The position numbers and the translations under genes are program-made. Below, piece by piece: positions 1 through 64,000 of a stretch of 64,000 nt of DNA. The first letter of the stretch is position 1. Every line of letters begins with the position of its first letter. The notes under the pieces were generated by a model, which was not told where the DNA came from, ran no database searches, and saw only the letters and a list, made by a program, of their open reading frames with translations. Source of the stretch: Pegea sp. RAD2-039. Lineage: Eukaryota; Chordata; Thaliacea; Salpida; Salpidae. Location: positions 1 to 64,000 of the forward strand of contig JAQGEQ010000110.1 of NCBI GenBank assembly GCA_034620365.1. Direction: 5' to 3'.

Positions 1-145
1 AAATTATTTTCTGATTTGCACGCTTTCCTGTTTCAAAAAGTTTCTTTCAAGTCGAGCTTTCCTTTTTTGGAATATTTTTTCAACTCTAACTCAATGATTT
101 CAAGATCGCCTTTGATAATTTGTCAATGTAATAAAACTCGATTCT
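1..145 (+). other. 3' end of an MPG gene lying left of the window (MPG0)
   Basis: This sequence is near identical to 30175-30320, which directly follows the stop codon of MPG1, and to 57669-57815 after MPG2. It carries the same AATAAA signal near position 130. It is best read as the 3' untranslated part of the last exon of another MPG copy whose coding exons lie left of the window. The assignment rests only on homology to the two copies seen in full. Confidence 0.6.
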
Positions 146-299
146 AGCAAATAATTAAGTCTGTTTTTATCAGTGCTCGCCACTCACCACTATAATCACA
201 TTTAATGATCATACATGAAAGGATTATTAGATCGAACATACACATCTAATAGTCTAAAGAGGTTCTATATTAATCATGCGGAAATTATTTAAGAGTTAG

Positions 300-430
300 T
301 TTCTAACTACCAAAGACACATAACAAGAATATAACGCTGTTTGTTTTGGAACACCTCTGTGTTGAGGTGTTGCTAGGAAAGGATTTTCTCCAAAGTCACA
401 AAGATGAATGAGTTATGAGGTCCACAAGAA
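300..430. repeat. Dispersed repeat piece, also found beside the gag-like relic
   Basis: The stretch around an 'aacgctgtttgtttt' core followed by 'cctctgtgttga' recurs at about 30475-30605, 13815-13925 and (degraded) 47285-47385. In the last two places it sits between gag-like and reverse-transcriptase-like relics, so it is probably a fragment of the same retroelement debris. There is no coding potential of its own. Confidence 0.5.
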
Positions 431-983
431 GATTTAGCTAAATATATGACCAATAAACACAAGAAATTGTCCTGCTAATTACATGCATACATAAATATTT
501 TGTAAATATAATTACAGTTTCAATATTCATTTATTCCTGTGAAAAATTAAACATTATTAACTGAACCTTTAGAATATAAAGTTTAATGTAACTAAAGTTT
601 GGACTTAATAAAAAGTCTTAGATATTTTATTTTTAGCTCGTTTGTATAAAAAATAAATTTTTAATTATCGAAAAAATAGCAAACATTTGATTTCAAACAA
701 GAATTATGTTTCTCAATGATATTTGATTTGATATAATTGACAAAATGAAAAGATACAACCAAACTTTTGGCTTTTTATTTGTTTTATTGAATGAAATGAT
801 ATCAAAAGTCGTGAAAACGTTTAAAAGTTTGCAATAATGCAGATTAATAACAGAATTTTCAAAGACTACGAATAAATCAGCGTATTCATAAGCACTTTCT
901 TTGGAAATATTTGAAGAGCTTTCTCTCAAATATTTTTATATTGAAGTTTTAACGATATTTGTAAACATCCACAATAAATTACT

Positions 984-1936
984 TCATTTTGCAATTAATA
1001 AAGTAAAGTTAAATGAAGGAAATATTAATTTTGAGGATGCAGCACCCATATAATAGAAGGTTTTGTCAATTATGGAGCTTTTGCAAGAAATGCTAAGTTT
1101 GCTTTTCAAACTTTTCCAAACTGACTTTTTCTGAGGTTTAGGTTCAGCAGCCATAATTAATGGTGAAACCCGATTCTTCCTCATAAACAAGTTACGAAAA
1201 CTAGATGAGCTTCTTGCTTTAATCGGTGTAGTTTTGATATTTTCTTTAAATGGCATATATCCAAAGCTTTGCTCAATACTTTTCTTTTTTATTTCATTGT
1301 TATTGCCATCACCTCCAGCATAAAACGATTCAATGCTTTTTATTTCATCTATGGAGTTTAAACTATCACCATCTCCATCACAAGCACCATGAGTATCACT
1401 ACTTTCAGAGCTAGTTGATATAATGTCCTCAACTAACTCGGGAATACAAGGTGGTATGCTAAGATTTTGTAGTTGATTCTTAAACTCAGCTTTTGTTACA
1501 GCTAAATTTCTATTTTTACTCAACTGAATCTTCTTTTTATTTTTCTTAGAACGTTTTTTAGATTTTTTAACTTAGGTTCCTGTGTGGAAATCCACAAAGG
1601 TGGAAGCCCATTAATATGTTTGTAGGGCTTGTTACAACCAATTTTAAGGTTCTCAAGTGAATAACTTCTTCTTCGAAGCAAGTTAGTTTCTTTCTGATTT
1701 TTCATCACCAGCAAGGGTGGAGCAGAGTCTGGTCGAGAATTACCATCTCGATTCAGGTTTATTTTTTCAACATCGTCGATGTTAAAATCTTCCTGAAGAC
1801 AAATTTTTTCAAGGGCCAGAAACTCCCACAACTCGATTTTATCTTCGAGTAAACGATTACAATGAGAGCTGACTCTATAATCATTCAAACTTGGCTTCAC
1901 TGAAAGACTCATTTTAGAAATTCGTGAAATGCTCAT
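984..1936 (-). pseudogene. F317 copy 1, frameshifted
   Basis: This is a 1-bp-deleted copy of the intronless 317-codon F317 gene that is intact at 17546-18499, 31158-32111 and 59802-60755. Compared with the 31158 copy, one base is missing near 1570-1585, just before the lysine-rich block at about codon 120. The upstream part (ATG at 1936) therefore runs out of frame, and the downstream part survives only as a separate 179-codon reading frame. The rest is almost identical to the intact copies, so the damage is recent. Minus-strand AATAAA signals occur about 200 nt past the old stop, near 774-788. The family is not recognised; see the intact copies for protein features. Confidence 0.75.
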
Positions 1937-2006
1937 ATGCGTGCCGAATACTAATAATAAAATGTGTTAAAACTTGGCGAAAGTATAAAGATAAAATGTT
2001 TAATAG

Positions 2007-2014
2007 TGACGTCA
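2007..2014. promoter_or_regulatory. CRE-type palindrome TGACGTCA upstream of F317 copy 1
   Basis: A perfect TGACGTCA lies 71 bp upstream of the F317 ATG. The same site and flanks are kept in all four F317 copies. TGACGTCA is the consensus site of CREB/ATF bZIP factors; that it works here is inference. Confidence 0.5.
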
Positions 2015-2249
2015 TAATTTAATTGGGTAACAACTGAGCTCGTTGTCAAAATAGTCAGAGGCATCAACAATCTCAATGAGGTATCCCAAACGCTTGTTTA
2101 TTCTTTTTAAACATTTTAGTAAATAAAATCTCAGCTATTATACATCCAATACAAAAGTTTATCAAATATAATTTTTGATTTCTACCATTGAAGGGTGAAG
2201 TAAATATCCTTCAGTTAAACTTTAATCTTATATTCATCCCATAACAAAC

Positions 2250-2590
2250 ATATGCAGTCACATGTAACAAAGTAATCAGTATCTTCTAATTGTTTATGAA
2301 AGCTTAGTTCGGAGTTATAAAAATATAATTAATATATTATCAGTTTGTTGTTGAGTTACAAATATTTTGTGGAAAACTTTTAGTGTATCAGTACAATAGT
2401 TCACTATAACTTTCTGAAAATATAAGAACACAACAAAAATCCAACTATAACACAGTTGGCAATTACACAAAATATAAATTCAAAAAATAATAAATTAATA
2501 AATCACTCGTCAACAAAATCATTATTTTTAAACTTTATATAAAAAGATGTCAGAGAATTGGCTGTAGTGATGGAGTCTCATATGTAACCA
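2250..2590. repeat. Dispersed repeat of about 330 bp, copy 1 of 6
   Basis: This begins near 'acatatg(a/c)agtcacatg' and ends near 'gtagtgatggagtct'. It recurs at about 15058-15399, 18810-19145, 32420-32760, 48485-48829 and 61070-61395. All copies have the same orientation, and all contain a short inverted repeat (CCAACT/AGTTGG). There is no open reading frame. Two copies directly follow the 3' tail of a LINE relic, and four lie upstream of F317. Confidence 0.7.
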
Positions 2591-2599
2591 ACATCTATG

Positions 2600-3010
2600 G
2601 CTTTGACTTTATATATTTTTTCTATCTCACTTCAAAAATAGCATCATCAGTATCAATAGAAGCCGAGATCAACTGCTGCATCGGTAAAGCAACTGACACA
2701 TTTGCACAGTTCACCTCCAGGATTTGGATACTCCAAAACTATCTATCAGAACCAAGGCTTCCATCTATAAAGCCTTCGTTTGTAGTCCACTAGTGTAAGC
2801 CATCAAAACTTGGACTCTGTCTAATAAACTCATCATTTTCATTTTTGCTGACATTTTAGTATCAAACGTATAAAGTGGCAGCAAAAGATCTCCAGCAAAG
2901 AAAGTGCACTGGAATGGCAATGATGTACAACATGCGAGGCCACCTCAGGTTTCGCTGGTGGGGTCACAAACGTGGTCACTTATAGTTCATGATGACAAGT
3001 GTAGATGATC
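2600..3010 (+). mobile_element. RTE-like LINE, decayed C-terminal fragment
   Basis: Plus-strand translation gives, in shifting frames, INCCIGKATDTFAQFTSRIW, then TKAAIYKAFV, then a relic like HLRFRWWGH. Motifs of this order (IGKA..F..L..R.W, then K.A.YKA.V, then LR.RW.GH) are typical of the region after the reverse transcriptase in RTE-type LINE proteins. Several frameshifts and stops make it dead. Homologous fragments lie at 19160-19560, 32780-33185 and 61400-61810. Confidence 0.6.
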
Positions 3011-3195
3011 TCTTAGACACCATAGAATAAACCAGAAAGTTTATCAATTATATCAGTTGATTTAGATTGTGAGCCAACAACATTTTGAACAGTTTGCTTT
3101 TTGACAAGATGAATTTTAAAAGAAACATTTTTTTTTGAAGACTTTCAATAATATATAATTTTAGATACAAATTTTCAGTACGCGAATGATTGAAT

Positions 3196-4128
3196 TTATT
3201 TTAGCAAAATCACTATAACCTTTAGATTTTCAAAAATAGTTTGATATCTCTGATTGAGAGAAAGCGAAGTATCGATTCTTAACATCATTTTATCTAAATT
3301 CCCAATCATATGTCTTATTTTCTAAAAAAATAAATATTATTTGATTGATTAATCAGCGGTTTTTGTGACATCTCAACAAAAATAACTTTTCCAAATGTCT
3401 TATTAATCTAAAAACTACTTTTCTATTTAACTACTAAAATAATATATTTAAATGGCTTTAATTATCCTGCAACAGAAGGTTACTTACAACCGCATTAGTC
3501 TTTTCGTATTTATCTTTCTGTAAAACCTGAAGATTTTTTTTGTCGTTCTCTAATTTTTTGATCGTATTTAATCTCAACCTTCTTTCGTGAAATAGTTTAT
3601 CTTTAACAAGTTTTAATTTTCCAGTTGACAGTTCTAGCTCTTTTAAAGTTTTCTAAAAACAGTTTTAGTTAATTTTTTACTAAAAAATAACTAATTATAT
3701 TAAACAAAATAACAAATTTTGAGAAATGAACAAGTTAAGTTACATGAAAGTTATTCTGTGTCTTCAAACGAAGTCTTTTTTCAACAATCTCTTCTAAATC
3801 ATAAAGTTGACTTGTGCTTAAACCAAGCAATTCTTTCCTTAATGATTTCAATTCCAAAAGTGTTTCTTGAATTCTTGAAGAGTTTTTTTTAATTAAACGA
3901 TGGTAGTCTTCACCTTGAATACTTCTTCGTTTTTCTATATACATTTGCAATCATAATTTTGTCTGCGTTACTTTTTCTACTATGAATTAAACAGAACTTA
4001 CCGGAAAGCTTTATCAAAGTTTCATATTGAAGACTTTCTTCATTTAAAGACTTTAATCTTGCTTGAACTCTATTAAAGTTTAGCTCGATGCAAGAATCAC
4101 CTCCACACATTTGATCTCTTTCCGACAT
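3196..4128 (-). CDS. thoc7: THOC7-like coiled-coil protein, four exons, intact copy
   Basis: Four minus-strand exons join in frame: 4128-4002, 3934-3744, 3652-3488 and 3321-3196 (stop at 3198-3196), with GT..AG introns. Lengths 127, 191, 165 and 126 nt give phases 1, 0 and 0 and a 202-residue protein. The product is charged and almost wholly helical, with long heptad-like runs. The segment in exon 2 with EDYHRL, then QETLLELKSLRKELLGLS, resembles from memory the EYDAL...ETLKELE.LGKELEHLS segment of animal THOC7, a subunit of the TREX/THO mRNA-export complex. That match is a judgement by eye; an unrelated coiled-coil protein is possible. An upstream ATG at 4143 would add five residues. A CRE site lies at 4382-4389, about 250 bp upstream. 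The U3 copy is broken, so this may be the only working copy in the window. Confidence 0.6.
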
Positions 4129-4381
4129 CTTAAACAAAATCAAAATTTTTGTTGTCTAAAACTGAGGTTATCAAAATATACTTTTCTAATTTTTAATCTA
4201 ATTAATTATACTAAGTGGTATTCAACTTAAAATTTCACGGCAATAATAAGTATAAAGAGAGATGCTCACTATAAGGTCTGTGCGTCTTTTCTTTGTTATA
4301 GAAGTTAGTAGTAGTAGTGTAGCTTAGACAAGATTTTACAAGATTGTATAAAAAGTTGGACGACTGTAGATAACACATGTA

Positions 4382-4389
4382 TGACGTCA
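4382..4389. promoter_or_regulatory. CRE-type palindrome upstream of the THOC7-like gene
   Basis: A perfect TGACGTCA lies about 254 bp upstream of the ATG at 4128. It is retained at 34454-34461 in the duplicate. Function is inferred from the motif only. Confidence 0.4.
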
Positions 4390-4639
4390 CTAAGGCTAAT
4401 ATTCCGAAAAATCGTTTCACTTTCTCCTAATATTTTCGACTAATTTTGTTTATTTATTTATTAAGTCAAATTATAATTATTAAAAATATTTTAAAAATTT
4501 TCCAATAAATAATATAAATTAATAATTAGGCTAATATTAGCAACTAATTATCAATATTTAGTCGGTTAGTATTCAAAAAACCCTGAAATGAAAATTAGTC
4601 TAAGAAAGACAAAAGTTAACACTATACGAGTAATCAATA

Positions 4640-4833
4640 TTTATAGCTGTGGCGTTCAAGCTTTGAATAATTCTGTCGATCTTGCCACAAAAATGACATC
4701 ATCAGTACCAATAGGACCCGAGATCAACTGCTGCATCGGTAAAGCGTTTTTAAGTTGGAAGGATATTGCAGCAGATCGCTCCGAATGGCGCTCTCTACTC
4801 CGTAAACAACTGAATGGTAGAGAAAGAAAATAA
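4640..4833 (+). mobile_element. RTE-like LINE remnant with an internal deletion
   Basis: Part of an 81-codon reading frame (4588-4833) reads EINCCIGKAF and then WKDIAADRSEWR before ending LLRKQLNGRERK. In RTE-type LINE proteins the IGKA motif and the W..(L/I)AADR..WR end are normally separated by roughly 150 residues. This is therefore a deletion-fused relic, not a gene. It is duplicated at 34710-34905. Confidence 0.6.
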
Positions 4834-4839
4834 CTTCAA

Positions 4840-5930
4840 TGAAAAAGAGAAAATCCTGAAAGCATTTAGTTCTTTTGCATCTCTCTGTTTTAGCTACTTG
4901 ATGTTAGACTCGTTTTAAGTGACAGGAAGCTGAAAGCTTATATCTTGTCAGCTCATTGTCAATATCTTCATTTGTTAGGTCCTATTTGAACTTTTTATTG
5001 ATCTCCTATTACAGATAGCTTTTGATTTTCATTTGTGAAGCAAACACATAATCTTATGTTGAGCTTTTAACTTGAACAAATCTGAAATTACCGTTTTATC
5101 TAATTTAATATTATTTATCATTATTATTTAATATCTTATATGTTTAGCGCCATGTGACAAATAATAAATTATACAGGTCTTATAGCGAACTCAGAATAAT
5201 ATGACTATAAAGAAAAAAGAGGTCACATGTACCCTGACACATCATCAGTAGTTTGTAAAAAATAGAGACACTGCAATGACAAGCTTATGTAAGTTATAAA
5301 AAAGTTAGGAAACTAATAAGTTACAAAATAAACAGAAACAATAGAGAAATTGTACTTGTTACTACATTACTCAGTCTGTAGTATCACATGATATCAACAG
5401 AAACTAAAATGGTACAAATTATTGAAGAAGAGTATTTAGATATATAGTAAAATCAAAACTGATAATTTTGATTCTTATTGCTATAAAACAACTGAATTAG
5501 CTTTCAGAAGACTTTAAGATAGTTTCATCTTTGTTAAGCATAAATACCTACTAACCACAAGATTTGGAATAATTTTAAAATGTGAGCTTGTATACACCTA
5601 GACAAGCTTATATTAGAAAAATGTTACGATACCCACCAATTTTAAATAAATGCTCAACTATTTTATTAGAATAAAACTTTAGAAGTAATTATTATACTTT
5701 TTGATGGTTTTGAATCATGAAACTTGAAATTATCATGAGATCTACTTATTTCAACATTTCATTTAGTTAATAAAATCATTTACATACTTTTACATAATGA
5801 TACTCATCAAGCAACTTGCCTAAATTTTTAGTATAAATAAAGAGTTTAAAAAGTTTGAATTCAAAAGAAACAGACTTGATATAAAACCTTCAAATGAAAA
5901 TTATCATTTACGTTAGAAAGGAAAAGTAGT
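4840..5930. other. Intergenic DNA with no feature seen
   Basis: This AT-rich stretch has no long reading frame, no recognisable motif and no strong internal repeat. It is almost unchanged in the duplicate at 34910-36000. Confidence 0.5.
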
Positions 5931-5934
5931 ATGA

Positions 5935-6330
5935 CCTGTTTTGGCCGAGAATGGTCAAGTTGTTTGACAGTGTAGAAGTTATGAAGATCCAGTTGTGACC
6001 ATACATCAACACCCCATTCTCCACGCAAGCCAGCTGATGTAACAGAACAACAAAACTGATGCGGCTATGCCCAACTAGCGTTGCAGGAGCTGCCAGAACG
6101 GCACTGAGTTCAGTGACAAACTGACTAATCCGGCTTTAAAATCAGTTTTGCGTCTCCTAGAAGTATTGTCACAAAACAGACTAACAAAGTCCTTCTACCC
6201 GAGCCCTCTTATGGACGATTTATTTTCGCAAATATGAGTTCGCCTGAGCCAAAATCCAGGACCTTCTGCGTGTCAGACAGGTCTGATAATCGCCACAATA
6301 TAGGGACAGACAAGTAGCAAAAAGAAAATG
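5935..6330 (+). repeat. GC-richer dispersed repeat, divergent copy
   Basis: This is markedly more GC-rich than its surroundings. The core near 6080-6120 (GCAGGAGC.GC.AGAACG followed by TGAGT.CAG.GACAA) matches the reverse complement of about 16020-16150 and 58285-58410, with scattered differences. A 'GATGTAACAGA' block just upstream also matches. There is no intact reading frame. It looks like an old mobile-element fragment of unknown class. A near-identical copy lies at about 36005-36400. Confidence 0.5.
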
Positions 6331-6887
6331 TAGCAAATAGGCCATCAAGCAATTTTTTTTCTAGTTAGTTTTATTTGATAGTTAGATTAGATTAAATATT
6401 TTGTAAATTGTATTATCATTTTAAAAAAAGATTTCCTACTTTTGATTTAGCATTTCTACTGGTTTTATAAATTTAGTTTTAATTTGAAAGAATCAACTAA
6501 TATTCAATTGATAAGCTAAAATTTTTCAGATTATATTTAGAAAATTTTTTTTAAATACTTCAAATAATATTTAAAAATAGACATAAAAGTCATACTAACT
6601 TGTTTTATACTATTATCAATATTTTCATTTATTTAAGTCTTTATATAAACTTGTTATTATGAAAAAATTGGATAGTTAAATAATAAAGATGTATTTACTT
6701 TCTTTCAAAATCTTATAAGAGTTATTAGAATTTTGTACAACAAAATCCTGTAAAAATTAGAAAAATATGTTTAAAACAAATATAAATAATAACATATAAA
6801 TTTCTATAAAATCAAACTATATCATTGTTAAAGTAAAAATCAAATTAACTTTTATTTCAGTATTTTTCTGAGAAGCTATTATCAAAT

Positions 6888-8836
6888 ATGAAAAGTTTTT
6901 TGTTGAAGTTTTTTATTTGTTTCATTCTTATGAACCAAACATTAACTGTAGTCGGAGGTAAGAATTATTATTTAGTTTTATTACAAGTAAATAAATATAT
7001 CATGAAAAAATAATATTCATTAATTCAATAAAGCAAATAAAGCATCACTTTTGATATTCAAGAACTTATACCAGCTTTAATAGAGGAAATAATTTCTGAA
7101 CTGATAATAAAATTTTAATATTTATAACTTCAAAATACTATCTGCTTACTAAGAGTTGTAAACAAAAATAATTTCATATTCGATAAATCAAACCAATGTT
7201 TGTTTGAAAGATTGTTTTATTACTTTAATATAAAACTCATTGCTAATTTCTTTAACACAGATGACCCAGATTGTGGTGATGGACAGTTCTTGGATCTTAT
7301 ATCTTATAGATGTGTATCTGGATGTGAGGAAGGACACCTAAAAATACAAATAGATCAATTCGCTGGTGTATGCTATCGTGAGTTTATTTTCAATTCAAAT
7401 CTTTTATAAATCTATATAAGTTTAAAAATAACGAAAAGGTTAAAATGATTCTAATAAAATGTTAATAAATTTCATTTAATATTTCAAAAGTCGTATAACT
7501 GATTGAAGTAAATTATATTGTTGAGTAACATTTCGAAATCTACTCACAAGATGCTTAAACAAAGAAATCAAACTATTTTTGGGTTTAATATTGAGATCTA
7601 AAAATGTATCCATAAAGCAACTACTTATATCGTTAGAAATGAGGAAAATTAATAATAGTAATAATATTGTCTTTTTAATAGCTTCCACGTTTAAAACTTA
7701 ATTCTATCCTTTTCTTTCTACTTTGATTATTAATACTTAAATTAATACCAAATCTCACAAAGCCCTCATTAAACGCTTATCGTCAAAAGTTAAACGAATT
7801 GAATAGTTTCATGGAAGAAATAATAAATTAGATTATCTTGTTTTCACTTGCTTACTTTTTTCTTTTTAGCCTGCGAGTCACCTTGTAAGACATGTGAAGA
7901 AAGAACAGACTTTTGCTCAAGCTGTGAAGAAGGTTATACTTTAGAAAATATAGATTGTATTCAAACAAGTAAGAAGAATATAAATCTGAATATGAACTTA
8001 TTTTAATTTCAAATAATTTTCTAAATATTGAATCAAAACTCGGCGTAAAAATTTCTTTTAATTTCAGACCCGGACAACTTATCAGTGATTACCACCGAAT
8101 GTGGGGATGGGATGTTTCGTGAAGTCGATACTGGAAAATGTGTATCTAGGTGTAAGGAGGGATACCTAACCTTACAACCGATACAGAAACCTGGTTCATG
8201 TAGACGTAAGTTTATATGCTGATGATTAGAATTTCTTTTAAATACTTTTGAATTTACTTTTATCAAAAAATAGGACAACTGTTTCTAGAAAATGACCAAT
8301 TTATTTTATGAGTAGTAACTTTTAAATCAAAATAAAAGGTCAAGTATTGTCCATATTACAAGTTGCCTAAAGGAAAAAGTAGAACTATTACTTGTCCTAG
8401 ACAAATTAACATATTACAAAATCATTTTGAAAGCTCACCTTCATTATCACTTTGAATGATGATGTCGTAAATTACCCTGAGTCATCATTAGCAGCTTCAA
8501 TCTTAAAATATTATCATTAAAAATTCAACATGATAATTTAGAAGATTGAATTTTAAATTTTTATAAAGATAAATAGAAAAATTAATCGCAATATCTACTT
8601 TTTATTTTCTAGCCTGCCAGTCACCTTGTAAGACCTGCGAATTAAGAGTGGACGTCTGTATGTCGTGCGAAGAAGGTTATACTTCAAATGCTTGGGGTTG
8701 TTTGAAAACAAGTAAGTTGCTCATGAACCCAAAAACCGATTTATTTCCAAGAAAAATGAATAAAATCTTAAGACTCTATTTGCAGCTCAACACTAAAACT
8801 ATTTTTATAATTTCAGACTCTGACAACTCTCAGTAA
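6888..8836 (+). CDS. Small secreted cysteine-rich protein, six exons (U1 copy)
   Basis: Six plus-strand exons join in frame: 6888-6957, 7261-7377, 7870-7968, 8068-8205, 8613-8711 and 8817-8836, giving 180 residues. Every intron is in phase 1, the usual phase of shuffled extracellular modules. Exon 1 encodes a start Met and hydrophobic signal peptide (KSFLLKFFICFILM). Exons 2 and 4 encode one module type (C-G-D-G...C-V-S-x-C-x-E-G...C). Exons 3 and 5 encode a second (C-x-S-P-C-K-T-C-E...C-x-S-C-E-E-G-Y-T...C) and are both exactly 99 nt. The order is thus an A-B-A-B duplication. Cysteine spacing resembles furin-like or EGF-like cysteine-rich repeats. A short acidic/polar tail ends it. The role is unknown; secretion or the cell surface is inferred from the leader. 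A possible alternative last exon lies at 9239-9267. Confidence 0.75.
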
Positions 8837-9238
8837 ATATATAAGCTAGCTTATAAATCAACAGTATAGTAGCACTAATTAAACAGAAAAATGAAAAATG
8901 TAACAATAAATCGCTTACTGACGACTTAAGTTGATTTATCAGTTTGCTCTTTAATACAAAGTTTTTTGTCCAATAATAAAATAAACTTTTTAAAATTCTT
9001 AGCTTTGTTGTATCAAAAGTAACAAACAATGAATTTGAAAATAATTTGTGAAATCAAAATATTCCATTTGCTACATTTAAATACAAAAGATATAAATTAA
9101 TCAAAGATTATAAAAGTTCAAACATTTGATATTTCTAATTATAGGTATAATATTTGATAATCTTTGTTGTTATAAATATCAATCACAGTTTAATTTATTT
9201 ACATTTTTCTAATTTTTTTTACTTTTCTGTTGATATAG

Positions 9239-9267
9239 GAAACGAAAACTCGGATTACAGCTCTTAA
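9239..9267 (+). other. Possible alternative last exon of the secreted protein gene
   Basis: A long pyrimidine tract ends in a TATAG acceptor at 9238. The following bases are in the required phase (1) after the exon ending at 8711. They encode a short tail, RNENSDYSS, and then TAA at 9265-9267. The regular last exon (8817) encodes NSDNSQ and a stop, so both would give similar polar tails. The duplicate keeps it at 39311-39339 with one substitution (E to K). Confidence 0.35.
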
Positions 9268-9599
9268 TCATTAAAAGTCTTGCAACTGATGCTTAAATCT
9301 TAGCAGCTGTTGTAGAAGGCGGAAAATTGTATTCTTTGTAAAGCTGACTTTTTCGTCTTTTCTTTTCTGGAATTTTCTTCAAGTTTTTAAACAAATAAAT
9401 AATTTTCTAACAACAGTTTGTAGTTTTAATTTGTTGTTGTGATGTATTCTGATATCTGAGTATCATACTTTTCTTTGTTTGTGTTTCATCACACAAACTT
9501 TTAGAAATGATAAAGACTTTGTAGCAAAGCTTTACTTTATTATAAATTAAACAAAAATCTTCAGTATTTACTAACATCCACTAACTAAGACTGTATAAG

Positions 9600-10560
9600 A
9601 CTGAGTAAAAGCATTTGCAATCAAAACCCTTGCTTTTTTACTATATATAGCCACAACTGAATAGCACCAAACGCCTTTATTGGCACCTTCCAATCTTTAG
9701 TTTGTAGTTTTCTTGACTTTAAAGTACATCTTAATACCATAAATTATAATGTTCTATCTAGCTATAAACTTGTGGTTGGTACAGAATTGTCCGACCAATC
9801 AGTTGTACGACAAACAAAATAAAAACGCGACACGAAAGAGTATCAAGTATAAGAGGAAAACTAAAACGCAAAAAAAACAGAAGATTTTTTCAGTAGCGAG
9901 ATTATCCCAAACTTCTTTTTTCACTTTGTTGCCGAACACTTCAGTTGTAGAGGCTTACCCTGACACTCCTGTTATTAGCTTGGATGCCTACTACCTTCAC
10001 TGTGTCGGTCAAACTCATTTCATTCATGATTGTTTCTTTTATTCTATCACCAATCATCTTATTATTCTTAACTTTTGACCTCCTTTGATAGTTTAACGCA
10101 ATCGCCCCAAATCCTTGTTCCGTTGTTATAGAGATAAGATGTCGTATAAGCAAGTGGCTAATTTCAAATCGATTTATTAATGGCGATATCTTTTTTCTCC
10201 ACTGAGGGACATAACAACTTCAACCCTTGTAACGTTATTGTCCGTTCCAGTTAAGCGTGACTACTACTGTTACGTCACTAGTATCGCATACCGCTACAAA
10301 TAGTAAAGCTTCACCAATAGCGAGCTATAAGAGTTTCCTCAAAAATGATATTGCCAAAATGCACCAATGCATTCTTAATTGTTCTGCCATATCAGTCAGT
10401 ACTTTTTGAAAAACAGTAATACCAACTTCACAAGCCATAAACTCTTCGTTTTTCTCGGGTATGGTTTTTTTGGTGGTAGGCTCGTTTTAGGTCAGAAGTT
10501 ATTTTAGGTAGTTTTAGGTAGAAAGCAAACAACTTCTTTGCTCTTTCATTTGTCATGTTA
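9600..10560. other. Decayed, GC-richer stretch of unknown origin
   Basis: This region is less AT-rich than its flanks and contains broken reading frames. The plus-strand 109-codon frame (9749-10078) is not kept in the duplicate at 39820, because a 1-bp change shifts it. Minus-strand pieces near 10330-10500 and 9941-10153 are short and out of frame with one another. I suspect an old transposon but recognise no motif. It is duplicated at about 39660-40630. Confidence 0.35.
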
Positions 10561-11221
10561 ATTAAACGTTAAAAACAATAAATGAAAAATATTAAAACTA
10601 GTGATGGTTTAAAACTGTTACTTAAAGATTTATAAACAATAATATAAAATAGAAAAAGATTTGACTATTCAAGTCATATTCAAGGATATATATTTAAGTT
10701 AGAATTGACATTTCAACTTTATGAATATTCATGAATAATTTGTGAATGCGAAAATTTGTTTTTTATATTAACATTAAAAGTTACTTATATTTTATAGAAT
10801 CAATAATATTTCAAAGAACAAGGATTCTTAAACTTTGGACAGAAATGACCTTCAAAAAATTAAAAAAAATGTTAATCTTTTGTAACGATTTCTCAGTTAT
10901 TTTTATCAAACTATCTTTGTATAAATGGATGTCTTCTTCCTAAAATAAAATTCCTTAAATAAATTTTTGATGTCTTGAAGCATTTAGGTAAAATGTTTTA
11001 TTTGATTATAATCAAAACTTGAAAACGATGAAAAATAAAAGACCAGTTCAAACTTACATACAAGAAAATAATTAGTTTATAAGGACTAAACTTCCACAAG
11101 AACATAATTTCATCTTAATCTTGCTGTGAATGTTTGACTACAACAGTTTTTACTATTATTTTTAACTATAGGCTTTAAAACTTATATGAAAAAGATAAAA
11201 CAATCACAACTGATCAAATAA

Positions 11222-12103
11222 CTAAAAGAATATATACACGGAGTTGGTGAAGTATGGATGTTTAAGAGCTGCATCTGCAGTTAATCTTTCAGTAGGGTTA
11301 CACACAAGTAATTTAGATATAAGATCGTGACCAGCTTGAGTCATATTTGGCAAAAGTGATGCCCAGTTAGGATTAGATGGGTATGTAGGAAAAGGTTTAT
11401 ACTTTGGCAAATTTTGAACACCAGGCCAAGTATGGTTGTTAGGAGTTCCTAATAAACGAAATATGCATTTTAATTGGTCATCTTCATCTCTACCAGGAAA
11501 TAAAGGGACTCCCTTATTTGATATTTCAGCAAAAATGCAACCAGCACTCCAAGTATCAATAGTAGTTGTGTATTTTGTGGCTCCAAATAGTACATCAGGT
11601 GGTCTGTACCATAAAGTGACAACTTCAGATGCCAACTTACAGACAGGAACTCCTAAAGACCTTGCCATTCCAAAATCAGCTATCTTTAACTCTCCATTTT
11701 TGCTAATTAACAAATTCTCAGGCTTCAAGTCACGATGTAAAACCCTTCTGCTATGACAAAACGCCAAACCTTTCATTAACTGAATCATGAACGAACGTGT
11801 AGTTGCAGGATCTATTGAATTTTTACAAGTTTCCAAATATTTACTCAAATCTTGCTCAAAAAACTTAAAAACTAAAACTACTTCAGTTTTATTGTGAATT
11901 ATATCATATAATTTGACAATATTCTCATGTTGCAGTTCTTTTAGGATAGAAACTTCACGCATAAGTGAACCTGGTACCCCCTCATCTTCGATTAGCTGAA
12001 TTTCTTTCAGAGCTAATATTTCGCCAGTTTTTTTATTCTTAGCTTTGTAGACAGTTCCATAAGTTCCTTCGCCAATCTTTTTAATTAATTTATATTTTTC
12101 CAT
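11222..12103 (-). CDS. cdk5: CDK5-type cyclin-dependent kinase, intronless
   Basis: A complete serine/threonine kinase of 293 residues is read without introns, close to the 292 residues of animal CDK5. It shows the glycine loop GEGTYG (11-16, with T14 and Y15), lysine K33, a CDK5-like helix [10 protein letters not shown] with E50, catalytic HRDLKPEN (D125), DFG (143-145) and [15 protein letters not shown]. The RPPDVLFG form is diagnostic of CDK5 rather than CDK1/2 (usually RAPE(I/V)LLG). The residue before the Ser-Glu at 159-160 is Ala, so the Ser-Ala order of human CDK5 at this point is swapped. A minus-strand AATAAA lies about 220 nt past the stop, near 11000. No poly(A) tract is seen, so a retrogene origin is suspected only from the missing introns. 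The duplicate unit U3 has no copy at the matching place. Confidence 0.9.
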
Positions 12104-12309
12104 TCTAATATTGTCTGAGTAGGCGGAATTTTTAAAAATAATTTTCTAACTAAGGAGTTCTACAAAAAAAAATCATATTATTCCTACAACAAATCAGTCT
12201 AAGCAATAGCTTGAAAGATAAAATAAAGATTAAAATAGAAATAAAAGTAGTTAAAAATTATCTTCATAAATCTTAGCTTAAAAACATATTTTCACGCACT
12301 TATTACTTA

Positions 12310-12690
12310 TTATTAGTTGACAATTATTTGTTGCCAGGTCTTACTTCCATAGGCGAAGACGAATCAAGCCCTGGACCACCTATAAGTACAATTGCGAATG
12401 AGGATACTGGATATTATCTTTCGCCACCACCCTTGTAGGACTGTTAGAGGTGTATGTTGGCCACCATGCTATCCTCATACATGGTCAAGACTTTGATAAA
12501 AGTGGAAAGTAGCGTGAGCTGAACTCTATTCTGCTGCTGACTCACACAATTTAGTATCCTGGAAATTAGTATCATCGCCCGAAAGGTCGAGAAATTGAAT
12601 CTTATGATGGCGGTGTTCGAGCCCACACCGAATGTAGTAGCAGCTGATCGCCTTGAACTCCAGTTTATCTCATCTCAACTTAATATTTTA
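12310..12690. repeat. Moderately GC-rich repeat-like stretch, duplicated
   Basis: This contains no intact gene; a 60-codon minus-strand frame (12444-12626) is kept in the copy at 41228-41410 but resembles nothing I know. The right end of the copy is where the full-length LINE inserted in U3. Confidence 0.35.
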
Positions 12691-12694
12691 GAAA

Positions 12695-13430
12695 TCTATC
12701 CTTCTGTTTCAACTTCTTAAATTATTTGAAATGTTGAACGGATCGAAAAAATCATATCAAAAAATTAGTAAAAAAACGATTTGGGCAATTGGTATAAAAA
12801 GCGAAATGTAGAAGTTACAAAATTTGAAACTTACTTTTGCAGATGTAAAAGTTTGAAAGAGTAGTTATAAAAAAGGAAAAAAAAACAATACAACAATAAA
12901 ATCGAGTTTATCAAACCTTAAAACTGTCATGAGAGTTAATATGCTTTCTCGTTGATAACTAGTAACTCTATAACTTTTATAATCGGTAAATATTTACGAC
13001 TACTGCTATCTCAGTAGAAAGTTGATACAACTGTTTATATCTAAGAAGGCACATCCTATTTTACCATTTAATATTGTTAAATCAATCATTGTGAAAGCAC
13101 ATAAAAATCAACTTATCTTACATGTTGGAGTCCAATTATTACAAAAAAGCTTTTCCACATTGAAAGGACATCTTAGTTGAATGAGTGAAGCACTTTTCAA
13201 ATTAAAATCATATGTACAATAAGCTCACACAAATTGCTTAAAAATGTTTTATTTTAAAAAAAGAAGTCTATTTTATGTACATTTGAAAGTGTACTTTATA
13301 TTATTATTACTAAGCTATGTTTGTTTACCTAATTTTGTAAAAAAGGCTGTTAAACTGTTTCAAAGTTAATATAAGTGCAGGTTAGTATTGATTTATTAAT
13401 AAAGATTTGGATTTACTACAATATATATTT
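12695..13430. other. Intergenic DNA with no feature seen
   Basis: AT-rich DNA without convincing reading frames. The matching stretch in U3 (46015-46920) carries about 145 extra bases at 46268-46412. Confidence 0.4.
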
Positions 13431-13439
13431 AAATAATAA

Positions 13440-13830
13440 GATAAGTGCTGATACATTACAAATGTCACAGCAGCAGAACACAAGGTGGTATGACCAGAGA
13501 TTCATTTATAGATTGAATACCATTATCAGAGATAAGGCAACGGTTGCTAAAGCACAACAATTTAAGAGTGAAAGAAGCCTTTCATATAGCAATGACACTT
13601 GGAGGTGCCCGGCAGAAAAATAATGCTTTGGTGCCATCACATGGCTCAAAGCAACAGGAGAAACAGTAAATTCAATAAAACTTAAGGATGAGGACTAAGC
13701 AAAAGTAGCGGCCATAAAGAGAGCTTTAAATGTGGAGGTAGCAAGCCTCATGATTTTAGAAAATTTCGAGCTGGATCAAGCATATGTTTCAAATGTAGGG
13801 AATTTCTTAAAAGTTAGCCTATTAAAGACA
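13440..13830 (+). mobile_element. Gag-like retroelement relic with zinc-knuckle remnant
   Basis: Pieces in shifting frames read like an LTR-retrotransposon Gag: AFHIAMTLGGARQKN, similar to the EIA..ME.A region before the zinc knuckle, and then FKCGGSKPH...ICFKC, which resembles a Cys-rich knuckle. Stops and frameshifts separate them. It is duplicated at about 46920-47275. The class (Ty3/Gypsy-like) is a guess from these short matches. Confidence 0.4.
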
Positions 13831-13915
13831 CAGAACAAAAAGATAACGCTGTTTGTTTTTAGGGACCTCTGTGTTGAAGTGCTGATAGGAAAGTCACAAT
13901 AAAGATGCATGATTT

Positions 13916-15058
13916 ATGAGGTGCTTAAAAGCTTTCGTTCTACGTTTCCTTCTCTTTGTAATTTTCATCGAAGATCTCATCAGAAGATTAGTAGCAGTAG
14001 ATGATGTCAGTGTGTTTGTGTATGCAGATGATGTCAGTTATTTTCTTGTAATCCTTCAAGACTTCAAACAGCGCTACACACCAGAAAACTGGTCTATGAG
14101 CTGGCAGCTCAGAATCCAGTCCAACAAAGTCTGAACTTATAACTTTTTCTCGTAAGCCAGCTGTAAATTGCTCGAACCAGTATTTCATCAATGGATTTAT
14201 TATTCAACAAATATCTTTGGTACTAGACCTTGGTGTTACTCTATCATCTGACTTTAAATGGCACAATTATGTTTCTAAAATCTTTGCAAAATAATCATCC
14301 CTGTCTACTTTATTGTAAAGACCGTTAAATTAAAGAGTCCAGACTTCTTTATCAACCTCGTCAAATTGTACGTACGTCCAATTCTTGTATACAATGTCAG
14401 TGCATGGATGCCATATCAAGTTGGTGATACCAAAATAATCGAATCTATTCAGGCAACATTTACGAGATTGGTATGCAGGAAACTTAAAATTAAATACAAT
14501 AGTTATAAATATCGTCTCAGTCTCTTCAATTTAGATACTTTGTAAATTAGACGGACTAAATACGACTTAATTCTTATTTTTGAAATTATCCACAATTTAA
14601 TTGACCTTCAGTTTGATGATTTCTTTTCCATCATTCCTTCCCTTAAGTTATATCAGCTCAGACGACACACATTACATCTTTATAAGCCCATACCACCTGG
14701 TACATTAATCAGAGCGAACTTTTCTCATACCGCACAATTAGTACATGGAACAAGCTGCCATCAGACATTGTCATGCCAGAATCACTCGTGTTGTTTAAAC
14801 AGAAGTTAAACCGTTATAATATTGTCAACATTGCCATTTCTAAACTGTGAATTTTGCCTTTTTTTTATATTATTATAATTTTATGTAATTGTTCACTTTT
14901 ATATGTTTTGAGGACTAACGAAATGCCATGTATTACATCTTCCTCTTTCTATATTTCTAAATTAATAAATGTTATATGTGAGAATGTGTGTTAGCAAGTG
15001 GTAGTCTCCTTTGGCACCCTCCTTCTCATTTATTGTAATAAATAAGAATAAATAAATA
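13916..15058 (+). mobile_element. LINE relic (same family as the 41.5-46 kb element), 3' part
   Basis: Broken plus-strand frames match the reverse-transcriptase and C-terminal region of ORF2 at 41652-44702: FIEDLIRRL and VFVYADD, then WMPYQVGD, IESIQATFTRLVCRKL and SLFNLDTL. The 3' end has the same terminal sequence ('ggcaccctccttctcatttattgtaa') and a TAAA-type tail (about 15035-15058). There are many stops. A sister relic with the same end lies at 47400-48480. Confidence 0.75.
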
Positions 15059-15399
15059 ACATATGCAGTCACATCTAACAAAGCAATCACTATCTTCTAA
15101 TTGTTTATGAAAGCTTAGTTTGAAGTTATAAAAATATAATTCATATATTATCAGTTTGTTATTGAGCTACAAATATTTTGTTTAAAACTTTGTAGTGTAT
15201 CTGTAAAATAGTTCATTATAACTTATTGAAAAAAATCAGAACACAACAAAAGTCCAACTATAACACAGTTAGCAATTACATAAAGTATAAATTTAAAAAT
15301 TGATATTCTAATAAATCACTCGTCAACAAAATCATTATTTTTAAACTTTATATAAAAACAAGTAACAAAATTGGTTGTAGTGATGGAGTCTTATAGTTC
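15058..15399. repeat. Dispersed 330-bp repeat, copy 2
   Basis: Homologous to 2250-2590. It directly follows the LINE tail, and its right end at 15399 is the junction of the inferred MPG deletion. Confidence 0.65.
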
Positions 15400-15545
15400 A
15401 AATTGTTTTCTGATTCGCACGTTTTCCTGTTTCAAAAAGTTTCTTTCAAGTCGCGCTTTCCTTTCTTGGAATATCTTTTCAACTCTAACTCAATGATTTC
15501 AAGATCGCTTTTGATAATTTGTCAATGTAATAAAACTCGATTTTA
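15400..15545 (+). other. Orphan MPG 3' end after deletion of the gene body
   Basis: This matches the 3' untranslated end of MPG1 (from 30175) and MPG2 (from 57669), including AATAAA, but no MPG exons lie to its left. Instead it abuts the 330-bp repeat. In U3 the same repeat end (48829) is separated from the MPG end (57669) by 8839 bp, so the body of one MPG appears to be deleted here. Confidence 0.65.
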
Positions 15546-15789
15546 GCAAATAATTAAGTCTGTTTTTATCAGTTCACGCCACTCCCCACTATAATCAAAT
15601 TTAATGATCATACATGAAGGTAGTATTATATCCAACATACATCTCTAATATTCTAATAGAGCTGACGGCGGAAGATGACATCTAAAAGCCACAGTTACGA
15701 TTTTGCTCTTAAGTAGTCTAGGGTATGAGTTGTCTTTGCCATGGTGCAGAGATAAAAGAAGCAACTGGTGGCAAAATATATAAGATAAT

Positions 15790-15880
15790 CCCAATCTGGA
15801 AGTTGTTTGATGCTGATTGGTTATAATTGGTTGGTTGATACTGGTGGTTGATACTGGTTGATTATGCTAATGGTACTTAA
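15790..15880 (+). repeat. Short imperfect tandem repeat (ggttgatactggt)
   Basis: Three to four overlapping GGTTG(A)TACTGGT-like units. The same array is in U4 at about 58075-58125. Confidence 0.5.
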
Positions 15881-15994
15881 AAACCTTAAAATTAGAGTAA
15901 AATCAGTTTTATTTTTATTTGATAAATTTGTTCATTAACTCATTAAAAGTTAAGTTGAATACAATAAATAAATTTGATATTATATAATACTTAT

Positions 15995-16245
15995 GCATAT
16001 AATTACCAGACGCAAACTCTAAATTTACAACTGGAGTTGGAGCCTTGTAGGCAGCTTGTCGCTGTACTCAAAGTCGTTCTAGCTGCTCCTGCGACGATAG
16101 CCGGGTGAGACCGCGTTAGTCCGTCTGTTACGTCACAAAACCTTGAAGAGTGGAATCCTGCTGCATAGGCAACAACTGGATTTCTACAAATTCTCTTCTG
16201 GCATATTTGCATAATTCTTAGCCGATTTCGGACGAAAAGAACATC
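15995..16245 (-). repeat. GC-richer dispersed repeat (second orientation)
   Basis: The minus strand matches the repeat at 5935-6330 through the GCAGGAGCAGCTAGAACG core. A 69-codon minus-strand frame (16003-16212) is kept open in the U4 copy (58266-58475), with six or so substitutions. The frame includes DVTDGLTRSHPA and AGAARTTLSTAT. Coding status is uncertain. Confidence 0.5.
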
Positions 16246-16360
16246 TAATAAAACACCGTGACAAACATTGCACTAGATAAAATGAAACGTTTACCAATAT
16301 TCATAAGATGATATAAATTTTTAACTAACAAGAGAAGAACTTACAAAAGCTAATTCTAAA

Positions 16361-16456
16361 ATGAGTTCTGGAAAAGAACCAAGCAACAGCGGTGTACCAA
16401 CTGACTTACTATTGCAATGCAAAGTTTGTCTTCTTCTCTTTTCTACGATATTTTAA
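16361..16456 (+). pseudogene. Small reading frame with nonsense change (intact in U4)
   Basis: An ATG at 16361 opens MSSGKEPSNSGVPTD and includes a C-x2-C pair, but ends at a TAA (16454-16456). The U4 copy has CAA at that codon and runs to 54 residues (58624-58788). No family is recognised. It may be an exon of a larger gene or noncoding. Confidence 0.3.
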
Positions 16457-16639
16457 TCAAATGTTGGAGTGAAAGAAAAGATTTCACAAGAAATTCACGA
16501 TGTAAAGATCATTTTACAGAAATAAAGGATGTCAGATCTGATTGCAATATTCACATAGGAAAATCGTTGCTTAAAATTTTAAAGTATTTGGAGGTTTGTT
16601 ACTTCCTCTTCTGCAAATATCGCTGAAAGAATAAATCCA

Positions 16640-17540
16640 GAGTCAAGTTGAAGGTTTCGATCTAACATCTTTTTCTGTTAAGATAAGCTGTCATTCTGTT
16701 GATGCTAAATCATTCTGCTAATTTGGAAAGGGACAAGAAAGTTAATTTTGCAACTAATTTTAGCTTCAAGTTTTAAAATTTCAAGAACATTTTCTTTTAA
16801 TATATAGTAACATTAAAAAATACTAAAACTTCCATTTGAAAGATGATAAAAACAGCTTCAAGCTAATGATATGAGAAGACAAAAAAGTTTAAGGTTTTAT
16901 GTTTTCAGAAATTAATTTTTTAAGATAGATAAAATAAATTATTAAAGTAAGCAGCTTAAAGTGAAAATAAAATAAGTTAAATCTTTCAAAATTAACATAA
17001 AGATAAAAGTTCTTAAATGAATTGCCTAATTTCATTTAAACGCACTATTTAGCATTACATCCTGGATATTTTGCAAATATAATTACAATTTAGATACCTA
17101 TACATTCGTGTGATAAGTCAAACAGTTTTAAGAGTTAAATTCTAAATCAAGGTAGCCAAACTTTGAGCTATATAAAAAGTCTTGGATATTTTGTTTTAGC
17201 TCGTTTGTATACTCAACAAATTTGTAATTATCGAAAATATTGCAAACAATTGATTTCAAACAAGAATTATGTTTCTCAATCATAACTGATTTAATATATC
17301 AGACAAAAAATAATATACAATCAAACTTTTGGCATTTTATTTGTTTTATTGAATGAAATAATATCAAAAATCGTGAAAACGTTTAAAAGTTTGCAATAAT
17401 GCAGATTAATAACAAAGTTTTCAACGATTGTGAATAAATTAAAAAATTTATAATGATTTTCTGTGGAAATATTTGAAGAGCTTTCTATCAAATGTTCCTA
17501 CATTGAAGTTTTTACGATGTTTGCAAACATCCACAATAAT
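16640..17540. other. AT-rich spacer, no gene seen
   Basis: This lies between the small frame and F317 copy 2. From about 17045 onward it aligns with the region downstream of F317 in the other units (480-980). No reading frame is kept between copies. Confidence 0.45.
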
Positions 17541-17545
17541 TCAAT

Positions 17546-18499
17546 TCATTTTGCAATTAATAAGGCTAAGTTAAATAAAGGAAATATTAATTTTGAGGAT
17601 GCAGCACCCATATAATAGAAAGTTTTGTCAATTATGGAGCTTTTGCAAGAAATGCTAAGTTTGTTTTTCAAACTTTTCCAAATTGACTTTTTCTGAGGTT
17701 TAGGTTCAGCAGCCATAATTAATGGTGAAACCCGATTCTTCCTCATAAACAAATTACGAAAACTAGATGAGCTTCTTGCTTTAATCGGTGTAGTTTTGAT
17801 ATTTTCTTTAAATGGCATATATTCAAAGCATTGCTCAATACTTTTCTTTTTTATTTCATTGTTATTGCCATCACCTCCAGCATAAAACGATTCAATGCTT
17901 TTTATTTCATCTATGGAGTTTAAACTATCACCATCTCCATCACAAGCACCATAAGTATCACTACTTTCAAAGCTAGTTGATATAACGTCTTCAACTAACT
18001 CGGGAATACAAGGTGGTATGCTAAGATTTCGTAGTTGATTCTTAAACTCAGCTTTTGTTACAGCTAAATTTCTTTTTTTACTCAACTGAATCTTCTTTTT
18101 ATTTTTCTTAGAACGTTTTTTAGATTTTTTAACTTTCGGTTTGTGTGTGGAAATCCACAAAGGTGGAAGCCCATTAATATGTTTGTAGGGCTTGTTACAA
18201 CCAATTTTAAGGTTCTCTAGTGAATAACTTCTTCTTTGAAGCAAGTTAGTTTCTTTATGGCTTTTCATCACCAGCAAGGGTGGAGCAGAGTCTGGTCGAG
18301 AATTACCATCTCGATTCAGGTTTATTTTTTCAACATCGTCGATGTTAAAATCTTCCTGAAGACAAATTTTTTCAAGGGCCAGAAACTCCCACAACTCGAT
18401 TTTATCTTCGAGTAAACGATTACAATGAGAGCTGACTCTATAATCATTCAAACTTGGCTTCACTGAAAGACTCATTTTAGAAATTCGTGAAATGCTCAT
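17546..18499 (-). CDS. F317 copy 2, intronless 317-residue protein of unknown function
   Basis: An uninterrupted 317-codon frame is present in three near-identical intact copies in the window, which supports it as a real gene. Visible features are a charged N-terminal helix-prone region (about 25-60), a strongly basic block at about 119-144 (KKSKKRSKKNKKK, like a nuclear-localisation signal), and an acidic D/G/S/E stretch at about 168-212. A Ser/Lys-rich region (240-285) and a mildly hydrophobic C-terminus (about 292-316) follow. There is no signal peptide at the start and no known domain. It converges on MPG in U3 and U4; here its MPG partner is deleted. A CRE site at 18570-18577 lies 71 bp upstream of the ATG. 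Confidence 0.7.
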   Translation of the reverse strand: MSISRISKMSLSVKPSLNDYRVSSHCNRLLEDKIELWEFLALEKICLQEDFNIDDVEKINLNRDGNSRPDSAPPLLVMKSHKETNLLQRRSYSLENLKIGCNKPYKHINGLPPLWISTHKPKVKKSKKRSKKNKKKIQLSKKRNLAVTKAEFKNQLRNLSIPPCIPELVEDVISTSFESSDTYGACDGDGDSLNSIDEIKSIESFYAGGDGNNNEIKKKSIEQCFEYMPFKENIKTTPIKARSSSSFRNLFMRKNRVSPLIMAAEPKPQKKSIWKSLKNKLSISCKSSIIDKTFYYMGAASSKLIFPLFNLALLIAK

Positions 18500-18569
18500 A
18501 TGCGTGCCGAATACTAATAATAAAATGTGTTAAAACTTGGCAAAAGTATAAAGATGAAAGGTTTAATAG

Positions 18570-18577
18570 TGACGTCA
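18570..18577. promoter_or_regulatory. CRE-type palindrome upstream of F317 copy 2
   Basis: TGACGTCA 71 bp upstream of the ATG, the same place as in the other three copies. Confidence 0.5.
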
Positions 18578-18809
18578 TAATTGAATTGGGTAACAACTGA
18601 GCTCGTTGTCAAAATAGTCAGAGACATCAACAATCTCAATGAGGTATCTTAAACGCTTGTTTATTCTTTTTTAAACATTTTAGTAATATAAACTTTCAGC
18701 TATTATACATGCAATACAAAAGTTTATCAAATATCATTTTTTATTTTTACCATTGAAGGGTGAAATAAATATCCTTCAGATAAACTTTAATCTTATAATC
18801 ATCCCATAA

Positions 18810-19145
18810 CAAACATATGAAGTCACATGTAACAAAGTAATCAGTATCTTCTAATTGTTTATGAAAGCTTAGTTTGAAGTTATAGAAATATAATTCATAT
18901 ATTATCAGTTTTTTGTTGAGATACAAATATTTTGTGGAAAACTTTTTAGTGTATCAGTACAATGGTTCAATATAACTTATTGAAAAAAAATCAGAACACA
19001 ACAAAAGTACAACTATAACACAGTTGGCAATTACATAAAGTATAACTCCCAAAAATTGATATTCTAATAAATCACTCGTCAACAAAATCATTCTTTTTAA
19101 ACTTGATATAAAAAGATGTCAGAGAATTGGCTGTAGTGATGGAGT
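18810..19145. repeat. Dispersed 330-bp repeat, copy 3
   Basis: Homologous to 2250-2590, in the same position relative to F317. Confidence 0.65.
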
Positions 19146-19159
19146 CTCATATGTAACCA

Positions 19160-19560
19160 ACTTCTATGGCTTTGACGTTATATATTTTTTCTATCTCAGT
19201 TCAAAAATAGCATCATCAGTATCAATAGAAGCCGAGATCAACTGCTGCATCGGTAAAGCAACTGACACATTTGCACAGTTCACCTCCAGGATTTGGATAC
19301 TCCAAAACTATCTATCAGAACCAAGGCTGCCATCTATAAAGCCTTCGTTTGTAGTCCACTAGTGTAAGCCATCAAAACTTGGACTCTGTCTAATAAACTC
19401 ATCATTTTCATTTTTGCTGACATTTTAGTATCAAACGTATAAAGTGGCAGCAAAAGATCTCCAGCAAAGAAAGCGCACTGGCCTGGTAATGATGTACAAC
19501 ATGCGAAGACACCTCAGGCTTCGCTGGTGTGGTCACAAATGTGGTCACATATAGTTCATG
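19160..19560 (+). mobile_element. RTE-like LINE, decayed C-terminal fragment
   Basis: Same relic as at 2600-3010. Here the LRLRWCGH motif is clearest (about 19505-19545), after IGKATDTFAQ and KAAIYKAFV. Frameshifts separate the motifs. Confidence 0.65.
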
Positions 19561-19619
19561 ATGACAAGTGTAGTTGATTTCTTAGACACCATAGAATAAA
19601 ACAGAAAGTTTTCTAATTA

Positions 19620-20035
19620 TATCAGTTGATTTAAATTGTGAGCCAACAACATTTTGAACAGTTTGCTTTTTGACAAGATGAATTTTAACAGAAACATTTT
19701 CTTGAGCTTTGCAACTCGCAAAATTGCCGTGTTTAGATGCGTTTATCAACACCAAACCACAACAAAAATGTCCCAGATGACCCCTTAGCTTGAAGTACTA
19801 GCACAAGCTGGATCTTATCTTGGTAATACGCAGCCTTCTAGACAATGGCATATTGACAAGATCATACTCATAGTGCTGATTGCAGCAGCGATTACTATCT
19901 TGCATATCTTTTTAATATGCTGCGAATGATTTATATCTGTTTAGAAAGATAATGTGTAAGTTAAAAACGGATCGTAAACTCTACTTAGACATCATCTTAA
20001 TAAAACAGAATCTTTAACAACCATACACATACAAT
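19620..20035. other. Repeat-derived spacer, no intact gene
   Basis: This aligns with 61860-62275. In U4 a 102-codon minus-strand frame (61740-62048) spans the equivalent; here a small insertion near 19735 breaks it. No family is recognised. Confidence 0.35.
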
Positions 20036-20039
20036 CGTT

Positions 20040-21195
20040 ATGTCAAGATCTATCATCTCAGAGACATTTGTGAAAATGTCGAAGTAGAAAAGAAAAGGAG
20101 TATTGCCATTTACAAATTTTATAAAATTTATAAATTTTATTTGTTATAAAAACGCTATTAAATTGGTTGTTTAGCAGTTCAGCTTCAATCTCTGGTTCCA
20201 TCACAAGCTGGTTGTTGTTATCAATCAAGGAAAGTATTCGAGATCTCGCCTTAAGCTTGTGATTTATGAAACCAAAAAATGTTTTCTAATGTTTTAGATT
20301 TGAATTTGATTCGATTTTGGATTTGAATGCTAGGTGAAGATTAGAATGCACCCTCTCTTCCAAAATAGAAAGTAGAGATAGATTTGTGATAAGCGATACT
20401 AAGATCTTTATAAATAGATTTAATAAAGGGTCCAATATTGTTAGCTTGTATGGGAAGTTTTCCCACTAATTTTAAATTCGGAGTATTCAAAGCAATTTTA
20501 ATAACATTTAAGCCCCCCAAAATATACAACTCAGGACAAATAACACTTTTCAAACCTCTATAAGACCTTAATAGTAAACCTGTCATTGATTTTAGAGGGT
20601 GGTGGGTATATACATAAAAATGGAGACAATTAGGACTTTGAGTAATGAAAATTTAAAGTGATAATCTCAAATCTGGGACATTTAATGGCATCGATCTGAT
20701 TTCTGGAGATCTTGGGTGTCAGCGAAGTTTTGTAAATTACGCAAACACCACCGCCTCTATCACACAGTCTGTCACACCGTAAAACACAAAAGAGATTCCC
20801 GTCAACCAGAAAAGAATCAGGATAAAACGGTTTCAACCAAGTTTCAGTAATAAGAACAAATGTGAAATCTTGAAAATGCAAAATAGCTTTCAATTGGAAA
20901 ATTTTATTAATAATCGACCGTGCGTTGAAGAACATACCTAATGTAATAGAAGAATTGTCTTTTTGACGCTCGTGAGATTTGATGATGGGCTTCTGTGAAC
21001 CAATATCTTTGGCTGGAAGGATGGTATTCCCATTGTGTGCAAACAGGATGTTACAGAACGAGATGTGGGTTCAGTAGTTACTTGCCACTTCTGTTTTTTG
21101 ATAAAAACCTTGACAATTCTCAAGGCCCATGGTGGACCTCTAACTTTGTATTTTAAATCAGTTGGTTGTTTCTTTTGATTTCGATTATAAGTTTC
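20040..21195 (-). mobile_element. LINE relic: ORF1 end plus ORF2 endonuclease region
   Basis: Read on the minus strand this begins with the last part of ORF1 (QPTDLKYKVRGPPWAL). It continues into ORF2 (GMFFNARSIINKIFQ, FVLITETWLKPFYPDSF, CDRGGGVCVIYKTSL) and, after internal deletions, reaches the linker NNNQLVMEPE...ELLNNQF. The same order is seen in the full-length element at 41470-46014, but the sequence is clearly diverged, so this is a separate, older insertion. A sister copy lies at 62285-63395. Confidence 0.75.
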
Positions 21196-21199
21196 CTTA

Positions 21200-21860
21200 G
21201 AAAAACATTTTTGTAAATAAATTGATTTAACTTGCTGCGAGGAACCTGAACTTATATAACAGGTAGAAATAAAATCTGCAAAGAAACTTTGACAAATATT
21301 TAGATATATTTATTATCATTTATATACAATTATGCAAGTTGAATTTCTTTGTAGCTTTTTATAATTCAAAATATTTTATTCTTAAAGTTTTTTGAGTGTG
21401 TCAAATTTCAAAAGTCCTCTTTTCGAAAAAACAAAACAAAATTTCATTCTTACAACTACAAATTAACTTAACATGTTTTAGCAATAAGTAATATCTATTA
21501 AAAAGAAAACAATTTCAAGTACTAGGGTAAAAGAAAATTGTATAAGCTTGATTATATTACAGTTAATAATTCGCCTTGCAAAAAACGATAAATTTTCTAC
21601 ATTTAAAAACAAGAATTAATTTTATCTAGCTTTCATTGATTGAGTTTAATTCTCAAATATCGATTTTAACAGTTTTCAGATGAGTTTAAACTTAAAATAT
21701 CTTTCTTATGTTTTAAGCTGATGGCTGAAGTGATGTTTTCAAAGAATAAACATCATATTCTAGTTTTGTCAAATTATTAATTTATTAATTTATATAATTT
21801 GCTATTTGCTCACATCTACACTAGAATAGTCTTCCAAAGCTAGATTTGAACCAACTATGA
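21200..21860. other. Upstream flank of MPG1, no gene seen
   Basis: AT-rich. It aligns with 48985-49430 and with 63400-64000, so it is the normal left flank of an MPG. Confidence 0.45.
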
Positions 21861-21866
21861 CACTAA

Positions 21867-21874
21867 TGACGTCA
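21867..21874. promoter_or_regulatory. CRE-type palindrome upstream of MPG1
   Basis: TGACGTCA in 'ctaatgacgtcataatgcc', kept at 49436-49443 before MPG2. Confidence 0.4.
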
Positions 21875-21984
21875 TAATGCCAATTTTTAGTTGATGGGTG
21901 AATATAACAATTATTATCAAATATTTTTCACTTGATTTAATGAGCTAACTGCGTTCTTTGTATAAAGCCGAAATTCAAGTTATT

Positions 21985-22002
21985 ATGGAAAAAACTATTG
22001 AA
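21985..22002 (+). other. Candidate first coding micro-exon of MPG1
   Basis: ATG plus five codons (MEKTIE) ends at a GTAATT donor in phase 0, as exon a requires. It is unchanged at 49554-49571. Against it, a TATAAA at 21961 is too close to be the promoter of this ATG. A second candidate core promoter, TAATAAAA at 22130-22137 with TCAGTT at 22160-22165, lies downstream and would exclude it. A 20-codon hydrophobic leader at 22261 (MKLSMLCHLYCFYA) lacks a convincing donor. Confidence 0.25.
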
Positions 22003-22129
22003 GTAATTTGATTTTTGTAATATATTATCGGTTTTAATCTTTAAAATGCTTAGTATAGTATTAAGTAAGACTTTTTATAAGTATTTTAAGCAAAAGAAGA
22101 GTTTAAACATTTAGTTGCCTAAACTTACG

Positions 22130-22165
22130 TAATAAAAACCAGTTTTTGGTGCGCTGGCGTCAGTT
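22130..22165 (+). promoter_or_regulatory. Candidate core promoter of MPG1
   Basis: A TATA-like TAATAAAA is followed about 30 bp later by an initiator-like TCAGTT in a locally GC-rich, highly conserved block. In U3 the TATA-like part reads TAGTAAAA. Confidence 0.3.
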
Positions 22166-22654
22166 CTGCTTCAGACTTTTCGGTGGCAGAAAAGTTGTAT
22201 TAAGTCAAATAGAATCATTTCTTACAAAAATTATAATCTATTTGTTGATTGAGCAAATTAATGAAACTGTCAATGTTATGTCATCTATATTGTTTTTATG
22301 CTACAACTGAAATAAGAGCATAACTTCTTTTAGCTTAAAATTAATAGTAAAAAGTAGTAATAAACTATATTGATTGCTGGTAATTGCTAAATTTATTAAT
22401 TTTTATTAGATTAGTGAGTGTACACTTATAAACATTTTAAAACAAAGTTTGATTTTATAGTAAAACTACTAATATTTAATTATTAAAATATTGTGAGCTT
22501 TTGCCGAATAATAAATTTAATAGTTTTAAATAAACCAGCTTTTGTTTGAATTAATGAGTGATAAGAATTTATTTAAATTTAAAAGTACCTTAAAAAGTAT
22601 TAATAAGATAAGTAATTATCATATATTAATTGACTAAATTTAAATCTTTCTAAG

Positions 22655-25600
22655 GTTTCAAAAATTGATTCTGTTGAAGTTGTTGATAAAAGCATTTTCA
22701 GTTCTAAAGGAGAAACAGGACTCCCTGATCTTTCTAAGGTGAAGAAAGTTTGAAACTTTTTTGAACTTAATTTTTTAAGTGTTGATTTAATTTTGTTAAT
22801 CTTTAACTATTCCAACTATATGTTCCAAATAAATATAAAACTTAATTTAATTTTCAAAAATAGCAAATCTAACTTAATTATTGTTTTACTTTTTTTCAAG
22901 GAACCAAGTTCAAAAGTAAACGAGAAACAAAGTTTTTCATCTACAAGTGCTTCAGATATACTCCAAGTATGTAGAAATTGAAACATTTGATTTGAGCTAT
23001 TAGGTACTTTTTACAATTCAATAAAATGTTTTTAGACAATTATTATAAAAGTTAAATAATCAAAATGACATTTTCAAAGAAATCTAAAAAAACTCAAATA
23101 GAAACATCTTTCTATAAACTAAAGCTTCAAACAAATGTTTTATTTATTAAAATATTACTTAATGATTGTTACTGATGATAAGCTATCTACTAATTGCTCT
23201 AAAATCATTAAAATTTTACTTGATTTCTATAAAAAGTTCAAATTAATAATAATTGGAAATCTAACTTTTTAGGAATTCATTAATCAACCATCTGATGATG
23301 TAATCAATAACAACACTTTGAATTGTAGCAAGGTAAATTTTCTTAGTTAGTAGAATAAATAGAGAAAATGCTTTTGCTTAAAGTACTTTAGAAAAACCAA
23401 ATATCACTTTTTAATTTTTCATAAGGAGCCTGAAACTACTGTAACTGCAACTGATGGAAAGCTTGAATTGAACCCAAATGTTAGAAATCCTGACTTATCC
23501 AACGTTGTAAGAGTTTTAGATATTTTTGTTAACTCTATAATATAATAGAGTTAGAAAAAAAACAAAGAATATTTCATTTGGAAATTAACTTAGCAATCTA
23601 ACTTTCGAAAATAAATATTCTTTAAAGTTTAATATAAAAACAATTTAAAAGTTTGTTGAAGTAGAATTTTAGGTAGAATTTATTAGATGTAAATTTAAAA
23701 CCAAACTTTTACAGCGATCTGATTCTAGTGTTGATGACGTCATTGAGTCTTTTGGGGATGTAAGTTGGTTTTAAACATCGAAAGAAAGAAATCTCTAAAA
23801 CTTAATTTTATCTATTTCTTTTCAAGGGAGGTGTTATTGGTAAAAGTGGGAGTGATAAAAGATCGGTTTTGAACTTTTCAGAAGATACTAAAGCTTCTGA
23901 TTGTTGTGAGGTATTCAAGTTTGTAATTCTCTATTTTTATTATTCAATCTTTTATGTGATTGGTTAAATAAACAACTAACTTTGAAGATGATGATATTAA
24001 ACATTAATATTTAACATCTAAAATAAGTATTCAGAAAAGTTATCGATTATATTAAAATATTAAATAAAAATATTCTTATTTATTTTCAAGAAAACCGGTT
24101 TTGTTTCAAACGGAGCCGATACTAAGAGTTCTGCATCTGAAAATACTCTTGATATTTCTGAGGTAATAATAAACTGAAACAAATTTTCATAGTTTTAAAT
24201 TGCTTTATTCAATTCGTTTAAAAGTTGTTTTATCAATGTTATGACAGCCACAACTCTCAAGTGAAAATTTTATAGAAGTCTCATAACAAACTTGGTCACA
24301 AAAATCATTTAAAACATTGAATAATTTGTTTGTTCATTTTACTAATGTATAATATTGATACAAAAAGGATAAACTGCTCAACTTGTTCGATTCAAAACTT
24401 ATTTAAATCTTAATAATCTGATTTAAAAAAGGAGATACAAAAATAATAAATAAATAATTAAGAAATTAACTTTAGAATTAATTTATCAATGATGTAAACA
24501 ATTTCATCAATTTGTCTTTTTAAATTTTCTCTGATATTTCAAATTAGAAATATTTGTTTGCAAATTTACTTTAAAATTGATTTAACGATCTAACTTATCT
24601 CACTTTTAAACTCTTTAATACTTATAGATTGTTCCCTTTGGTTTTGATTCTGATGTATTTAATAAAGATGCCCCAACAATTGAAGATGTGAGTGTTGCAT
24701 CTTTTTCCTTAAAAGTTTTATGGAAACATTTTGTTTTACTTATGCAAATGTGGTTTTAATAATTAAATTTTTTGCAAATCAATATTTATTATTAAAAAAT
24801 CTTTTACTATTTTTACAACGATTTCATTATTAATTTAAAATATCTTCAGTATCTAAAAACTGATATTTGGAAAGATCTTTCTGCCGAGAAGAAATTACAT
24901 GGGGAAAAATTGAATGTAAGATCTCTAACTTATTTGTACATTTATTTCTTATACTAATTTTTTAGATTCAAATAAACTATCTTAAAATAACTTTTCAGAA
25001 ACAAACTAAATTTAAGATAAATAAACCAAGTTAAAGTTAACCAGTTATTAAATTTCAGAAACCAACTACAAAAACTTCAGAAGAACTTTTGGATGAAGAA
25101 ACAGCAAAAATGGTGGAGGTACTCCATCATATAGTTCATATTTAGCTACACAAATTATTTGTAACTCATATTTATCAGTTTAAAACAAACTAACTTGAAG
25201 CTAATCACTATTTTGTTAATATATTTAACTATTAATCTTTAAAACTAGGAGCTTTTGAGTGATGATATCTTCAACTCTGAGCAAAATAGATTGATAGAAA
25301 AAGAAAAAGAGAAGAAGGAAAAGATGAAGGAGCAGTGTTTGCTTGAATATGAAGCCAAACACAAAAGAGTAACTTTTTTTCAAATAAATTATTGTTGTAT
25401 AAACCTCTTTAGTTTGTTTTAAAAGTTTTGTAAATTATTGAAACATTTGGTGATTTAAACTTCCTTTTATTTTTTTAATGTATATTTTTCTAATTTACCC
25501 AACTTTTAGGTGGTTTTTACTGACCCAATAGTGATTGGGAGGACGGAGCCTATCCTGGTTATGAAATCACTATTGAAGAAGAAGGGTCCAGCCAAAGTAA

Positions 25601-28600
25601 GACATTAAATTGTTGAATAATAAACTTAATAAGAATTAATCATCAAAAACCTTTTGCAGATATCACAAGTTACATCTTATAGTGAGAAAAAGTTTGAGCT
25701 GATATCGGATGTAAGTTGATTTAGAAACTGCTATTCATCACAATTTATAATTTATAAATTATTTAATTTAGTTGTTCAATGATTTTTTGAATAAATTATC
25801 AAAATTGTTTTAACATCATTTCAAAAAACTCAGAATCACATTTAAATCATATTATTTTTAATACAGGATGATTTGGATGATGAAGTGTTTTTGGAAGAAA
25901 TAGATTTGTTATTAAAGAAAATGGCTGAAACTAAAGTCAGTATTAAAAATAATAAACAAAACTTTTAGCAATTGAAATATTAGTAAATAAACATTCATTT
26001 TATTGTTCAAGTTCTAAAGGAAGTCATTTATTAGAGAAAGAAGTTGACTTGCAGATCTAAAACATTTCTTGCTTTTACAAACTAGAAACTTAAATAAATA
26101 AAATAATTGTTTGCCGAATAACAGATTTAAAACATTTTAATAAACCAGCTTTGTGCTTGAAAGTTAAAAGTGATAAAAACCTACCTGATTTGAACAGTAC
26201 CCTAAAAAATATTAATAAAATAAGTAATTATCTTATATTAATTGACTAAATTAAAATCTTTCAAGGTTTCAAAAACTGATTCTGTTGAAGTTGTTGAAAA
26301 AACTACTTTCAGCTCTAAAGGAGAAACAGGACTCCCTGATCTTTCTAAGGTGAAGAAAGTTTTGAACTTTTTTGAACTTAATTTTTAAATGTTGATTTAA
26401 TTTTGTTAATCTTTAACTATTCCAACTATATGTTCCAAATAAATATAAAACTTAATTTACTTTTCAAAAATTGCACATTTAGCGAAATTATTGTTTTATT
26501 AATTTTCAAGGAACCAATTTCAAAAGTAAACGAGAAAAAAAGTTGTTCATCTACAAGTGCTTCAGATATACTCCAAGTATGTAGAAATTAAAACATTTGA
26601 TTTGAGCTATTAGCTACTTTTTACAATTCTTTTCAAAGTTTTAAGCAATTATTTTAAAAACTAAATGCTAAAAATAATAATGTCGAAGAAATCTATCAAA
26701 AATCTCACGTAAACACATCTTTCAGAAAATTAAAACTTCAAACAAATGTTTTATTTATTAAAATATTACTTAATAATTGTTACTGATGATAAACTATCAC
26801 TAATTGCTCTAAAATCATTAAAATTTTACTTGATTTCTAAAAAAGTTCAAAATAATAATAATAATTGGAAATCAAACTTTTTAGGAGCTCATTAATCAAC
26901 CATCTAATGATGTTATCAATAACAACACTTTGACTTGTAGCAAGGTAAGTTTTCTTAGTTAGTAGATTAAATAAAGAGAATACTTCTGCTTAAAGTACTT
27001 TCAGTAAAATAAAAAATAACTTTTTAATTTTTCATAAGGAGCCTGAAACTACTGTAACTGCAACTGATGGAAAGCTTGAATTGAACCCAAATGTTAGAAA
27101 TCCTGACTTATCCAACGTTGTAAGAGTTTTATATATTTTTGTAAACTTTACGATATGTGATAGATACAGAAAACCAAGAATATTTAGTTTTGAAATTAAC
27201 TTAGCAATCTAACTTATTTTTAGCTTAAAATAAATATTCTTTAAAATCTAATTTAAAAGCAATTTAAAAGTTTGTTGAAGTAGAATTTTGGGGTAGAATT
27301 TATTAGATGTAAATTTAAAACCAAACTTTTACAGCGATCTGATTCTAGTGTTGATGACGTCATTGAGTCTTTTGGGGATGTAAGTTGGTTTTAAACATCG
27401 AAAGAAAGAAATTTCTAAAACTTAATTTTATCTATTTCTTTTCAAGGGAGCTGTTATTGGTAAAACTGGGAGTGATAAAAGATCGGTTTTGAACTTTTCA
27501 GAAGATACTAAAACTTCTGATTGTTGTGAGGTATTCAAGTTTGTAATTCTCTATTTCTATTATTCAATCTTCTATGTGATTTGTTAAATAAACCATTAAC
27601 TTTGAAGATGATGATATTAAACATTAATATTTAACATCTAAAATCAGTATTCAGAAAAGTTATCGATTATATTAAAATATTAAATAAAAATATTCTTATT
27701 TATTTTCAAGAAAACCGGATTTGTTTCAAATGGATCTGTTATTAAGAGTTCTGCATCTGAAAATACTCCTGATATTTCTGAGGTAAAAAGAAACTGAAAC
27801 AAATGTTCATAGTTACAAATTGCTTTATGCAATTCTTTTAAAAGTGTTTTTATCAATGTTATGACAGCCACAACTCTCAAGTGAAATTGTTTAAAGAAGT
27901 CTGATAACAAACTTGATCAAAAAGATCATTTTTAACTTTGAATAATTTTATTTTATTTTAACGATGCATAATTTTGATACAAAAGTAATAAACTCTTTTA
28001 CTTGACCAAAATAAAACATTTATAAATATTAAATATCTGGTCTCGTATAATTGCTATTTTTAAACTATTATCCTAAAGCTACCAATTTTTCAAAACGTTA
28101 TATATTAATAACAATAACTGTTTCGTATTTTCAAGGAACTAAAACCAATCGCAAATGAGAATTTATATAAAATACAGGATGCTTTGAATGATGAAGAGTT
28201 TAAAGAAAATCCTAATTTGTTATTACAGAAAGATTCTGAAAATATGGTCAGTATTTAAAAATATATATAAATAAAAGGTTTAGTAAATAATATATTATTA
28301 TATAAACATCTATTTTATTGCTCAAGTTCTAACTGACGTTATCTATTACAGCAAGAAGTTGTTTTGACACGAAACATTTACAGAAAAAAACTGTCTTCAC
28401 TTCCCATATCGAAGGTGAAAATAAATATTGTTTACTTTGTGATAAACCTTCAATCATAAAACTTGTCAAGATTAAGTTAATTGCAAACTACCAAAAATTA
28501 ATCATTGAGTTCTATCTGCTTTTGACTTTCAAAACTGAAACTGAAATAAGTCTTGTAACATATTGAAATTTTATCAAATTTTTATCTCGTTGTTACTGCA

Positions 28601-30141
28601 TTGTAATAATTTGCTATTTATGTTCCATATATTTGTATTTCTTGATATACTTTATTCAATATTTTTTTACACAACAATAGGTACCCAAAGTTCAAAATTG
28701 CTTTCTGGAAAATCCAAAGTTGAAAGCAAACAAACTAGAAGGAAAAATCACAGATGAAAATGAGAATGTGAGATTTAGAGCTTTTTATATTAAGTTTTGA
28801 AACAATACTATTTAAAAGTTGTTTTCCACATTTATTTTGTCAATTGATTAATGAAATCATTAAAAAATGTTTTTACTCTATAATAAAATATAAGGTGATC
28901 TTACAAAGTTTAATTTTGTATACTAATTTTTTATCAAAAAATTTTTTCGCTTTAAATTTGAGATTCTAAAATTAAATGACTATTTCAACAGATTATTGAA
29001 GACACAATAATCCAACATCCAAATATGATTATATCTGAGAATTACAACAAATTAGTAAATTTTCTTTTGAATGCTTTTAAATAAAATTTCAAATTTGATG
29101 TTTAACATTTTTCTCAAACTAAGTTTTTGCAAACAGCTAAACTAAAAGGGTCAATTTTATAATAGTTTATAACTTATAATCCATCTTTAATATTACTATT
29201 ATTTTTAGGGTTTTTTTAGACCCAATTACAGCTTGGTTTTACCTGAAATTAAAGAGTCAACCAAGGTAAGTGTTTAGCTTAAAAAACTTTAATCTCAGTT
29301 TGGAAATCATGATGATATTATCTATTTTTTTAATTAAGGTTACAAGCAAATATAATGATGACGACTTTTTGGCCAATGAGATAAAACCAAAGAGAAAGAG
29401 TAAAATAAGAAAAGTAAATTATAATTACAAAATGTTAAGATCATTTACAATAATAAATAATAGATTTTTCTTCATTGTTTTTTATAAATTGACATATTCT
29501 ATATTATATATAATTATATTCTATGTTTTTCTATGAATGGAATTCTAATATTTACTTTTTTAATAGTTTTTTATAAATCTTCTGGGTCTAGATAAGAATA
29601 AAGTTGTAGCTGTGGTAAGTTCAAAAAGCTTATATTTTAAATATTTATTTCAAAATTTTTAAACCAAACCATCAAACTCTGTTGATAATAGTTAATTTGG
29701 GTTCAGTTTTATTAAGAGTCTAGCTAAGTAGTTTTGGTTATAATTGAATATAAATTTTTAATAAATATCAAACTAAGTTATTTATTACAAAAGCTTTAAA
29801 TATTTTTATGTAAGTTACAAATTAAAACGTTTTTAAAAACATTGCAGACTCAAAAGGACCTTGATATTGAAGAGGTAACATTTAAATAAGAAAATCTATT
29901 AGCAACAGTTTTTTAACTTTCACTTTTCAAGATATTTTCTTTTATTTATACTTTTTACTTTCATAGAAAATCAAAGTAGCGAAAAAACCGTCATTAAACA
30001 TTTTCAAGTGCTTCCAGTTTATGAGTAAGTTAACATGTTACTTATTTTCTTCTTTTAAAGAGTTATTATAAATGAAATATTTTACTCATATTTTGTTAAT
30101 AAAAATCAAAAATGTTTTCTCTTTTAGAAAAGAAGTTCTAA
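22655..30141 (+). CDS. MPG1: about 30-exon gene, all internal exons symmetric phase 0
   Basis: Exons by splice motif and frame: a 22655-22738, b 22901-22966, c 23273-23332, d 23426-23506, e 23715-23759, f 23827-23910, g 24091-24162, h 24628-24687, i 24850-24915, j 25059-25118, k 25249-25368, l 25510-25596, m 25660-25710, n 25867-25935; a2 26266-26349, b2 26511-26576, c2 26885-26944, d2 27039-27119, e2 27335-27379, f2 27447-27530, g2 27711-27782, n2 28178-28246 (or from 28136); o 28352-28414, p 28681-28767, q 28992-29054, r 29209-29265, s 29339-29413, t 29567-29614, u 29848-29874, v 29967-30024, w 30128-30141 (stop). All but v and w are multiples of three and phase 0. About 685 residues can be read. 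The product is hydrophilic and Ser/Asp/Glu/Lys-rich, with a charged helix in exon k (EKEKEKKEKMKEQ) and a basic C-terminus. No known domain was recognised. The start exon is uncertain. Confidence 0.75.
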
Positions 30142-30303
30142 ACAAAATCAAAAAGGGATTCAAGTATTACTCCCAAATTATTTTCTGATTTGCACGCTTT
30201 CCTGTTTCAAAAAGTTTCTTTCAAGTCGAGCTTTCCTTTTTTGGAATATTTTTTCAACTCTAACTCAATGATTTCAAGATCGCCTTTGATAATTTGTCAA
30301 TGT

Positions 30304-30309
30304 AATAAA
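30304..30309 (+). terminator. Polyadenylation signal of MPG1
   Basis: AATAAA about 163 nt after the MPG1 stop, kept after MPG2 at 57798-57803 and in the tails at the left edge and at 15400-15545. Confidence 0.55.
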
Positions 30310-30474
30310 ACTCGATTCTAGCAAATAATTAAGTCTGTTTTTATCAGTGCTCGCCACTCACCACTATAATCACATTTAATGATCATACATGAAAGGATTA
30401 TTAGATCGAACATACACATCTAATAGTCTAAAGAGGTTCTATATTAATCATGCGGAAATTATTTAAGAGTTAGT

Positions 30475-30605
30475 TTCTAACTACCAAAGACACATAACAA
30501 GAATATAACGCTGTTTGTTTTGGAACACCTCTGTGTTGAGGTGTTGCTAGGAAAGGATTTTCTCCAAAGTCACAAAGATGAATGAGTTATGAGGTCCACA
30601 AGAAG
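30475..30605. repeat. Dispersed repeat piece (U3 copy)
   Basis: Same element as 300-430. Confidence 0.5.
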
Positions 30606-31157
30606 ATTTAGCTAAATATATGACCAATAAACACAAGAAATTGTCCTGCTAATTACATGCATACATAAATATTTTGTAAATATAATTACAGTTTCAATAT
30701 TCATTTATTCCTGTGAAAAATTAAACATTATTAACTGAACCTTTAGAATATAAAGTTTAATGTAACTAAAGTTTGGACTTAATAAAAAGTCTTAGATATT
30801 TTATTTTTAGCTCGTTTGTATAAAAAATAAATTTTTAATTATCGAAAAAATAGCAAACATTTGATTTCAAACAAGAATTATGTTTCTCAATGATATTTGA
30901 TTTGATATAATTGACAAAATGAAAAGATACAACCAAACTTTTGGCTTTTTATTTGTTTTATTGAATGAAATGATATCAAAAGTCGTGAAAACGTTTAAAA
31001 GTTTGCAATAATGCAGATTAATAACAGAATTTTCAAAGACTACGAATAAATCAGCGTATTCATAAGCACTTTCTTTGGAAATATTTGAAGAGCTTTCTCT
31101 CAAATATTTTTATATTGAAGTTTTAACGATATTTGTAAACATCCACAATAAATTACT

Positions 31158-32111
31158 TCATTTTGCAATTAATAAAGTAAAGTTAAATGAAGGAAATATT
31201 AATTTTGAGGATGCAGCACCCATATAATAGAAGGTTTTGTCAATTATGGAGCTTTTGCAAGAAATGCTAAGTTTGCTTTTCAAACTTTTCCAAACTGACT
31301 TTTTCTGAGGTTTAGGTTCAGCAGCCATAATTAATGGTGAAACCCGATTCTTCCTCATAAACAAGTTACGAAAACTAGATGAGCTTCTTGCTTTAATCGG
31401 TGTAGTTTTGATATTTTCTTTAAATGGCATATATCCAAAGCTTTGCTCAATACTTTTCTTTTTTATTTCATTGTTATTGCCATCACCTCCAGCATAAAAC
31501 GATTCAATGCTTTTTATTTCATCTATGGAGTTTAAACTATCACCATCTCCATCACAAGCACCATGAGTATCACTACTTTCAGAGCTAGTTGATATAATGT
31601 CCTCAACTAACTCGGGAATACAAGGTGGTATGCTAAGATTTTGTAGTTGATTCTTAAACTCAGCTTTTGTTACAGCTAAATTTCTATTTTTACTCAACTG
31701 AATCTTCTTTTTATTTTTCTTAGAACGTTTTTTAGATTTTTTAAATGTAGGTTTTTGTGTGGAAACCCACAAAGGTGGAAGCCCATTAATATGTTTGTAG
31801 GGCTTGTTACAACCAATTTTAAGGTTCTCAAGTGAATAACTTCTTCTTCGAAGCAAGTTAGTTTCTTTCTGATTTTTCATCACCAACAAGGGTCGAGCAG
31901 AGTCTGGTCGAGAATTACCATCTCGATTCAGGTTTATTTTTTCAACATCGTCGATGTTAAAATCTTCCTGAAGACAAATTTTTTCAAGGGCCAGAAACTC
32001 CCACAACTCAATTTTATCTTCTAGTAAACGATTACAATGAGAGCTGACTCTATAATCATTCAAACTTGGCTTCACTGAAAGAATCATTTTAGAAATTCGT
32101 GAAATGCTCAT
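31158..32111 (-). CDS. F317 copy 3, intact
   Basis: A full 317-codon frame, nearly identical to the U1 copy but without its 1-bp deletion. Differences from copy 2 include Met to Ile after the second methionine-like start region and changes just before the basic block. It converges on MPG1: the MPG1 stop at 30141 and this stop at 31158 are about 1 kb apart, with polyadenylation signals on each strand in between. No function is recognised. A CRE site lies at 32182-32189. Confidence 0.75.
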   Translation of the reverse strand: MSISRISKMILSVKPSLNDYRVSSHCNRLLEDKIELWEFLALEKICLQEDFNIDDVEKINLNRDGNSRPDSARPLLVMKNQKETNLLRRRSYSLENLKIGCNKPYKHINGLPPLWVSTQKPTFKKSKKRSKKNKKKIQLSKNRNLAVTKAEFKNQLQNLSIPPCIPELVEDIISTSSESSDTHGACDGDGDSLNSIDEIKSIESFYAGGDGNNNEIKKKSIEQSFGYMPFKENIKTTPIKARSSSSFRNLFMRKNRVSPLIMAAEPKPQKKSVWKSLKSKLSISCKSSIIDKTFYYMGAASSKLIFPSFNFTLLIAK

Positions 32112-32181
32112 ATGCGTGCCGAATACTAATAATAAAATGTGTTAAAACTTGGCGAAAGTATAAAGATGAAATGTTTAATAG

Positions 32182-32189
32182 TGACGTCA
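32182..32189. promoter_or_regulatory. CRE-type palindrome upstream of F317 copy 3
   Basis: TGACGTCA about 71 bp upstream of the ATG. Confidence 0.5.
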
Positions 32190-32419
32190 TAATTGAATTG
32201 GGTAACAACTGAGCTCGTTGTCAAAATAGTCAGAGGCATCAACAATCTCAATGAGGTATCTTAAACGCTTGTTTATTCTTTTTAAATATTTTAGTAAAAT
32301 AAAATCTCAACTATTATACATCCAATACAAAAGTTTATCAAATATAATTTTTGATTTCTACCATTGAAGGGTGAAGTAAATATCCTTCAGTTAAACTTTA
32401 ATCTTATATTCATCCCATA

Positions 32420-32760
32420 ACAAACATATGCAGTCACATGTAACAAAGTAATCAGTATCTTCTAATTATTTATGAAAGCTTAGTTTGAAGTTATAAAAAA
32501 ATATTATTAATATATTATCAGTTTGTTGTTGAGCTACAAATATTTTGTGGAAAAATTATTAGTGTATCAGTACAATGGTTCATTATAACTTATTGAAATA
32601 TAAGAACACAACAAAAGTACAACTATAACACAGTTGGCAATTACATGAAGTATGATTTCAGAAAATTAATAAATTAATAAATCACTCGTCAACAAAATCA
32701 TTCTTTTTAAACTTTATATAAAAACAAGTAACAAAATTGACTGTAGTGATGGAGTCTCAT
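32420..32760. repeat. Dispersed 330-bp repeat, copy 4
   Basis: Homologous to 2250-2590. Confidence 0.65.
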
Positions 32761-32779
32761 ATGTAACCAACTTCTATGG

Positions 32780-33185
32780 CTTTGACTTTATATATTTTTT
32801 CTATCTCACTTCAAAAATAGCATCATCAATATCAATAGTAGCCGAGATCAACTGCTGCATCGGTAAAGCAACTGACACATTTGCACAGTTCACCTCCAGG
32901 ATTTGGATACTCCAAAACTATCTATCAGAACCAAGGCTACCATCTATAAAGCCTTCGTTTGTAGTCCACTAGTGTAAGCCATCAAAACTTGGACTCTGTC
33001 TAATAAACTCATCATTTTCATTTTTGCTGACATTTTAGTATCAAACGTATAAAGTGGCAGCAAAAGATCTCCAGCAAAGAAAGTGCACTGGAATGGCAAT
33101 GATGTACAACATGCGAGGCCACCTCAGGTTTCGCTGGTGGGGTCACAAACGTGGTCACTTATAGTTCATGATGACAAGTGTAGAT
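32780..33185 (+). mobile_element. RTE-like LINE fragment (U3 copy)
   Basis: Duplicate of the relic at 2600-3010, with the same frameshifts. Confidence 0.6.
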
Positions 33186-33374
33186 GATCTCTTAGACACC
33201 ATAGAATAAACCAGAAAGTTTATCAATTATATCAGTTGATTTAGATTGTGAGCCAACAACATTTTGAACAGTTTGCTTTTTGACAAGATGAATTTTAAAA
33301 GAAACATTTTTTTTTGAAGACTTTCAATAATATATAATTTTAGATACAAATTTTCAGTACGCGAATGATTGAAT

Positions 33375-34201
33375 TTATTTTAGCAAAATCGCTATAACCT
33401 TTAGATTTTCAAAAATAGTTTGATATCTCTGATTGAGAGAAAGCGAAGTATCGATTCTTAACATCATTTTATCTAAATTCCCAATCATATGTCTTATTTT
33501 CTAAAAAAATAAATATTATTTGATTGATTAATCAGCGGTTTTTGTGACATCTCAACAAAAATAACTTTTCCAAATGTCTTATTAATCTAAAAACTACTTT
33601 TCTATTTAACTACTAAAATAATATATTTAAATGGCTTTAATTATCCTGCAACAGAAGGTTACTTACAACCGCATTAGTCTTTTCGTATTTATCTTTCTGT
33701 AAAACCTGAAGATTTTTTTTGTCGTTCTCTAATTTTTTGATCGTATTTAATCTCAACCTTCTTTCGTGAAATAGTTTATCTGTAACAAATTTTGAGAAAT
33801 GAACAAGTTAAGTTACATGAAAGTTATTCTGTGTCTTCAAACGAAGTCTTTTTTCAACAATCTCTTCTAAATCATAAAGTTGACTTGTGCTTAAACCAAG
33901 CAATTCTTTCCTTAATGATTTCAATTCCAAAAGTGTTTCTTGAATTCTTGAAGAGTTTTTTTTAATTAAACGATGGTAGTCTTCACCTTGAATACTTCTT
34001 CGTTTTTCTATATACATTTGCAATCATAATTTTGTCTGCGTTACTTTTTCTACTATGAATTAAACAGAACTTACCGGAAAGCTTTATCAAAGTTTCATAT
34101 TGAAGACTTTCTTCATTTAAAGACTTTAATCTTGCTTGAACTCTATTAAAGTTTATCTCGATGCAAGAATCACCTCCACACATTTGATCTCTTTCCGACA
34201 T
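33375..34201 (-). pseudogene. THOC7-like gene copy 2, broken by a 106-bp deletion
   Basis: Exons 1 (34201-34075), 2 (34007-33817) and 4 (33500-33375) match the intact U1 gene. The first 52 nt of exon 3 and its acceptor are deleted together with intron sequence. The deletion ends share TAACAA (3604-3609 and 3710-3715 in U1). The junction happens to create a new acceptor, TTTGTTACAG, leaving exon 3 as 33779-33667 (113 nt). That shifts the frame and meets TGA after eight codons. Skipping exon 3 altogether would keep the frame, since exons 2 and 4 join in phase 0, but would lose 55 residues. It is probably non-functional or shortened. Confidence 0.65.
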
Positions 34202-34453
34202 CTTAAACAAAATCAAAATTTTTGTTGTCTAAAACTGAGGTTATCAAAATATACTTTTCTAATTTTTAATCTAATTAATTATACTAAGTGGTATTCAACT
34301 TAAAATTTCACGGCAATAATAAGTATAAAGAGAGATGCTCACTATAAGGTTTGTGCGTCTTTTCTTTGTTATAGAAGTTAGTAGTAGTAGTGTAGCTTAG
34401 ACAAGATTTTACAAGATTGTATAAAAGTTGGACGACTGTAGATAACACATGTA

Positions 34454-34461
34454 TGACGTCA
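34454..34461. promoter_or_regulatory. CRE-type palindrome upstream of THOC7-like copy 2
   Basis: TGACGTCA matching 4382-4389. Confidence 0.4.
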
Positions 34462-34709
34462 CTAAGGCTAATATTCCGAAAAATCGTTTCACTTTCTCCT
34501 AATATTTTCGACTAATTTTGTTTATTTATTTATGAAGTCAAATTATAATTATTAAAAATATTTTAAAAATTTTCCAATAAATAATATAAATTAATAATTA
34601 GGCTAATATTAGCAACTAATTATCAATATTTAGTCGGTTAGTATTCAAAAAACCCTGAAATGAAAATTAGTCTAAGAAAGACAAAAGTTAACACTATACG
34701 AGTAATCAA

Positions 34710-34905
34710 TATTTATAGCTGTGGCGTTCAAGCTTTGAATAATTCTGTCGATCTTGCCACAAAAATGACATCATCAGTACCAATAGGACCCGAGATCAAC
34801 TGCTGCATCGGTAAAGCGTTTTTAAGTTGGAAGGATATTGCAGCAGATCGCTCCGAATGGCGCTCTCTACTCCGTAAACAACTGAATGGTAGAGAAAGAA
34901 AATAA
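34710..34905 (+). mobile_element. RTE-like LINE remnant with internal deletion (U3 copy)
   Basis: Translates identically to 4640-4833. Confidence 0.6.
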
Positions 34906-34909
34906 CTTC

Positions 34910-36000
34910 AATGAAAAAGAGAAAATCCTGAAAGCATTTAGTTCTTTTGCATCTCTCTGTTTTAGCTACTTGATGTTAGACTCGTTTTAAGTGACAGGAA
35001 GCTGAAAGCTTATATCTTGTCAGCTCATTGTCAATATCTTCATTTGTTAGGTCCTATTTGAACTTTTTATTGATCTCCTATTACAGATAGCTTTTGATTT
35101 TCATTTGTGAAGCAAACACATAATCTTATGTTGAGCTTTTAACTTGAACAAATCTGAAATTACCGTTTTATCTAATTTAATATTATTTATCATTATTATT
35201 TAATATCTTATATGTTTAGCGCCATGTGACAAATAATAAATTATACAGGTCTTATAGCGAACTCAGAATAATATGACTATAAAGAAAAAAGAGGTCACAT
35301 GTACCCTGACACATCATCAGTAGTTTGTAAAAAATAGAGACACTGCAATGACAAGCTTATGTAAGTTATAAAAAAGTTAGGAAACTAATAAGTTACAAAA
35401 TAAACAGAAACAATAGAGAAATTGTACTTGTTACTACATTACTCAGTCTGTAGTATCACATGATATCAACAGAAACTAAAATGGTACAAATTATTGAAGA
35501 AGAGTATTTAGATATATAGTAAAATCAAAACTGATAATTTTGATTCTTATTGCTATAAAACAACTGAATTAGCTTTCAGAAGACTTTAAGATAGTTTCAT
35601 CTTTGTTAAGCATAAATACCTACTAACCACAAGATTTGGAATAATTTTAAAATGTGAGCTTATATACACCTAGACAAGCTTATATTAGAAAAATGTTACG
35701 ATACCCACCAATTTTAAATAAATGCTCAACTATTTTATTAGAATAAAACTTTAGAAGTAATTATTATATTTTTTGATGGTTTTGAATGCTGAAACTTGAA
35801 ATTATCACGAGATCTACTTATTTCAACATTTCATTTAGTTAATAAAATCATTTACATACTTTTTCATAATGATACTCATCAAGCAACTTGCCTAAATTTT
35901 TAGTATAAATAAAGAGTTTAAAAAGTTTGAATTCAAAAGAAACAGATTTGATATAAAACCTTCAAATGAAAATTATCATTTACGTTAGAAAGGAAAAGTA
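34910..36000. other. Intergenic DNA with no feature seen
   Basis: Near-identical duplicate of 4840-5930. Confidence 0.5.
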
Positions 36001-36004
36001 GTAT

Positions 36005-36400
36005 GACCTGTTTTGGCCGAGAATGGTCAAGTTGTTTGACAGTGTAGAAGTTATGAAGATCCAGTTGTGACCATACATCAACACCCCATTCTCCACGCAA
36101 GCCAGCTGATGTAACAGAACAACAAAACTGATGCGGCTATGCCCAACTAGCGTTGCAGGAGCTGCCAGAACGGCACTGAATTCAGTGACAAACTGACTAC
36201 TCCGGCTTTAAATTCAGTTTTGCGTCTCCTAGAAGTATTGTCACAAAACAGACTAACAAAGTCCTTCTACCCGAGCCCTCTTATGGACGATTTATTTTCG
36301 CAAATATGAGTTCGCCTGAGCCAAAATCCAGGACCTTCTGCGTGTCAGACAGGTCTGATAACCGCCACAATATAGGGACAGACAAGTAGCAAAAAGAAAA
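36005..36400 (+). repeat. GC-richer dispersed repeat (U3 copy)
   Basis: Duplicate of 5935-6330 with a few substitutions. Confidence 0.5.
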
Positions 36401-36959
36401 TGTAGCAAATAGGCCATCAAGCAATTTTTTTTCTAGTTAGTTTTATTTGATAGTTAGATTAGATTAAATATTTTGTAAATTGTATTATCATTTTAAAAAA
36501 AGATTTCCTACTTTTGATTTAACATTTCTACTGGTTTTATAAATTTAGTTTTAATTTGAAAGAATCAACTAATATTCAATTGATAAGCTAAAATTTTTCA
36601 GATTATATTTAGAAAATTTTTTTAAAATACTTCAAATAATATTTAAAAACAGACATAAAAGTCATACTAACTTGTTTTATACTATTATCAATATTTTCAT
36701 TTATTTAAGTCTTTATATAAACTTGCTATTATGAAAAAATTGGATAGTTAAATAATAAAGATGTATTTACTTTCTTTCAAAATCTTATAAGAGTTATTAG
36801 AATTTTGTACAACAAAATCCTGTAAAAATTAGAAAAATATGTTTAAAACAAATATAAATAATAACATATAAATTTCTATAAAATCAAACTATATCATTGT
36901 TAAAGTAAAAATCAAATTAACTTTTATTTCAGTATTTTTCTGAGAAGCTATTATCAAAC

Positions 36960-38908
36960 ATGAAAAGTTTTTTGTTTAAGTTTTTTATTTGTTTCATTCT
37001 TATGAACCAAACATTAACTGTAGTCGGAGGTAAGAATTATTATTTAGTTTTATTACAAGTAAATAAATATATCATGAAAAAATAATATTCATTAATTCAA
37101 TAAAGCAAATAAAGCATCACTTTTGATATTCAAGAACTTATACCAGCTTTAATAGAGGAAATAATTTCTGAACTGATAATAAAATTTTAATATTTATAAC
37201 TTCAAAATACTATCTGCTTACTAAGAGTTGTAAACAAAAATAATTTCATATTCGATAAATCAAACCAATGTTTGTTTGAAAGATTGTTTTATTACTTTAA
37301 TATAAAACTCATTGCTAATTTCTTTAACACAGATGACCCAGATTGTGGTGATGGACAGTTCTTGGATCTTATATCTTATAGATGTGTATCTGGATGTGAG
37401 GAAGGACACCTAAAAATACAAATAGATCAATTCGCTGGTGTATGCTATCGTGAGTTTATTTTCAATTCAAATCTTTTATAAATCTATATAAGTTTAAAAA
37501 TAACGAAAAGGTTAAAATGATTCTAATAAAATGTTAATAAATTTCATTTAATATTTCAAAAGTCGTATAACTGATTGAAGTAAATTATATTGTTGAGTAA
37601 CATTTCGAAATCTACTCACAAGATGCTTAAACAACGAAATCAAACTATTTTTGGGTTTAATATTGAGATCTAAAAATGTATCCATAAAGCAACTACTTAT
37701 ATCGTTAGAAATGAGGAAAATTAATAATAGTAATAATATTGTCTTTTTAATAGCTCCCACGTTTAAAACTTAATTCTATCCTTTTCTTTCTACTTTGATT
37801 ATTAATACTTAAATTAATACCAAATCTCACAAAGCCCTCATTAAACGCTTATCATCAAAAGTTAAACGAATTGAATAGTTTAATGGAAGAAATAATAAAT
37901 TAGATTATCTTGTTTTCACTTACTTACTTTTTTCTTTTTAGCCTGCGAGTCACCTTGTAAGACATGTGAAGAAAGAACAGACTTTTGCTCAAGCTGTGAA
38001 GAAGGTTATACTTTAGAAAATATAGATTGTATTCAAACAAGTAAGAAGAATATAAATCTAAATATGAACTTATTTTAATTTCAAATAATTTTCTAAATAT
38101 TGAATCAAAACTCGGCGTAAAAATTTCTTTTAATTTCAGACCCGGACAACTCATCAGTGATTACCACCGAATGTGGGGATGGGATGTTTCGTGAAGTCGA
38201 TACTGGAAAATGTGTATCTAGGTGTAAGGAGGGATACCTAACCTTACAACCGATACAGAAACCTGGTTCATGTAGACGTAAGTTTATATGCTGATGATTA
38301 GAATTTCTTTTAAATATTTTTGAATTTACTTTTATCAAAAAATAGGACAACTGTTTCTAGAAAATGACCAATTTATTTTATGAGTAGTAACTTTTAAATC
38401 AAAATAAAAGGTCAAGTTTTGTCCATATTACAAGTTGCCTAAAGGAAAAAGTAGAACTATTACTTGTCCTAGACAAATTAACATATTACAAAATCATTTT
38501 GAAAGCTCACCTTCATTATCACTTTGAATGATGATGTCGTAAATTACCCTGAGTCATCATTAGCAGCTTCAATCTTAAAATATTATCATTAAAAATTCAA
38601 CATGATAATTTAGAAGATTGAATTTTACATTTTTATAAAGATAAATAGAAAAATTAATCGCAATATCTACTTTTTATTTTCTAGCCTGCCAGTCACCTTG
38701 TAAGACCTGCGAATTAAGAGTTGACGTCTGTATGTCGTGCGAAGAAGGTTATACTTCAAATGCTTGGGGTTGTTTGAAAACAAGTAAGTTGCTCATGAAC
38801 CCAAAAACCGATTTATTTCCAAGAAAAATGAATAAAATTTTAAGACTCTATTTGCAGCTCAACACTAAAACTAATTTTCTAATTTCAGACTCTGACAACT
38901 CTCAGTAA
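36960..38908 (+). CDS. Small secreted cysteine-rich protein, six exons (U3 copy)
   Basis: Exons 36960-37029, 37333-37449, 37942-38040, 38140-38277, 38685-38783 and 38889-38908 are the exact counterparts of the U1 gene, with all splice sites and phases kept. Coding differences are few: Leu to Phe in the leader and Leu to Ser at the start of exon 4; another change in exon 5 is silent. Both copies are therefore potentially active. The leader, the A-B-A-B cysteine modules and the polar tail are as described for 6888-8836. Function is not recognised. Confidence 0.75.
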
Positions 38909-39310
38909 ATATATAAGCTAGCTTATAAATCAACAGTATAGTAGCACTAATTAAACAGAAAAATGAAAAATGTAACAATAAATCGCTTACTGACGACTTA
39001 AGTTGATTTATCAGTTTGCTCTTTAATACAAAGTTTTTTGTCCAATAATAAAATAAACTTTTTAAAATTCTTAGCTTTGTTGTATCAAAAGTAACAAACA
39101 ATGAATTTGAAAATAATTTGTGAAATCAAAATATTCCATTTGCTACATTTAAATACAAAAGATATAAATTAATCAAAGATTATAAAAGTTCAAACATTTG
39201 ATATTTCTAATTATAGGTATAATATTTGATAATCTTTGTTGTTATAAATATTAATCACAGTTTAATTTATTTACATTTTTCTAATTTTTTTTACTTTTCT
39301 GTTGATATAG

Positions 39311-39339
39311 GAAACAAAAACTCGGATTACAGCTCTTAA
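39311..39339 (+). other. Possible alternative last exon (U3 copy)
   Basis: Counterpart of 9239-9267, with the same pyrimidine tract, acceptor and phase. Confidence 0.35.
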
Positions 39340-39659
39340 TCATTAAAAGTCTTGCAATTGATGCTTAAATCTTAGCAGCTGTTGTAGAAGGCGGAAAATT
39401 GTGTTCTTTGTAAAGCTGAATTTTTTCGTCTTTTCTTTTCTGGAATTTTCTTCAAGTTTTTAAACAAATAAATAATTTTCTAACAACAGTTTGTAGTTTT
39501 AATTTGTTGTTGTGATGTATTCTGATATCTGAGTATCATACTTTTCTTTGTTTGTGTTTCATCACACAAACTTTTAGAAATGATAATGACTTTGTAGCAA
39601 AGCTTTACTTCATTATAAATTAAACAAAAATCTTCAGTATTTACTAACATCCACTAACT

Positions 39660-40630
39660 AAGACTGTATAAGACTGAGTAAAAGCATTTGTAATCAAAAC
39701 CCTTGCTTTTTTACTATATATAGCCACAAATGAATAGCACCAAACGCCTTTATTGGCACCTTCCAATCTTTAGTTTGTAGTTTTCTTGACTTTAAAGTAC
39801 ATCTTAATACCATAAATTATAATATTCTATCTAGCTATAAACTTGTGGTTGGTACAGAATTGTCCGATCAATCAGTTGTACGACAAACAAAATAAAAAAC
39901 GCGACACGAAAGAGTATCAAGTATAAGAGGAAAACTAAAACGCAAAAAAAACAGAAGATTTTTTCAGTAGCGAGATTATCCCAAACTTCTTTTTTCACTT
40001 TGTTGCCGAACACTTCAGTTGTAGAGGCTTACCCTGACACTCCTGTTATTAGCTTGGATGCCTACTACCTTCACTGTGTCGGTCAAACTCATTTCATTCA
40101 TGATTGTTTCTTTTATTCTATCACCAATCATCTTATTATTCTTAACTTTTTACCTCCTTTGATAGTTTAACGCAATCGCCCCAAATCCTTGTTCCGTTGT
40201 TATAGAGATAAGATGTCGTATAAGCAAGTGGCTACACTTTCAAATCGATTTATTAATGGCGATATCTTTTTTCTCCACTGAGGGACATAACAACTTCAAC
40301 CCTTGTAACGTTATTGTCCGTTCCAGTTAAGCGTGACTACTACTGTTACGTCACTAGTATCGCATACCGCTACAAATAGTAAAGCTTCACCAATAGCGAG
40401 CTATAAGAGTTTCCTCAAAAATGATATTGCCAAAATGCACCAATGCATTCTTAATTGTTCTGCCATATCAGTCAGTACTTTTTGAAAAACAGTAATACCA
40501 ACTTCACAAGCCATAAACTCTTCGTTTTTCTCGGGTATGGTTTTTTTGGTGGTAGGCTCGTTTTAGGTCAGAAGTTATTTTAGGTAGTTTTAGGTAGAAA
40601 GCAAACAACTTCTTTGCTCTTTCATTTGTC
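39660..40630. other. Decayed stretch of unknown origin (U3 copy)
   Basis: Duplicate of 9600-10560, with no intact gene. Confidence 0.35.
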
Positions 40631-40753
40631 ATGTTAATTAAACGTTAAAAACAATAAATGAAAAATATTAAAACTAGTGATGGTTTAAAACTGTTACTTA
40701 AAGATTTATAAACAATAATAGAAAATAGAAAAAGATTTGACTATTCAAGTCAG

Positions 40754-40985
40754 AAATGTGAATACAATTACTTTCTTTAATAAATATATCATTGGTGTAA
40801 TTTTGCAAATATAAAATACTTATTTTCAGGTTTGAATAGAAACCAAATCGAATAAAAAGTACATCTGTTATAGCAGGCTGCAACTGAAAAGTTAATTTCA
40901 AACATTTCTCTTTGTTGTTCTTCTACAAAATATTCAGAATATTTCTTTAAATTTTCTGTTGAGCGCTATACTATAGAAATATATA
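40754..40985. other. U3-specific segment where U1 carries the CDK5-like gene
   Basis: The duplicates diverge after 'gactattcaagtca' and re-join at 'aagcaatagcttgaaag'. U1 has about 1.5 kb here, including the kinase gene; U3 has about 230 bp of unrelated sequence with no gene. Confidence 0.6.
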
Positions 40986-41089
40986 AGCAATAGCTTGAAA
41001 GATAAAATAAAGATTAAAATAGAAATAAAAGTAGTTAAAAATTATCTTCATAAATCTTAGCTTAAAAACATATTTTCACGCACTTATTA

Positions 41090-41469
41090 CTTATTATTAG
41101 TTGACAATTATTTGTTGCCAGGTCTTACTTCCATAGGCGAAGACGAATCAAGCCCTGGACCACCTATAAGTACAATTGCGAATGAGGATACTGGATGTTA
41201 TCTTTCGCCACCACCACTGTAGGACTGTTAGAGGTGTATGTTGGCCACCATACTATCCTCATACATGGTCAAGACTGTGATAAAAGTGGAAAGTAGCGTG
41301 AGCTGAACTCTATTCTGCTGCTGACTCACACAATTTAGTATCCTGGAAATTAGTATCATCGCCCGAAAGGTCGAGAAATTGAATCTTATGATGGCGGTGT
41401 TCGAGCCCACACCGAATGTAGTAGCAGCTGATCGCCTTGAACTCCAGTTTATCTCATCTCAACTTAATA
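41090..41469. repeat. Moderately GC-rich stretch (U3 copy)
   Basis: Duplicate of 12310-12690; its end marks the LINE insertion site. Confidence 0.4.
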
Positions 41470-41651
41470 TATTATTTATTTATTTATCTATTTATTTATT
41501 TATTTATTACAATAAATGTGAAGGAGGGTGCCTAAAGAGAGCACCTCTCGCTAACACACATTCTCACAAATTAGATCTATTTGACGTGTAAACGAAAAAG
41601 TATATGACAATGAAGAATTGCACAGAATCATAGTATTGTAAAAATTAAAAT

Positions 41652-44600
41652 TCACAGTTTAGAAATGGCAATGTTGGCGATGTTATAACAATTCAGCTTT
41701 TTCTTGAACAGCATAAGTGATTTTGACATGACAATCTCTGATGGCAGATTGTTCCATGTACTGATTGTGCGGTATGAGAAAAAACTTAATCTGGTTAACG
41801 TTGCTGGTGGAGTGGGCTTATTAAGATGTAATTTATGTCTTCTAAGTTGATATAACTTGAGGGAGGGACTAATGGAGAAAAAGTCATCAAACTGAAGATC
41901 AATTAGGTTGTGAATAATTTTAAAAATCAGAATAAGGTCGTATTTAATTCTTCGGATTTCCAAAGTATCTAGATTGAAGAAGCTGAGACGATGCTTATAA
42001 CTCTCGTATTTGATATTAAGTTTCCTGCAAACCAATCTCGTAAATGTTGCCTGAACAGATTCGATTTTTCTGATATCACCAACTTGATATGGCATCCATG
42101 CACTGACATTGTATTCAAGAATAGGGCGTATGTACAGTTTCAAAAGGTTGACGAAAAACCATGGATCTTTAGAATTAAAAGTCTTTATGATGAGGTGGAG
42201 AAGCCTGATAGATTTTCCAAAGATTCTGAAAACATAACTGTGCCATTTGAAGTCAGATGTCAGAGTAATGCCGAGGTCTATGACTGAGGATACTCGTTCA
42301 AGAATAGATCCATTGATGTAGTATTGGTTGCTGAAGTTGGCAGCTGGCTTACGGGAGAATGTTATAACTTCAGACTTTGTTGGCTGGATTTTAAGTTGCC
42401 AATTCGCAGACCAGTTTTCTACAATATTTAGTGCAGTTTGGAGTTTTGAGTGAGAACCAGATAATAGCTTGATGTCGTCTGCATACACAAACACACTGAC
42501 ATTGTCTACTGTTATTAGTCTTCTGATGAGGTCTTCAATGAAAATCAAAAAGAGAAGTGGACCCAGGACGGAACCTTGAGGAACGCCGCTGGTGACTTTA
42601 CTAGGAGTAGATAAAGATCTTTCTACACGGGTTCGTTGGGTTCTACCTGATAAGAAATCTTCAATCCATTTTAAGATAGAGTTGCTGATTTTTATGTTTT
42701 TCAATACAGTAATGAGCTTGTTGTGTGGAACAGAATCAAAAGCTTTAGCAAAATCAAGGTATATGATGTCACATGGAGTATTACTTTCGTAATGAACTGT
42801 AAGCTCATTGAAAAAATTGAGATGTTGAGTCAAAGAAGATCTTTGCTTAACAAAGCCATGCTGGACATCAGATATTAGATGATGCTCCGTCAAATGGCTA
42901 GTTATATGGTTGTGAATGATGTGTTCTTGAGTTCTGCAGATAACCGAAGTCAGCGAAACTGGTCTGTAGTTAAGTGCAGTGTTTCTGGGACCCTTCTTAT
43001 AAATTGGAGTAATAATAGCATTCTTCCAAATTTGTGGAAGTCTTCCCCGCTTAAGAGTCATGTTAAAGAGTAGCGATAAGGGTAGCGCTAAAGAAGAAGT
43101 ACTTTTTCTTAAAAACAAAGCTGGGATTTGATCTGGGGTGTTGGAAACTGTTGATTTTAGAGAAGAAATAGCCTTAGATACTATATCAGCTGTTATGTCT
43201 AGATCTACCATCTCAGAGATATTTGAAAGGATATTGGAGTAGGAAATAGTAGGAGTATTGCCATCATCGGTTATAAAAACCTTTTCAAATTGTTTGTTTA
43301 GCAATTCAGCTTTATTCTTTGGTTCCATCACCAGCTGATTAGCGTTATCAAGCAAGGGAGGTAGATGAGATCTCACCTTAAGCTTGTGATTAATGAAGCC
43401 AAAAAACGTTTTCTTGCTAGGTGAATATAAGATTGCACTTTCTTTTCCTAAATAGAAGCTATAAACTGATTTCTTGTAGACTAGACAAAGATCTTTGTAT
43501 AGAGGTTTGATGGAAGGATCTGCTTTAGTTTGTTTGTATAAGAGGTTTTTCAAATGCTGTAAATTCCTTAAATATCTTGGCAAGTGTGGTTTTTTGTTGA
43601 CTCTATATAAAGGTATGAACTTTTTAATTGACTCATTAACAATGTTAGTAAACCTCGAGTAGATATCATTGATGTCTTCGGTAGAGTTGAAAACAGAAAT
43701 CCAGTCAACACCTGATAAAAACTTGTTTATACTGTTATAATTTCCACGATAAAAGTTCCGTATGCTTGGAGTTTTAACGTTCGTAGAAAAAGTTTGATGG
43801 AGCTTGAATTCAATCATGTTGTGATCGCATGTCAGAGCAAAAGGTTCCTTTTGATCAACGTAGATAACGTTCTCAGGTTTTGATGTGATGAGAAGATCCA
43901 AAGTATTAACACTAACTTGGGTTGGAAAAGTAACCATCTGAGATAGATTATTGGCATCAAGGAAGTTTACAAAGACATGACTCAGATTGGCTAAATTAGT
44001 TTTGTCTTCATTCAAATTAAACATTTTTCCATTGAATGCTAAATTTGGGTTATTCCAATCAATTCTACTAAAATTAAAATCCCCAAGAATATAGATCTCA
44101 GGACAAACTAGGCTTTTCAGAACCTTCAATAAGGCCTTAATAGTAACATCATCGTTAACTTTAGACGGTGGTAGGTAGGTACATATAAAGCGGGAAAACT
44201 TAGACTTTGAGTAATGAAAGTAATTGAAAGCAATAATCTCAAATCCTGGGCAGTCCATGGTATTTATCTTAATTCTTGAAATCATAGGTGCCAGTGATGT
44301 TTTATAGATTACACAAACACCGCCGCCTCTATCAAACAGTCTGTCACAGCGCAAAGCACGAAAAAGATCACTGTCATCCAGAAAGGAGTCAGGATAAAAG
44401 GGTTTCAACCAAGTTTCGGTAATGAAAACAAATGTAAAATCTTGAGAAAGCAAAAGAGCTTTCAATTCGAAAATTTTGTTGACAATTGACCGTGCGTTGA
44501 AAAACATACCTAATATAATAGAAAAATTGTCTTTTTGACACTTGTAAGATTTGGTGGTAGGCTTCTGTGTACTGGTATCTTGAGCTGGAAGCATAGTATT

Positions 44601-44702
44601 AATAATTTTGTGCGAAGAGAGGTTGAATAAGGATGATGTGGGTCCAGTGGTTATTTTGCACTTCCGTTTTTTGAAAAGACCTTCACAATCTTTAAAGCCC
44701 AT
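41652..44702 (-). CDS. LINE ORF2: endonuclease and reverse transcriptase
   Basis: A 1016-residue protein. The N-terminal APE-like endonuclease shows MFFNARSI, then ITETWL, YLPPS, ILGDFNF and TCDHNM, in the expected order. The reverse transcriptase follows with LNYRPVSLTS, YLDFAKAFDSVPH, GVPQGSVLGPLLFLIFI and the catalytic YADD at residues 740-743. The C-terminal part has WMPYQVGD and a conserved IE..Q..FTR region. The ATG at 44702 lies inside the end of ORF1, in another frame. It makes and integrates cDNA of its own RNA by target-primed reverse transcription (family knowledge). With no stop or frameshift seen, it may be recently active. Confidence 0.9.
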   Translation of the reverse strand: MGFKDCEGLFKKRKCKITTGPTSSLFNLSSHKIINTMLPAQDTSTQKPTTKSYKCQKDNFSIILGMFFNARSIVNKIFELKALLLSQDFTFVFITETWLKPFYPDSFLDDSDLFRALRCDRLFDRGGGVCVIYKTSLAPMISRIKINTMDCPGFEIIAFNYFHYSKSKFSRFICTYLPPSKVNDDVTIKALLKVLKSLVCPEIYILGDFNFSRIDWNNPNLAFNGKMFNLNEDKTNLANLSHVFVNFLDANNLSQMVTFPTQVSVNTLDLLITSKPENVIYVDQKEPFALTCDHNMIEFKLHQTFSTNVKTPSIRNFYRGNYNSINKFLSGVDWISVFNSTEDINDIYSRFTNIVNESIKKFIPLYRVNKKPHLPRYLRNLQHLKNLLYKQTKADPSIKPLYKDLCLVYKKSVYSFYLGKESAILYSPSKKTFFGFINHKLKVRSHLPPLLDNANQLVMEPKNKAELLNKQFEKVFITDDGNTPTISYSNILSNISEMVDLDITADIVSKAISSLKSTVSNTPDQIPALFLRKSTSSLALPLSLLFNMTLKRGRLPQIWKNAIITPIYKKGPRNTALNYRPVSLTSVICRTQEHIIHNHITSHLTEHHLISDVQHGFVKQRSSLTQHLNFFNELTVHYESNTPCDIIYLDFAKAFDSVPHNKLITVLKNIKISNSILKWIEDFLSGRTQRTRVERSLSTPSKVTSGVPQGSVLGPLLFLIFIEDLIRRLITVDNVSVFVYADDIKLLSGSHSKLQTALNIVENWSANWQLKIQPTKSEVITFSRKPAANFSNQYYINGSILERVSSVIDLGITLTSDFKWHSYVFRIFGKSIRLLHLIIKTFNSKDPWFFVNLLKLYIRPILEYNVSAWMPYQVGDIRKIESVQATFTRLVCRKLNIKYESYKHRLSFFNLDTLEIRRIKYDLILIFKIIHNLIDLQFDDFFSISPSLKLYQLRRHKLHLNKPTPPATLTRLSFFSYRTISTWNNLPSEIVMSKSLMLFKKKLNCYNIANIAISKL

Positions 44703-45646
44703 GGTGGACCTCGAACTTTGTATTTGAAATCAGTTGGTTGCTCTTTCTGATTTCGGCTGTACGCCTCTTTTAGAAGACGCTTATTTTCTGAGCGATCATC
44801 TTCACACATATCATGTGCTACTCTGATGCCCTGGAATTTTTCGTCCTGCTTAAGCTTATACAGCTTAGCAAGAAACTTACGTTTGTCCCATCTTTCCTGA
44901 AAGGACACTTTTAACGGTCTTTTATGATTTGATCTTTTTGCCCCGAGTCTGGTCATTGAAACTTTTGGAGCGTCCACAAAACCAAGGCTTTGAGTGCTCA
45001 TTTGATTAAAAGTCTTGATGTCATCGTCTTTATCAGTCTCGGAGACACCAAAGATGATGACATTGTTTTCTCTATCCTCCCGGTCCAGAGTAAGTTTTTT
45101 GTGCGTGTCAGTAACCTTCCTGGCAAGAAGTTGCACCACGCTAGTATTTTTTTCGGATCCAGAATTACCAACAACTGAGGCCCATGTGAGAGGCTTCTTT
45201 GTGGAGGCATCCAGTTCATCCATAGATTTTGATAAGATAGAAATCTTTTCATTGATTTTGGCAACATCGTTGCCAATTTCGGATTTTAATTTGGCCAATT
45301 CAGTGGATATGGTGTTGCTGATGTCGGACAATAAGCTTTTGTTAGTGTTGGACGAGGTAGTTGTTTTGTCCATAGATCTACATTTAATGCAGAACCAACA
45401 AAATCCCACTTGCTGCATTTTATTATTTTCAAATATATCATATAATTTTTTATTCACATCACTACAAGTGAGGTGAAACCTAGAAAGGCATTTGATGCAA
45501 TCTATTGCCATATCTTCACCAGAGCAAGTTTTGTTACAAGCTTGGCAATTGCCATTGCAAGCTTGTTTTGAAGAACTTGGTTTGCTTGGGTTTTTTGGAG
45601 CTTTTGACCGCAAGGTCCTGCCATTTGTATCTACCATAGTTTCCAT
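44651..45646 (-). CDS. LINE ORF1: PHD-finger RNA/chaperone-type protein
   Basis: A 331-residue protein. Near the N-terminus a C4HC3 pattern is visible: C34-x2-C37, C50-x2-C53, H58, C61 and C83-x2-C86, as in PHD-type zinc fingers of CR1/Jockey-group ORF1 proteins. A helix-prone segment (about 95-150) follows, then NVIIFGVSETD, the usual first strand of the ORF1 RNA-binding domain, and a basic C-terminal part. It overlaps ORF2 by about 50 nt. Confidence 0.85.
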   Translation of the reverse strand: METMVDTNGRTLRSKAPKNPSKPSSSKQACNGNCQACNKTCSGEDMAIDCIKCLSRFHLTCSDVNKKLYDIFENNKMQQVGFCWFCIKCRSMDKTTTSSNTNKSLLSDISNTISTELAKLKSEIGNDVAKINEKISILSKSMDELDASTKKPLTWASVVGNSGSEKNTSVVQLLARKVTDTHKKLTLDREDRENNVIIFGVSETDKDDDIKTFNQMSTQSLGFVDAPKVSMTRLGAKRSNHKRPLKVSFQERWDKRKFLAKLYKLKQDEKFQGIRVAHDMCEDDRSENKRLLKEAYSRNQKEQPTDFKYKVRGPPWALKIVKVFSKNGSAK

Positions 45647-46014
45647 GATAGATTTTTAGTAACTCCCACCAAAGTATGAAATTTATGAGTCAGATAAATG
45701 TATGTGATATGTATATAAATAAATATATAAACAAATATACCAAGTTAATAAAATATAATAAATAATAATAAATAAATACACCACAAAACTTAATCACAGC
45801 TTATTAGCAGTTATTCAAATAGAGTATATAGAAATTGAAGATGATAAAAAGTCCAAATTGATTTCTAATCCAGATATGATCACAAAAAATATACAAATCC
45901 TTTACTGAAAACAGTTTTATCAAAGCTTATAAGCAATATCAGAACAAATTTGTTATCCTAACAACCTATAACCTGAATAACCTTATTCAAATAGAATGAA
46001 TTCTAATTTCAATT

Positions 46015-46920
46015 AGAAATCTATCCTTCTGTTTCAACTTCTTAAATTATTTGAAATGTTGAACGGATTGAAAAAATCAAATCAAAAAATTAGTAAAAAA
46101 ACGATTTTGGCAATTGGTATAAAAAGCGAAATGTAGAAGTCACAAAATTTGAAACTGACTTTTGCAGATGTAAAAGTTTGAAAGAGTAGTTATAAAAAAG
46201 GAAAAAAAAAACAATACAACAATAAAATCGAGTTTATCAAACCTTAAAACTGTCATGAGAGTTAATATTAGTACAAATTATTTACACTTGAACTCAGCAA
46301 TCAATCTCATATGACAAGATTCTGTTATCAGCCATCATTATATCAAAAACAATGAAGCATAAATCTGAATCTTAAAAGTAGATCTTTTTAAACATTTGTA
46401 AGGTGCTTTCTCGTTGATAACTAGTAGCTCCATAACTTAAACTAATTGGTAAATATTTACGACTACAGCTATCTCAGTAGAAAGTTGATACAACTGTTTA
46501 TATCTAAGAAGGCACATCCATTTTACCATTCAATATTGTTAAATCAATCATTGCGAAAGCATATTAAAATCAACTTATCTTACATGTTGGAGTCCATTTA
46601 TTACAAAAAAAAACTTTTCCACATTGAAAGGACATCTTAGTTGAATGAGTGAAGCACTTTTCAAATTAAAAGCATATGTACAATAAGTTCACACAAATTG
46701 TTTAAAAATGTTCTATGTTAAAAAAAGAAGTCTATTTTATGTACATTTGAAAGTGTACTGTATATTATTATTACTAAGCTATGTTTGTTTACCTAATTTT
46801 GTAAAAAAAGCTGTTAAACTGTTTCAAAGGTAATATAAGTGCAGGTTAGTATTGATTTATTAATAAAGATTTGGATTTACTACAATATATATTTAAATAA
46901 TAAGATAAGTGCTGATACAT
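46015..46920. other. Intergenic DNA matching U1, with a 145-bp extra segment
   Basis: Homologous to 12695-13430. About 145 bp at 46268-46412 are absent from U1. No gene is seen. Confidence 0.45.
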
Positions 46921-47275
46921 TACAAATGTCACAGCAGCAGAACACAAGGTAGTATGACCAGAGATTCATTTATAGATTGATTACCATTATCAGAGATAAG
47001 GCAACGGTTGCTAAAGCACAACAATTTAAGAGTGAAAGAAGCCTTTCATATAGCAATGACACTTGGAGGTGCCCGACAGAAAAATAATGCTTTGGTGCCA
47101 TCACATGGCTCAAAACAACAGGAGAAACAGTAAATTCAATAAAACTTAAGGATGAGGACTAAGCAAAAGTAGCGGCCATAAAGAGAGCTTTAAATGTGGA
47201 GGTAGCAAGCCTCATGGTTTTAGAAAATTTCGAGCTGGATCAAGCATATGTTTCAAATGTAGGGAATTTCTTAAG
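46920..47275 (+). mobile_element. Gag-like retroelement relic (U3 copy)
   Basis: Duplicate of 13440-13830, with the same frame breaks. Confidence 0.4.
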
Positions 47276-47399
47276 AGTTAGCCTATTAAAGACACCGAAC
47301 AAAAAGATAAAGCTGTTTATTTTTAGGGCCCTCTGTGTTGATAGGAAAGTCACAATAAAGAATGCATGATTTATGAGGTGCTTAAAAGGTTTCGTTCTA

Positions 47400-48480
47400 T
47401 GTTTCCTTTTCTTTTTAATTTTCATTGAAGATTTCATCAGAAGACTGGTAACAGTAGATGATGTCAGCTATTATCTTGTAATCCTTCAAAACTTCAAACT
47501 GCACTACACACTGTAGAAAACTGGTCTACGAATTGGTAGCTCAGAATCCAGCCCACAAAGTCTGAACTTATAACTTTTTCTCGTAAACCAGCTGTAAATT
47601 GCTCGAACCAATACTCCATCAATAGATTTATTATTCAACGAGTATCTTCGGTTTCTAGACCTCGGCATGACTTTATCATCTAACTTTAAATGAAACAATT
47701 GTGTTTCTAAAATCTTTGAAAAATAATCATCCTTGTCTACCTAATTATAAAGACCGTTAATTTAAAGGATCTAGACTTCTTTATCAATCTCGTCAAATTG
47801 TACGTACGTCCAATTCTTAAATACAATGTCAGTGCATGGATGCCATATCAAGTTAGTGATACCAAAAAATCGAATCTATTCAGGCAACATTTACGAGATT
47901 GGTATGTAGGAAACATAATATTAAATATGATAGTTATAAACATCGTCTCAGCTTCTTCGATTTAGATACTTTGGAAATTCGACGAATTAAATACGACTAA
48001 CTTTTATTTTTAAATTATTCACAATTTAGTTGACCTTAAATTCGATGCTTTCTTTTCCATTAGTCCTTCCCTCAAGTTATATCAGCTCAGACGACACACA
48101 TTACATCTTATTAAGTCCATATCACCTGGTACATTAATCAGAGAAATTTTTTCCCATACCGCACAGTTAATACATGGAACCAGCTGCCATCAAACATTCC
48201 TATATCGAAGTCGCTCGCGTTGCTCAAGTAGAAGTTGAACCGTTATAATATTGCCAACATTGTCATTTGTAAACTGTGAATTTTTCCTTCTTTTTTTTAT
48301 ATTATTATAATTTTATGTAATTGTTCACTTTTATATGCTTTGAGGACTACTGAAATGCCATTTATTACATCTTCCTCTTTCTATATTTATAAATTTATAA
48401 ATGTTATATGTGAGAATGTGTGTTAGCAAGAGGTAGTCTCCTTTGGCACCCTCCTTCTCATTTATTGTAATAAATAAGAA
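47400..48480 (+). mobile_element. LINE relic, 3' part (U3 copy)
   Basis: Duplicate of 13916-15058, more decayed, and lacking the YADD segment. It ends with the same 3' terminal sequence and tail. Confidence 0.7.
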
Positions 48481-48484
48481 AAAT

Positions 48485-48829
48485 AAATAACATATGAAGT
48501 CACATGTAACAAAGTAATCAGTATCTTCTAATTATTTATGAAATCTTAGTTTGAAGTTATAAAAATACAATTCTATATTATCAGTTTGTTGTTGAGCTAC
48601 AAATATTTTGTGGAAAACTTTTTAGTGTATCAGTACAATGGTTCATTATAACTTATTGAACAAATCAGAACACAACAAAAGTCCAACTATAACACAGTTG
48701 GCAATTACATAAAGTATAAATCCCCAAAATTGATAAATTTATAAATCACTCGTCAGCAAAATCATTATTTTTAAACTTTATATAAAAACAAGTAACAAAA
48801 TTGACTGTAGTGATGGAGTCTTATAGTTC
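48485..48829. repeat. Dispersed 330-bp repeat, copy 5
   Basis: Homologous to 2250-2590; it marks the left edge of the segment missing from U1. Confidence 0.65.
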
Positions 48830-49430
48830 TTAGTGACATCAATGCAAGAGTAGGTACTCTGTATTTTGGACGTTTTGGTTTTGGCAAGATGGATTCTAAG
48901 GAACAACATCTTCTTGAGCTTTGATATTCGCAAAATTTTTTGCATTACCAATTCATTTTCTAAACCACAAAACAAAGCTTTCTAAAACTTTTTAAAAAAT
49001 AGAATAAAGTTTCATACTTACAACTACAGATTGACTTAAAATATTTTAGCAGTAAGTAATATCTATTAAACAGAAAACATTTTAAAATACTAAGACAAAA
49101 GATAATTTAATAAGCTTGATTTTATTACAGTTAATAATTTGCCTTGCAAAATACCATAAATTATCTGCATTTAAAAGCAAGAATTAATTTTATCTAGCTT
49201 TCATTGATTGAGCTTAATTCTCGAAAATCGATTTTAACAGTTTTCAGATAAGTTTAAACTTAAAATATCTTTCTTATGTTTTAAGCTGATGATTGAAGTG
49301 ATGTTTTCAAAGAATAAAAATAATATTCTAATTTTGTCAAATTATTTTATTTATTAATTTATATAATTTGCTATTTGCTCACATCTACACTAGAATAGTT
49401 TTCCAAAGCTAAAGTTGAACCAACTATGAC
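48830..49430. other. Upstream flank of MPG2, no gene seen
   Basis: Partly homologous to 19690-19760 and 21390-21860. A 65-codon minus frame (48778-48975) is not kept elsewhere. Confidence 0.4.
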
Positions 49431-49435
49431 ACTAA

Positions 49436-49443
49436 TGACGTCA
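49436..49443. promoter_or_regulatory. CRE-type palindrome upstream of MPG2
   Basis: TGACGTCA matching 21867-21874. Confidence 0.4.
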
Positions 49444-49553
49444 TAATGCCAGTTTTTAGTCGATGGGTGAATATAACAATTATTATCAAATATTTTTCAC
49501 TTGATTTAATGAGCTAACTGCGTTCTTTGTATAAAGCCGAAATTAAAGTTATC

Positions 49554-49571
49554 ATGGAAAAAACTATTGAA
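49554..49571 (+). other. Candidate first coding micro-exon of MPG2
   Basis: Same six codons and donor as 21985-22002; equally uncertain. Confidence 0.25.
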
Positions 49572-50223
49572 GTAATTTGATTTTTGTAATCTATTATCAG
49601 TTTTAATCTTTAGAATGCTTAGTGTTGTATTAAGTAAGACTTTTTATAAGTATTTTAAACAAAAGAAGAGTTTAAACATTTAGTTGCTTAAACTTACGTA
49701 GTAAAAACCAGTTTTTGGTGCGCTGGCGTCAGTTCTGCTTCAGACTTTTCGGTGGCAGAAAAGTTGTATTAAGTCAAATAGAATCATTTCTTACAAAAAT
49801 TATAATCTATTTGTTGATTGAGCAAATTAATGAAACTGTCAATGTTATGTCATCTATATTGTTTTTATGCTACAACTGAAATAAGAGCATAACTTCTTTT
49901 AGCTTAAAATTAATAGTAAAAAGTAGTAATAAACTATATTGATTGCTGGTAATTGCTAAATTTATTAATTTTTATTAGATTAGTGAGTGTATACTTATAA
50001 ACATTTTAAAACAAAGTTTGATTTTATAGTAAAACTACTAATATTTAATTATTAAAATATTGTGAGCTTTTGCCGAATAATAAATTTAATAGTTTTAAAT
50101 AAACCAGCTTTTGTTTGAATTAATGAGTGATAAGAACTTATTTAAATTTAAAAGTACCTTAAAAAGTATTAATAAAATAAGTAATTATCATATATTAATT
50201 GACTAAATTTAAATCTTTCTAAG

Positions 50224-53200
50224 GTTTCAAGAACTGATTCTGTTGAAGTTGTTGAGAAAAGCATTTTCAGTTCTAAAGGAGAAACAGGACTCCCTGATCG
50301 TTCTAAGGTGAAGAAAGTTTGAAACTTTTTTGAACTTAATTTTCAAATGTTGATTTAATTTTGTTAATCTTTAACTATTCCAACTATATGTTCCAAATAA
50401 ATATAAAACTTAATTTAATTTTCAAAAATAGCAAATTTAACTTAATTATTGTTTTACTTTTTTTCAAGGAACCAATTTCAAAAGTAAACGAGAAACAAAG
50501 TTTTGCATCTACAAGTGCTTCAGATATACTCCAAGTATGTAGAAATTAAAACATTTGATTTGAGCTATTAGCTACTTTTTACAATTCAATAAAATGTTTT
50601 TAGACAATTATTATAAAAGTTAAATAATCAAAATGACAATTTCAAAGAAATCTAAAAAACTCAAATAGAAACATCTTTCTATAAACTAAAGCTTCAAACA
50701 AATGTCTTATTTATTAAATATTACATAATGATTGTTACTGATGATAAACTATCAACTAATTGCTCTAAAATCATTAAAATTTTACCTAATTTCTATAAAA
50801 AGTTAAAATTAATTATAATTGGAAATCTAACTTTTTAGGAATTCATTAATCAACCATCTGATGATGTAATCAATAACAACACTTTGAATTGTAGCAAGGT
50901 AAGTTTTCTTAGTTAGTAGAATAAATAGAGAAAATGCTTCTGCTCAAAGTACTTTAGAAAAACCAAAAATCACTTTTTAATTTTTCATAAGGAGCCTGAA
51001 ACTACTGTAACTGCAACTGATGGAAAGCTTGAATTGAACCCAAATGTTAGAAGTCCTGACTTATCCAACGTTGTAAGAGTTTTAGATATTTTTGTTAACT
51101 CTATAATATAATAGAATCAGAAAACAAAGAATATTTCATTTGGAAATTAACTTAGCAATCTAACTTTCGAAAATAAATATTCTTTAAAGTTTAATTTAAA
51201 AACAATTTAAAAGTTTGTTGAAGTAGAATTTTAGGTAGAATTTATTAGATGTAAATTTAAAACCAAACTTTTACAGCGATCTGATTCTAGTGTTGATGAC
51301 GTCATTGAGTCTTTTGGGGATGTAAGTTGGTTTTAAACATCGAAAGAAAGAAATCTCTAAAACTTAATTTTATCTATTTCTTTTCAAGGGAGGTGTTATT
51401 GGTAAAACTGGGAGTGATAAAAGATCGGTTTTGAACTTTTCAGAAGATACTAAGGCTTCTGATTGTTGTGAGGTATTCAAGTTTGTAATTCTCTATTTTT
51501 ATTCTTCAATCTTTTATGTGATTGGTTAAATAAACAACTAACTTTGAAGATGATGATATTAAACATTAATATTTAACATCTAAAATAATTATTCAGAAAA
51601 GTTATCGATTATATTAAAATAGTAAATAAAAATATTCTTATTTATTTTCAAGAAAACCGGTTTTGTTTCAAACGGAGCCGATACTAAGAGTTCTGCATCT
51701 GAAAATACTCCTGATATTTCTGAGGTAAAAAGAAACTGAAACAAATTTTCATAGTTTTAAATTGCTTTATTCAATTCGTTTAAATGTTGTTTTATCAATG
51801 TTATGACAGCCACAAATCTCAAGTGAAAATTTTAAAGAAGTCTGATAACAAACTTGGTCACAAAAATCATTTAAAACATTGAATAATTTGTTTGTTCATT
51901 TTACTAATGTATAATATTGATACAAAAAGGATAAACTGCTCAACTTGTTCGATTCAAAACTTATTTAAATCTTAATAATCTGATTCAAAAAAGGAGGTAC
52001 AAAAATAATCAATAAATAATTAAGAAATTAACTTTAGAATTAATTTATCAATGTTGTAAACAATTTTATCAAAATGTTTTTTTTAATTTTTTCTGATATT
52101 TCAAATTAGAAATATTTGTTTACAAATTTACTTTAAAACTGATTTAACGATCTAACTTATCTCACTTTTAAACTCTTTAATACTTATAGATTGTTCCCTT
52201 TGGTTTTGATTCTGATGTATCTAATAAAGATGCCCCAACAATTGAAGATGTGAGTGTTGCATCTTTTTCCTTAAAAGTTTCATAAAATTATTTTGTTTTA
52301 TTTATGCAAATGTGATTTTATGTTTTAATGCTTTTGCAAACCAATATTTATCATTACAAAATTTTAAACTATTTTTGCAACGATTTCATTATTAATTTAA
52401 AATATCTTCAGTATCTAAAAACTGATATTTGGAAAGATCTTTCTGCCGAGAATAAATTATATGGGGACGAATTGAATGTAAGATTTCTAACTTATTTGTT
52501 CATTTATTCCTTAGAATAATTTTTTAGATTCAAATAAACTATCTTAAAATAACTTTTCAGAAACAAACTAAATTTAAGATAAATAAACCAACTTAAAGTT
52601 AAGCAGTTATTAAATTTCAGAAACCAACTACAAAAACTTCAGAAGAACTTTCGGATGAAGAAACAGAAAAAATGGTGGAGGTACTCCATCATATAGTTCA
52701 TATTTAGCTACACAAATTATTTGTAACTCATATTTATCAGTTTAAAACAAACTAACTTGAAGCTAACCACTATTTTGTTAATATATTTAACTACTGATCT
52801 TTAAAACTAGGAGCTTTTGAGTGATGATATCTTCGACTTTGAGCAAAATACAACGATAGAAAAAGAAAAAGAGAAGAAGGAAAAGATGAAGGAGCAGTGT
52901 TTGCTTGAATATGAAGCCAAACACAAAAGAGTAACTTTTTTCAAATAAATTGTTGTTGTATAAGCCTCTTTAGTTTGTTTTAAACGTTTTGTAAATTATT
53001 AAAACATTTGGTGATTTAAACTTCCTTTTATTTTTTTAATGTTTATTTTTCTAATTTACCCAACTCTTAGGTGGTTTTTACTGACCCAATAGTGATTGGG
53101 AGGACGGAGCCTATCCTGGTTCTGAAATCACTATTGAAGAAAAAGGATCCAGCCAAAGTAAGAAATTAAATTGTTGAACAACAAACTTAATGAAAATTAA

Positions 53201-56200
53201 TCTTCAAAAACCTTTTGTAGGTATCACAAGTTACATCTTATAGTGATAAAAAGTTTGAGCTGATATCAGATATAAGCAGATTTAGAAACTGTTATTCATC
53301 ACAATTTATAATTTGTAAATTATTTAATTTAGTTGTTCGATGATTTTTTGAATAAATTATCAAAATTGTTTTAACATTATTTTTAAACACTCAGAATCAC
53401 ATTTAAATCATATTAATTTTAAAACAGGATGATTTTAATGATGAAGTGTTTTTGGAAGAAATAGATTTGTTATTAAAGAAAATGTCTGAAACTAAAGTCA
53501 GTATTTAAAAATAATAATCAAAACTTTTAGCAATTGAAATATTAGTAAATAAACATTCATTTTATTTTTCAAGTTCTGATGGAAGTTATTTATTATAGAA
53601 AGAATCTGACTTACAGCTCTAAAACATTTTTTTAATTTTACAAACTAAAAACTTAAATTAATAAAATAAGCTTTTGGCTATTAATATATTTAATACATTT
53701 GAATAAACCAGCTTTCTGCTTGAAAGTTAAAAGTGATACAAACAAACCTTATTTTAAAAGTACCCTAGAAATTATTAATAAAATAAGTAATTATCTTATA
53801 TTAACTGACAAATTTAAATTCTTCTTAAGGTTTCAAAGACTGATTCTGTTGAAGTTGTTGAAAAAACTACTTTCAGCTCTAAAGGAGAAACAGGACTCCC
53901 TGATCTTTCTAAGGTGAAGAAAGTTTGAAACTTTTTTGAACTTAATTTTTTAAGTGTTTATTTAATTTTGTTAATCTTTAACTATTCCAACTACATTTTC
54001 GAAATAAGTAAAGAATTTAATTTAATTCTCAAAAATTGCAAATTTAACTAAGTTATTGTTTATTTATTTTCAAGGAACTAATTTCAAAAGCAAACGAGAA
54101 ACAAAGTTCTTCATCTACAAGTGCTTCAGATATACTCCAAGTATGTAGAATTTAAAACATTTGATTTAAGCTTTTAGCTACTTTTTACAATTCTTTTCAA
54201 AGTTTTAGACAATTATTTAAAAACTAAATGCTAAAAATAATAATATCGAAGAAATTTATCAAAATCTCACGTAGAAACATCTTTCAGAAAATTAAAACTT
54301 CAAACAAATGTCTTATTTATCTAAATATAACTTAATGATTGTTACTGATGATAAACTATCAACTAGTTGATCTAAAATCATTGAAATTCTACTTAATTTA
54401 TATAAAAAGATAAAATTAATAATAATCGGAAATCAAACTTCTTAGGAGTTCATTAATCAACCATCTGATGATGTTATCAATAACAACACCTTGAATTGTA
54501 GCAAGGTAAGTTTTCTTAGTCAGTAGATTGAATAGAGAAAATGCTTCTGCTCAAAGTACTTTCAGTAACACCAAAAATCACTTTTTAATTTTATATAAGG
54601 AGCCTGAAGCTACTGTTACTGCAACTGATGGAAAGCTTGAATTGAACCCAAATGTTAGAAGTCCTGATTTATCCAACGATGTAAGAGTTTTAGATATTTT
54701 TGTAAACTTTACGATATGTGATAGTATAAGAAAACAAAGAATATTTAGTTTTGAAATTAGCTGAGCAACCTAACTTATTTCTAGCTTAAAATAAATAATC
54801 TTTAAAATCTAATTTAAAAACAATTTAAAAGTTTGTTGAGGTAGAATTTTAGGTTAGAATTTATTAGATGTAAATTTAAAACCAAACTTTTACAGCGATC
54901 TGATTGCAATGTTGATGACGTCATTGAGTCTTTTGGGGATGTAAGTTGGTTTTAAACATCGAAAGAAAGAAATCTCTAAAACTTAATTTTATCTATTTCT
55001 TTTCAAGGGAGGTGTTATTGGTAAAACTGGGAGTGATAAAAGATCGGTTTTGAACTTTTCAGAAGATACTAAAACTTCTGATTGTTGTGAGGTATTCAAG
55101 TTTGTAATTCTCTATTTCTATTATTCTTCATTATTTTATGTGATTTGTTAAATAAACAACTAACTTTGAAGATGATGATATTAAACATTAATATTTAACA
55201 TCTAAAATCAGTATTCTGAAAAGTTATCGATTATATTAGAATATTAAATAAAAATATTCTTATTTATTTTCAAGAAAACCGGTTTTGTTTCAAACGGAGC
55301 CGATACTAAGAGTTCTGCATTTGAAAATACTCCTGATATTTCTGAGGTAAAAATAAACTGAAATAAATGTTCATAGTTTCAAATTGCTTTATGCAATTCT
55401 TTCAAAAGTGTTTTTATCAATGTTATGACAGCCACAACTCTCAAGTGAAATTGTTTAAAGAAGTGTAATAACAAACTCGATCAAAAAGATCATTCACAAC
55501 TTGAATGATTTTATTTTATTTTAACGCTGCATAATATTGATACAAAAGTAATAAACTCTTTCCCTTATCGAGATAAAACTTTTATAAATCTTAATTATCT
55601 GGTCTTCTACAGTTGCAATTTTTAAACCATTATCTTAAAACTACCAATTTTTCAAAACATTATATGATAATAACAACAATTTTTACTTATTTTAAGAAAC
55701 TAACATCAATAGTAAATGACAATTTAAATAAAAAACAGGATACTTTTGATGATGAAGAGCTTAAGGAACATCCTAATTTGTTATTACAGAAAGATTCTGA
55801 AAATATGGTCAGTATTTAAAAACATATATAAATAAAAGGTTTAGTAAATAATCTATTATTATATAAACATCTATTTTATTGTTCAAGTTCTAACAGAAGT
55901 TATTTATTACAGCAAGAAGTTGTTTTGACGCCAAACATTTACAGAAAAAAACTGTCTTCACTTCCCATATCGAAGGTGAAAATTAATACTTTTTACTTTG
56001 TGATAAACCTTCAATTATAAAACTTGTCAAGATTAAGTTAATTGCAAACTACCAAAAAATAATCATTGAAATTTATCTGCTGTTGACTTACACAACTGAA
56101 ACTGAAATAAATCTTGTAACATATATAAATTTCATCAAATATTTATCTCGTTGTTACTGCATTGTAATAATTTGCTATTTATGTTCCATATATTGGTATT

Positions 56201-57634
56201 TCTTGATATACTTTATTCAATCTTTTTTTACACAACAATAGGTACCCAAAGTTCAAAACTGCTTTCTGGAAAATCCAAAGTTGAAAGCAAACAAACTAGA
56301 AGGAAAAATCACAGATGAAAATGAGAATGTGAGATTTAGAATTCTTATGTTAAGTTTTGAAACAATATTAATCAAAATTTGTTTTCCAAATTCGTTGTGT
56401 TAATTGATTAATAAAATCATTAAAAAATGTTTTTACTCTCAAATAAAATATAAGGCGATCTTACAAAGTTTAATTTTGTATACTAATTTTTTATCGAAAA
56501 ATTGTTTCACTTTAAATTTGAGATTCTAAAAATAAAATGTCTATTTCAACAGATTATTGAAGACACAATAATCCAACATCCAAATATGATTATATCTGAA
56601 AATTACAACAAATTGGTAGATTTTCTTTTGCATGCTTTTAAATAAAATTTCAAATTTGATGTTTAATATTTTTTTCTCAAATTAAGCGTTTGCAAACAGC
56701 TAAACTAAAAAGTCCAATTTTAAGGCATTTATGAAATTATTATTATTTTTAGGGTTTTCTTAGACCCAATTACAGCTTGGTTTTACCGGTAATTAAAGAG
56801 TCAACCAATGTAAGTGCTTTGCTTAAGAATTTTTATGTCAGTTTGGAAATCATGATGATAATATCTATCTTTTTTAATTAAGGTTACAAGCAAGTGTAAT
56901 GACGAGGACTTTTTGGCCAATGAAATAAAACCAAAGAAAAAGAGTAAAATAAGAAAAGTAAATTATATTTACAAAATGCTAAGATAATTTACAATAATAA
57001 ATAAAAAGTTATTTTTCTATCTTTTTTAAATTGACCTCTAATATTAACTTTTTTAATAGTTTTTTAGAAACCTTCTGGGTTTAGATAAGAATAAAGTTGT
57101 AGCTCTGGTAAGTTCAAAAAGCTTATATTTTAAATATTTCTTTTAAGATTTGTAAACCAAACCATCAAACTCTGTTGATAATAGTTAATTTGGATTCAGT
57201 TTTATTAAGAGTCTAGCTTATTAGTTTTGGTTATAATTGAATATAAGTTTTTAATAAATATCAAACAAAGTTATTTATTACAAAAGCTTTAAATACTTTT
57301 ATCTAAGTTAAAAATTAAAACGTTTTTAAAAAAATCACAGACTCAAAAGGACCTTGAAATTGAAGAGGTAACATTTAAATAAGAAAATATATAAGCAACA
57401 GTTTCTTAAATTACACTTTTTGAGATATTTTCTTTTATTTATACTTTTTACTTTCATAGAAAATTAAAGTAGCGAAAAAACCGTCATTAAACATTTTCAA
57501 GTGCTTCCAGTTTATGAGTAAGTTAACATGTTATTTATTTTCTTCTTTTAAAGAGTTATTATAAATGAAATACTTTACTCATGTTTTGTTAATAAAAATC
57601 AAAAATATTTTCTTATTTAGAAAAGAAGTTCTAA
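50224..57634 (+). CDS. MPG2: second many-exon phase-0 gene
   Basis: The same exon series as MPG1: a 50224-50307, b 50469-50534, c 50839-50898, d 50992-51072, e 51277-51321, f 51389-51472, g 51653-51724, h 52190-52249, i 52412-52477, j 52621-52680, k 52811-52930, l 53071-53157, m 53221-53271, n 53428-53496; a2 53830-53913, b2 54075-54140, c2 54446-54505, d2 54600-54680, e2 54896-54940, f2 55008-55091, g2 55275-55346, n2 55739-55807; o 55913-55975, p 56242-56328, q 56553-56615, r 56753-56809, s 56883-56957, t 57060-57107, u 57341-57367, v 57460-57517, w 57621-57634. All lengths equal those of MPG1 and none has an internal stop. The donor of exon m is AT instead of GT, so exon m (51 nt) is probably skipped in frame. 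Substitutions are spread over exons. Function unknown. Confidence 0.75.
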
Positions 57635-57668
57635 ACAAAAGCAAAAAGGGATTCAAGTTTCGACTCCC

Positions 57669-57815
57669 AAATTATTTTCTGATTTGCACGCTTTCCTGTT
57701 TCAAAAAGTTTCTTTCAAGTCGCGCTTTCCTTTCTTGGAATATCTTTTCAACTCTAACTCAATGATTTCAAGATCGCCTTTGATAATTTGTCAATGTAAT
57801 AAAACTCGATTTTAT
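57669..57815 (+). terminator. MPG2 3' UTR with AATAAA
   Basis: AATAAA at 57798-57803, the same layout as after MPG1. Confidence 0.5.
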
Positions 57816-58249
57816 CAAATAATTAAGTCTGTTTTTATCAGTTCACGCCACTCCCCACTATAATCAAATTTAGTGATCATACATGAAGGTAGTATTATAT
57901 CCAACATACATAGTCTAATAGAGCTGACGGCGGAAGATGACATCTAAAAGCCACAGTTACGATTTTGCTCTTAAGTAGTCTAGGGTATGAGTTGTCTTTG
58001 CCATGGTGCAGAGATAAAAGAAGCAACTGGTGGCAAAATATATAAGATAATCCCAATCTGGAAGCTGTTTGATGCTGATTGGTTGTAATTGGTTGGTTGA
58101 TACTGGTGGTTGATACTGGTTAATTATGCTAATGGTACTTAAAAAAGTTAAAAATTAGAGTAAAATCAGTTTTATTTTCATTTGATAAATTTGTTCATTA
58201 ACTCATTAAAAGTTAAGTTGAATACAATAAATAAATTTGATATTATATA

Positions 58250-58510
58250 ATACTTATGCATATAATTACCAGACGCAAACTCTAAATTTACAACCGGAGT
58301 TGGAGCCTTGTAGGCAGCTTGTCGCTGTACTCAAGGTCGTTCTAGCTGCTCCTGCGATGCTAGCCGGGTGAGACCGCGTTAGTCCGTCTGTTACGTCACA
58401 AAACTTTGAAGAGTGGAATCCTGCTGCATAGGCAACAACTGGATTTCGACAAATTCTGTTCTGGCATATTTGCATAGTTCTTAGCCGATTTCGGACAAAA
58501 AGAACATCTA
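58250..58510 (-). repeat. GC-richer dispersed repeat (U4 copy)
   Basis: Matches 15995-16245; the 69-codon minus frame (58266-58475) is still open. Confidence 0.5.
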
Positions 58511-58623
58511 ATAAAACACCGTGATAAACATTGCGCTAGATAAAATGAAACGTTTACCAATATTCCTGAGATGATCTTAATTGTTAACTAACAAGAGAAG
58601 AATTTCCAAAAGCCAATTCTAAA

Positions 58624-58788
58624 ATGAGTTCTGGAAAAGAACCAAGCAACAACGGTGTACCAACTGACTTACTATCGCAATGCAAAGTTTGTCTTCTTCT
58701 CTTTTCTACGATATTTCAATTAAATGTTGGAGAGAAAGAAAAGATTTCACGAGAAATGCACGATGTAAAAATCATTTTACAGAAATAA
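58624..58788 (+). CDS. Small 54-residue reading frame, intact version
   Basis: It opens MSSGKEPSNNGVPTDLLSQC with a C-x2-C pair (20 and 23) and ends in a charged tail. The U2 copy has a stop at codon 32. The only support is an ATG and partial conservation, so coding is doubtful. Confidence 0.25.
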   Translation: MSSGKEPSNNGVPTDLLSQCKVCLLLFSTIFQLNVGEKEKISREMHDVKIILQK

Positions 58789-59801
58789 AGGATGTCAGAT
58801 CTTATTGCAATATTCACAAAGCAAAATCGTTGCTTAAAGTTGTAAAATATTTAGAGGTTTGCTACTTCCTCTTCTGCAAACATTACTGAAAGAATAAATC
58901 CTGAGTCAAACCCCAGGTTTCGATCTAACATCTTTTTCTGTTGAGATAAGCTGTCATTCTGCTGATGCTAAATCATTCTGCTAATTTGGAAAGGGACAAG
59001 AAAGTTAATTTTACAACTAATTTTAGCTTCAAGTTTTAAAATTTCAAGAACATTTTCTTTTAATATATAGTAACATTAAAAAATACTAAAGCTTCCATTT
59101 GAAAGATGATAAAAACAGTTTGAAGTTAATGATATGAGAAGACAAAAAGGTTTTATGTTTTCAGAAAGTAATTTTTAAAGATAGATAAGATAAATTATTA
59201 AAGTCAGCAGCTTAATGTGAAAATAAAATAAGTTAAATCTTTCAAAATTAGCACAAAGATAAAAGTTCTTAGATAAATTGCTTAATATCATTTAAACGCA
59301 CTATTTAGCATTACATGCTGGATATTTTGCAAATATAATTACAATTTAGATGCCCATCCATTCGTGTGAAAAGCTAAACAGTTTTAAGAGTTAAATTCTA
59401 AATCAAGGTAGCCAAACTTTGAGCTTTATAAAAAGTCTTGGATATTTTATTTTAGCTTGTTTGTATACTAAACAAATTTGTAAATATCGAAAATATTGCA
59501 AACATTTGAATTTAAACAAGAATTATGTTTCTCAATCATAACTGATTTAATATATCAGACAAAAAGTAATGTAAAATCAAACTTTTGGCTTTTTATTTGT
59601 TTTATTGAATGAAATAATATCAAAAATCGTGAAAACGTTTAAAAGTTTGCAATAATGCAGATTAATAACAAAGTTTTCAAAGATTGTGAATAAATTAAAA
59701 AATTTATAATCACTTTTCTAGAAAATATTTGAAGAGCTTTCTATCAAATGTTCTTATATTGAAGTTTTATTGATGTTTGCAAACATCCACAATAATTCAA
59801 T

Positions 59802-60755
59802 TCATTTTGCAATTAATAAAGTAAAGTTAAATGAAGGAAATATTAATTTTGAGGATGCAGCACCCATATAATAGAAGGTTTTGTCAAGTATGGAGCTTTT
59901 GCAAGAAATGCTAAGTTTGTTTTTCAAACTTTTCCAAACTGACTTTTTCTGAGGTTTAGGTTCAGCCGCCATAATTAATGGTGAAACCCGATTCTTCCTC
60001 ATAAACAAATTACGAAAACTAGATGAGCTTCTTGCTTTAATCGGTGTAGTTTTGATGGTTTCTTTAAATGGCATATATTGAAAGCATTGCTCAATACTTT
60101 TCTTTTTTATATTATTGTTATTGCCATCACCTCCAGCATAAAACGATTCAATGCTTTTTATTTCATCTATGGAGTTTAAACTATCACCATCTCCATCACA
60201 AGCACCATGAGTATCACTACTTTCAGAGCTAGTTGATTTGATGTCTTCAACTAACTCGGGAATACAAGTTGGTATGCTAAGATTTCGTAGTTGATTCTTA
60301 AACTCAGCTTTTGTTACAGCTAAATTTCTTTTTCTACTCAACTGAATCTTCTTTTTATTTTTCTTAGAACGTTTTTTAGATTTTTTAACTTTCGCTTTCT
60401 GTGTGGAAATCCACAAAGGTGGAAGCCCATTAATATGTTTGTAGGGCTTGTTATAACCAATTTTAAGGTTCTCAAGTGAATAACTTCTTCTTCGAAGCAA
60501 GTTAGTTTCTTTCTGACTTTTCATCACCAACAAGGGTGGAGCAGAGTCTGGTCGAGAATTACCATCTCGATTGAGGTTTATTTTTTCAACATCGTCGATG
60601 TTAAAATCTTCCTGAAGACAAATTTTTTCAAGGGCCAGAAACTCCCACAACTCGATTTTATCTTCGAGTAAACGATTACAATGAGAGCTGACTCTATAAT
60701 CATTCAAACTTGGCTTCACTGAAAGAATCATTTTAGAAATTCGTGAAATGCTCAT
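59802..60755 (-). CDS. F317 copy 4, intact
   Basis: A third uninterrupted 317-codon copy. Compared with copy 2 it differs at a handful of residues (for example in the basic block and acidic stretch), yet the length and all main features (basic 119-144, acidic 168-212, Ser/Lys-rich 240-285) are kept. It converges on MPG2, whose stop is at 57634. A CRE site lies at 60826-60833. Function is not recognised. Confidence 0.75.
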   Translation of the reverse strand: MSISRISKMILSVKPSLNDYRVSSHCNRLLEDKIELWEFLALEKICLQEDFNIDDVEKINLNRDGNSRPDSAPPLLVMKSQKETNLLRRRSYSLENLKIGYNKPYKHINGLPPLWISTQKAKVKKSKKRSKKNKKKIQLSRKRNLAVTKAEFKNQLRNLSIPTCIPELVEDIKSTSSESSDTHGACDGDGDSLNSIDEIKSIESFYAGGDGNNNNIKKKSIEQCFQYMPFKETIKTTPIKARSSSSFRNLFMRKNRVSPLIMAAEPKPQKKSVWKSLKNKLSISCKSSILDKTFYYMGAASSKLIFPSFNFTLLIAK

Positions 60756-60825
60756 ATGCGTGCCGAATACTAATAATAAAATGTGTTAAAACTTGGCCAC
60801 AGTATAAAGATGAAATGTTTTATAG

Positions 60826-60833
60826 TGACGTCA
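60826..60833. promoter_or_regulatory. CRE-type palindrome upstream of F317 copy 4
   Basis: TGACGTCA about 71 bp upstream of the ATG, in the same place as the other copies. Confidence 0.5.
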
Positions 60834-61069
60834 TAATTTAAATGGGTAACAACTAAGCTCGTTGTCAAAATAGTCAGAGGTATCAACAATCTCAATGAGG
60901 TATGTCAAACGCTTGTTTATTCTTTTTAAATATTTTAGTAAAATAAAATCTCAGCTATTGTACATGCAATAAAAAAGTTTATCAAATATCATTTTTGGTT
61001 TCTACCATTGAAGGGTGAAGTAAATATCCTTCAGTTAAACTTTAATCTTATAATCATCCCATAACAAAC

Positions 61070-61395
61070 ATATGAAGTCACATGTAACAAAGTAATCAGT
61101 ATCTTCTAATTATTTATTAAAGCTTAGTTTGAAGTTATAAAAATATAATTCATATATTAACAGTTTGTTGTTGAGCTACAAATATTTTGTTGAAAACTTT
61201 TTAGTTTATCAGTAAAATAGTTCATTATAACTTATTGAAAAAATCAGAACACAACAAAAGTACAACTATAACACAGTTGGCAATTACATAAAGTATAAAT
61301 CCCAAAAATTGATAAATTAATAAATCACTAGTCAAAAAAATCATTATTTTTAAACTTGATATAAAAAGATGTCACAGAATTAGCTGTAGTGATGG
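61070..61395. repeat. Dispersed 330-bp repeat, copy 6
   Basis: Homologous to 2250-2590. Confidence 0.65.
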
Positions 61396-61399
61396 ATTC

Positions 61400-61810
61400 T
61401 CATATGTAACCAACATCTATGGCTTTGATGTTATATATTTTTTCTATCTCACTTCAAAAATAGCATCATCAGTATCAATAGAAGCCGAGATCAACTGCTG
61501 CATCGGTAAAGCAACTGACACATTTGCACAGTTCACCTCCAGGATTTGGATACTCCAAAACTATCTATCAGAACCAAGGCTGCCATCTATAAAGCCTTCG
61601 TTTGTAGTTCACTAGTGTAAGCCACCAAAACTTGGACTCTGTCTAATAAACTCATCATTTTTCATTTTTGCTGACATTTTAGTATCAAACGTATAAAGTG
61701 GCAGCAAAAGATCTCCAGCAAAGAAAGCACGCTGGCCTGTCAATGATGTACAACATGCGAAGCCACCGCAGGCTTCGCTGGTGTGGTCACAAATGTGGTC
61801 TCATATAGTT
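61400..61810 (+). mobile_element. RTE-like LINE fragment (U4 copy)
   Basis: Same relic as 19160-19560. Confidence 0.6.
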
Positions 61811-61859
61811 CATGATGACAAGTGTAGATGATCTCTTGGACACCATAGAATAAAACAGA

Positions 61860-62280
61860 AAGTTTATCAATTATATCAGTTGATTTAGATTGTGAGCCAA
61901 CAACATTTTGAACATTTTGATTTTTGACAAGATGAATTTTAACAGAAACGTTTTCTTGAGCTTTGCAACTCGCAAAATTGCCGTGTTTATCAACACCAAA
62001 CCACAACAAAAATGTCCCAGATGACCCCTTAGCTTGAAGTATTGGCACTAGCCGGATCTCATCTTGGTAAGACGCAGCCTTCTAGACAATGGCATATTGA
62101 CAAGATCATACTCATAGTGCTGATTGCAACAGCGATTACTATCTTGCATATCTTTTTAATATGCTGCGAATGATTTATATCTGTTTAGAAAGATAATGTG
62201 TAAGTTAAAAACGGCTCGTAAACTCTACTTAGACATCATCTTAATAAAACAGAATCTTTAACAACCATACACATACAATC
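61860..62280. other. Repeat-derived spacer, no intact gene
   Basis: Matches 19620-20035. A 102-codon minus frame (61740-62048) overlaps the RTE-like relic in antisense and is probably fortuitous. Confidence 0.35.
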
Positions 62281-62284
62281 GTTA

Positions 62285-63395
62285 TGTCAAGATCTATCAT
62301 CTCAGAGACATTTGTGAAAATGTCGAAGTAGAAAAGAAAAGGAGTATTATCATCATCAGTTATAAAAACTCTATTAAATTGGTTGTTTAGCAGTTCAGCT
62401 TCAATCTCTGGTTCCATCACAAGCTGGTTGTTGTTATCAATCAAGGAAAGTATTTGAGATCTCGCCTTAAGCTTGTGATTTATGAAACCAAAAAATGTTT
62501 TCTAATGTTTTAGATTTGAATTTGATTCGATTTTGGATTTGAATGCTAGGTGAAGATTAGAATGCACCCTCTCTTCCAAAATAGAAAGTAGAGATAGATT
62601 TGTGAAAAGCGATACTAAGATCTTTACAAAGATATTTAATAAAGGGTCCAATATTGTTTGCTTGTATGGGAAGTTTTCCCACTAATCTTAAATTCGGAGT
62701 ATTCAAAGCAATTTTAATAACATTTAAGCCCCCAAAATATACAACTCAGGACAAATAACACTTTTCAAACCTCTATAAGACCTTAATAGTAAACCTGTCA
62801 TTGATTTTAGAGGGTGGTGGGTATATACATAAAAATGGAGACAATTAGGACTTTGAGTAATGAAAATTTAAAGTGATAATCTCAAATCTGGGACATTTAA
62901 TGGCATCGATCTGATTTCTGGAGATCTTGGGTGTCAGCGAAGTTTTGTAAATTACGCAAACACCACCGCCTCTATCACACAGTCTGTCACACCGTAAAAC
63001 ACAAAAGAGATTCCCGTCAACCAGAAAAGAATCAGGATAAAACGGTTTCAACCAAGTTTCAGTAATAAGAACAAATGTGAAATCTTGAAAATGCAAAATA
63101 GCTTTCAATTGGAAAATTTTATTAATAATCGACCGTGCGTTGAAGAACATACCTAATGTAATAGAAGAATTGTCTTTTCGACGCTGGTGAGATTTGATGA
63201 TGGGCTTCTGTGAACCATTATCTTTGGCTGGAAGGATGGTATTCACAACTGTTTGCAAACAGGATGTGACAGAAGGAGATGTGGGTCCAGTAGTTACTTG
63301 CCACTTCTGTTTTTTAATAAAAACCTTGACAATTCACAAGGTCTAAAGTGGACCTCTAACTTAGTATTTGAAATCCGTTGGTTGTTTCTTTTGAT
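62285..63395 (-). mobile_element. LINE relic: ORF1 end plus ORF2 endonuclease region (U4 copy)
   Basis: Sister of 20040-21195, sharing its internal deletions. The frame at 62845-63258 keeps the endonuclease start (MFFNARSI, ITETWL, CDRGGGVCVIYK). Confidence 0.75.
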
Positions 63396-63399
63396 TTCG

Positions 63400-64000
63400 A
63401 TTATAAGTTTCCTTAGAAAAACATTTTTGTAAATAAATTGATTTAACTTGCTGCGAGGAACCTGAACTTATATAACAAGTAGAAATGAAATCTGCAAAGA
63501 AACTTTGACAAATATTTAGATATATTTATTATCAGTTAAATGCAAGTTTACTTTCTTTTTTATTCAAGCATGTAAGTTGAATTTCTTCTTGATATTTTTA
63601 GCTTTTTATAATTCAAAATATTTTATTCTTAAAGTTTTTTGAGTGTGTCAAATTTCAAAAGTCCTCTTTTCGAAAAAACAAAATTTCATTCTTACAACTA
63701 CAGATTAACTTAACATGATTTAGCAGTAAAAAGAAAACATTTTGAAATGCTAAGATAAAAGATAATTTAATAAGCTTGATTTTATTACAGTTAATAATTC
63801 GCCTTGCAAAAAACCATAAATTATCTGCATTTAAAAACAAGAATTAATTTCATCTAGCTTTCATTGATTGAGCTTAATTCTCGAAAATCGATTTTAACAG
63901 TTTTCAGATGAGTTTAAACTTAAAATATCTTTCTTATGTTTTAAGCTGATGGCTGAAGTGATATTTTCAAAGAATAAAAATAACAAACTAATTTTGTCAA
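63400..64000. other. Left flank of a further MPG (expected right of the window)
   Basis: Aligns with 21200-21770 and 48985-49330, which precede MPG1 and MPG2. The window ends about 100 bp before the place where the CRE site would be expected. No gene is visible here. Confidence 0.5.

Follow-up and report, generated by a model that had tools for sequence, protein, structure and literature searches.

The exon chain of the window gene

The window (the whole stretch of DNA analyzed, 64,000 nucleotides) carries on its forward strand a chain of 29 small exons, a to u, between positions 22655 and 29874. As the initial annotation had described, correctly at every position, each exon is preceded by AG and followed by GT, free of stops in frame 0, and symmetric, with phase 0 at both ends; lengths are 27-120 nt, all multiples of three, with a mean of 70 and a total of 2028 nt, and the introns are 63-465 nt long. 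Frame 1 is open in only 10 of the 29 exons and frame 2 in only 3.

The chain begins with exons a (22655-22738, 84 nt), b (22901-22966, 66 nt), c (23273-23332, 60 nt), d (23426-23506, 81 nt), e (23715-23759, 45 nt), f (23827-23910, 84 nt) and g (24091-24162, 72 nt), and continues with h (24628-24687, 60 nt), i (24850-24915, 66 nt), j (25059-25118, 60 nt), k (25249-25368, 120 nt), l (25510-25596, 87 nt; the marker used below for counting cassettes), m (25660-25710, 51 nt) and n (25867-25935, 69 nt). An internal duplication follows, in which exons a-g recur at their original lengths as A (26266-26349, 84 nt), B (26511-26576, 66 nt), C (26885-26944, 60 nt), D (27039-27119, 81 nt), E (27335-27379, 45 nt), F (27447-27530, 84 nt) and G (27711-27782, 72 nt); this second set is completed by exon o (28136-28246, 111 nt), the second half of which is related to exon n, and h-m have no counterpart in it. 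Comparison of copies then delimits a conserved 3′ part that starts with p (28352-28414, 63 nt) and runs through q (28681-28767, 87 nt), r (28992-29054, 63 nt), s (29209-29265, 57 nt), t (29339-29413, 75 nt, with a basic run KPKRKSKIRK) and v (29567-29614, 48 nt) to u (29848-29874, 27 nt), the last fully symmetric exon.

A scan of splice-scored candidates over 22001-30150 gave a best phase-0 chain of 2256 nt on the forward strand and 423 nt on the reverse. This is far above the chains found in 60 shuffled sequences with dinucleotide composition approximately preserved (mean 389, maximum 783 nt). The same scan for exon lengths of 3n+1 and 3n+2 yielded 1005 and 1013 nt, above their own shuffle maxima of 690 and 839 yet less than half the phase-0 value; since these chains also beat their shuffles, part of the signal reflects how dense open frames and splice sites are here, and not phase. 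Among 14 tiles of 8150 bases covering positions 1-60150, forward-strand phase-0 chains longer than 1000 nt occur only in those overlapping the two gene copies of the window. The possibility that the exons are relics of one ancestral repeat was also considered, and no general claim of this kind is made: of 210 exon pairs tested for mutual relatedness, only n-o and k-n stand out, with a few weaker ones, by p-values uncorrected for multiple tests.

The second full gene copy extends on the forward strand from 49469 to about 57850 (5′ block 49469-49579, exons a-u 50224-57367); of its 29 exons only m, which has lost its GT, is not intact. Forward-strand copies of the gene's 3′ flank also lie at the window edge (1-300, identical to 30175-30474) and at 15400-15699 (83% identical to 1-300), and the direct repeats in the window amount to a segmental duplication. 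An intronless ORF of 317 codons on the reverse strand (31158-32111) faces the 3′ end of the gene; further copies are at 17546-18499 and 59802-60755, with a frame-broken one at 984-1936.

The host is an AT-rich eukaryote and probably an animal, judging from general knowledge and from a CDK5-like intronless gene in the genome, whose best match among solved structures is CDK5 and which fits an animal by similarity rather than phylogeny. Searches of the genome for PF01484 and for the arthropod cuticle family PF00379, both run without a positive control, gave no match; a COX1 search likewise found none, nor was an 18S-end pattern found, nor a rotifer spliced leader with up to 2 mismatches allowed.

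Related copies and the two ends of the gene

There are at least 21 copies of the gene in the genome: a query with part of the 5′ block (21900-22010) gives 21 matches at 97-100% identity, which divide into 8 A-type and 13 B-type copies. A-type is the subfamily of the window gene, and 8 near-full copies of it were compared, of which contig C236 has five, C21 two and C25 one; the B-type class was set from matches of 85-87% to part of the window gene. Contigs of 16-26 kb carry seven of the 13 B-type copies, and a single contig of 871 kb carries two more. On three other contigs (C238, C157, C14), only 3′ exons were recognized in the stretches compared. The facing 317-codon ORF lies 1.1-2.3 kb past exon x in all 8 A-type genes; its 21 near-full copies are on C236, C21 and C25, and it has no match on the B-type contigs.

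Aligned over the upstream region, eleven copies have in common a conserved block that contains a TATAAA-like site and then ATG, GAAAAAACTATTGAA and a donor. In the window gene this near-invariant block spans 21897-22009 on the forward strand and includes the TATAAA-like site (21961-21966), the start codon and the first donor; its 113 bases are identical to those of the B-type copy C45, the longest identical 5′ run between the subfamilies. Between these two copies, 103 of 103 bases match in the 5′ block, which makes it the best conserved part of the gene; identity drops to 93 of 115 bases immediately before the block and to 484 of 619 aligned bases of intron 1. The block differs at 0-3 positions across the nine B-type copies examined. 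A 113-bp block frozen in this way beside non-coding DNA that has diverged by about 20% suggests that the gene start is either strongly constrained or subject to sequence exchange.

The peptide MEKTIE is probably encoded by the first coding exon (21985-22002, forward strand), whose junction with exon a would, to judge from the sequence, be in phase 0. As exons a-i encode no methionine, the ATG of MEKTIE is the likeliest start; it is retained in all nine B-type copies examined, two of which read MDKTIE and one of which has an altered TATAAA. The TATAAA-like site begins 24 nt upstream of the ATG, closer than usual, and for this reason an upstream exon or a spliced leader is possible. Two candidates for a further element in intron 1, near 22120-22215, were set aside: a coding exon is ruled out by a single-base indel between copies, and a structured RNA is unsupported (fold z of -0.66, with 53 of 200 shuffles as good). 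No Rfam family matched anywhere in the window at gathering thresholds.

At the other end, exon x (29967-30024, forward strand) is 58 nt long to a GTAAGT donor; if spliced there, at 30025, it leaves in phase 1, and exact phase symmetry therefore ends with it. Alternatively the exon continues through the donor as far as a stop codon at 30069-30071. From 29990 the window copy and C45 agree over 68 bases without a difference, a run that extends 33 nt past the donor, so both readings stand. A possible last exon with 3′ UTR lies at 30128-30320 on the forward strand, with AATAAA at 30304-30309; copies differ there by single-base indels.

Apparent exon turnover, coding constraint and the predicted protein

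Copies differ from one another in which exons they contain and how often. Exons b, c and d have no match in the B-type stretches. Counted by exon l, three of ten B-type stretches have one cassette, six have two, and one has at least three, its 5′ end being off the contig. All ten end in a terminal a-e-f module, with exon p next in all eight that reach that far, and C45 contains a further, incomplete a-e-f-g module. Exons thus appear, from these sequence comparisons, to come and go as entire units between copies. Such changes keep the frame, since the 29 exons meet one another in phase 0 throughout. Unequal exchange between introns would be a natural mechanism for changes in the cassettes.

Most exons of the A-type copies are intact. 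The 8 A-type copies provide 232 exon cells, of which 2 are outside the DNA compared, 216 of the remaining 230 are intact and 14 are irregular; six of these irregular cells come from a single b-d block that is rearranged in two copies, and two are frameshifts (E in c21b, k in c236_3). The queried B-type exons showed two lesions: in C372 a stop interrupts j2, and in C180 j has lost its donor. Some copies may be decaying. In five copies compared with the window copy, four of five exon indels are multiples of three, against 23 of 170 intron indels. Introns are more diverged than exons in all 15 pairs among 6 copies. Within subfamilies, dN/dS for these 15 pairs is 0.42-0.77, pooled 0.58; such comparisons are not independent of one another, since the copies have a common history and possibly exchange sequence. 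When the window copy is paired with B-type C45, dN/dS over 18 exons is 0.56 (dS 0.26, dN 0.15, chi-square p 0.0007). In several exons of A-type copies the nonsynonymous rate exceeds the synonymous one, on small per-exon counts. On this comparative evidence, the exons look real and evolve as protein-coding sequence, under what looks like only moderate purifying selection on the family.

Acceptors in the family have a peculiarity of their own. In the window copy 12 of the 29 have AAG where CAG or TAG would be the alternative, and across the 8 A-type copies AAG is kept in all 92 cells of these acceptors that retain the AG; TAG is found at later a modules in B-type C45 and C385, and also at t in C45. 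The AAG acceptors might be regulated sites, or might be merely the habit of this genome.

The conceptual product is 701 aa long, 32% charged and of low hydropathy, with 3.7% glycine and 4.1% proline. Its charge-hydropathy value of 0.427 lies on the disorder boundary (0.429), and the most hydrophobic 19-aa segment, starting at residue 273, averages only 0.97. Searched to E=1, the protein matched no Pfam family, which bears out the impression in the initial annotation that no known domain is visible; a search of PDB sequences to E=1 returned a single chance-level match (E=0.11). From its composition, the product is probably a long, charged, disordered chain of repeated segments. The N-terminus, MEKTIE-VSKIDSVEVVDK if the start codon is placed correctly, is without a hydrophobic stretch as judged by hydropathy only. 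The protein is probably intracellular and non-secreted; if an upstream exon exists, it may instead be secreted. The basic run in exon t is of a type that we take to be a possible nuclear-signal motif. Our best guess at a function is an intracellular scaffold or binding chain.

Possible explanations and relation to known systems

It seems fairly probable that the window gene belongs to an orphan, amplified multigene family whose diversity arises in the DNA itself, as entire phase-0 exons are gained or lost. In each gene the promoter region and first exon would be near-invariant; they would be followed by at least one cassette of small, symmetric exons in phase 0, arranged head to tail where there are several, and then by the conserved 3′ part formed by exons p-x. 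Recombination in introns would add or remove exons or cassettes without breaking the frame, leaving copies that differ in content, and most exons would be spliced in. The initial annotation had proposed a variable-protein system; the variation demonstrable here lies between gene copies, in cassette number and exon content, rather than between isoforms. The differences between closely related copies in this one genome are of entire exons and cassettes, and the frame mostly survives them; should the genes be expressed, they would be a natural experiment in rapid protein remodeling permitted by exon phase symmetry.

Another possibility, which we regard as unlikely, is combinatorial splicing: cells would skip or join the symmetric exons to make many isoforms per gene, like schistosome micro-exon genes. 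All 29 exons could be skipped in frame, single lost donors are tolerated in some copies, and the 12 AAG acceptors, conserved in the A-type copies, could be weak sites under regulation. However, AAG is not strictly kept, given the TAG at later a modules of C45 and C385 and at t of C45, and most copies conserve both donor and acceptor sites, which is what constitutive exons would show. The initial annotation had seen in the symmetry a large potential for such combinations, but symmetry by itself does not show that they are made: exon duplication and loss account for it with no need of alternative splicing, since they too leave symmetric exons, as is visible in the a-g/A-G pair and in copies with one, two and at least three cassettes. 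A rather unlikely combination of the two ideas is diversification in two layers, with unequal exchange altering cassettes between copies and weak AAG acceptors choosing exons within a gene; the near-invariant 5′ end and conserved 3′ end would then keep the 21 or more genes both expressible and recombinable, and the family would be an intracellular counterpart of the secreted micro-exon families.

That the product is a repeat protein with an elastic or structural role, comparable to titin PEVK or collagen, with constitutive symmetric exons and a chain length set by cassette number, is quite improbable. It is long, charged, built of repeats and without a domain match, and collagen genes have many small multiple-of-three exons (PMC4838654). 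Glycine and proline, at 3.7% and 4.1%, are nevertheless low, and no hydrophobic leader suited to a role in the matrix is seen. At least 21 gene copies would also be unusual for proteins of this kind. Very improbable, finally, is a decaying or passenger repeat, a gene of little function carried along in segmental duplications and leaving many pseudogenes. The copies in the window do lie in segmental duplicates about 30 kb apart, accompanied by LINE-type elements and the co-copied 317-codon ORF, some copies have lesions, and only 3′ exons were recognized in the stretches of C238, C157 and C14. Against this, 216 of 230 exon instances keep frame and splice sites where the introns take many non-triplet indels, dN/dS is below 1 between subfamilies, and the 5′ block is near-invariant.

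Among the papers listed by literature searches for such genes, none described this exon-cassette family. Several known systems share parts of its architecture. Titin PEVK is likewise encoded by a long run of small symmetric exons specifying disordered, charged sequence; these are in phase 1-1 and proline-rich, whereas the window gene is in phase 0-0 with far from proline-rich sequence. Splicing of collagen genes is mostly constitutive. They share with the window gene a long run of small multiple-of-three exons, in their case mostly of 54 nt, with 36 and 45 common, a pattern attributed to exon duplication in PMC4838654. The window family differs in its varied exon lengths, its 21 or more copies and the differing numbers of cassettes among them, and in having no triple-helix match (PF01391; the Pfam search was empty at its full threshold) and little glycine.

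Bicycle genes of aphids, putative gall effectors, are fast-evolving, and many of their internal exons are unusually small and of the same phase; the average is about 17 exons per gene, and megacycle genes have more than 100 microexons (PMC9168663). Almost all bicycle internal exons are in phase 2 according to the same paper, in contrast to phase 0 in 29 of 29 exons here, so that the likeness does not extend to the phase itself. Schistosome micro-exon genes (MEGs), some of them multi-copy, have tandem symmetric exons in multiples of three, with micro-exons of 6-36 nt, and several of their products have signal peptides (PMC3961193); differential splicing is named in the title of DeMarco 2010 in the reference list of that paper. 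The initial annotation had set the window gene apart from these, and the exon sizes agree: just one of its 29 exons is at or below 36 nt, the other 28 being longer. As far as hydropathy from the presumed start can show, no signal peptide is seen. What all 29 exons do have in common with MEGs is symmetry in multiples of three, and it is in this modular use of small exons that the family resembles both MEGs and bicycle genes, a resemblance of architecture rather than a claim of membership in either.

Splice acceptors and first intron of the 29-exon gene

At 12 of the 29 acceptors of the window gene (22655-29874, forward strand) the sequence is AAG: those of exons a, b, d, f, g, o and t, together with A, B, D, F and G of the second set of exons a-g. 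The AAG acceptors of these exons are kept across copies of the A-type subfamily, to which the gene belongs. Intron 1, between the probable first coding exon and exon a, contains a conserved, non-coding stretch (22120-22215), whose folding was no better than that of shuffles.

An intronless ORF facing the A-type genes

The 3' end of every A-type gene (8/8) is faced by an intronless ORF of 317 codons, found in the window on the reverse strand at 17546-18499, 31158-32111 and 59802-60755; a further copy, at 984-1936, has a broken frame. Genome-wide there are 21 near-full copies, and comparison of the three window copies gives dN/dS = 0.49-0.58; the single copy scanned was without a Pfam match.

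Duplicated segments and other putative coding sequences

Segmental duplicates lie at 3710-10461 and 33783-40537, spaced about 30 kb apart, with 99-100% identity in 300-base samples. Short, cysteine-rich open stretches at 7128-8836 (forward strand), for which Pfam gave no convincing match, are possibly exons of a separate gene. A LINE-type element (41652-45646, reverse strand) carries a reverse transcriptase that has an endonuclease domain, next to which lies an ORF of 331 codons lacking any Pfam match. The intronless, 293-codon CDK5-like kinase ORF at 11222-12103 (reverse strand) may be a retrocopy.
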